This document shows positions 1 through 34,724 of a stretch of 34,724 bases of DNA, piece after piece. The first letter of the stretch is position 1; each line of letters starts with the position of its first letter. Where the stretch lies: assembly GCA_038868975.1 (NCBI GenBank), contig JAWCSA010000006.1, positions 1 through 34,724 of the forward strand. The letters are read 5' to 3'. The translations under genes and the position numbers were made by a program. This DNA is from Nitrososphaerales archaeon (lineage in GTDB: Archaea; Thermoproteota; Nitrososphaeria; Nitrososphaerales; UBA213). The notes under the pieces are model-generated. The model worked only from the letters and a program-made list of their open reading frames with translations. It did no database searches and was not told the origin of the DNA.

Positions 1-409
1 TGACGAAAATATGCTATACTTTTTGTCACACCATATGCTAGTTCTATGGGGTTAGCATCACGCATGAGTTACGTATGAAGGCGTTAAACATGTCTTTTAT
101 CTCTTGTTCCAAATCCTTGGGTATTACTTATTTTTTTATTTCATGTATTTTTCTGCTAGCCATTAACTCAAGTTTAAATAAACATTCCTGTATACTTAGG
201 TCATTACAAGGTCAAGTAGAGAGTGCTAATCAAGTTTACGTTATATGCTATTTCTATTTCTAGACATAAAGCAGGAAATTCATAGTTGAGCTGGACTTGC
301 AATTCTAGTGTGTTTCCATGGCTCAATGTTATAGACTATCTGATGCTTTCTTTAATGCTGGAATGCTTTATCCCCAAACGTTTTAAGAAATGATACTAAC
401 TATCACATA
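1..409. other. Intergenic region, no convincing gene
   Basis: I see no convincing gene here. A short open frame at 75-263 (+) has no promoter, no family resemblance and an unconvincing composition. Near the right edge, GTTTTAAGAA at about 379-388 is a TATA-like box some 25 bp upstream of the next start codon. Confidence 0.5.
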
Positions 410-724
410 ATGACTAAAATAACAAAAAGCAAGGTATTGCCAATGGCTGCGATCTTTACAGTCGCTATCCTGGCGCTGGGAGTGTTCGCAGTCGGCAACA
501 TCGATGATGCCGAAGCCTCGTTCTACAAGAAGAAGAAAAAACCAAGCATAGTGCAGATAATATATCAGGAAAATGACTGCAAGAATACCGCCTTTGGCGG
601 AACACTTAATCAGCAATTAAATTGTGCCAATGCTGGAGTGAATCAGGTTTCAACGGGCGGTTACGGTGGCGGTGACAACAAGGCCGAGATAAAGATAGAT
701 CAAGAAAACAAGAATGAGAACTAA
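410..724 (+). CDS. Small secreted protein, unknown function
   Basis: This 104-aa protein has an N-terminal signal: basic TKITKSK, a hydrophobic stretch at about residues 11-28, then a likely cleavage near AEA-S. The mature part starts with a lysine cluster (YKKKKKPS), followed by a region rich in Asn, Gln and Gly with two cysteines (DCKNTAF and LNCANAG) and a Gly-rich GGYGGG stretch. The tail is charged. The start fits a leaderless transcript from the TATA-like box at about 379-388. I do not recognise a named family; small secreted Q/N-rich proteins of this kind occur in Thaumarchaeota. The protein probably acts outside the cell. Function is unknown. Confidence 0.65.
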   Translation: MTKITKSKVLPMAAIFTVAILALGVFAVGNIDDAEASFYKKKKKPSIVQIIYQENDCKNTAFGGTLNQQLNCANAGVNQVSTGGYGGGDNKAEIKIDQENKNEN

Positions 725-813
725 GAAAAGAAAACTGAAATAGATGACAAGGAAAAGGATCTGTCACAAAAAATCCAGCATGACTGGAACAGACGACCAA
801 ATCACCATCCCAC

Positions 814-820
814 TTTTTTT
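814..820 (+). terminator. T-run, possible terminator
   Basis: A run of seven T lies about 90 bases after the stop of the small secreted gene. Archaeal termination often needs only a T-rich tract. There is no hairpin, so this is a weak call. Confidence 0.25.
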
Positions 821-1003
821 ATTTGCTAGGCATACATTGACCATCAATTGAATGCTTTAGATCTAATCCGTTAAAAAGCAAACGGCTGTATTGAACAATA
901 TAGGAAAGGCTATTCTTTAGTTGATACTACAAGAGGTAAGCAATTCCTGGTTGTACTGTACGTCTAATATCTTTATACAATGGATGAAACTGTCACTCAA
1001 ATT

Positions 1004-1276
1004 TTAGCTTGTACCGCGACGCTTGCTGATTTCCAGTATGCCATTGTACAGTTTAAGGAACTCCATACCCATCTCATCTATCACATAGTAAGACGGGTCT
1101 TCGTCAAGTTTCTTTATTAGCCCCATCTTTAAAAGAGAATCCAAGTACTTGTTCGTCTCACGCAGGTCCAATCTGGCCCTGTAAGCTACGTGAGTTTTCT
1201 TCAATGGGCCATCTTCGGCTAGGCATGCCAATATAGATCCAAAGATATCCAGACCGCCTCTTCTGCCCCAGCGCAT
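1004..1276 (-). CDS. Small winged-helix DNA-binding protein
   Basis: This 90-aa protein is almost entirely one winged-helix domain of the archaeal HTH_45-like type. A first helix (DIFGSILACLAEDG) leads to KKTHVAYRARLDLRETNKYLDSL as the helix-turn-helix, then MGLIKKLDE and a beta wing (SYYVIDEMG), then a terminal helix (MEFLKLYNGI). It is likely a transcription regulator. A TATA-like ATCTTATATG on the minus strand at about 1296-1306 fits a leaderless start at 1276. Two direct GATCAT repeats lie between promoter and start and could be binding sites. The target is unknown. Confidence 0.75.
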   Translation of the reverse strand: MRWGRRGGLDIFGSILACLAEDGPLKKTHVAYRARLDLRETNKYLDSLLKMGLIKKLDEDPSYYVIDEMGMEFLKLYNGILEISKRRGTS

Positions 1277-1521
1277 AAACGATCATGAAAGATTGATCAT
1301 ATAAGATTATTGGACTATTTTCTGGCATCTTAGTTATGGAAAAAGTGGAAAAATTTTATGGAAATAATTACCTCAAAATATAGAAAATATTTCAAATTTT
1401 TCTTCACCACTTTATTAATCCCAAAATGTATTCGGACATTGTTGAAGATATTCGTAAGCAGGGTAATAACTTGTAATTCCTTGGATGCTCATCAGCTTTC
1501 AAACTTTATGGAAAGTAGAAT

Positions 1522-1776
1522 ATGATTTACAGAAATAGATCGCGATACAGGAGCAAGTTAACAATAATGTTAAAGATCCTCAGCATAGCTAGAGTTCCAG
1601 TAAGGAGGTCGTATATACTTACCAGGGCAAATCTTAATTCAAGCCGATTAGCCTCATATCTTGACACACTTATAGCGGATGGGCTCATTGAACCAATAGA
1701 ATCTCCATTCAAGGGCTACCTGATAACGAGCAAAGGGTTAGAACTGCTCGCAAAGTATGAATCGATCACAGATTAG
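1522..1776 (+). CDS. Small winged-helix DNA-binding protein
   Basis: This 84-aa protein has the same architecture as its divergent neighbour at 1004-1276. The first helix is TIMLKILSIARV, then RRSYILTRANLNSSRLASYL as the helix-turn-helix, LIADGLIEPIES, a wing around GYLITSKG, and a final helix LELLAKYES. The start is supported because the first helix aligns with that of the neighbour. The two genes face away from each other across about 245 bp of AT-rich DNA. They look like two members of one regulator family; the targets are not evident. Confidence 0.7.
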   Translation: MIYRNRSRYRSKLTIMLKILSIARVPVRRSYILTRANLNSSRLASYLDTLIADGLIEPIESPFKGYLITSKGLELLAKYESITD

Positions 1777-1972
1777 AAATTCGTATTTTTAGTTGGCAAA
1801 GCTATAGAAGATATCTTGACCGTTCCTTCAACGCATACGATTTGATCCTGATAGCAACGAGTTTGCAGAAGTTCATATTGGTGCATTAGTCTCTAGCATG
1901 TAAATTGCTTATGCAAAATGGCAGAAACGAGTTTACTTAACATAGGCTAAAAAATGAGTTGGTGAAGCTATG

Positions 1973-2776
1973 CTACGGATTGAAGACCTTCCACTCGCAT
2001 GCTTCCACTACAAATGGCCCTATCTTAGTGTCAACATCAACCTCTATCTCTACTAAGATTACACACCTAAGCGAGTCTACTGTCCTCTTCGTTATTGTAT
2101 TGCCATTTAGCTTGCTCAGATCCTGCCATATCTCAGTGAAAAGAATGACATCTACTTTCTTTATCACTCCTTCCTCGAAGCAGAAGAATACTTCCTTCTG
2201 AGCTTCTGTGGTTCTTACGATATTCTTTGCACTAGGATGCACTACCGTATTCATCTCTTGCGGATGCTCGAATCGTTGCTCCTCGCAGTTGGTTGTAGGG
2301 ATAAAGTCTGTTGCAGGTTGGTAGAATACACAGCCTAATACAGTTGTATCGTCCTTTATCTTTTGGCAGGTTAGCACTTCAAAGTACTTTCTAAGTGTTT
2401 GTTTTGTGTCCATGTTCTTGTAGATCACTGCAAAGATGGTCTGTTCGATTATTACCTCTCTTCCACCCTGCAGCAACTTGCACTTTGTAGCGATCTGCTT
2501 TTCAGCATGGACGGTCTTCGCTACTGTAGCAGCTCCCTTGTTCCCAACAACTGTATTCATCGATATACCGTCTTCTGGTATAACAATGTTGTCAGGTACA
2601 TATAGATCGTCGAAGTTGTCGAAAATACATCCAAATGGCTGCAGTCCCTGTGCAGTAACCTGTGCTTGCGCTGTAGGCATCGGTGTAGCGATCATGAATG
2701 ACGTGACCAATACTAAACCTAGAGCTATTGCTGAGTACTTCACTTGCTTACGTCTGGCCGCTTGGTCTGTTTCCAT
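1973..2776 (-). CDS. Secreted protein, unknown function
   Basis: This 267-aa protein has a clear signal peptide. The basic start (ARRKQVK) is followed by a hydrophobic stretch at about residues 14-30 and a likely cut near AQAQ. The mature part has at least seven cysteines in pairs (GCIFDN, TKCKL, LTCQKI, LGCVFY, TNCEEQ, FFCFEE, LRCVIL, EACEW), which suggests a disulfide-bonded, mostly beta protein. A TATA-like CTATATATCAA on the minus strand at about 2798-2808 fits a start at 2776. I do not recognise a named family. It is probably an extracellular or surface protein. Confidence 0.7.
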   Translation of the reverse strand: METDQAARRKQVKYSAIALGLVLVTSFMIATPMPTAQAQVTAQGLQPFGCIFDNFDDLYVPDNIVIPEDGISMNTVVGNKGAATVAKTVHAEKQIATKCKLLQGGREVIIEQTIFAVIYKNMDTKQTLRKYFEVLTCQKIKDDTTVLGCVFYQPATDFIPTTNCEEQRFEHPQEMNTVVHPSAKNIVRTTEAQKEVFFCFEEGVIKKVDVILFTEIWQDLSKLNGNTITKRTVDSLRCVILVEIEVDVDTKIGPFVVEACEWKVFNP

Positions 2777-3230
2777 TAGAAGATCAATTTACCTGCATTG
2801 ATATATAGCTGTATGCAGTTTTGCGAACAATATTCTATTTATTTGGTTATGGTATGTTTTGATAGGAAAAAGGAAAAACTTTGTCTGTAATTCCAGTTAT
2901 ATGGATATTCATCTTTTTCAACGTAAAATTCTGGAAAACTTGTGTCAACTATATTAGGTATCAGAAATGCTATACCCAGAATCTATAGTGATGTAATTTT
3001 AAGATCCCGAAGCTCCTCAGAATTTGTGCATGCAGTATTAGTTCTTGCAAGACCAGAAATTCATTAGAAGAGTATAGTTCTGCAGTATATGGGGATGGCA
3101 GCGTTTAGCTATTCTATGAACATAAGTGTAGAAGTTATGCTATGCGATGCAGGATGAGAAAGTTTGAGTACACGCGCATGAAGGTATCAGGGGGGAGGGG
3201 TTCGTATATAAAGAAATGAAATGCATATGC
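2777..3230. other. Intergenic region, no clear gene
   Basis: AT-rich DNA without a convincing gene. Its left end holds the promoter of the secreted gene at 2776. Its right end holds a G-rich run (GGGGGGAGGGG, about 3190-3200) followed at once by a strong TATA box, GTATATAAAG (about 3205-3214). The G-run/TATA arrangement suggests a real promoter for whatever starts near 3231. Confidence 0.4.
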
Positions 3231-3470
3231 ATGAAAGCAACTAGAGGGATAGGTAGAATATATAGAACATGCCTCAATTGTATTCCTCATATCACAAAAT
3301 ATTCCACCAGGCTACAATTCTTCAGTAGCGTCATCACGAATTTAGGAAAACCGGTATATGTAGGTCTACGCAAAGCAAAACTGCGTAGAAAAAGTATCTG
3401 CCATGATTACGAATCTTTAGCACATGAATTCATGAAACATGTCAATCAGCATTATATTGCGAAGATATAG
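3231..3470 (+). CDS. Possible small basic protein
   Basis: An open frame of 79 codons from ATG 3231 (an alternative ATG lies at 3216). A good TATA box (about 3205-3214) lies upstream at a distance that fits a leaderless start at 3231. The product is basic, with a CLNC pair near residue 16 and an RKAKLRRK cluster, but I recognise no family. The promoter is the best argument for a real gene; the composition alone would not carry it. It could also be a transcribed RNA without coding function. Confidence 0.3.
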   Translation: MKATRGIGRIYRTCLNCIPHITKYSTRLQFFSSVITNLGKPVYVGLRKAKLRRKSICHDYESLAHEFMKHVNQHYIAKI

Positions 3471-3521
3471 CACTGCAGACCATAATTAAACTTAATACCC
3501 GCTATTTTCCCCTAGTAATTA

Positions 3522-3824
3522 ATGGCGCTAAGCGAATATGAACTTAGGCAATTGCTTTATTTTCACTACAATGACCTGAAGGAGTTTACTGTAGAAGATA
3601 TACTCAGAAAAGCAAAGATGAGTATGAACAGAAATATTACAAGAGACGAGGTTGAAAAATTGCTGAATCTGTTGGAAAAGAACAATGTGATCAGTAAAGA
3701 TAGCGAAGAAATGCGCTTGTCAAGTAAGTTGGTTCGCAACAAGTGTACTAATTGCACCTTCGTGTTTTATGTATATTGCAGCAGATGTCCAAACTGTGGG
3801 GGCAATTTGCAGCCACTAGAGTAA
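3522..3824 (+). CDS. Winged-helix plus zinc-ribbon protein
   Basis: This 100-aa protein has two parts. Residues about 1-65 are helical and winged-helix-like (LSEYELRQLLYFHYND, then DILRKAKMSMNR and DEVEKLLNLLEKNNVI). Residues about 70-96 form a zinc ribbon with CTNC and CPNC knuckles and an additional cysteine (YCSRC). It probably binds DNA or joins a transcription or RNA complex. TATA-like AATTAAACTTAA at about 3483-3494 supports the ATG at 3522 as a leaderless start. The tRNA-Arg gene follows 37 bp later on the same strand with its own promoter. Confidence 0.65.
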   Translation: MALSEYELRQLLYFHYNDLKEFTVEDILRKAKMSMNRNITRDEVEKLLNLLEKNNVISKDSEEMRLSSKLVRNKCTNCTFVFYVYCSRCPNCGGNLQPLE

Positions 3825-3861
3825 TTGCAAGGTTAAAATGCACAGTAATCATTGCTACTGT

Positions 3862-3951
3862 GGGCCCGTGGCCTAGTCATCGTAAGAATAGAAAGGATAT
3901 GGCGGGAGCTTGCGGAGCTCCAGGCCGAGGGATCGAAGCCCTCCGGGCCCG
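3862..3951 (+). tRNA. tRNA-Arg(GCG) with extra bases in the D arm
   Basis: The 7-bp acceptor stem is perfect: GGGCCCG at 3862-3868 pairs with CGGGCCC at 3944-3950. The anticodon stem GGAGC/GCTCC (3905-3909, 3917-3921) encloses the loop TTGCGGA, giving anticodon GCG (Arg). The T arm is GAGGG-ATCGAAG-CCCTC (3927-3943). The discriminator is G3951 and CCA is not encoded. Between GCCTAGTC (3871-3878) and GGATATGGC (3895-3903) lie about 16 extra bases, making the gene 90 rather than about 74 nt. The insertion is most simply a short intron at a non-canonical D-loop position, as known in some archaea. A TATA-like TTAAAAT lies at about 3833-3839. Confidence 0.85.
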
Positions 3952-4095
3952 CTCACTCCAGCGATCGAAACCCGAGCCAAAACCAAAAACTTTTCTTGCG
4001 AAGATTGAAGTCCAGCAAAGAGTGTGGGGAATGTCAAACCTCCAAAATCTTTATCTTTCTGTCTGCATGCTTTTGAATGCGTGTACAATAGCAGT

Positions 4096-5019
4096 ATGTC
4101 CATGGGATCTCTGATCACGAAGCTTGCTAAGTTAGGACCTGAAACCGATAAATCCACTCTGGACGAAATTCTTGCTAGAAGGGAGGAAGCGATTCCATAT
4201 CTTGCAAAGGTAGCCACAGAGGAAGAGTACTGGGAGATGGAGCATGGAAAGGATTACTCGATCTGGGCTCCAATATCTGCCATACATCTGCTATCGGTGA
4301 TTGGGGGGAAGGCTGCAGAGGGCGCTATCGAGCAGGCGATAAGGAAATACTATGAGGATACCGAGGACTGGCTCACGGAGGATATGCCCTCTGTCCTTGC
4401 ATCCCTGGGCCCCAACGCGTTTGATATGCTTGCAGGTATGGTTAAGGAGCGGGAGCTTGATGAATGGGTTAGGGATGGAGCTGCTCGGGCGCTGCTAATG
4501 GTCTCGAGAAAGCATCCAGAAGTAAGGGAGAGGGCTGTTCAGCTCCTGAGGGATGCAATAGCATCGGAACAAGATATGAATGCTAGAACATTGCTTCTTG
4601 ATGTCCTGATAGAGTTCAAGGACAAGGAAAGCCTGCCATTTGTGAAGTCTTTCTTTGATAGAAACATGGTAGATACATTTGATCTTCCATACAGCGAGGT
4701 GCTTAACGTGTATGCTGGTGAATATGATCATCTCGAACATGATATCGCCAAGGATCCTATGGGCATATTCGAGGAGAAGGGAAACTTCTATAGGGAAACA
4801 AACTGCACGATAGATGAGCAGATAAGACGTAGCAGGGAAGATGATCTGAGGTATGATGATTATCTCGATGCTATTAGTGCCCCCTTGGCGGAGGATGATA
4901 ATTATGAGCAAGCAGAGATCAAGAAGCGTAATAAGATCGGAAGGAACGAACCCTGTCCGTGTGGCAGTGGGAAGAAGTACAAGAGGTGCTGCATGAAGAA
5001 TGTACGAATATCAGTTTGA
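4096..5019 (+). CDS. HEAT-like repeat protein with C-terminal SEC-C zinc motif
   Basis: A protein of about 307 aa. The middle is made of helical repeats of the HEAT type (IPYLAKVATEEEYW, AAEGAIEQAIRKYY, GAARALLMVSRKHPEVRERA, ARTLLLDVLIEFKDKESL). The C-terminus carries a complete SEC-C zinc motif, NEPCPCGSGKKYKRCC. The open frame extends upstream to 4024, but a TATA-like TCTTTATCTTT near 4048-4058 lies at the right distance for a leaderless start at ATG 4096, and the extra N-terminal residues look unlike protein. SEC-C tails bind zinc and are found on SecA and many otherwise unrelated proteins. The cellular role here is unknown. Confidence 0.75.
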   Translation: MSMGSLITKLAKLGPETDKSTLDEILARREEAIPYLAKVATEEEYWEMEHGKDYSIWAPISAIHLLSVIGGKAAEGAIEQAIRKYYEDTEDWLTEDMPSVLASLGPNAFDMLAGMVKERELDEWVRDGAARALLMVSRKHPEVRERAVQLLRDAIASEQDMNARTLLLDVLIEFKDKESLPFVKSFFDRNMVDTFDLPYSEVLNVYAGEYDHLEHDIAKDPMGIFEEKGNFYRETNCTIDEQIRRSREDDLRYDDYLDAISAPLAEDDNYEQAEIKKRNKIGRNEPCPCGSGKKYKRCCMKNVRISV

Positions 5020-5045
5020 TCAGAAAATAGTTTGATGCAACAATT

Positions 5046-5210
5046 AATAGACATTTTGCGTAATTAGATCAGATGTCATTTTATGTCCGTATTCAGCAAT
5101 TAGATAACGAAATACATTACATTTATGGGGATTAATAATGCGACAGTCGTCTAGAAAATGCTGATTTTGAGAGGTTTTTTCTACAAACCTAATTACGCAA
5201 AAGGTCTAAT
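5046..5210. repeat. 165-bp unit bounded by 22-nt inverted repeats (MITE-like)
   Basis: The left arm at 5046-5067 and the right arm at 5189-5210 are inverted copies over 22 nt with two mismatches. The core TTTTGCGTAATTAG (5054-5067) matches CTAATTACGCAAAA (5189-5202) perfectly. The roughly 120 bp between them contain no gene. The right edge coincides with the point where the protease frame downstream begins to read sensibly. This is what an insertion of a small non-autonomous element, or the scar of one, would look like. The ends do not resemble the ends of the IS481-like element in this window. Confidence 0.55.
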
Positions 5211-5695
5211 ATACTAATCCTGCATCAAGCTCTACTGTAGTAGGAACGGAAGTGGCAAATACAAACTTTGGAGGCAACAGGTGGAGTGACACACTATTGT
5301 TTGCACCTTCCGTAAGCTCCCAGCTCGGTCTCATATACAGCGGTACAATAGGACAGTCTTACAATATCCAAGGCAAGGGATACACTCAAGTAGTAGGCGA
5401 TCCTGTCTGTAAAATGGGGTATAGGACACACGAGACATGCGGTAAAATAACTCGTACAAATGTTGACAAGGTCCATCCAGATAGTTATTACGGTACTATA
5501 TGGAGCCAAAATGAGACAGACATGACTGTAAACAAGGGCGATAGTGGTGCACCTGTCCATAAAAAACTTGGATTTCCATATGTGCAGCTGTATGGAATCC
5601 TTTGGCTTAAGATGGCAGCTGGGGATACTCCTGGTCCTGGCGTTTATAGTCCTATCGTGAATGTAGAGAGAGACCAAGGAACGTTAGTAACCTAG
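5210..5695 (+). pseudogene. C-terminal half of a streptogrisin-like serine protease
   Basis: The frame keeps the S1 nucleophile motif GDSGAP (about residue 97 from the GTG at 5252) and a VCKMG...TCGKI cysteine pair typical of streptogrisin/alpha-lytic-type chymotrypsin-fold proteases. The N-terminal half with the catalytic His and Asp, and any signal peptide, is missing. The frame reads plausibly upstream of the GTG at 5252 (NPASSSTVVGTEVA) until a TAA at 5207-5209, which lies in the inverted repeat. So the gene was probably cut by that element or by a deletion next to it. If translated from 5252, the 147-aa product could not be an active protease. Confidence 0.65.
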
Positions 5696-5746
5696 TGGTA
5701 AGGCAATTACCACAACCCTTAATTTTTATAAGGTAGAACGGTTCTC

Positions 5747-6652
5747 ATGAAATTGAAGTTTTATGCGATTGTTTCAATTATTTTACTGATGTTTGGTGTA
5801 TCATCTATGCAAGATGCTTATGGATCACATTTCAAGGTTATCAATGGAAAGCTTACCGCTCCTTGCTATAACATGCAATTTGGTGGTGAGGAAGTAGGTT
5901 CATTCAAGATGAAAATAAGCAAGAAGGGATTAGAAGATTGGATAGAATCCCTCAAGATCGTGATGAAGACTCCTAGCAATGGAGAGTACGTTGTTGGTTT
6001 TATGGGTCTTGGCTCCAGACCTAGCAAGTTACCTGAGGCATTAGTAAAAGTGGATGAATATAGGAATGACGGACAAGTAATGATAGTTCATGATAAGCCG
6101 ATGCCTAAGCTTGACAATGTGTTATTTGTAGCTGCACGTGATCCTAGAGATCTTGGTTCTCAATGGTCTACCATAAATATTACGGGGTCGACATACTTGG
6201 CACCTTCAATAAAGTTATTCCAAGTTCCCACTAAGTTCCAGTACAAGAATGCAACGATAGTACATCTGCTAGAAGTAGGTAAGCCAGAATACAAGATCGG
6301 TGAAAGGATAGAGCTCAAGTCTAAGCTCATTAACATTGGCAATGAGACTCTGACCATAACACATGGAGCTCCACTATTCATAGTTAATGTCTATAATTCA
6401 AAAGGGGTCCCCGCATGGTTACATTCTGGTAGTACTCTTCCAATAGCCATTCCTGTAAAACTCGAACCAGGGGTTCCCTATTATGGATCAAAAGAGGAAA
6501 TTCAGGAAAGGTACTATGATATCAGACTTTGTGCACTTGGCAAGTATAAGATTATATCATATGCGCATTTTGATGTAGAAGAGAAAGAAGTGTCAAAGCT
6601 AAAAACTGGTAAAGTTTTTTCTGAGCCCGTAACAATAAGGGTAGTACCATAA
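5747..6652 (+). CDS. Secreted protein with beta-rich C-terminal domain
   Basis: This 301-aa protein has a signal peptide (hydrophobic residues about 6-19, cleavage near DAYGS). Two parts follow. Residues about 27-150 are unassigned. Residues about 165-300 look like an Ig-like/BsuPI-type beta sandwich, with YKIGERIELKSKLINIGNET, then VNVYNSKGVPAW and a closing YKIISYAHFDV. Domains of that kind bind proteins or sit on cell surfaces. AT-rich TTAATTTTTATAAGG at about 5718-5732 is a plausible promoter. The gene seems intact. Function is not known, and the domain assignment is by pattern only. Confidence 0.6.
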   Translation: MKLKFYAIVSIILLMFGVSSMQDAYGSHFKVINGKLTAPCYNMQFGGEEVGSFKMKISKKGLEDWIESLKIVMKTPSNGEYVVGFMGLGSRPSKLPEALVKVDEYRNDGQVMIVHDKPMPKLDNVLFVAARDPRDLGSQWSTINITGSTYLAPSIKLFQVPTKFQYKNATIVHLLEVGKPEYKIGERIELKSKLINIGNETLTITHGAPLFIVNVYNSKGVPAWLHSGSTLPIAIPVKLEPGVPYYGSKEEIQERYYDIRLCALGKYKIISYAHFDVEEKEVSKLKTGKVFSEPVTIRVVP

Positions 6653-6653
6653 G

Positions 6654-6845
6654 CTTGGAATAGACAAAACTGCTCTGTATTATGTTAAGGAGTACAAAAA
6701 CAAGAAAGAATTTCTAGCAGACAAGAACAAGCACCTTGCCCCTGAAAGACATGCTGATCATAAGTATGGATTTGAGATTAAAGATGCGGTAAGATTTGAT
6801 ATGCCAGCTTCGAAAGAACATTTACGAGCTGGTATCATGTTTTGA
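6654..6845 (+). pseudogene. Headless protein-like frame, probable gene remnant
   Basis: Directly after the stop of the secreted gene an open frame of about 63 codons reads like real protein (IDKTALYYVKEYKNKKEF, HADHKYGFEIKDAVRFDMP) and ends at TGA 6843-6845. It has no usable start before an internal ATG at 6801. Lysine-rich amphipathic content and even codon usage suggest the tail of a lost gene. I do not recognise the family with confidence. The region as a whole (6653-7098) looks like debris. Confidence 0.35.
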
Positions 6846-6992
6846 GGCCTTCTTCAGATTCCTTCTCGCAATAGCAACGCTTACGTTTTTCGCTTGTATG
6901 GGCTTTGGCACTTTATTATGCTTTGATAGATAGAGGGCTTTGAATAATTGTTTATGATGCCTTTGGCGCATAGTTGTGCTAGGGAAGATCAT
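6822..6992 (-). CDS. Possible small basic protein
   Basis: A minus-strand frame of 56 codons (ATG 6992, or ATG 6971 for 49 codons) encodes a very basic peptide: RQRHHKQLFKALYLSKHN, then KVPKPIQAKNVSVAIARR and NLKKASKHDTSS. The composition is more protein-like than expected by chance, but there is no family match and no clear promoter. It may be a remnant, like its neighbour on the other strand. The rest of 6846-7098 holds nothing I can name. Confidence 0.25.
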   Translation of the reverse strand: MIFPSTTMRQRHHKQLFKALYLSKHNKVPKPIQAKNVSVAIARRNLKKASKHDTSS

Positions 6993-7098
6993 TGAGGCAT
7001 CAATGGTGAGCGGCTATTATGGAAGTACTGATGCTCTAGTAACACCCATCGGCTCAAAGTAGAGAATAAATTATGTCAATGCTGAACATAACATAAGA

Positions 7099-7831
7099 TT
7101 ACCCTTGGAAGCATTTTATGCATCTCATCAGATCTGGTCTCCCTATCTCTACAGCCGTCTTCGCTACTGACAGCATAACAATGCATATGCATGCTGAATG
7201 CAATGTAGCACGCTCTATTCCCTTCTGCTTCAATGAGTCAAGGTTCAACGAGCCCTTACCTACTGAAAATCCCTGCTCAGAGAATGTCTTTGCATCATAT
7301 TCCTTATCGAATTGCTCAGAGTCAGGGTCTATCCAATAATTCTTGATGAAGTTCTTTGCATAGAACCTAATGCATAGCATCTTCCTCCTTGCCTTCTTCT
7401 CCTCCTCATTCTTACCCTTGCAGTTTCTCGCATTCAAAGGTATGGATGGCATGGTTTTCAGCTTCCTGATTATCATCAGCCTTGTTTTGTTGCTATCATA
7501 AGCACCATCCGCAATGAACCTCTTTACACTCAGTCCAAGTTTGATGAGCATCTTAACAAAGAATGGAACAGTTCTGTTCTCCCCATAACCTGCCTTTGTC
7601 ACTGTCAGCATTACTGGTAAGCCTGATGCAGAATCCATCATAACATGCACCTTGTACCCATAGACATACTGCTCTCTATGGTGATCCCATGCCCATGATG
7701 CGTCTTTATCCCTGCTCTTATGGCGCCTGCACTTCCTGTTGTTATGGTTTGGGCTATTTGCATACTTGCAGTCCTTGAACCATGCCCATATTGTAGAGCA
7801 GTCTAAACTTACCTTATCACCTTTAATTATG
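7099..7831 (-). pseudogene. DDE transposase (IS4/IS5-type), 5' end cut off
   Basis: The frame runs open from the IS junction at 7831 to the stop at 7099, about 243 codons. The part upstream of the GTG at 7650 also reads as transposase (LDCSTIWAWFKDC, HHREQYVYGYKVHV). Catalytic-type motifs are visible: an Asp in LDCST, an Asp in FIADGAYDS, and a Glu in FSEQGFSVGK. This fits the DDE_Tnp_1 fold of IS4/IS5-group enzymes. The N-terminus is missing exactly where the IS481-like element begins, so that element landed in or deleted part of this one. Its own terminal repeats were not found. Confidence 0.75.
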
Positions 7832-8634
7832 TGTAGAGTGCAAGAATTTATGTCCTAAAAGCGTGCAACAGTTTATGTCCGCTTTCACCAGGCACGCTCC
7901 GGTGAGAAAATATGGTGAAAGCAACTATGGACATAAGAACGAAAGCAGTTCTGCTCTACACGGAGGGCTTGAAGCAGGCTAGCGAGATATGTAGTGTGTA
8001 TGGAATATCTGATAGAACTCTCAGGCGATGGACCAGGCTGTACGAATCTGAAGGACTGCGAGGATTACAGCCAAAGAAGACAGGGCCAAAACATGCAACC
8101 AACCATTCTATCCCATATTCAGTGGAAGAAAGGATACTGAAACTCAAGCAGAAGCATCCATCGTGGGGCGCAAGGCGGATAAAGTACCAATATGATTTAC
8201 CCTGCCCCTGGAAGACTGTCCACAACGTTATCAAGAGACACAGGATGCTTGTAAGGGTCAAGCCGAAGCCCCAACCCTCCAAGCGGTTCCAGCGGAAGCA
8301 TGTTGATTCTATGTGGCAGTGAGACACCTTCCAGTTCCGTATTTCAGGCGTGGGAAAGGTGTATGTTACAGGATTCACAGATGACCGCTCGCGTTATCGG
8401 GTTGTATCATGTGTCTACCTGCGCAAGGGGAAGGAGGAAGCGATTGATGCTCTGCATAATGCGCTGAAGAAGGGAAGGGTTCCGAGGGAGATCTATCTAG
8501 ATAATGCAAAGCAGTTCATAGCAGAGGAGTTCAGGGAAGAGCTTTCAAAGAATCACATCAAACCGATCTATGGCAAGCCATACCATCCAAGAGGAAGAGA
8601 GAAGATAGAAGGGTATCACAAGGCCCTCTACAGG
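7832..8634 (+). mobile_element. IS481-like element, copy 1, right end lost
   Basis: The left end TGTAGAGTGCAA at 7832 is the same as the left end of the copy at 27586. Similarity to that copy runs to 8634 (CTCTACAGG) and stops abruptly; the last 220 or so bases, including the right terminal repeat, are absent. Just inside the left end are repeated TTTATGTCC motifs (TTTATGTCCTAAAAGCG, TTTATGTCCGCTTTC), probably transposase-binding sites. The left end cuts a DDE transposase gene. Lacking one end, this copy cannot move by itself. Confidence 0.85.
7912..8634 (+). pseudogene. IS481-family transposase, in-frame TGA and truncated
   Basis: The first 136 codons encode the N-terminal helix-turn-helix region (SEICSVYGISDRTLRRW, then GARRIKYQYDLPCPWKTV) and stop at TGA 8320-8322. 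The same frame continues at once into the rve/DDE core: DTFQF with the first catalytic Asp, TGFTDDRSRY, and IYLDNAKQF with the second Asp. KIEGYHKALYR with the Glu is the last part, after which the gene is cut at 8634. The TGA lies directly before the first catalytic Asp codon. The other copy carries the same TGA, so it is older than the duplication or is read through. Confidence 0.8.
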
Positions 8635-8683
8635 TAGGGCAAATCTGGCAAAGTTTAAAGCCTTTTGGGGCAAGAATAGTGCC

Positions 8684-9706
8684 GTGATCAAACCTGCGCT
8701 GAAGAAATTACTCATAGATGCATCTGTTAACAAGAGATCGGCATGGGCTATAGTGAGGGATGGCGTTGTAGCCGAATTTTCCATAGCTGGTGATGACAAA
8801 CCAGTACGCACGTTAGATAACAATACACTAACTGTAGAGTCTTCCAAGGCACGCCTTCAGATAATTTTCAGTGAAGATATTAAACCAATAGTTGCAGAAA
8901 CTGCAGCTTACAGATGTTCTCCTTGGGTACAATGTGTCTATCTATGTATTCCCGAACAAGTAGCACGAATGTCTGGGCGTAAAGTGTTAACGCATTTGGG
9001 TTCGTGGGAGAATGGATATGGAGAGCTCTGGGATCTGGGAGTAGGAAACGACAGTCTTGATGCGTGTGTTATTGTGCGCGATACTGAGACGCATCAAAAG
9101 CTGAAGGAAAAGGAAGGGCGTTATATCATCGACGATTCAGAATTTCTAAAAGAAATAATCAGGTTGTCGCCTCCACGATTGTTCAGGACAAAGTTCGCTC
9201 ATATTATGGTAAAGCAGAGAATACCAAGCAATGGTGAGAATGTAGATGGTCCTCATACACATCTTCTCCCTTCGATAATTCGTGATGGTATACATTTTCC
9301 TGTACCGATACCAGAGAATATGCGTTCTTTGATTCAGGTAGACCCCTTTGGTTCTGTCATTGATGGAAATGGAGATTATTACGAGTGGAAAGGTTTTGAA
9401 AGAGACGATTTCCAGTCCCTTTTGCATGAGTATGCAGAGAACGGCTATATGCGCACGAAGCAAAATTTGAGAGAGAAAATAATTTACTTGTTGGAAAAGA
9501 ATGATATCCAATCAACAGTTCAAGAATATTCTAACAATAACAAACAAGATATTATGCGAATAATAATAGCTCAGCTAGTCTGTGATAAGCAGCTGAATAT
9601 AGAAGTAAGGAAGGAGGCGTTATTCATGCTTGATCATCTAAAAGCTATCAATTTGTATGGATTAAAGCAATGGGCCCAAAAAATATCGCCAGAACTTCTG
9701 AAATAG
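8684..9706 (+). CDS. Conserved-looking protein, unknown function
   Basis: This 340-aa soluble protein has no signal or membrane segment. Start GTG 8684 fits a leaderless transcript from TATA-like AGTTTAAAG (8652-8660), which lies just outside the IS remnant. Visible landmarks are a beta-rich N-terminus (AWAIVRDGVVAEFSI), LGSWENGYGELWDLGVGNDS, a central PHTHLLP motif after NGENVDG that could hold a metal, and a helical C-terminal half. I do not recognise the family with confidence. It is convergent with the DUF4443 gene at the end of the corrinoid/iron-type ABC operon, so a link to that transport system is possible but unproven. Confidence 0.6.
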   Translation: MIKPALKKLLIDASVNKRSAWAIVRDGVVAEFSIAGDDKPVRTLDNNTLTVESSKARLQIIFSEDIKPIVAETAAYRCSPWVQCVYLCIPEQVARMSGRKVLTHLGSWENGYGELWDLGVGNDSLDACVIVRDTETHQKLKEKEGRYIIDDSEFLKEIIRLSPPRLFRTKFAHIMVKQRIPSNGENVDGPHTHLLPSIIRDGIHFPVPIPENMRSLIQVDPFGSVIDGNGDYYEWKGFERDDFQSLLHEYAENGYMRTKQNLREKIIYLLEKNDIQSTVQEYSNNNKQDIMRIIIAQLVCDKQLNIEVRKEALFMLDHLKAINLYGLKQWAQKISPELLK

Positions 9707-9751
9707 TGGAATCAGGATTAATTCAGTAATACGTCCCAGTTCATAAAACTA

Positions 9752-10402
9752 TCAAATATGCTTCTCATGATTCATTACAGTTGAAAGTGCTGCGTTCTTT
9801 GCAGCAAGTTCTGCCGTCCTTTCATCTCCAGCACTGCCTATTATTATGACATCATCCTCTTCTGGCTTTAATTTTTCGATTAATAATCTGCGTATATGTG
9901 GTTCTTTCTTCAACGAGTCATGACTTCTACCAGGCATTACAAACTTATCATCTTTGAATAATAAAGTGGTAGCACCCAAGGCTCCCATTTTTACCGCAGC
10001 ATCTCTTTGTTCTATTCCTGACTTGACTGTAAAGCCGAACTCTTTCAGCAGAACTACATGATTAAATTTACCGAGTCCAATGGAGCACTTTGGAACGCTT
10101 GTCTCTGCAGAAATCGAGGAGGAGAATTCTACACATATTGCCTTTCCCTTACTTGTTAGCTTCATTCCGGCCTTCGTAGTTTCTATCAAATTGTTCATCT
10201 TCAGGTGTTTTACCAGTGTTTTGATAGAGCCTTCTCCAAGTGCTAATTCTTGGCACAATAAGGCTCTACTTGCACGTCCATTATTTTCTATCAGCTGCAG
10301 TGCTTTGAATACGTGTACCACATTGAAGGAAAGAACTCTGCTTGGCGCATATCTGCTTGCAACTTTCATGAGGGCTTTAACATACATGTGCATGTACTCC
10401 AC
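9752..10402 (-). CDS. Winged-helix regulator with DUF4443-type C-terminal domain
   Basis: A protein of up to 216 aa. Residues about 25-95 form a winged helix (VVHVFKALQLIENNG, RALLCQELALGEGSIKTLV, KHLKMNNLIETTKAG, LTSKGKAI). Residues about 100-210 resemble the archaeal DUF4443 domain, with GLGKFNHVVLLK, EQRDAAVKMGALGATTLLF and a closing DDVIIIGSAGDERTAEL. The start may be GTG 10402 or, more likely, ATG 10393. The gene lies 30 bp after the ATPase stop on the same strand, so it may be the last gene of the importer operon, although a TATA-like AAATAAATG is present near 10430-10440. It is a candidate ligand-responsive regulator of the importer. Confidence 0.7.
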   Translation of the reverse strand: MEYMHMYVKALMKVASRYAPSRVLSFNVVHVFKALQLIENNGRASRALLCQELALGEGSIKTLVKHLKMNNLIETTKAGMKLTSKGKAICVEFSSSISAETSVPKCSIGLGKFNHVVLLKEFGFTVKSGIEQRDAAVKMGALGATTLLFKDDKFVMPGRSHDSLKKEPHIRRLLIEKLKPEEDDVIIIGSAGDERTAELAAKNAALSTVMNHEKHI

Positions 10403-10431
10403 CTATATGATGAGCATCTAACCTTGAACAT

Positions 10432-11604
10432 TTATTTGTATGCTATAAGTTTGCCTACTTGATTCTCCAAGAATATGGCAAGATCATTTATCAAACCATT
10501 TTCTACTTTCATATCCTTGCCATAAATATTCAAAACTTCCTCAGAATCCCTAACGGAGAATATTGTCATATTATTGTGATTTGAAAGATTTTTTATCAAC
10601 TCCAGATTCTGTAAATTATGTTTTCCTATAGGAAATCCACTATCAATCAATATCCTTATTTCTGATAGATCTGATATAACATTCGATATCATGTACGATG
10701 GTATCGGTTCGAACGATGGAACGCTGTAAGTTTTCACGTTCATAGTTTTGGCCAAATGAAAATCCAGATCATTTTCTTGTAATATTCCAGTTGAAAACGA
10801 ATAGCCTTTCCTAACAAGTAACCTCAAAATAGGAATACCAGTTCCCGCCCCACTAACTACATGAATGTATCTCATGGACATGTCACCACATCTTAGTTCA
10901 AGTGCACCGAACGTATTACTCCAAGTGGCCATTTTGATACCATACACATTATCCATTAGCGAGTCATGGAAAATTTCTTCAGGCGCTCCAATGCCTCTTA
11001 TGGCACCATCTTCAAGAACTATGACATTATCAGCTATTCTGTATGTTAATTCTATCTCATGCATTGAGGCTATTATAGCGATATTTTGTGTTCTTGCAAG
11101 CTCCTTTAGTTTCAGCAAAATCTCGACTCTGGATTTCGCATCAAGATGAGTAGCAGGTTCGTCTAAGATTAACACTTTGGGTGCTTGCGCCAATGCTCTT
11201 GCGATTAATACTCTCTGTTTCTGTCCATCGCTTAATTCATTGAACTTGCTTTCCAGCAAGTGCTCCACTTCCATCATCGTGGCTGAATCCGCAATCAGTT
11301 TTTTGTCATCTATTGTCAGCTTGCCTAGAAGACCCTGATATGGATACCTGCCCAATGTTATTAGTTCCCTTACGGTCATATTGAACGGATAAACTCTGTC
11401 CGAAAGTACAGTGGATCTTAATCTTGCTACATCTAGTTCATGCAGTTCTGTTACATCTTGTTCTCCAATAAGGATTGCACCCTTTACTGGTTTCAGTATC
11501 TTAGCTAAACATTTCAATAGCGTGGATTTACCTGAACCGTTGGGACCAATCAGCGCTACAAATAAACCGTTTTTTACATCAAGATCTATTGATTTGAGTA
11601 TCAT
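10432..11604 (-). CDS. btuD: ABC importer ATPase, BtuD-like with extra C-terminal domain
   Basis: This 390-aa protein has an ABC ATPase at residues 1-240: Walker A GPNGSGKST, signature LSDGQKQRV (Asp in place of the second Ser/Gly), Walker B KVLILDEPATHLD, and a switch His in ASMHEIEL. Residues about 245-390 form the extra domain seen in archaeal BtuD-type ATPases (IHVVSGAGTGIPILRLL, NLELIKNLS). It powers import of a corrinoid or iron chelate. The frame stays open 18 codons upstream of ATG 11604 and encodes the expected first strand and A-loop (IKAHDLWFGYSSAK), but no ATG, GTG or TTG occurs there before a TGA. The true start is therefore doubtful. Confidence 0.8.
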   Translation of the reverse strand: MILKSIDLDVKNGLFVALIGPNGSGKSTLLKCLAKILKPVKGAILIGEQDVTELHELDVARLRSTVLSDRVYPFNMTVRELITLGRYPYQGLLGKLTIDDKKLIADSATMMEVEHLLESKFNELSDGQKQRVLIARALAQAPKVLILDEPATHLDAKSRVEILLKLKELARTQNIAIIASMHEIELTYRIADNVIVLEDGAIRGIGAPEEIFHDSLMDNVYGIKMATWSNTFGALELRCGDMSMRYIHVVSGAGTGIPILRLLVRKGYSFSTGILQENDLDFHLAKTMNVKTYSVPSFEPIPSYMISNVISDLSEIRILIDSGFPIGKHNLQNLELIKNLSNHNNMTIFSVRDSEEVLNIYGKDMKVENGLINDLAIFLENQVGKLIAYK

Positions 11605-11642
11605 CTTTGCTGAGGAATAACCAAACCACAGATCGTGTGCTT

Positions 11643-12683
11643 TTATTGAGATAGAGCCTCACCCTTTTTTCGTATCAGTATAGAAATGATTAACGGTGCA
11701 CCGATTACTGCTGTTATAGAACTTATCGGCAAATCTATTGGAGGCATTATTATTCGTGCAACAATATCAGCTCCTCCAGTGATCAAGGCTCCGAAGATAG
11801 CAGAAACTGGAATAATTATTCTATGAGAGCCCGAACGCGTTGTAAGTCTAGCCAAGTATGGTCCAGCAATTCCTATAAAGCCAACTGGCCCTGCCGTTGC
11901 TATCACTACAGCCGATAGAACACTTGATAGAATCACAACTTTATTTCGTAAAGATTTGCTTCTTACTCCTATGCTCGTAGCATATCCTTCGCCCAAGAGA
12001 GAGGCGTCAAGGCTTTTGTAGATTGTGTAGCTAGCTAGTATAGTTGACGGAATTATTATGTAAAGATAATTCAGCGCACTCCATGTTATGCCCGAAAAAC
12101 TTCCGAGCGTCCAAGTGTAAAAGACCTGCAGGTTAGCTGCCTCAGCCATTATGCCTAGTACACTAATCATTGACGATAAAACGAAACTTATCATCAGGCC
12201 AACAAGCAAGAGTGTGGTTGTATTGGAAAGTGCGGGAATTATGGCCATAATTACAAGCATTGTTAGGATTGCTCCAGCAAAAGATGCGATGAATATAGCT
12301 TCTAGGCTTTGCGAATAAAGTTGAAAACCTAGACTTATACCCCCCATTATTAGCAGTGCGACTGCCAGCGACGCACCAGATGATATGCCTAAAATTGAAT
12401 CACTGGCAAGTGGATTTCTAAATAATGCTTGCAGCAAAGTTCCAGCAACCGCCAATCCTGCACCGCCAATTATTGCTGCTAACGTTCGTGGAATCCGTAT
12501 CTTCCAAATTATATTCTCCATCACACTGTCTTGGCACTTCCCAGTAAAGCATGACACAGTATTCTCAAGCGAATATTTTACAGAGCCCAGACTCAATCCA
12601 CCAAATACTATCAATGGGATCAAGATGATTGCTATGACCACAAAATATGAATGGTTTTTCTGCTGTAACAGCATGCTAATCAC
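11643..12683 (-). CDS. btuC: FecCD/BtuC-type ABC permease
   Basis: A protein of about 346 aa with roughly ten membrane segments, the usual length of the FecCD family. Family landmarks are WKIRIPRTLAAIIGGAGLAV near residue 60, LFRNPLASDSILGISSGASL, GPVGFIGIAGPYLARL, and a C-terminal GGADIVARIIMPPIDLP followed by GAPLIISILIRKKG. The dimer forms the channel for a corrinoid or iron-chelate complex. GTG 12683 overlaps the stop of the binding-protein gene; ATG 12674 is an alternative start. The ATPase coding sequence follows with overlap or nearly so, giving a tightly coupled operon. Confidence 0.88.
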   Translation of the reverse strand: MISMLLQQKNHSYFVVIAIILIPLIVFGGLSLGSVKYSLENTVSCFTGKCQDSVMENIIWKIRIPRTLAAIIGGAGLAVAGTLLQALFRNPLASDSILGISSGASLAVALLIMGGISLGFQLYSQSLEAIFIASFAGAILTMLVIMAIIPALSNTTTLLLVGLMISFVLSSMISVLGIMAEAANLQVFYTWTLGSFSGITWSALNYLYIIIPSTILASYTIYKSLDASLLGEGYATSIGVRSKSLRNKVVILSSVLSAVVIATAGPVGFIGIAGPYLARLTTRSGSHRIIIPVSAIFGALITGGADIVARIIMPPIDLPISSITAVIGAPLIISILIRKKGEALSQ

Positions 12684-13791
12684 AAGCTACTTTCTTGAAC
12701 TGTTTCAATTCGTGAGTTTTGAATTCATCAGGATGCAGGATCGCAGCCATGTCACTCATATAATCATCAACTCTGTCGACCCTTTGCCAGTACCAAGGTT
12801 GGAATGCGTATACATTGCATGCTTGAATCGGATGAAGTGCTTTCAATAAAGGAGATGCTGCTAGTATTTCACTAGTGCTATTAACTATATCAGAATAGAT
12901 AAGCACATCAGCACCGCCTGCACGCGAAATAAGTTCTTCTAGACTTATCTGTGCAGAACCAGTTCCAGCTACATCACTAAAAATATAGTTGCCATTAGCC
13001 ATATTGATTATTTTGCCGGCGTAACTTTCCGCTTTAGGGATGTATACTGTGCCACGGAATACAGCTGCCCAAAGAACATCAGGTTTATCAAGTTTTGACA
13101 CACTCTGCGATATCTCAAGGGTCTTAGTTTTTGCTTCAGTGTATATTGCAGCTGCCTTATCTTCATCATTAGTGAAAAGTGAAAAGAATTTTATCCATTC
13201 GAAATAACCTAAAGGATCATCCTCGAGCCATTCTGAATTAACGACATAGTCTATGCCTAGTTCATCGAGTTTCTTTGCATGTTCCTCCCATAAACCAGTC
13301 CCTCCTATAAGAATAACTAGATCTGGTTCTAATGCTACGATTTCATCATAATTGGGATTGTTGCTGGGTCCAACATCTTTTATTCTTCCATTTTTCAGAC
13401 CGTCTTTGATGCTGTCTATGTACCACTCATAATTTCTTCCCCATGCCACACCTACGACCTTGTCAGAAATCCCCAATCGGTCTATGAATGCTGCATGGGT
13501 CGAGGAGAATATTACCATCCTGCTGACAGGAACTTTGATCGTATCGTCTGACTTTATTTCAGAATTTGAGGTCAGTGTAAGGGTTCTGTTAGCACCATCT
13601 ATCAAGATCTTGTTGTCATCGATATAAGATACTTGGAACTTCTTTGCCTGCTCCAGTTTGAGTGGTGTGCTAAGTATCTTTGCGTCATTTGTTGGTTGTG
13701 GATATTGGGATCGTTGATACATGATTATAGACGTAATTGATATGGCAACAATTATTGCAGTAACAATTAGGATTCTTGGCTTGGTATCCAT
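12676..13791 (-). CDS. btuF: Membrane-anchored binding protein of corrinoid/iron-chelate ABC importer
   Basis: This 371-aa protein has one N-terminal hydrophobic segment (residues about 8-24), likely an uncleaved anchor. A linker leads to a class III periplasmic-binding (PBP2/BtuF/FepB) fold: VPVSRMVIFSSTHAAFIDRL, VGVAWGRNYEW, YDEIVALEPDLVILIGG, LISRAGGADVLIYSD, and a C-terminal WYWQRVDRVDDYMSDM. It captures the substrate outside the cell and hands it to BtuC. Corrinoid rather than siderophore is favoured by the BtuD type, but the substrate cannot be read from sequence. ATG 13791 sits about 25 bp from a TATA box next to a palindromic operator, so it is probably leaderless and repressible. Confidence 0.82.
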   Translation of the reverse strand: MDTKPRILIVTAIIVAISITSIIMYQRSQYPQPTNDAKILSTPLKLEQAKKFQVSYIDDNKILIDGANRTLTLTSNSEIKSDDTIKVPVSRMVIFSSTHAAFIDRLGISDKVVGVAWGRNYEWYIDSIKDGLKNGRIKDVGPSNNPNYDEIVALEPDLVILIGGTGLWEEHAKKLDELGIDYVVNSEWLEDDPLGYFEWIKFFSLFTNDEDKAAAIYTEAKTKTLEISQSVSKLDKPDVLWAAVFRGTVYIPKAESYAGKIINMANGNYIFSDVAGTGSAQISLEELISRAGGADVLIYSDIVNSTSEILAASPLLKALHPIQACNVYAFQPWYWQRVDRVDDYMSDMAAILHPDEFKTHELKQFKKVACD

Positions 13792-13815
13792 TCAGTGCTG
13801 AGTAATCATGGAATT

Positions 13816-13843
13816 ATTTAAATGCTTGGATAGTCCATCCAAG
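13816..13843 (-). promoter_or_regulatory. TATA box plus TTGGAT-N5-ATCCAA operator for btuF operon
   Basis: ATTTAAAT at 13816-13823 is a TATA box 25 bp before the btuF start. One base further upstream lies a perfect palindrome, CTTGGAT-AGTCC-ATCCAAG (13825-13843), overlapping where the BRE and TFB would bind. A protein on this site should block initiation. The layout mirrors that of the pilin promoter on the other side. Confidence 0.7.
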
Positions 13844-13854
13844 CTTGTATGACT

Positions 13855-13882
13855 GTTGGATAAACCATCCAAGACTTTAAAT
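13855..13882 (+). promoter_or_regulatory. TTGGAT-N5-ATCCAA operator plus TATA box for pilin gene
   Basis: The palindrome TTGGAT-AAACC-ATCCAA (within 13855-13873) is followed two bases later by the TATA box TTTAAAT (13876-13882), which lies 25 bp before the pilin ATG at 13907. The two palindromes are centred 30 bp apart, close to three helical turns, so two dimers would sit on the same face of the DNA. Confidence 0.7.
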
Positions 13883-13906
13883 GCAACCACAGTGAGAGGT
13901 ATTGCA

Positions 13907-14680
13907 ATGAAGAATAATACGATGCACGCAAAAAGAAAAGGTCTTAGCTCCTTGCTAGCTACAGTGATATTGATTGCGGTAACAGTAGTGGCTGGTGGAG
14001 CCGTATACGGTATCTATACCCAAGGCGCTGGTGTGGCAGGCAATGTCAACATCATTACAGTTGGGGACATAAACATGGTTGCTACTCAAGATCATGGAAG
14101 CTTTTCGATGACAATAAAGAACGGAGGAAACAATGCTTGGAAATCGGTCGCAATAAATGCATTCAAGGGACAGTTACCAGCGGCCATATTCTACCGACCT
14201 ATAACTTGGTCAGCCAGTGGTACGTCACATGGTGGAATAGATCCAGTGTTTCCCAGCAACATAGTTGATTTGAAACCTGGTGACAATAACGGAGGGCTGA
14301 TAGGCATTGGAAATCTGATTTCATACAGTACAACCAATCCAGTTTTCTGGGGACCTGCCCCATTTGGGCTCACACTTCGGCCAAGCGCTTTGTGCGCTAA
14401 CGTTCCGAATGATATGGCAGCTGTCTCCTTCATCGATACTGATGGCAACTGTACCAATGGAATTCAATCATATGTGGGGAAAAAGATCGAGCCGATACAG
14501 CCAGGTGGCACCATTTCTCCAGCTGCATTTGTCCTGACCAAGCCAATCCTTGATTCGTCTGGAAACCCACTTTTTGAACACGACACCGTAACCAAAGGCG
14601 ACACCATAGTGATCAGCATAATCGTCGAAACTGTTGATGGGAGCAAAACGCAAAAAGAAGTACCAGTGAAGGTATTATGA
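13907..14680 (+). CDS. Type IV prepilin-like protein (archaeal class III signal)
   Basis: This 257-aa protein starts with the class III prepilin signal: KRKGLSSLLATVILIAVT, with cleavage by the prepilin peptidase expected after the Gly of KRKG, then a hydrophobic helix that packs in the fibre. The remaining roughly 210 residues are an extracellular beta-rich head with two or so cysteines. Start ATG 13907 is chosen because the TATA box at 13876-13882 fits it; the longer frame from 13856 overlaps the operator. Close relatives in the locus are 19784-20638 (same order of motifs, TVDG near the C-terminus). It is probably a major pilin, co-regulated with the divergent importer. Confidence 0.85.
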   Translation: MKNNTMHAKRKGLSSLLATVILIAVTVVAGGAVYGIYTQGAGVAGNVNIITVGDINMVATQDHGSFSMTIKNGGNNAWKSVAINAFKGQLPAAIFYRPITWSASGTSHGGIDPVFPSNIVDLKPGDNNGGLIGIGNLISYSTTNPVFWGPAPFGLTLRPSALCANVPNDMAAVSFIDTDGNCTNGIQSYVGKKIEPIQPGGTISPAAFVLTKPILDSSGNPLFEHDTVTKGDTIVISIIVETVDGSKTQKEVPVKVL

Positions 14681-14717
14681 GCGTGAACTCCTCTACAGTA
14701 AGCTATCTTCCTTCCTC

Positions 14718-14724
14718 TTTTTTT
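14718..14724 (+). terminator. T-run after pilin gene
   Basis: Seven consecutive T about 40 bases after the pilin stop, preceded by a pyrimidine-rich stretch. It is consistent with archaeal T-tract termination. Confidence 0.35.
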
Positions 14725-14732
14725 GATCCTGT

Positions 14733-14757
14733 CGTCTCTTCCGATCTAATAGAGACG
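14733..14757. promoter_or_regulatory. 7-bp inverted repeat upstream of the TFB operon
   Basis: CGTCTCT (14733-14739) and AGAGACG (14751-14757) are perfect inverted arms with an 11-base spacer. They lie between the pilin T-run and the likely TFB promoter (TTAAATAAATT, about 14818-14828). They could be a hairpin belonging to the pilin 3' end or an operator for the regulatory operon. Confidence 0.35.
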
Positions 14758-14862
14758 TTACGTCGTTTCAAACTGCTTATAAGAGGAAATTATCATGATC
14801 ATAGATACAAAAGATCGTTAAATAAATTGTTAGGGGTGACTAATTAGGGGAGCCTAAGTTCT

Positions 14863-15549
14863 ATGAGCGTCTTGTGTGGAGAGTGCATGATCACCGCTGC
14901 CGAAGTGGATGGCGAATACACATGTGTGAAATGCGGTAGAGTATTTGGATCAGTAGAGGTTGCAGGGATGGAGGAGATACGATCCCATTACATATCCCAT
15001 GCAGAATATGGCGCGAAACAAATTAGCAAATATGCTAACAAGCTAGTTACCTGCCTTAACCTACCAGACTTTGCGCTTGAAACCATAATCAGGGTTGCAA
15101 ATGAACTAACGGAAGCAAAGGTAACACAAAAGCAGGCATTATTGTTTGCAACCTTGTATGCTTGCAGGGAGTATAATATTCCAAGGCTTTTAGGAAATAT
15201 TCTAGATGCAATGCGAGAGGTATATGGAACTGAAATTGCAAAATCATCTGCATCGCTACTAAAGATGCTTAACAAAATTGCAAAGAAGGCCTACGAGTTT
15301 GGCTACAAGATCAGATCACCAGACAAGCATTACTACCTGAAAGCGTATTTAGCTAAAATTCAGAGTTTGGTAATAAATGACACTAGCAGCGAGTATTACG
15401 AGTATCTTAGAAGCCGTGCCTTCAAGGCAATAGAAAGGTTTGACACAAGGGATGCGAGTTACGCTGCAAAGAATGCAATAATCTGCAACACATGCAGGGC
15501 TTTGCAGTGGAAACTCCAAAGAGTCTTGGCAGGAGATCTAAATGTCTGA
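14863..15549 (+). CDS. TFB-like (TFIIB) transcription factor paralogue
   Basis: This 228-aa protein has the TFB layout in a short form. A zinc ribbon at residues about 5-24 uses CGEC and CVKC. A reduced linker lacks a clear B-reader motif, and two cyclin-like repeats follow (about 55-130: FALETIIRVANELTEAKVTQ, ALLFATLYACREYNIPRL; about 130-220). Standard TFB has about 300 residues, so this is a divergent paralogue that may direct RNA polymerase to special promoters, here presumably pilus genes. It overlaps the ParB-like gene by 8 bp, so the two are made together. It could alternatively act as an anti-initiation decoy. Confidence 0.75.
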   Translation: MSVLCGECMITAAEVDGEYTCVKCGRVFGSVEVAGMEEIRSHYISHAEYGAKQISKYANKLVTCLNLPDFALETIIRVANELTEAKVTQKQALLFATLYACREYNIPRLLGNILDAMREVYGTEIAKSSASLLKMLNKIAKKAYEFGYKIRSPDKHYYLKAYLAKIQSLVINDTSSEYYEYLRSRAFKAIERFDTRDASYAAKNAIICNTCRALQWKLQRVLAGDLNV

Positions 15550-16486
15550 GATCGAAATAAAGCTAGCAGAACTAAACGACAATCCATGGCGTTTCAAAGT
15601 AATATCTGCTAAGGATTTTAATAACTTGGTAAATACAATAACAACTTACGGTTCGCATGCAACAAACCCGATTCTTGTTGCAAAGATAGAGGGAAAGTTT
15701 TACATCGTTGACGGTCATGCCAGGAGAGATGCAGTAGCTGAAGCTGGGTTCGATAAGGTAAGATGCATTGTAGCAGAATGGATTAGGAACCTTAACGATC
15801 TAAGGATCTGGGCTTTCAGGCTCAACAGGCACGGCCACTATAATCCTCTAGCACTGCTGAGGATGGTAAAGGAAGACATCGAGGCGCTTGGTAGCGTGGA
15901 GAAAGTTTCAGCCTATTACGGTGTAAGCAGTGAATACGTAAACACATTGCTCAAGTTGGATGCTTTGGATGATTCCGCTAAGGCTATGGTAGATAAAGTG
16001 ATCGATATCGCTAGAAAAAGATACCAATTCGTTTTGGAACAGATCGATGCGTACCATCTGGCTAACATTGCAGAGTTAGAACCTGAAAAACAGCTCGAGG
16101 TGCTAGAATGGTTGTTCCATGACATAATTTACGGCCCTCCAAACGAATCGCTGGTATCATTGCCAAGCATTTACGAAGTTATTAATGAAATAGATAGACA
16201 CAAATCGGTTGCTGGTGCACCAAATGTTGTTCACAAGAAGTATCGAACCAAGGATCATTCACTCCATGGTGCTGATCACTTGGAATTCAAATGTTCCTGC
16301 GGAAACAGGTTCCATGTAGATTTCTTTACTGGCAAAGTGTATGAATATGTTGAACAGGACTACCTGATCATCAAAAAGGAAGTGGAACTAAGTGATGGTG
16401 TTTTACACGAAGAGACAAACAAGTCCAAAAGAAATCAACAGAAACGCATAGCGGGTTCTGGGAAACTACAATCTATCAACACTTAG
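15542..16486 (+). CDS. ParB/Spo0J-like DNA-binding protein
   Basis: This 314-aa protein has a ParB N-terminal domain at residues about 10-85: NPILVAKIEGKFYIVDGHAR followed by RDAVAEAGFDKVRCIV, where DGHARRDA stands for the family's GxxRxxA box. A ParB-type helix-turn-helix region follows (RMVKEDIEALGSVEKVSAYY, then GVSSEYVNTLLKLDAL). Near residue 250 a CSCGNRFHVDFF segment may hold metal or form a knuckle. No ParA ATPase is nearby, which argues against chromosome or plasmid partition and for a regulatory use of the fold. It is translationally coupled to the TFB-like gene and followed 10 bp later by the winged-helix gene. Confidence 0.75.
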   Translation: MSEIEIKLAELNDNPWRFKVISAKDFNNLVNTITTYGSHATNPILVAKIEGKFYIVDGHARRDAVAEAGFDKVRCIVAEWIRNLNDLRIWAFRLNRHGHYNPLALLRMVKEDIEALGSVEKVSAYYGVSSEYVNTLLKLDALDDSAKAMVDKVIDIARKRYQFVLEQIDAYHLANIAELEPEKQLEVLEWLFHDIIYGPPNESLVSLPSIYEVINEIDRHKSVAGAPNVVHKKYRTKDHSLHGADHLEFKCSCGNRFHVDFFTGKVYEYVEQDYLIIKKEVELSDGVLHEETNKSKRNQQKRIAGSGKLQSINT

Positions 16487-16496
16487 AGGAATAAAG

Positions 16497-17135
16497 ATGA
16501 AGATAGGTAAAGTGGAGAGGCTTGTTTTACTGTTACTCAAACAACATAGCATGAATACAAGTGCTTTATCGACGATTTTGCGCGCAAACGGTCATGTTAA
16601 AACAAGTCTTAGTGTCAGGCGGGCCATAAAGACATTAAAACTGAAGGGCTTGATAGATCATTCGAACAAGCTAACCCGAGCTGGTACTAGGCATATCAAA
16701 TTTATTAAAAATAAGGATCACACAAGCGTCAATATCGCGAATTTTGATGTGAATGTTTTAGACAACAGGCTCAAACTTGGAATAAAGGCTAAAGTATTAC
16801 TTTACATTCTAACGAAAATAGATCATGCATCATTGCAATTCCTAGCTATGATAACTAAGGAGCATGCAAAAAATATTTCAGCAGTTCTCAACAGGCTAGA
16901 AGATAATGGATTGGTTTACGGATACAAGAATATGATAACATTCACCAATGCACGAGGTAGACGCTACAGACCGAAGTATTGCAGAATCACAAATGTAGGT
17001 AGGCTAATCTCATTGGCAACCAGATCCGAAATCAGTAACTTGGCAAGTGCAATTGATACTTCACTCGAGGATACGCTCAAGTTAAAATCTGAGATGCGCC
17101 AACTCCACCCGCATGATAGATATGCCAAGACATAG
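16497..17135 (+). CDS. Two-domain winged-helix regulator
   Basis: This 212-aa protein seems to contain two winged helices. The first covers about residues 1-65 (VERLVLLLLKQHSMNTSALS, RRAIKTLKLKGLIDHSN, LTRAGTRHI). The second covers about residues 90-170 (IKAKVLLYILTKIDHASLQF, NISAVLNRLEDNGLVYGYKN, RITNVGRLI), with a helical tail. It is the third gene of the TFB-ParB operon, with a 10-bp gap, and converges on the two minor prepilin genes. It is likely a transcription regulator of the pilus locus; no ligand domain is seen. Confidence 0.7.
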   Translation: MKIGKVERLVLLLLKQHSMNTSALSTILRANGHVKTSLSVRRAIKTLKLKGLIDHSNKLTRAGTRHIKFIKNKDHTSVNIANFDVNVLDNRLKLGIKAKVLLYILTKIDHASLQFLAMITKEHAKNISAVLNRLEDNGLVYGYKNMITFTNARGRRYRPKYCRITNVGRLISLATRSEISNLASAIDTSLEDTLKLKSEMRQLHPHDRYAKT

Positions 17136-17159
17136 AACCATGTTTAGGGTAACATATTA

Positions 17160-17615
17160 TCATGGTCTGAACTCATAAACCCTTCCATTTTCGGTTATCA
17201 TAATCATGCGGTCAGCAAAGGTTTGGTTGACAAAGAGTTTTATTGTAGAATTGGTTGGCAAGGTAGGCAAGACCTTGCCAAGCGGTTTCTTGAAGTTCGC
17301 ATCGGACAGAAGATAGGTATCAAATTGCTGAGCTGTTCTGTTTCCGTCAACTAATACCTTTGCAATTGTAACATTATTGAAGCCATAGTTGATAATGTAT
17401 GCTGTGCTGTTTTTTGCAGTCTTCGTGACCAAGATCTTTGTGAGTAGTTCTGTTGCTTTATCATTTGAACTTTGTAATGCTTCACTTACACTTACCATAT
17501 TGCCAAATATGCGTTCTCTTGATAGCGATACGTAAATTGCTGTGCCAGTAACTACAACCATGATCAGTATTACTGCAGAGAGAATTTCACTTAGGCCTTT
17601 ACGCTTCCTTGACAT
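17160..17615 (-). CDS. Minor prepilin-like protein
   Basis: A protein of about 151 aa opening with SRKRKGLSEILSAVILIMVV, a class III prepilin signal with Glu at position +5 after processing (KRKG-LSEIL), as in true pilins. The head is small, with many potential N-glycosylation sequons (NST, NVT, NRT, NQT). ATG 17615 overlaps the stop of the upstream prepilin gene by one base (TGATG), so the pair is translationally coupled. It is likely a minor pilin or pseudopilin of this apparatus. Confidence 0.8.
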   Translation of the reverse strand: MSRKRKGLSEILSAVILIMVVVTGTAIYVSLSRERIFGNMVSVSEALQSSNDKATELLTKILVTKTAKNSTAYIINYGFNNVTIAKVLVDGNRTAQQFDTYLLSDANFKKPLGKVLPTLPTNSTIKLFVNQTFADRMIMITENGRVYEFRP

Positions 17616-18109
17616 CAAATCTTATCTGACTCCTTGCATGGCAGGATATGTGATGTTACTGTTCTGGATGAGTCCGTTGCATTTCCGAGCACATCCATAG
17701 TGTACGTTTGACAGTTATTCCACGCAACACAATTATTGAAAAAAGGCAGAATGCCTGTACTGTTGGTAAAAACTGTACTATCAAACGTTATTGTATCACC
17801 TGGGTCGATAGATTTCATTATATTTGCAGGTAACTCACTGTCTCGAATAGTTAATGTACCATTCTTATCTGTGTGTATCTCAAGTTTCGTACTAACAATC
17901 GGCTCTGTGCCAGTATTGATCAACTTGACATGAAGAAAACACTCCTTATTTCCACTTTTGGTTAGCGATGCATCTATAACACCATACTCTGTCTTGCTGA
18001 AACCAACGATGGAAAACTGGTTTGCTATATTGAATATCGATGTACCAGCAGCAACAGCTATTCCAATAAGAAGGATAGTACCCAGTATGGTGCTCAGTCC
18101 CTTTGCCAT
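17615..18109 (-). CDS. Minor prepilin-like protein
   Basis: A protein of about 164 aa beginning MAKGLSTILGTILLIGIAVA, a class III prepilin signal with a very short basic leader. The head (about residues 35-164) has an archaeal flagellin/pilin-like beta domain with LHVKLINTGTEPIVSTKLEI, and cysteine pairs around ECFLHV, NNCVAWNNCQ and LPCKES. ATG 18109 is preferred to the upstream TTG because a minus-strand TATA-like AATTTTAACG (about 18123-18132) then gives a leaderless start. It is first gene of a two-gene minus operon, diverging from the secretion ATPase. Confidence 0.8.
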   Translation of the reverse strand: MAKGLSTILGTILLIGIAVAAGTSIFNIANQFSIVGFSKTEYGVIDASLTKSGNKECFLHVKLINTGTEPIVSTKLEIHTDKNGTLTIRDSELPANIMKSIDPGDTITFDSTVFTNSTGILPFFNNCVAWNNCQTYTMDVLGNATDSSRTVTSHILPCKESDKI

Positions 18110-18122
18110 TACCAATCTATCA

Positions 18123-18143
18123 CGTTAAAATTTGCTATTTAAG
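18123..18143. promoter_or_regulatory. Back-to-back divergent TATA boxes
   Basis: A minus-directed TATA-like element (AATTTTAACG, about 18123-18132) and a plus-directed one (CTATTTAAG, about 18135-18143) practically touch. Each lies about 25 bp from a start codon (18109 minus, 18168 plus). TFB/TBP can hardly occupy both at once, so the prepilin pair and the ATPase should compete for initiation. Confidence 0.5.
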
Positions 18144-18167
18144 AGAAACAGAACATATTATCTTGGA

Positions 18168-19718
18168 ATGGAGCTCCTTAAGGGGAAGAAAAAGGACGAA
18201 GAAGAGCGTGGTATTACGTTTGAGCTTCATTGTCTTAGTGCTAGTGAATATCTTGATGGCGCAAATATACTGGCAAGGTACAATGTAGGGCAGGCAACAG
18301 TCACCATAGCCGAGAGACCTGATGGCAAGGGCGTTTACCTAATTGATGAACCACAGATGACGGAGAATGATAGAATATTATATGCTCAGATAATGAAGCA
18401 GATGTTCCTTTCTGCCAAGCCAATCTATGGTACACCTGAAGAAAAGATTCATGCCCACATAAAGGAACAGATTCTCAGTGTAAGTAACAGCATTGGTCTA
18501 GGCAAGAGTACAAGGTATGCTATTGACAAACTGATGTACTACATTATCCGTGACATGGTTAATTATGGCATAATCGGAGTCACGATGCTTGATCCTGATA
18601 TTGAAGATATCATGGCGGAAAATTACAACGTTAATGTTGGGGTAATACACAGAAAATTTTCAGAATACGGAATACTTGACACAAACATTCTGTTCAAAGA
18701 CTCTAACAGAATGAACGCGTTCGTGCAGAAACTTGTTCAGAGGTGCAGTAAAACAATTACAGCAGCAGTGCCTTATGTTGACGCAATAACAGACGAGGGT
18801 CACAGGATCTCAGCCACCTTTGGAAAAGAGATCTCATTACCTGGTCCTAATTTTACTGTCAGGAAGTTTAGTTGGGATCCTTTCACCATAACAAACCTGA
18901 TCAACTTCAACACACTAAATTCGCTTCTAGCAGCCTATATCTGGCTCCTGATCGATGTCAAGGCATTCCTGCTTGTTATAGGTCCCACGGCAGCAGGCAA
19001 GACAACCACAATAGGCGCGATAATATCTATGATGCATCCTAGCGTAAAGGTCACAACGATAGAAGACACGCCAGAGCTGAGGATCCCTCATGAACACTGG
19101 CAGAGGCTGATAACAAGGAAGGGTTACAACATATTTGAAAGCAAGTACGATATAGACATGAACGCATTAGTCAAGCTTGCACTTAGGTCAAGACCAGACT
19201 ATATCATAGTTGGCGAGGTCAGGGGAGAGGAGGCATCAAGCTTGGTGCAGGCTGTAGCGACAGGACACGGCGGGATAACAAGCTTCCATGCTAGCGATCC
19301 TCAATCTGCTCTTGTAAGACTCGGCAGTCCACCGTTGAACGTACAATTAGCAGGTCAGATGCTGATCTGGTGCTTCGTCAGACAGAATAAGGTTACACAC
19401 AACGGCAAGATGGTCAGGCGCATAATGGATGTTACTGAAGTTGTTCCAACAGATAATTCAATAGGGTTGAAGAGGGTATTCGAATGGAATCCTGTGGACG
19501 ATAGATACAGACCAGACAATATCGATGAACTGACCAAGTTATCTCCTAGGCTAAAGGAGATCCTGACCTTGAAGGGTTACACGGAAGAGGACTTGAAGCA
19601 AGAATTATGGCGAAGGCAGGAATTCTTGGAGTATCTTCTAACCACAAAGAAAGAGAAGTTCATTGATATTGTCAGGGAATTCTCTAGATTCTATCTGAAT
19701 CAAGTGAAAAAACAATAG
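18168..19718 (+). CDS. Type IV pilus/Tad-type secretion ATPase (GspE/TadA/FlaI superfamily)
   Basis: A protein of about 516 aa. The N-terminal region is helical and specific to archaeal forms. The ATPase core has DGHRISATFGKEISLPG-like and NFTVRKF segments near residue 250, Walker A GPTAAGKTT near 290, an Asp box TIEDTPELRIPHEHW, Walker B RSRPDYIIVGEVRGEEA, and a His box VATGHGGITSFHA. It assembles pilins by ATP hydrolysis at the cytoplasmic face with the T2SSF protein at 20703. The usual GPTGSGKT has become GPTAAGKT, keeping the Lys and Thr. Start ATG 18168 is favoured by the TATA box at 18135-18143; an in-frame alternative lies at 18132. Confidence 0.92.
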   Translation: MELLKGKKKDEEERGITFELHCLSASEYLDGANILARYNVGQATVTIAERPDGKGVYLIDEPQMTENDRILYAQIMKQMFLSAKPIYGTPEEKIHAHIKEQILSVSNSIGLGKSTRYAIDKLMYYIIRDMVNYGIIGVTMLDPDIEDIMAENYNVNVGVIHRKFSEYGILDTNILFKDSNRMNAFVQKLVQRCSKTITAAVPYVDAITDEGHRISATFGKEISLPGPNFTVRKFSWDPFTITNLINFNTLNSLLAAYIWLLIDVKAFLLVIGPTAAGKTTTIGAIISMMHPSVKVTTIEDTPELRIPHEHWQRLITRKGYNIFESKYDIDMNALVKLALRSRPDYIIVGEVRGEEASSLVQAVATGHGGITSFHASDPQSALVRLGSPPLNVQLAGQMLIWCFVRQNKVTHNGKMVRRIMDVTEVVPTDNSIGLKRVFEWNPVDDRYRPDNIDELTKLSPRLKEILTLKGYTEEDLKQELWRRQEFLEYLLTTKKEKFIDIVREFSRFYLNQVKKQ

Positions 19719-19783
19719 AACATCTTCATTATAATGATAAATAAAAAATTTGGGATGTCACTTTAGACCGCGTTTTTGCTTAG

Positions 19784-20638
19784 CTATGCTCCTGTAACCC
19801 TTACCAAGGTTTGCATCTGGGCTTCTTCGCCATCAACTGTAACGACTTTAATGTTAACCACCAGCTCGTCTCCAACATTCACCGATACAGGTTGTAGCTG
19901 CTCATTTGCTCTTGCATTAAGTCCACTCAGGGTAGATGAAGAAAGCGTATTACTCAGAAGAAGATCTGCATAGAATCTCATTGATTGACCTGGTGTTATT
20001 GGTATTTTCATATCTTTTGTGGTTCTAACATCGCAGCCAGGTTTATCACCAGTACCGTCACCGTTAGTATCTATCTTCATAGTGCTGCAATCTGCAGATG
20101 CAGCTCCCTTCCACTTGGAATCAATACTATTGAGCTTCCCGTCTGATGGGGCACTTATGCCTTCTAAAGCTACTGTTCTCTTAGCTGGCGCTCCTTTAAG
20201 TGGGTCTGGGTCATCATCAATTTTTAGAACGAACTTTCTTCCTATACCAATGCCAAAGCCATCAGAAGTTACGCCAATAGCCTCAGCTCGCAGCGAGTTA
20301 TCTGTATTGCTAGTTTGGTCCGTACCCGTTGCCATTTCATGCAGTTCTTCATACAGTATTGGTCTACTTGTAGCCTCTTTGCTTACCCATACCTCGATTT
20401 GCTTCCATGGATTGGTACCTGCGTTAGTGACTGTAATTGCAAAATCTGCATGACTGGAACCCTTTACAGCTGTTACCGAGTCTACTTTAATTACGTTTAA
20501 ACTGCCTGCCGCCGCACTGCTTCCGGTGTACATTAAGTATACAGCACCGCCAGCTGCCACAGTTACGCCTAGCAGGATCACTGTTGCCAGTAGTGGACTA
20601 AGCCCCTTTCTCTTTCTATTTGTCAATATATGGCCCAT
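19784..20638 (-). CDS. Type IV prepilin-like protein, large
   Basis: A protein of about 284 aa with the class III signal KRKGLSPLLATVILLGVTVA, nearly the same as in the pilin at 13907, and the same closing TVDGEEAQMQTLVRV pattern. The head has a DTNGDGTGDKPG loop that looks like a calcium-binding repeat and a cysteine pair (DCSTM and GCDVR). ATG 20638 is preferred to the TTG at 20644. It is likely a second major pilin and a paralogue of the first. It is transcribed away from the membrane-platform gene, from a shared 64-bp intergenic region. Confidence 0.87.
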   Translation of the reverse strand: MGHILTNRKRKGLSPLLATVILLGVTVAAGGAVYLMYTGSSAAAGSLNVIKVDSVTAVKGSSHADFAITVTNAGTNPWKQIEVWVSKEATSRPILYEELHEMATGTDQTSNTDNSLRAEAIGVTSDGFGIGIGRKFVLKIDDDPDPLKGAPAKRTVALEGISAPSDGKLNSIDSKWKGAASADCSTMKIDTNGDGTGDKPGCDVRTTKDMKIPITPGQSMRFYADLLLSNTLSSSTLSGLNARANEQLQPVSVNVGDELVVNIKVVTVDGEEAQMQTLVRVTGA

Positions 20639-20702
20639 TTTCAACTATAACACTATACGTTGAACTTGCCTTATAACAGAAATTTTGGAATCCATATTTT
20701 GA

Positions 20703-22703
20703 ATGACATATCTGAACAGCAAGGATGCACCATCATTGATGATAATCAGCGGGGTCGTAGTAGTGCTGACAGCATCACTGTTGTATTTAATGGACGAATC
20801 ATCACACCAGTTGTTTATTCTAATGACTTTTGGGTCAATCGCTATCACATCTACACTTTCATTAAAATTGCTGAGAAGAAAGCACATAAAAAATCGGAAC
20901 GAATCACACAATGCAAAAACAAATAGATCCTTACATGTTGGAATATTAACAAGATACTTGGTACGGAGCATAAGCACAGACGTTTTAAGATCTGGCAGAC
21001 CAGAAGATACCGCATTCATAGTAAAAAAATTCCAGAAGTATTCTCTGGTTTCTGCTGCTGTGGTTGTTCCTCTGATGTTGCTAGTTTTGGTTGCTGCACA
21101 GATGGAACTCGCACAGTTTGAGGAAGCTAGGATCAGTATTGCCGAGAATACCGTTGAGATCGAAGATCCAGAACTGTTCATTAGGGGGGAACTCGAAGCC
21201 ATTCCACAACCGGACGCGCCTAAGCTGGTACTGGCACCAATTGCACCATTTCTAGCAGTGTCTCTGGGTATATTTCCTCTGCTACTTCTTTTCTACCCAA
21301 AGATCATGTACACAGGTCTGAGGCGGAGCAGGAAGACGATAGTCGAAGAAGAACTACCTTTCTTCAGCCTCTATGCAGCTATTTTACAAAGTGTAGGTAC
21401 AGACCTTTACTCGAGTTTCATCATCACAATAGGAAAGAATGTCTTCAAGGCTATCGAAAACGAGGCATTGCTGCTGAAAAGGAATGTAGAGCTCTTCGCG
21501 AGATCTCCGCTGGAGGCATTAGAAGAACTTGGCAGGAATCATGATAGCATGGCTTTCAAGAACTTTCTGCTTGGTTATTCCAGCATAGCTCGTAGCGGGG
21601 GCGATCTGAGCAGATACCTAGAAACCAGAGCAGAGGAGCATTTCAACTTGTTAAAGCTGAAGTATTCTGCATATTCCAGAAACGTTGGTTACCTAGTCGA
21701 AGCGCTGATTGTTATGCTTGTCATAGTCCCAATATTGGTTGTTGTATCCGCCTTCATACTTCCAGCAGCTACCATATCACAGCTGCTCCTTCTGAGTAGT
21801 GTTGCGGTACCGATGCTTACCATAGTGTTTGCGATACTGCTTGCAAATATTCAGCCGAGAATGTTCAATATGATAGGGCTCAAGGATATAGCCGTATTAG
21901 CATTCCTGCCAGCAGCTATCATTTCATTCTTATTCTTTACACTTTTGGGCCTTGAATCATGGATGTCGCTTGCGTTAGCAGCAATTATTCCAAGCGTAAT
22001 TAATGAATATTTTACGACCAAGCACAGAAGACAGATCGAGTTTATGGAGTCCGCGCTTCCAAACTTTTTGAGAGATGTGACAGAATACAGAAAGATCGGT
22101 TTTCACGAGATCACAGCAATAATCAGAATCTCAAAAGAAAACAGATACAATAGTGCCTTTGATCGACTGCTTCGAACACTATCAAGACTGCTGGAACAAG
22201 GTTACACACCTACTCAGATAATGAAAATGATAAAGATACGATCATGGTTTGCTAGGGTTACATTTTTCACGCTTGCCCAGATAGCCGAGTCTGGAGGTGG
22301 CGATCCCGCGGTGCTTGAATCCATAACAGGATTTGTTAGCAGTGTCAGGACGACGTTGAGGGAAGCAAAATCATCAATATCGATTTATGGCATTCTCGGT
22401 TATGCTGCTCCAGTTATACTTGCCTTTACAGTTGTGGTGATAAATGAAATGCTGGGCACAATCACACCTGATTTGTTAAAGGGCATTGGCAGTGAGTCCT
22501 TTGCACAACTGGTAACCGTAACTCCCTTGTTCAATGCAACAATAAAGACATTCATAGTAACAAGCAGTATAGGAACTGCGATAGTTATAGGCAAGGCAAT
22601 AGACAGGACATTCAAGAGCACTGGAAGAATTGCTATCATCTGTGGTCTGGCTATAGCATCACTCATCATTACCGAGAATATATCAATTCCAGGGCTTGGA
22701 TGA
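20703..22703 (+). CDS. Pilus assembly membrane platform, double T2SSF (TadC/FlaJ/UpsF-like)
   Basis: This 666-aa protein has about nine membrane segments and two T2SSF domains. The first lies around residues 210-370 (VEEELPFFSLYAAILQSVG, LEELGRNHDSMAF, YSSIARSGGDLSRYLETRAE). The second lies around residues 450-600 (FMESALPNFLRDVTEYRKIG, FFTLAQIAESGGG, REAKSSISIYGILGYAAP). It anchors the secretion ATPase and extracts pilins from the membrane. Size and double domain match archaeal type IV pilus platforms. TATA-like CCTTATAAC (about 20669-20677) fits the ATG at 20703. The prepilin gene at 22737 follows closely. Confidence 0.9.
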   Translation: MTYLNSKDAPSLMIISGVVVVLTASLLYLMDESSHQLFILMTFGSIAITSTLSLKLLRRKHIKNRNESHNAKTNRSLHVGILTRYLVRSISTDVLRSGRPEDTAFIVKKFQKYSLVSAAVVVPLMLLVLVAAQMELAQFEEARISIAENTVEIEDPELFIRGELEAIPQPDAPKLVLAPIAPFLAVSLGIFPLLLLFYPKIMYTGLRRSRKTIVEEELPFFSLYAAILQSVGTDLYSSFIITIGKNVFKAIENEALLLKRNVELFARSPLEALEELGRNHDSMAFKNFLLGYSSIARSGGDLSRYLETRAEEHFNLLKLKYSAYSRNVGYLVEALIVMLVIVPILVVVSAFILPAATISQLLLLSSVAVPMLTIVFAILLANIQPRMFNMIGLKDIAVLAFLPAAIISFLFFTLLGLESWMSLALAAIIPSVINEYFTTKHRRQIEFMESALPNFLRDVTEYRKIGFHEITAIIRISKENRYNSAFDRLLRTLSRLLEQGYTPTQIMKMIKIRSWFARVTFFTLAQIAESGGGDPAVLESITGFVSSVRTTLREAKSSISIYGILGYAAPVILAFTVVVINEMLGTITPDLLKGIGSESFAQLVTVTPLFNATIKTFIVTSSIGTAIVIGKAIDRTFKSTGRIAIICGLAIASLIITENISIPGLG

Positions 22704-22736
22704 TTTTTGGCCTTATTAACACTTTTACCCAAACTA

Positions 22737-23249
22737 ATGGTAGCATTGAAAGAAAGGCGTGGTGTAGCGGGGCTAATCTCAGTGATAGCTATTGTTCTAG
22801 TCTTCGGTCTAGCAACGACTGCGTTCTTTCAACTAAATTCACAGCAAGCATCTCTGATTAGTAGTACATCGAGGACGATAGATGTACAGGGCAAGAAGGC
22901 AGCTGAACAACTTCAGTTCAAAATTTCTAATTGCGCATTGCTGTCAGACAACAAAACTCGTACAATAATTATCAAGGCAAACAACACTTGGAGCGAACAT
23001 TCTGTTTTAGACTCTGCAATCTTTGTCAAGCCAGATGGAAGTGTTACCAATTCTGTGTACGTAACTCATGATAACAAGACGATTTCTTCAATGGCCAACA
23101 ATGTTTCAATTAAGGTCAATACAACAGATACCAAGATTGGCTCTACAACAGTTTCTGTAAAAAATGCTACACAGGCAGTGTTTGTAACAGAATTGGGTAA
23201 TAAGTTTTCATTATTGCATGATTTTATAACTACATGCCCTGGAGGTTAA
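22737..23249 (+). CDS. Minor prepilin-like protein
   Basis: A protein of about 170 aa. KERRGVAGLISVIAIVLVFG is a class III-type signal (RRG-VAGLI), and it is followed by a small head with about eight N-glycosylation sequons. ATG 22737 is used; the frame also has a TTG at 22707 immediately after the platform stop. Head and tail follow the pattern of small pilins rather than a membrane protein. It lies in one operon with the platform, the Ig-like protein and the prepilin peptidase, with gaps of a few bases. Confidence 0.75.
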   Translation: MVALKERRGVAGLISVIAIVLVFGLATTAFFQLNSQQASLISSTSRTIDVQGKKAAEQLQFKISNCALLSDNKTRTIIIKANNTWSEHSVLDSAIFVKPDGSVTNSVYVTHDNKTISSMANNVSIKVNTTDTKIGSTTVSVKNATQAVFVTELGNKFSLLHDFITTCPGG

Positions 23250-23255
23250 AAATTA

Positions 23256-25682
23256 ATGAAAAGGCTTACTCTTGCAATCTTATTAACAACTTTACTAGTG
23301 GCCAGTAGTTACTCGCAAGGATATGCATTTCCTAGTAGTATCAAAAAAGTTGAATTCTGGGCACCTCCTGTTATGCTTGAAGGACACGAGTATGACGTAA
23401 TACTTGTACTGGTTGGTTACAATGCAGAGGAAACCAGGTTCGACATCCTTAGCAATAATGAAAATATCGTTAGTGTGATTGATAGAGAAATAACCATAGA
23501 ACCATTCAAAAGCCATGGAATAGCGAAGGTCAAAGCAAAGTCTGCTGGCAAAGTTGATCTCTTTGCAGTATCAGGCGATGAATTGCTAACAGCATCTGCT
23601 GAAGTTGTGGAACCTGCTCTCATGCCAGCAAAGCTCGATATCGTTCTTCCATCAAACAGAGTAGCGGTAAACCAGATTCCTGCGTATGTATTTCTTGTTG
23701 ACGCTTTTAATAATCCATTGCAAGCAACTGAAGATATCGAAGTCAATGTCGGCTCATTTGGCAATCTCTATGCACAGGTAAGCAAGACCGTAATAAAGAA
23801 AGACACGCATTATTCAAAATTTATCATCGATGTTAAAGGAGATGGAGGAGTAACCGCTGCTACTAACAATCTGCAACCAGACACAGAAATGATAGAATTT
23901 GCAAGTGTATCCGATGATGTGGAACTCAAAGTAGAGGTAGCACCAGATCCGCTCGCCACTAGTTCCTCTGGTGAAGTTTATGTTTGGTTGGAAAAGGACG
24001 GAAAACCTTTTGTTCCAGAGAGGAATGTCAAAGTTACACTTGCAACAGAAGATAGCAGATTTCTAGCATTTTCAAAAGCGGTTCAATTCTCTGCCCCACT
24101 GGATCGCGATCTTGTTTCTACAGCAGAGATATTCATCAAGGGCGGTGAGTCTTATGCTCACACGATGGTTTGGACTACGGATTTCCTTATTAAAAACCAG
24201 CAACAAAACCAACAGGTAAACCAAACCACAACTAACAACGAAGATGACGAGGAAGAAATAATTATTACTGCAATAGCTGATGGATTCGATTCTGCAGAAA
24301 CAACTGTAGAGATAAGACAACCAGTTCAAAATGACCCAAATCTTGCAAGGATCTTTGCATTTCCAGATCCAGCTATTGATAAATTAGACATCATAATAGC
24401 ACTGTATTTTATCGAGGAAACTAGCTTAGAACCTGTTGCCATTAGCGAAAGTATAGTTGCACATGTATCAACAGACTCCTTACTGAGAGCCGCATACGAT
24501 AGAGTACGATTGGACAAAGATGACCTTGACATTAGGGATCATTACACAGTGATACCAGCTAGAACACTAGGAATGCCTGGTACTTCAAAGATCTTCGGTG
24601 TTGCAGATGGAACTAGGGGTGAAAAAATAGAAATCAGAATAGAAAAACCGTATTCATCCATACCGACAATTGCTGTAAAACCACTGCCAGTCTTAGCCAA
24701 TGCCGAGCAGGACATGTTCCTCATTTATAGTGTTAAAGATGGTGCCGTGACAGATTTGAAAATTAAAAACCCTGTTGTCAGCACCAAACCTGCAATAGAG
24801 ATCGGGAAGATACGTGATATAAGCTCGATAAATGTTGTGAATGGAAAATCTTCCGATCTTGTGTCAGGAAGAATAGTAGATGTCACTGTACTCGCATCGG
24901 GATTTGTAGGTGCTGCTGCAACAGTAACACCGTTTAACCCAGAGCTTAGAAACATAGTAGCGTACCATCCACCCACGGTACATGCTGGAGAACCTTTCCC
25001 TGTGGTATTTTATGCCACAGATCAGAACAAGCATCCTATAGAAATCGTAGAACCGTCAATCTCTCCAAAGACAGATATGGTCAAAATGTTACAAAATTCC
25101 TTCATACTGTCATCCAGCAACGAACATAGTTTTGTATTCTATGCAGAGAGTATGAATCCAGGAATATCTAAGATAGAATCCTTTTCATATGATATTACAT
25201 TAGAGGCGTCAGTCGGTGATGAACAATTCGTGCTCGGAGATGATATAACATTAACATACCAAGTTATCCCCGCTGATGCAAGGATTACATTGGATGCAGA
25301 TCTGCCATTCGAGAGAAATGGGAATGGTTTTACAATAGAATCCACAATACCAGGAAGCCATACACTTCTGCTAACGGCTGAAAAAGAGGGATTTAAGAGC
25401 ACAAGCAAAGAGATTCAAATAGAGATCACGGATACTTTCGCTGTAGGTTTAGGTGCAGGAACTTTAGAACCCGGTAAAAAATTTGACTTCGACATTCTAC
25501 TAAAACCCAATTCCGCAACATGGCTTGCTTACGTTGGAATACTCATTGCTATCGCAGGAGGCGCGTTCTATATTTTTACCAAAAAGAAGCTCAAAAGATC
25601 TCCAAACGTAGAGTCAGAGGAAGAACTGACATATTTGTTTAGAGGTTGCTCTGATAAATGGACTTCGATCTTGCCACAATAA
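23256..25682 (+). CDS. Large surface protein with Ig-like repeats and C-terminal anchor
   Basis: This 808-aa protein has an N-terminal signal peptide (cut near GYAF). A chain of beta-sandwich, Ig/invasin-like domains follows, for example PAKLDIVLPSNRVAVNQIPA, VELKVEVAPDPLATSSSGEV and a closing FILSSSNEHSF. A flexible Q/N/D/E-rich linker lies at about residues 315-335 (NQQQNQQVNQTTTNNEDDEE). A membrane helix at about 755-775 (WLAYVGILIAIAGGAFYIF) precedes a short KKKLKR stop-transfer. It probably stands on the membrane outside the cell as a pilus accessory or an adhesin. Its last 25 bp overlap the prepilin peptidase, so the two are coupled. Confidence 0.75.
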   Translation: MKRLTLAILLTTLLVASSYSQGYAFPSSIKKVEFWAPPVMLEGHEYDVILVLVGYNAEETRFDILSNNENIVSVIDREITIEPFKSHGIAKVKAKSAGKVDLFAVSGDELLTASAEVVEPALMPAKLDIVLPSNRVAVNQIPAYVFLVDAFNNPLQATEDIEVNVGSFGNLYAQVSKTVIKKDTHYSKFIIDVKGDGGVTAATNNLQPDTEMIEFASVSDDVELKVEVAPDPLATSSSGEVYVWLEKDGKPFVPERNVKVTLATEDSRFLAFSKAVQFSAPLDRDLVSTAEIFIKGGESYAHTMVWTTDFLIKNQQQNQQVNQTTTNNEDDEEEIIITAIADGFDSAETTVEIRQPVQNDPNLARIFAFPDPAIDKLDIIIALYFIEETSLEPVAISESIVAHVSTDSLLRAAYDRVRLDKDDLDIRDHYTVIPARTLGMPGTSKIFGVADGTRGEKIEIRIEKPYSSIPTIAVKPLPVLANAEQDMFLIYSVKDGAVTDLKIKNPVVSTKPAIEIGKIRDISSINVVNGKSSDLVSGRIVDVTVLASGFVGAAATVTPFNPELRNIVAYHPPTVHAGEPFPVVFYATDQNKHPIEIVEPSISPKTDMVKMLQNSFILSSSNEHSFVFYAESMNPGISKIESFSYDITLEASVGDEQFVLGDDITLTYQVIPADARITLDADLPFERNGNGFTIESTIPGSHTLLLTAEKEGFKSTSKEIQIEITDTFAVGLGAGTLEPGKKFDFDILLKPNSATWLAYVGILIAIAGGAFYIFTKKKLKRSPNVESEEELTYLFRGCSDKWTSILPQ

Positions 25683-26359
25683 AGTTTCTGATCTATCTCG
25701 GTTTTTTATCAGTCGCATCAATACAGGATGTTAGGAGCAGATACATTAGCGATATAATATGGATAATCGCTGGCATCGTTCTCGCTCCAATTTTATTTTT
25801 CGAAGTAATCATTGGTAGGTTTGATATATTCGCAACTATACTTTCTGTTATATTTGCTGTAGCAATAGCTTACCCGCTTAACAGGATAGGCTTTCTTGGA
25901 GGCGCCGATGGATTTGCACTTGTTCTACTGGCTCTCTACATGCCAAGTTTTGAGAGCAAGGAGTTGTTGGGCTTACCTGTTATATCAGTAATAGCCAATG
26001 CAAGCATATTATCTCTTACCGAAGTCTGTGTGAACTTTTCAAGAAATGTTTCCATGTTAGTGCACAGCAAAGACATCTTTCTTGGTTTTGAAGGAGAGCC
26101 CACGCATAGAAAGATACTTGCAATGTTTATGGGGCACAGGTCAGCAGAAGTAAGAGGATTACTCTTGCCAATGGAGAGGATGGAGAATGGAAGAAGATGT
26201 TTCAATTTCAGTGTAGGAAGGGCTTCGTCAGATTTTGCAAAAGGCAATGATATCTGGGTTACACCAGCACTTCCATTCATTGTATATATCACAGCAGGTT
26301 ACATCTTACTATTCTTAATAGGTGATTTGTTGCAAATCGTAGCATTACCAGTATTCTAA
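25658..26359 (+). CDS. Prepilin peptidase (A24, FlaK/TadV-like)
   Basis: This 233-aa membrane protein has about six segments. The two catalytic Asp motifs of A24 peptidases are present: SVASIQDVRSRYIS near residue 23 and GFLGGADGFALV near residue 85 (GGAD in place of the usual GxGD). A soluble loop at about 140-195 is larger than usual. It cleaves class III signals before pilin assembly, and five such substrates are in this locus. The start overlaps the Ig-like gene. It converges on phnE, with 24 bp between the stops. Confidence 0.88.
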   Translation: MDFDLATIKFLIYLGFLSVASIQDVRSRYISDIIWIIAGIVLAPILFFEVIIGRFDIFATILSVIFAVAIAYPLNRIGFLGGADGFALVLLALYMPSFESKELLGLPVISVIANASILSLTEVCVNFSRNVSMLVHSKDIFLGFEGEPTHRKILAMFMGHRSAEVRGLLLPMERMENGRRCFNFSVGRASSDFAKGNDIWVTPALPFIVYITAGYILLFLIGDLLQIVALPVF

Positions 26360-26382
26360 TATCTTGCAGTGTCAGTAATCGT

Positions 26383-27153
26383 TTATTTCCCGCTCTGGCG
26401 TTGAACAATATACCTGTCTCGAATCTTCGTATTGATCCAGTCTATTACTAATACGGTAGCAAGCACAACAAGCATGAAGACCATTGCCTTGCCATACTGG
26501 AAGAACTTGATGTACTCGATTATGTAAAATCCTATACCGCCAGCACCAACTATTCCAAGTATACTTGTCTGCCTGACATTGTACTCAAACATGTAAAGCA
26601 GCTGGCTTAACAGGTGCGGTGCAGACTCTGGCAAGACAACATATCTAATCAATTGCGTCTTTGAGGCACCCATTGCCCCGACAACCTCTACAGGATCTGG
26701 GTCTATCGCCTCGATCGACTCGTACTGCAGCTTTGACATGAAACCTACAGTGTACATTATTATTGATAGGATACCTGCAAACGGATCTAAACCCACAATG
26801 ATTATGAAGGACAGTGCCCAGAGTATCGATGGAAATGTCCTTATCCCTGCAAGTACAGCTCTTACAGGCGCATAGACAAACTTGCTGTTGAGATTCCTTG
26901 CAGCTAGAAGGCTCAATGGTATCGAAATTGCAGCTCCGATCAATGTACCAACAAATGCCATCTGCAGTGTTTCGAGGATCGACCAGAACGCAATTGAGAG
27001 CAACCTGCTTTCCAACTGCATCATCTCCGAAATCAAGACCCCTATATTGGGTGCACCTTGGGCAAACTTTACTGGATCGAAGCCAGTATTGATCGCTGCT
27101 GCAATTACAGCACCAACTATCAGGGAAAGCAGAAGGTTTTCCTTAGGCTTCAT
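26383..27153 (-). CDS. phnE: Phosphonate-type ABC permease (PhnE family)
   Basis: This 256-aa permease has about six membrane segments, the usual size. The EAA-type loop GAMGASKTQLIRYVVLPESA and the family's YNVRQTSILGIVGAGGIGFY are both present. It should form the channel for a phosphonate, phosphite or phosphate importer. It overlaps the phnC fragment by 11 bp. Because the ATPase is broken and no binding protein is present, it is probably not functional in this genome unless another ATPase serves it. Confidence 0.88.
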   Translation of the reverse strand: MKPKENLLLSLIVGAVIAAAINTGFDPVKFAQGAPNIGVLISEMMQLESRLLSIAFWSILETLQMAFVGTLIGAAISIPLSLLAARNLNSKFVYAPVRAVLAGIRTFPSILWALSFIIIVGLDPFAGILSIIMYTVGFMSKLQYESIEAIDPDPVEVVGAMGASKTQLIRYVVLPESAPHLLSQLLYMFEYNVRQTSILGIVGAGGIGFYIIEYIKFFQYGKAMVFMLVVLATVLVIDWINTKIRDRYIVQRQSGK

Positions 27154-27585
27154 ATCCGTTGAAAAGTTTGGTTACAGAAGCCTTGTCGAGTTCAGTGGGC
27201 TTTAACTCTGCGACCTTGACGCCTTCTTTCATAACTGCAATGATATCTGCATAATCCAATGCTATCTCCAAATCGTGATGAACCATCACCATGGTTATTC
27301 CCATCTTCTGCTTCACACCGTGAATCATATCCATTATCTCTCTTGCCTTTACAAAGTCAAGTGCCGAGACAATTTCATCTGCAAGCAACAAAGACGGTTT
27401 CTGAACAAATGCCCTTGCAATTGCAACCCGTCTCTTCTCTCCGCCGCTGAGCATGTACACCTTCCTATCATGCTTGCCCGCAAGCCCAACAATTTTCAAT
27501 TCTTTTTCGCTCAATCCCTTTGTTTCAGTTTTTTGGAGTTGTTTGTAGTACTTTTCAAGTTCCTTTTCGTCTAGAATCATTACAC
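27143..27585 (-). pseudogene. phnC: phnC ATPase fragment, N-terminal half lost to IS
   Basis: About 145 codons remain from ATG 27580. Signature LSGGEKRRVAIARAF, Walker B PSLLLADEIVSALD and the switch His in TMVMVHHDLEIALD are intact. Walker A, the Q-loop and the first 100 or so residues are gone. The break coincides with the left end of the IS481-like element at 27586. I looked beyond the right end of the IS and found no Walker A-encoding frame, so the insertion was probably accompanied by a deletion. A product from ATG 27580 could not bind ATP normally. Confidence 0.85.
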
Positions 27586-28613
27586 TGTAGAGTGCAAGAA
27601 TTTATGTCCTAAAAGCGTGCAACAGTGTATGTCCGCTTTCACCAAGCACGCTCCGGTGAGGAAATATGGTGAAAGCAACTATGGACATAAGGATGAAAGC
27701 AGTTCTGCTCTACATGGAGGGCTTGAGGCAGGCTAACGAGATATCAGTATGTATGGAATATCTGACAGAACACTCAGGCGATGGACGAAGCTATACAAAT
27801 CCGAAGGACCGCTAGTACTGCAGCCAAAGAAGACAGGGCCAAAACATACGAAACATTCCATCCCATATTCAGTGGAAGAGAGGATACTGAAACTCAAGCA
27901 GAAGCATCCATCGTGAGGCGCAAGGCGAATAAAGTACCAATATGATTTACCCTGCCCCTGGAAGACTGTCCACAACGTTATCAAGAGACATAAAATGATT
28001 GTAAGGGTCAAGCCGACGCCCCAGCCCTACAGACGCTTCCAGCGGAAGCATGTTGATTCTATGTGGCAGTGAGACACCTTCCAGCTCCGTATTTCAGGCG
28101 TGGGAAAGGTGTATGTTACAGGATTCACAGATGACCGCTCGCGTTATCGGGTTGTATCATGTGTCTACCTGCGCAAGGGGAAGGAGGAAGCGATTGATGC
28201 TCTGCATAATGCGCTGAAGAAGGGAAGGGTTCCGAGGGAGATCTATCTAGACAATGCAAAGCAGTTCATAGCAGAGGAGTTCAGGGAGGAGCTTTCAAAG
28301 AAACATCACATCAAGCCGATCTATGGCAAGCCGTATCATCCAAGAGGAAGGGGAAAGATAGAAGGATATCACAAGGCCCTCTACAGGGAGCTGATAGCAG
28401 CAGTCAGGTTCTCTTCTCTATCACACTTCAAAAGAGAGTTGAGGAAGTTTGACAGGAGATACAACTACTGGAGGAAACAACAGATCCATGGATGGAAGAC
28501 TCCTGCAAGTATCTACAATGACAAAAGATATTTTAACAAGAATGCTAAGCATAGGGTGCAAAAGCGGACATAAAATCTTCACTAAAAGCGGACAAAAACT
28601 ATTGCACTCTACA
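27586..28613 (+). mobile_element. IS481-like element, copy 2, both ends present
   Basis: 1028 bp bounded by the 12-bp perfect inverted terminal repeat TGTAGAGTGCAA (27586-27597) and TTGCACTCTACA (28602-28613). Subterminal motifs repeat near both ends: TTTATGTCC twice at left, AAAAGCGGACA twice at right. No target-site duplication is obvious (left flank ATTACAC, right flank TCTATAG). The element cuts phnC. Its transposase gene is broken, so it could move only in trans. It is in the same orientation as copy 1. Confidence 0.88.
27666..28573 (+). pseudogene. IS481-family transposase, broken
   Basis: Compared with copy 1 this gene has a 1-base deletion near 27740 (frameshift after EIS), a TGG-to-TGA change near 27915 (PS-W-GAR), and the shared TGA at 28070-28072. 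The part from 28073 to 28573 is open and holds the rve core: DTFQLRISGVGK, IYLDNAKQF, KIEGYHKALYREL, and a complete C-terminus (RYNYWRKQQIHGWKTPASIY). The C-terminal half is intact here and missing in copy 1; the N-terminal half is intact in copy 1 and broken here. Confidence 0.82.
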
Positions 28614-28955
28614 TCTATAGTCATTGGACTAACTCTTGGGCTGTCCCATCAGTCCAGCTTACCTCTGAATTTGTAAGGTATCAGCATGGAGCATTAGCGT
28701 ACTCCTTATGTATCGCTAGTAATATCACCTATATAGTACTAACGCCTCGGATTCATTAAGGTCAGAAGATGGTCAAATGACTATAATCATGGCATTTCGC
28801 GTGTATCGAAATTATCTATCTCCTCTCATTTGTTAGAAAAAATAAACTTATTTTCACCAAGTATGAGTGTTTGGGCAGGAAAATTATCACTATTACTTGG
28901 CTATTCGGACAGTGGAGCTGATGATAAAATGCTTAAATGCACCACATTATTGTAG
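28614..28955. other. Intergenic region right of the IS
   Basis: No supported gene. A plus-strand frame beginning at the IS edge is open for about 48 codons (SHWTNSWAVPSVQLTSEF..., ends near 28760) and reads somewhat like protein, so it may be a remnant of whatever the IS landed in. Neither strand shows phnC N-terminal motifs. TATA-like GCTTAAATGC at 28931-28940 is the likely promoter for the next gene. Confidence 0.35.
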
Positions 28956-28961
28956 CAACTA

Positions 28962-29399
28962 ATTGACAAAATAATTGCAAAACATGCTCTTGGAAGAGCT
29001 AGAGAAAGAGGCATTGCTAAAAGTGAAATAGTTCATGCTATAACAGAACCAGACGACATTGTAGATGTGAAGTATGATAGAAAAGCGAGCTTTAAACATC
29101 TAGAATGTAACTATCTCGTAGTTATTTATGAAACTAGGAAAGGTGAAATAGTGGTTGTAAAATCAATTAGAGTAGATAAAAAGCGGCTACAGAGTATGGT
29201 TTCACTAGAATTTGATCCAGATGTTAATGCCTTACATCTGCGTTTCAAAAAAGCAAGGACAGCAAGTTCTGAACCATTGGTAGACAACATCGTAGTAGAT
29301 CTGGGTTCTAAGTATGATGTGATAGGCATAGAACTCCTTCTTCCACGATCTATTCCTGCTGAATTAAAAGGCACCATTAGATCTATAACGAAGAAATAA
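28962..29399 (+). CDS. DUF4258-DUF2283 fusion (toxin/antitoxin-like)
   Basis: An open frame of about 145 codons joins two domains usually made by adjacent genes. The N-terminal half resembles DUF4258 (KHALGRARERGIAKSEIVHA, YLVVIYETRKGEIVVVKSIR), a RelE-fold family. The C-terminal half, from MVSLEFDPDVNALHLRF, resembles DUF2283 (LVDNIVVDLGSKYDVIGIEL). The frame is open from the TAG at 28953, but no ATG, GTG or TTG occurs before GTG 29067, which would delete most of DUF4258. The TATA box at 28931-28940 points to a leaderless start near ATT 28962. Either AUU is used, or the first part is silent. Whether it is a toxin-antitoxin module is inference. Confidence 0.55.
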   Translation: MDKIIAKHALGRARERGIAKSEIVHAITEPDDIVDVKYDRKASFKHLECNYLVVIYETRKGEIVVVKSIRVDKKRLQSMVSLEFDPDVNALHLRFKKARTASSEPLVDNIVVDLGSKYDVIGIELLLPRSIPAELKGTIRSITKK

Positions 29400-29456
29400 C
29401 TAATCATAGTTTCTTTCGGTTCTGTCACAATTGGGAAGGTTCGAAAATTGAGGTAG

Positions 29457-29568
29457 TGGACCGGGTGGGATTTGAACCCACGACCTCTCCCATGCCAAGG
29501 GAGCATCCTACCAGGCTAGACGATTGGACAATCGATTAGAATCGATTTCCGGCCCGCTGTTCCGGTCC
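29457..29568 (-). tRNA. tRNA-Ala(GGC) with 38-nt insertion after the acceptor strand
   Basis: On the minus strand, acceptor GGACCGG (29568-29562) pairs perfectly with CCGGTCC (29464-29458), and the discriminator is A at 29457. After removing 29524-29561, bases T8 C9 and the D arm GTCTAGCCTGGTAGGAT follow. The anticodon arm is CTCCC-TTGGCAT-GGGAG, giving GGC (Ala); the T arm is GTGGG-TTCAAAT-CCCAC. CCA is not encoded. The insertion is 38 nt. It contains a second acceptor-like GGGCCGG (29555-29549) and two copies of the palindrome AATCGATT that form a hairpin. Archaeal introns at such positions are known but uncommon. Confidence 0.85.
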
Positions 29569-29677
29569 AACTCTAACACATATTGATATGCTTAATAATC
29601 TTTGTTCAACTTTGCATCAGCATTGATCTGTTATTCACAAACATGATCTTTTTATCCACGCTAGTTGCTACTATGCC

Positions 29678-30391
29678 ATGCAATATCAGATCGTAAAAAA
29701 TCCGATGAGCATATTAGAGATTCAGATGAATAGAGGAGAAAGAATCACTGCAGAGGCAGGAGCGTTTGTTTTCATGAGGTGAAATATTGAGATCAAGACG
29801 CACATGCGCCAGGGACGATTCTTGAAAAGTTTGAAGGTAACAGCTTTGGGAGGAGAATCGTTCTTTGTCAATGATTACATTGCACAGGAAGATGATTGCA
29901 CTTTGGGACTAACTGGTCCACCCGTTGGAGATATAGTGCAGATACCAATCAACGGAAACGGATACATTGTTCAGTCAGGTGCATACATAGCCTCCACAGA
30001 AGGAATTGAACTTGATACTAAATGGCAGGGCTTCACCAAAGGTATCTTTGGAAGCGAGCTGTTCATGCTTAAAGCGATAGGAAATGGAGACCTCTTTGCC
30101 AATGCATACGGGGGAATAATTCAGAAGCAATTGGGAAGTGGGGAAAAGATGCTGCTTGATAATTATCATCTGGTTGCAATGAGTATGGACGCAAATTACA
30201 AGGTTGTAAAGGTTGGAGGGTTAAAGACAACAATACTTGGAGGAGAGGGCCTTGCAACCGAAATTACAGGGCCAGGAACAGTTTACTTCCAGACAAAGAA
30301 TCTGAAGGAACTGATTGACCTGCTTGGAATAACACATAGAGCAGAAACATCAGGACCGGGAGTCTTAGGCCGATTCAGATTCGGCATGTAA
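29678..30391 (+). pseudogene. AIM24-family protein gene interrupted by TGA
   Basis: From ATG 29678 the frame reads QYQIVKNPMSILEIQMNRGE, then ITAEAGAFVFMR, meets TGA at 29780-29782, and continues in the same frame as NIEIKTHMRQGRFLKSLKV, GGESFFVNDYIAQ and so on to 30391. The two halves together are a complete AIM24/TIGR00266-type beta-rich protein of about 237 residues. In relatives the position normally holds Gly (MSGNIEM-like), so a single GGA-to-TGA change explains it. Part two could still be translated from ATG 29804 (195 aa), lacking the first strands. TATA-like CTTTTTATCC lies near 29648-29657. Confidence 0.7.
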
Positions 30392-30645
30392 CTGCATTTT
30401 AACAGTTGTATGTTTTACCTTGTTCAGAGAAGATCTTTCTTTATATCATCAAACTGCAGCAAGCAACTTGATTTATTCTTTCTATGCTTACCATAAAAAT
30501 CTGTAATATATCATTGATTTTAAAATCTATGATACTATGTAATACTTGGGCTAAATTTCTTACAGGTGAACTTTCTTACAAGTGAACAAGTAAAAAAGCT
30601 CCTATCTTTATATCTTTAAAAGGGGTCTCTGTATATTGTAGGAGC

Positions 30646-30741
30646 ATGATCAAAAAAGCACTTCCAGAATGCAGTATTGCTTCATTAACAGTATACATGA
30701 TGAAACTGGTTCAATGCAGTGAGATTAGGGTACAGCGGTGA
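30646..30741 (+). CDS. Possible 31-aa peptide
   Basis: ATG 30646 opens a frame of 31 codons (KKALPECSIASLTVYMMKLV, then QCSEIRVQR) ending at TGA 30739-30741. A strong TATA-like element lies about 25-35 bp upstream, and GGAG precedes the ATG. There is no family to compare with. The transcript may instead be a small RNA. Confidence 0.2.
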   Translation: MIKKALPECSIASLTVYMMKLVQCSEIRVQR

Positions 30742-30820
30742 TGGTAAAGAGCTAATCTCAATCTAAATTGCATTGGAATCAAAGAAGCAATGGACTACAA
30801 TAAAGTATGCTACAGAAGGT

Positions 30821-30869
30821 GACCGCAACCGGAACCGCAACTTTTTTCACCGAAACCGAAACCGAAACC
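30821..30869. repeat. Imperfect ACCGNA hexamer repeats
   Basis: GACCGCAACCGGAACCGCAAC (as two blocks of repeats, 30821-30841), T6, then three perfect ACCGAA units plus ACC (30849-30869). The motif also occurs as AACCGCAACC near 30994. A short tandem-repeat tract in noncoding DNA. Confidence 0.6.
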
Positions 30870-31147
30870 ACTATGCCTAGCACAAGCTTAATGCAGTAAA
30901 CATTGTTCATATTAATCTGCCATAGCGGAGCATCTAACATATGTTGGATAGGTTGCGAATTTCCCGAACAAACGCTGTGGTTTTTGAAAAACAACCGCAA
31001 CCAGTGAACGTAAGAGCCTATCCTGGAACAAATTTACTAAAATGCCATAGTGTGACGAGCCAAGGGGAAGATAGAAGGTTTAATCATACAATCATGAACC
31101 TGAGCAAGTTCTAACAGTTTAATAGAAGATCAAAAGGATTATCTCAA

Positions 31148-32374
31148 ATGCATAGCACCAACGGTTTTTTGGTTCACTTGTCCAGATCAAAAACTCCCAA
31201 CTTCACCAAAGCGTTAAACACGATGAGGTATAGAGCATGGAATGGATTCGAGGTAAGGGAATCTGGCAATATACATATTGGTATATGCTCAACCAACAAG
31301 TATAGCAATATAGTGCATGGAGAGTTTTACGACAAAATTGATCTTAAAACATCAGATAAGATGATTACATCTCTTTCCAATGTTGATGGGAGCTACGCAT
31401 TTGCAATACCATACCATGATTCGATAATATTTGCCAGGGACGCTTTGGGAACAAAACCACTCTACTACGCGAAAAACTCCAGTAATTTCCTCCTTGCTAC
31501 AGATCCAAGAGCATTAAGCATACTTGGATTCAAGCCTACTTCGGTATTGCCTGGATTCCTTTACAGAGCCTCATTGAATAAGATAGAGCGAAAAAAATTC
31601 AATACTATACGGTATGAAACGAAAAGATATGGTCTGAAGGACGCTGTAGAGAAGATCACATCACTACTTTCAAAATCAATCAGGAATAGAATTGCAAACA
31701 GGAAAGTTGTGCTTGGCTTTGGAGGTGGGATAGATAGCACGGTAATAGCAAAACTTGCACCCAATCTTACCGCGGTTACCATATGCACAAATGATTCCTT
31801 GGATTATAAATTGGGCAAGGAATCTGCAGAAATGCTCGGTATGAATCATGAAACTGTGTTGGTGAATGAAAAAAATGTGAAGGATGCAATAGGGGAGTTG
31901 CAGCAAGTGATGCGTTTCAAAAATGCAATGCATGCCAGCATCGCATGTGCTGTTCATTTGCTGGCAAAATATGTGAAGGAGAAGAAGATGGATGCGCTTA
32001 TGCTGGGGCAGCTTGCAGACGAGTTGTTTGGGGGATATGCCAGATACGTACGATACTTGAAAATTTCTGAAAAAAAGGTCAGAGACGAAATGTTCAATGA
32101 TGTAAGGAACGCATATGTTGATAACTTTGAGAGAGACGAGTTGGCATCATCATTCTACACCGACCTGCTGCTGCCATATGCAGCGTTGGACTTTGCGAAA
32201 TTCGCTGTAACACTTCCGTTGAACATGAAACTGGATAAATCTGGAGCAAGAAAGATCATCCTTAGAGAGGCGGCAAAGAATCTTGCTATACCCGATGCAT
32301 TGGTATACAGAGAGAAGAAGGCGATGCAGTTCAGCAGCGGTATATACAAGATCGTAAGTAAACTCAGTCCTTGA
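31148..32374 (+). CDS. Asparagine-synthetase-like protein without glutaminase Cys
   Basis: This 408-aa protein has two parts. Residues about 1-150 have the class II amidotransferase (GATase-2) fold (ISLSNVDGSYAFAIPY-like, FARDALGTKPLYY), but the protein begins MHSTNG and lacks the catalytic Cys2, so it cannot release ammonia from glutamine. Residues about 165-400 are the AsnB synthetase domain with the PP-loop GFGGGIDSTVIA and LGQLADELFGGYARYVRY. It is the first gene of an overlapping operon with QueD and QueC. It may therefore amidate an intermediate of 7-deazaguanine (archaeosine) synthesis rather than make asparagine. A TATA-like box at about 31117-31126 supports the start. Confidence 0.8.
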   Translation: MHSTNGFLVHLSRSKTPNFTKALNTMRYRAWNGFEVRESGNIHIGICSTNKYSNIVHGEFYDKIDLKTSDKMITSLSNVDGSYAFAIPYHDSIIFARDALGTKPLYYAKNSSNFLLATDPRALSILGFKPTSVLPGFLYRASLNKIERKKFNTIRYETKRYGLKDAVEKITSLLSKSIRNRIANRKVVLGFGGGIDSTVIAKLAPNLTAVTICTNDSLDYKLGKESAEMLGMNHETVLVNEKNVKDAIGELQQVMRFKNAMHASIACAVHLLAKYVKEKKMDALMLGQLADELFGGYARYVRYLKISEKKVRDEMFNDVRNAYVDNFERDELASSFYTDLLLPYAALDFAKFAVTLPLNMKLDKSGARKIILREAAKNLAIPDALVYREKKAMQFSSGIYKIVSKLSP

Positions 32375-32391
32375 ATCTGAACTTATATAAA

Positions 32392-33234
32392 ATGGAGGAT
32401 CTCATATGCAGAGTCATGGGCAAGGTAATAAGCGACAGTGATCTTCGATATATAGATGGAAAGGGCAATCTGTTAAGGAGCAGGGCAGAATTATCAATAG
32501 CAAAATTGTTACAATATCTTAATGTTGATTACGAATATGATAGCAAGGTGAAGTTGAATGATGGTTCCATTGTTAACGTTGATTTCAAAACAAAGATAGG
32601 ATTGATCGAGGTTGTTGATAACCAAGAAGATGCTAATAAATTAATCAAGATAAAGAAGAGTAGCAGTGAAAGAGTAATAGCACTTGGGCAGTCAAAGTAT
32701 GTGAGCAAGGTTGAGGAGATAGATTCGCTGTTCTCCTATGACAATGAAAACCTCCAGACAGGTTCAATATTCATCGAGGATCCATCATTATCGTTTGACT
32801 ATGCGCACATCTTACCATTGGTAGAAAAATGCTCGGTATTGCATGGGCATACATCGAGCATAATGGTTGAGATAATTGGGAGCATGAAGAATAATATGGT
32901 AATCGATTTTGGAGAAGCCAAGAGGGTAATAAAATCAACACTGAACGCATTGGATCACAAGTTCTTCATAAACAGGAAGTATCTGGTTGGAGAGGATGAT
33001 GGGCATTACAGGGTTGCATTTGATGGTCCAAAGGGACATTTTGATCTTAAGCTGCCAAAGAACACAACATACATGCTCAATGGAGAGGCAACTGTGGAAA
33101 ATCTTTCAACGGAGATCATCAAGTTACTGGCACCAAATATGCCAACTAATGTTGAAGCCTTGGGCGTTTACATCTATGAGGGTGTGAGCAAGGGAGCGCA
33201 TATAATTTCAAAGGTCGCAAAGGATGAGCGATAA
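32392..33234 (+). CDS. queD: QueD/PTPS-family protein with N-terminal nuclease-like domain
   Basis: A protein of about 280 aa. The QueD domain occupies roughly residues 130-280: FDYAHILPLVEKC (zinc His and catalytic Cys), LHGHTSS (zinc HxH), LDHKFFI and TVENLSTEI. It makes 6-carboxytetrahydropterin, a step to preQ0. Residues about 30-110 resemble a PD-(D/E)XK fold: SRAELSIAKLLQYLNVDYEY, then DGSIVNVDF and GLIEVVDN, with Val where the catalytic Lys would be. QueD enzymes are normally 120-150 residues, so the fusion is unusual. ATG 32392 is the first ATG; a TTG at 32371 overlaps the AsnB-like stop. QueC overlaps the end by 11 bp. Confidence 0.8.
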   Translation: MEDLICRVMGKVISDSDLRYIDGKGNLLRSRAELSIAKLLQYLNVDYEYDSKVKLNDGSIVNVDFKTKIGLIEVVDNQEDANKLIKIKKSSSERVIALGQSKYVSKVEEIDSLFSYDNENLQTGSIFIEDPSLSFDYAHILPLVEKCSVLHGHTSSIMVEIIGSMKNNMVIDFGEAKRVIKSTLNALDHKFFINRKYLVGEDDGHYRVAFDGPKGHFDLKLPKNTTYMLNGEATVENLSTEIIKLLAPNMPTNVEALGVYIYEGVSKGAHIISKVAKDER

Positions 33235-33886
33235 AGCGATAGTTCTTCTCTCCGGAGGATTGGATTCTGCCACATGTCTGTATTGGGCCAAGAATCAAAA
33301 TTATTATGTCCATGCATTAACATACAACTACTATGATAGATGGATAAAGGAGATCGAGTCTGCAAGGAATTTGTGCAAAGATGCTGGTGTGAAACTGATA
33401 GAAGCGGAGATTCCATTTGTGAAGGAAGCTTTCAACGTTCTTGGGTATGAAGGAGAATATGTGAAAGATGGGGATGTTAGATGGCCGTTCTATATACCGG
33501 CGAAGAACCTTATGTTTTATTCAATAGCAGCACACTATGCTGAATATATGAATGCGAGATGGATAGTTGGGGGGCACAACAAGCATGATATGCAATTTTA
33601 CACCGATACCACGGAAGATTACATCGACGCATTGAATAAATTATTGAGGGATGGATGCATGCTCTGTAACGGCTCCCATTATCAGATCACCGCTCCATTG
33701 GCAGAGATGGATAGACTACAGGTTATAAAATTTGCAATCGACATGAATGTTCCTCTCGAGTTAACGTGGAGCTGCCATGTTAAGACCCAGAAGCATTGCG
33801 GAAAATGCTATGGATGCAAGTCAAGGAAGGAAGCCTTCGTAAAATTAGGAATAAAGGATCCTGTAGAGTACGAGAATTATTCATAA
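33224..33886 (+). CDS. queC: 7-cyano-7-deazaguanine synthase QueC
   Basis: This 220-aa protein has the family's usual size. The PP-loop is VLLSGGLDSATCLYWA near residue 8. FYIPAKNLMFYSIAAHYAE and VGGHNKHDMQFYTDTT follow, and the C-terminal zinc site is SCHVKTQKHCGKCYGCKSR. It converts 7-carboxy-7-deazaguanine to preQ0 with ATP and ammonia. In archaea preQ0 goes to archaeosine at tRNA position 15. It is the last gene of the operon, overlapping QueD by 11 bp. Its 3' end overlaps the convergent nucleotidyltransferase gene by 10 bp. QueE is not in this window. Confidence 0.92.
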   Translation: MSDKAIVLLSGGLDSATCLYWAKNQNYYVHALTYNYYDRWIKEIESARNLCKDAGVKLIEAEIPFVKEAFNVLGYEGEYVKDGDVRWPFYIPAKNLMFYSIAAHYAEYMNARWIVGGHNKHDMQFYTDTTEDYIDALNKLLRDGCMLCNGSHYQITAPLAEMDRLQVIKFAIDMNVPLELTWSCHVKTQKHCGKCYGCKSRKEAFVKLGIKDPVEYENYS

Positions 33887-34503
33887 CCGTCGACAGGGAT
33901 CTTCAATCCAAATCTCTTGATCGTCTGATCCTCCACGTTAGCAAAATGTTCAACTATACTCCAGTTCTTTTCAATTATCTCAACAACACTAGCAGGAACC
34001 AGATTTCTCCAATCTTCCTCAGTATTCTGCTTCAATGCTTCCTTATACATCAGTTCTCTAACATTCGTTCCAGCAATTGCCTTCCTCTTCCCCCTCTCCG
34101 GATTAAGGCCGAATTTTTTCATAAGCAAATATTCGCTATAGTTGCCAGTGTAAGATCTTCTTGGCTCCGGCACACATGATAATATGTTATCCCTTAACTG
34201 CATCGCTTTCCTGCTAAAACCTATTGGAATGCCAGCAATTGTTTTCCCCTGATACTCTTTGTATGGCTCTTGAAATGTGTATGCATCAAGCACATGTATA
34301 TTATCATCAAAGATCGATAGCAACATCTCCTTCCTTATTTCAAAACTGAATGGGAGGCTCCTTGCATTAACCTCCCTTCCATCCTTTTTCCTAAAAATTA
34401 CAGGGAAGACATATACATCTCCCTCCTGCATCTTCTCTCTAATTATTTCCTCATGAGCTTTCGTTACAGGGTTAACATGTGCGAGCCACATTATCGATAG
34501 CAT
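33877..34503 (-). CDS. NMN-adenylyltransferase-like nucleotidyltransferase
   Basis: A protein of about 208 aa of the nucleotidyltransferase (HIGH-signature) superfamily. The ATP-binding HxxH site is HVNPVTKAHEEII near residue 10, and the second site is IAGTNVRELMY near residue 145 (the ISxTxxR position). It most resembles archaeal NMN/FAD-type adenylyltransferases, though the substrate is uncertain. ATG 34503 is preferred over 34515 because TATA-like GATTTAAATT (about 34528-34537) then lies about 25-30 bp upstream. The gene converges on QueC with a 10-bp overlap, so the two transcripts are antisense at their ends. Confidence 0.75.
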   Translation of the reverse strand: MLSIMWLAHVNPVTKAHEEIIREKMQEGDVYVFPVIFRKKDGREVNARSLPFSFEIRKEMLLSIFDDNIHVLDAYTFQEPYKEYQGKTIAGIPIGFSRKAMQLRDNILSCVPEPRRSYTGNYSEYLLMKKFGLNPERGKRKAIAGTNVRELMYKEALKQNTEEDWRNLVPASVVEIIEKNWSIVEHFANVEDQTIKRFGLKIPVDGYE

Positions 34504-34724
34504 GGAGCAAATCATTTAATGAATTAATTTAAATCATTTGTGGGTTTACGGTACTAGATAGTTTGTACTTAAATCTTCAAGTTCTGTTGCACTATTTATT
34601 AAGGTAATACCTAAACATTTGGAACAGATTTTACTAGCATCTCTGATATCAATCTGAAGAGATTCTTCTCTCTATTGTTGAATCTGAACTCTATCTCCTT
34701 CAGATATAGATGGAAGTACTGTTT
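34504..34724. other. Window edge, promoter only
   Basis: The first 40 bases hold the TATA-like box for the minus-strand nucleotidyltransferase. Beyond that I see no gene, RNA or repeat up to the window edge. Confidence 0.4.

Follow-up and report, generated by a model that had tools for sequence, protein, structure and literature searches.

A truncated TFB, a ParB-like protein, and a winged-helix protein as a predicted regulator cassette of an Ups/Bas-like pilus in Nitrososphaeria

The window, a stretch of 34,724 nucleotides from a Nitrososphaerales archaeon, carries three coupled genes within a type IV pilus locus: a truncated TFB paralogue (TFB*), an orphan ParB-like protein, and a double winged-helix protein (wH2). 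The coupling of these genes, their constant co-occurrence with the pilus, a single promoter architecture, and the domain losses of TFB* are all observed. As judged by these features, the trio is predicted to serve an Ups/Bas-like pilus as its own regulator cassette, acting at symmetric promoters, with a probability of approximately 0.58. Because the trio always occurs together with this pilus and with one promoter motif, it is probably the on/off switch of the pilus, and would give a first handle on the control of these Ups/Bas-like pili.

Architecture of the locus

The source genome comprises 1.82 Mb on 133 contigs and belongs to the same order as the ammonia-oxidizing archaea, in a different family. 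The three trio genes lie on the + strand; the genes of TFB* and the ParB-like protein overlap by 8 bp, and a gap of 10 bp separates the latter from the gene of wH2 (Table 1). The initial annotation had placed the trio at 14863-17135 with this overlap and gap, and position and spacing were confirmed exactly. It had also described the trio as surrounded by pilins, and four flanking pilin genes were indeed found, together with the genes of the ATPase, the platform protein, and the prepilin peptidase.

The ATPase is matched by the NCBI models FlaI (5e-95) and BasE (2.9e-88), both below cut-off, and the platform protein by UpsF (6.3e-72, the nearest) and BasF (5.3e-67), again both below cut-off. 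By sequence similarity the pilus is Ups/Bas-like; since the UpsF, BasF, and BasE matches stay below the NCBI naming cut-offs, it is given this name and is not called Ups itself. The function of such a pilus in ammonia oxidizers is not settled in the literature (PMC7554672). The adhesin-like protein at 23256-25682 features an N-terminal signal-like sequence and a C-terminal hydrophobic segment and has no Pfam match. Two direct IS copies bracket the window locus, but a composite transposon was rejected—the GC content of the core is no different, and such a frame is unseen at the other six loci—and the copies are treated as incidental. A defence system was likewise rejected, PADLOC giving no meaningful match.

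Table 1. Features of the pilus locus and the trio in the window
Feature	Position	Strand	Remarks
Type IV pilin-like gene upstream of the trio	13856-14680	+	Paralogue of 19784-20644; one N-terminal hydrophobic segment; homologous to pilin C of the other loci
Candidate symmetric TATA upstream of TFB*, AACTGCTTATAAGAGGAA	14771-14788		Third-best of 34,707 positions, matrix from the platform gaps of other genomes
Palindrome TTAGGGGAGCCTAA just before the TFB* start	14844-14857		Candidate autoregulatory operator
TFB* (228 aa)	14863-15549	+	Truncated TFB paralogue, first trio gene
ParB-like (314 aa)	15542-16486	+	Orphan ParB-like protein, second trio gene
wH2 (212 aa)	16497-17135	+	Two winged-helix parts, third trio gene
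Pilin A	17160-17618	-	Single N-terminal hydrophobic segment; kept in 7/7 loci
Pilin B	17615-18115	-	Pilin_N 0.07, below cut-off; divergent from the ATPase gene; kept in 7/7 loci
Symmetric TATA element, pilin B/ATPase, TTTGCTATTTAAGAGAAA	18131-18148		Weak copy, rank 5 of 34,707; ATGs 28 and 30 bp from centre
Pilus assembly ATPase, FlaI/BasE-like	18132-19718	+	T2SSE 6.5e-31; likely start ATG 18168
Pilin C	19784-20644	-	Hydrophobic N-terminal segment; kept in 7/7 loci
Symmetric TATA element, pilin C/platform, CTTGCCTTATAACAGAAA	20665-20682		Ranks first in the window under the matrix from the other six loci; centre 29 and 35 bp from the ATGs
Platform protein, UpsF/BasF-like (TadC/T2SSF)	20703-22703	+	T2SSF 4.2e-15
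Pilin-like protein (180 aa)	22707-23249	+	RRGVAGL, then hydrophobic segment; kept in 7/7 loci
Adhesin-like protein (808 aa), large, secreted, C-terminally anchored	23256-25682	+	Assigned by sequence features; kept in 7/7 loci
Prepilin peptidase	25658-26359	+	Arc_PepC_II 1.9e-9, Peptidase_A24 3.7e-6

Domain losses of TFB*

TFB* features a TFB-type zinc ribbon (C5, C8, C21, C24), the GE..C..CG core of which is invariant in 7/7 members; Zn_Ribbon_TF matches four of the seven weakly, at best with 2.2e-3. The stretch from the ribbon to the cyclin fold is approximately 60 residues shorter than in the TFBs of the same genome (global hhalign, E=9e-10), and in the profile alignment with these proteins the B-reader and B-linker are missing. 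The first cyclin repeat is clear; the second is degenerate or shortened and weak, and the last C-terminal helix appears to be missing. TFB* ends at canonical position ~286 of 306, approximately 20 residues short of the genome's own TFBs, in a region of weak alignment. The initial reading as a short TFB paralogue without a clear B-reader is borne out by the absence of B-reader and B-linker, but it has to be amended in that the zinc ribbon is present and the C-terminus also appears truncated.

The assignment to the TFBs requires profiles. Pfam TFIIB does not match the single TFB* sequence, and a PF00382 search of the genome yields three canonical TFBs, with TFB* not among them; the proposal to verify the protein with TFB profiles thus fails at the level of one sequence but succeeds with the family profile, which finds TFIIB structures (E=4.5e-4) and, throughout the phylum, TFBs (down to 1e-7). 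An AF2 model of TFB*, calculated from 3 sequences, has a pLDDT of 78, dropping under 50 around the ribbon–cyclin joint. Foldseek relates this model to TFIIB in preinitiation complexes (1d3u/1c9b, TMt 0.60/0.61), and it overlays the two-repeat TFIIB core with a TMt of 0.6.

A canonical TFB brings in RNA polymerase with its ribbon, carries B-reader and B-linker in its linker, and touches the BRE with its second cyclin fold (PMC7289017). Given these functions of the parts, the losses suggest a TFB* that docks but gives no direction. The apparent cut at the BRE-reading C-terminal end speaks for a role as adaptor and against one as an initiation factor acting alone.

Folds of the ParB-like protein and wH2

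The ParB-like protein consists of a ParB/Srx-fold domain, an HTH, and a divergent C-terminal CxCG part. Its Box II P motif GxxR is formed by G58-H-A-R61, with G58, H59, and R61 invariant in 7/7 members. The ParB profile check of the initial annotation came out positive: ParB_N matches the window protein below threshold (1.4e-4) and finds all seven members. TIGR00180 matches at 5.3e-8, below cut-off, and the ParB structure 4umk is matched at 1.6e-7. In Foldseek, the AF2 model leads to ParB/Noc/KorB, the best TM-score in the PDB list being that of KorB of RK2 (8qa9, TMt 0.66). The lack of a ParA partner, as claimed initially, was confirmed in so far as the ORFs of the scanned loci contain no ParA-type P-loop motif and the window proteins searched include no ParA family member. 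By inspection, the ParA-binding motif (L/F/I)G[K/R]G(L/F/I), as defined in PMC12704722, is absent from the ParB-like protein of the window. In the ParB-CTPase fold, the nucleotide bound is poorly predictable from sequence. If the predicted role is true, this protein is a candidate for an archaeal ParB fold used for transcription control instead of DNA segregation.

The third protein, wH2, is built of two winged-helix parts, in line with the double winged-helix protein noted at the outset. The models MarR (1.1e-3) and wHTH (5e-4) match below cut-off; the wH2 profile matches PadR structures at 1.7e-4, the C-terminal winged-helix part being PadR/MarR-like. Homology of wH2 to wh9, the third gene of the cassettes of integrative conjugative element (ICE) type, was considered and rejected, as the profile comparison (E 8e-4, probability 25%) gave only a generic wing match.

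Conservation of the trio and its link with the pilus

Among 150 genomes from the class Nitrososphaeria, the wH2 gene is present in six and was seen only together with the trio. Close copies of TFB* (39-43% identical) and of the ParB-like protein (39-45% identical) are limited to the same six, and none of the 150 has a close copy of one trio gene but not the others. The three genes are always adjacent and in unchanged order in these six other genomes, which shows that the trio is not due to chance. With the window, the trio loci span ammonia-oxidizing archaea and a related lineage, and hence two families.

In 7/7 loci, the trio adjoins the genes of pilin A, pilin B, the ATPase, pilin C, the platform protein, the pilin-like protein, and the secreted protein. 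All seven trio loci therefore lie inside a pilus locus—the co-occurrence that the initial annotation had proposed to check—and not away from pilus genes or on plasmids with ParA. A search of plasmid, phage, and viral collections yielded no relatives of the trio. Seen from the pilus type, defined by an ATPase of at least 50% identity, seven of eight loci have the trio. The eighth, in genome G092, encodes a homologous pilus, its ATPase 60% identical, but neither the trio nor a trio remnant in the gap.

The wider TFB–ParB family

For the wider family, 400 genomes of the order were searched with profiles and 150 genomes of the class at the protein level. A TFB-like gene lies directly upstream of a ParB-like gene in 48 loci, which include near-duplicates and are not independent; in 33 of them the next gene on that strand is a third small one of DNA-binding type. 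Over the 48 pairs, distances among the TFBs match those among the ParBs with a correlation of r=0.94, a value reached by 0/2000 permutations. Many of the loci lie with VirB4-, VirB6-, and PrgI-like genes and represent the ICE type of Krupovic 2019. In G001, G013, G017, G109, and G131, TFB–ParB directly adjoins pilus genes and is not of the VirB4 type; Nitrosotenuis genomes carry a second cassette with a prepilin peptidase at its end; and in G136 a related trio is found on a contig other than that of its pilus genes. The window-type ParBs form one clade (100/99) apart from the ICE types; in the tree, which is midpoint-rooted and has some long branches, this clade falls on the same side as the pairs that lack VirB4.

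No VirB4/VirD4 conjugation ATPases were found among the window proteins searched, G061 and G065 have no VirB4 relative, and the source genome has a sub-threshold match on another contig; in G083 and G091, a VirB4 locus lies approximately 34 kb from the trio. No integrase was found near the trio in six of the seven genomes, and that of G061 is 12 kb away. Direct repeats flanking a tRNA were not found around the core, the window contig being too short to exclude an integration site in the source genome.

Symmetric promoter elements

A dyad-symmetric TATA element, TTTTSCTTATAAGSAAAA, is centred in both divergent gaps—between pilin B and the ATPase and between pilin C and the platform protein—with one TATA box each. 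Between the called ORFs, these gaps measure 16 and 58 bp in the window, respectively. On both sides, start codons are mostly 25-37 bp from the centre of the element; the exception is G028 with ATPase and platform starts at 55 and 64 bp. A short bidirectional promoter may look like a symmetric TATA anyway.

A matrix was trained on the pilin–platform gaps only, with the site of each genome left out in turn, and ranks the platform gap first in 7/7 loci. The pilin–ATPase gap, unused in training, ranks 5, 2, 2, 2, 4, 1, and 9 among 35,000-100,000 positions in the seven loci; as both gaps had been spotted by eye before the training, these ranks are a check and not a blind test. In G092, with its trio-less pilus locus, the top positions of the equivalent gaps rank 33-95 and the symmetric element is absent; this genome is the sole trio-less control for the element, and its pilin genes are also oriented differently. 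The element is likewise absent from the ICE-type loci checked, which carry other TFB–ParB pairs. The candidate copy at the TFB* promoter is a feature of the window, and the element is not so placed in the other six genomes.

The cassette start carries a second symmetric sequence. TTAGGNNNNCCTAA is found at the TFB* start in 6/7 genomes, with one mismatch in G083, G091, and G028, and is not clear in G065; for TTAGGNNNNCCTAAT, the only exact genome-wide match in G061 and G122 is at the cassette start. Putative binding sites of the trio proteins are TTTTCCTTATAAGGAAAA, TTAGGNNNNCCTAA, and the two symmetric elements at 18131-18148 and 20665-20682 of the window. Palindromes of the form AACAT...ATGTT between the ends of wH2 and pilin A in several loci were set aside as regulatory sites since T-runs follow between the convergent genes and make a terminator equally likely. 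The symmetric promoter element is a defined sequence, open to in vitro testing.

Proposed mechanism and alternatives

The initial annotation had suggested that a dedicated TFB and a ParB-fold regulator could control initiation. The promoter element, being specific to the trio, strengthens this reading, and dedicated initiation control by the trio is plausible. In the proposed mechanism, the zinc ribbon of TFB* would dock on RNA polymerase and its cyclin fold on TBP, whereas TFB* alone would provide neither start-site selection nor BRE reading. The DNA address would come from the ParB-like protein and/or wH2 binding the palindromes, i.e., the symmetric TATA and TTAGGNNNNCCTAA at the cassette start; one or both could perhaps also form a nucleotide-dependent switch. 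Jointly, the trio would activate the divergent pilus promoters and limit its own synthesis by autoregulation. A bolder reading is that of a split initiation factor, in which a TFB without the parts for start site and BRE is addressed to symmetric, bidirectional TATA promoters by ParB-fold and winged-helix partners, the former possibly nucleotide-switched. This reading is tentative, with the odds against it; if true, it would amount to sigma-factor-like, regulon-specific initiation for archaeal surface pili.

The trio could instead hold the pilus off until a signal displaces these proteins, with TFB* as a decoy that keeps TBP on the symmetric TATA without opening and with the winged-helix and ParB-like proteins as co-repressors. 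A TFB without B-reader and B-linker could bind yet fail to initiate, the palindromes lie across the TATA box and beside the start codon of the cassette—typical positions for repressors—and KorB, to which the ParB model comes nearest in TM-score, is a repressor with the small partner KorA. Such a repressor module is nevertheless quite improbable: a dedicated TFB is odd as a repressor, and among truncated TFBs the nearest one studied, TFB3, acts as an activator. As TFB3 activates ups genes in Sulfolobales, activation by the trio is, by analogy, likelier than repression.

Trio and pilus may survive from an integrated conjugative element, where a KorB-like TFB–ParB pair checked copy number, partition, and transfer genes, and the module may regulate nothing specific any more. 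TFIIB–ParB operons characterize thaumarchaeal ICEs (PMC6563490), related cassettes with a third gene sit with VirB4-, VirB6-, and PrgI-like genes in several genomes, the distribution of the trio is patchy, and both the distant VirB4 loci of G083 and G091 and the integrase of G061 would fit. Descent as a mere relic is still judged unlikely in view of the genomes without VirB4 relative, nearby integrase, or tRNA-flanking repeats and of the separate ParB clade beside pairs without VirB4. Moreover, the reading frames are intact and conserved at ~40% identity over two families, which indicates selection. Finally, the cassette might regulate or segregate something else and be linked to the pilus only by co-inheritance, as the pilus of G092 without a trio and the separate contigs of G136 could suggest; linkage in 7/7 loci across two families at ~40% protein identity and a cis element that tracks the trio make this highly improbable.

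Comparison with known systems

The initial annotation knew of no described system with this trio, which does not hold for its parts: TFIIB–ParB operons are known from thaumarchaeal ICEs (PMC6563490) and TFIIB homologues from pilus loci (PMC4858521). New here are the third gene, the version without VirB4, and the cis element. As far as shown by the literature examined, a pilus-bound three-gene version with a truncated TFB and a trio-specific symmetric promoter has not been described. The observation of the trio is real and better supported than from sequence alone, yet less unprecedented.

All identified thaumarchaeal ICEs encode TFIIB, mostly immediately upstream of ParB, and this coupling appears specific to ICEs (Krupovic 2019, PMC6563490); here, a three-gene version is tied to a pilus without VirB4. 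The trio shares with the ICE module a ParB-like gene directly preceded on its strand by a TFB homologue and, nearby, a pilus-type ATPase, TadC, pilins, and a prepilin peptidase. It differs in that its TFB is shorter and lacks the B-reader and a third DNA-binding gene completes the operon. Trio loci also have no attached VirB4 locus, with none at all in two to three genomes, and mostly no att sites or nearby integrase, and hence do not look like ICEs.

Many archaeal type IV pilus loci contain TFIIB homologues, namely arCOG01981 and arCOG05559 (Makarova 2016, PMC4858521). These resemble the trio as TFB paralogues in a pilus locus with a predicted role as regulator, and arCOG05559 likewise has a single cyclin domain. 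Unlike the trio, they were reported without ParB or winged helix, and the arCOG05559 type is confined to the Pyrobaculum–Thermoproteus group, in an ATPase system without recognised pilins.

KorB of plasmid RK2 is a repressor that works with the small partner KorA. Both systems combine a ParB-fold regulator that has an HTH with a small DNA-binding partner protein; KorB–KorA controls plasmid genes, whereas the trio is archaeal and lies on no plasmid, and wH2 is likened to KorA as a partner, not by homology.

Sulfolobus TFB3 is a truncated TFB paralogue, the gene of which is located away from ups, and it is not known to have a ParB or winged-helix partner. TFB3 responds to DNA damage, and no specific sequence relationship between TFB* and TFB3 was found. 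It acts in trans beside canonical TFB (PMC7289017, PMC10470591), for which it is no substitute. Both TFB3 and TFB* are TFB paralogues tied to Ups-type pili, and the trio is loosely analogous to TFB3 in this respect. If its predicted role is true, the trio would be a second case, in another lineage of archaea, of a truncated TFB tied to pili of the Ups type.

Genomic surroundings of the trio

Two insertion sequence copies frame the locus in the window. They lie in the same (direct) orientation, share 93% identity across 806 bp and are spaced by 19.75 kb, and the interval between them holds the BtuF/FecCD-type ABC genes, the trio of truncated TFB paralogue, orphan ParB-like and wH2 genes, and the pilus genes. 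The uptake genes are accompanied by a DUF4443 regulator, and this group adjoins the pilus locus. One more copy of the insertion sequence, partial (84%), is found on contig C28 of the same genome. Separately, the window encodes an AIM24 family protein (29804-30391; 2.8e-45) bearing no relation to the trio or the pilus finding.

Features of the window and of related loci
Feature	Location	Details
IS copy 1	window 7832-8634	HTH_28 + rve transposase parts
Periplasmic-binding protein, FecCD permease and ABC ATPase genes	window 9752-13791	B12/iron-type uptake
IS copy 2	window 27586-28387	HTH_28 + rve transposase parts
MreB/actin-like gene, cluster c20	L191:2093-2953 and equivalents	4.3e-7
Second TFB-ParB-third-gene cassette, Nitrosotenuis	L196 (G083:C1:573310-579896); also L197, L198, L199	
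Solo ParB-like genes, family f4	L215-L219, L222	~290-300 aa
Single-cyclin TFB and T2SSE-type ATPase genes	L176 (G172:C1:848634-850110)	155 aa; 342 aa

Related TFB and ParB loci

The MreB/actin-like gene follows many ICE-type TFB-ParB cassettes, one to a few genes downstream of them; its product is a candidate filament partner replacing ParA. The second Nitrosotenuis cassette features the order large secreted protein, TFB, ParB, wh9 (the third gene of ICE-type cassettes) and prepilin peptidase, with no VirB4 among its labelled neighbours. The f4 ParB-like genes occur in a conserved chromosomal context containing neither TFB nor pilus genes, and together with other solo ParBs form a clade of their own in the ParB tree (support 98/90). 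At L176, the TFB and ATPase genes overlap by 20 bp, a pair similar to the arCOG05559 operons (Makarova 2016, PMC4858521).
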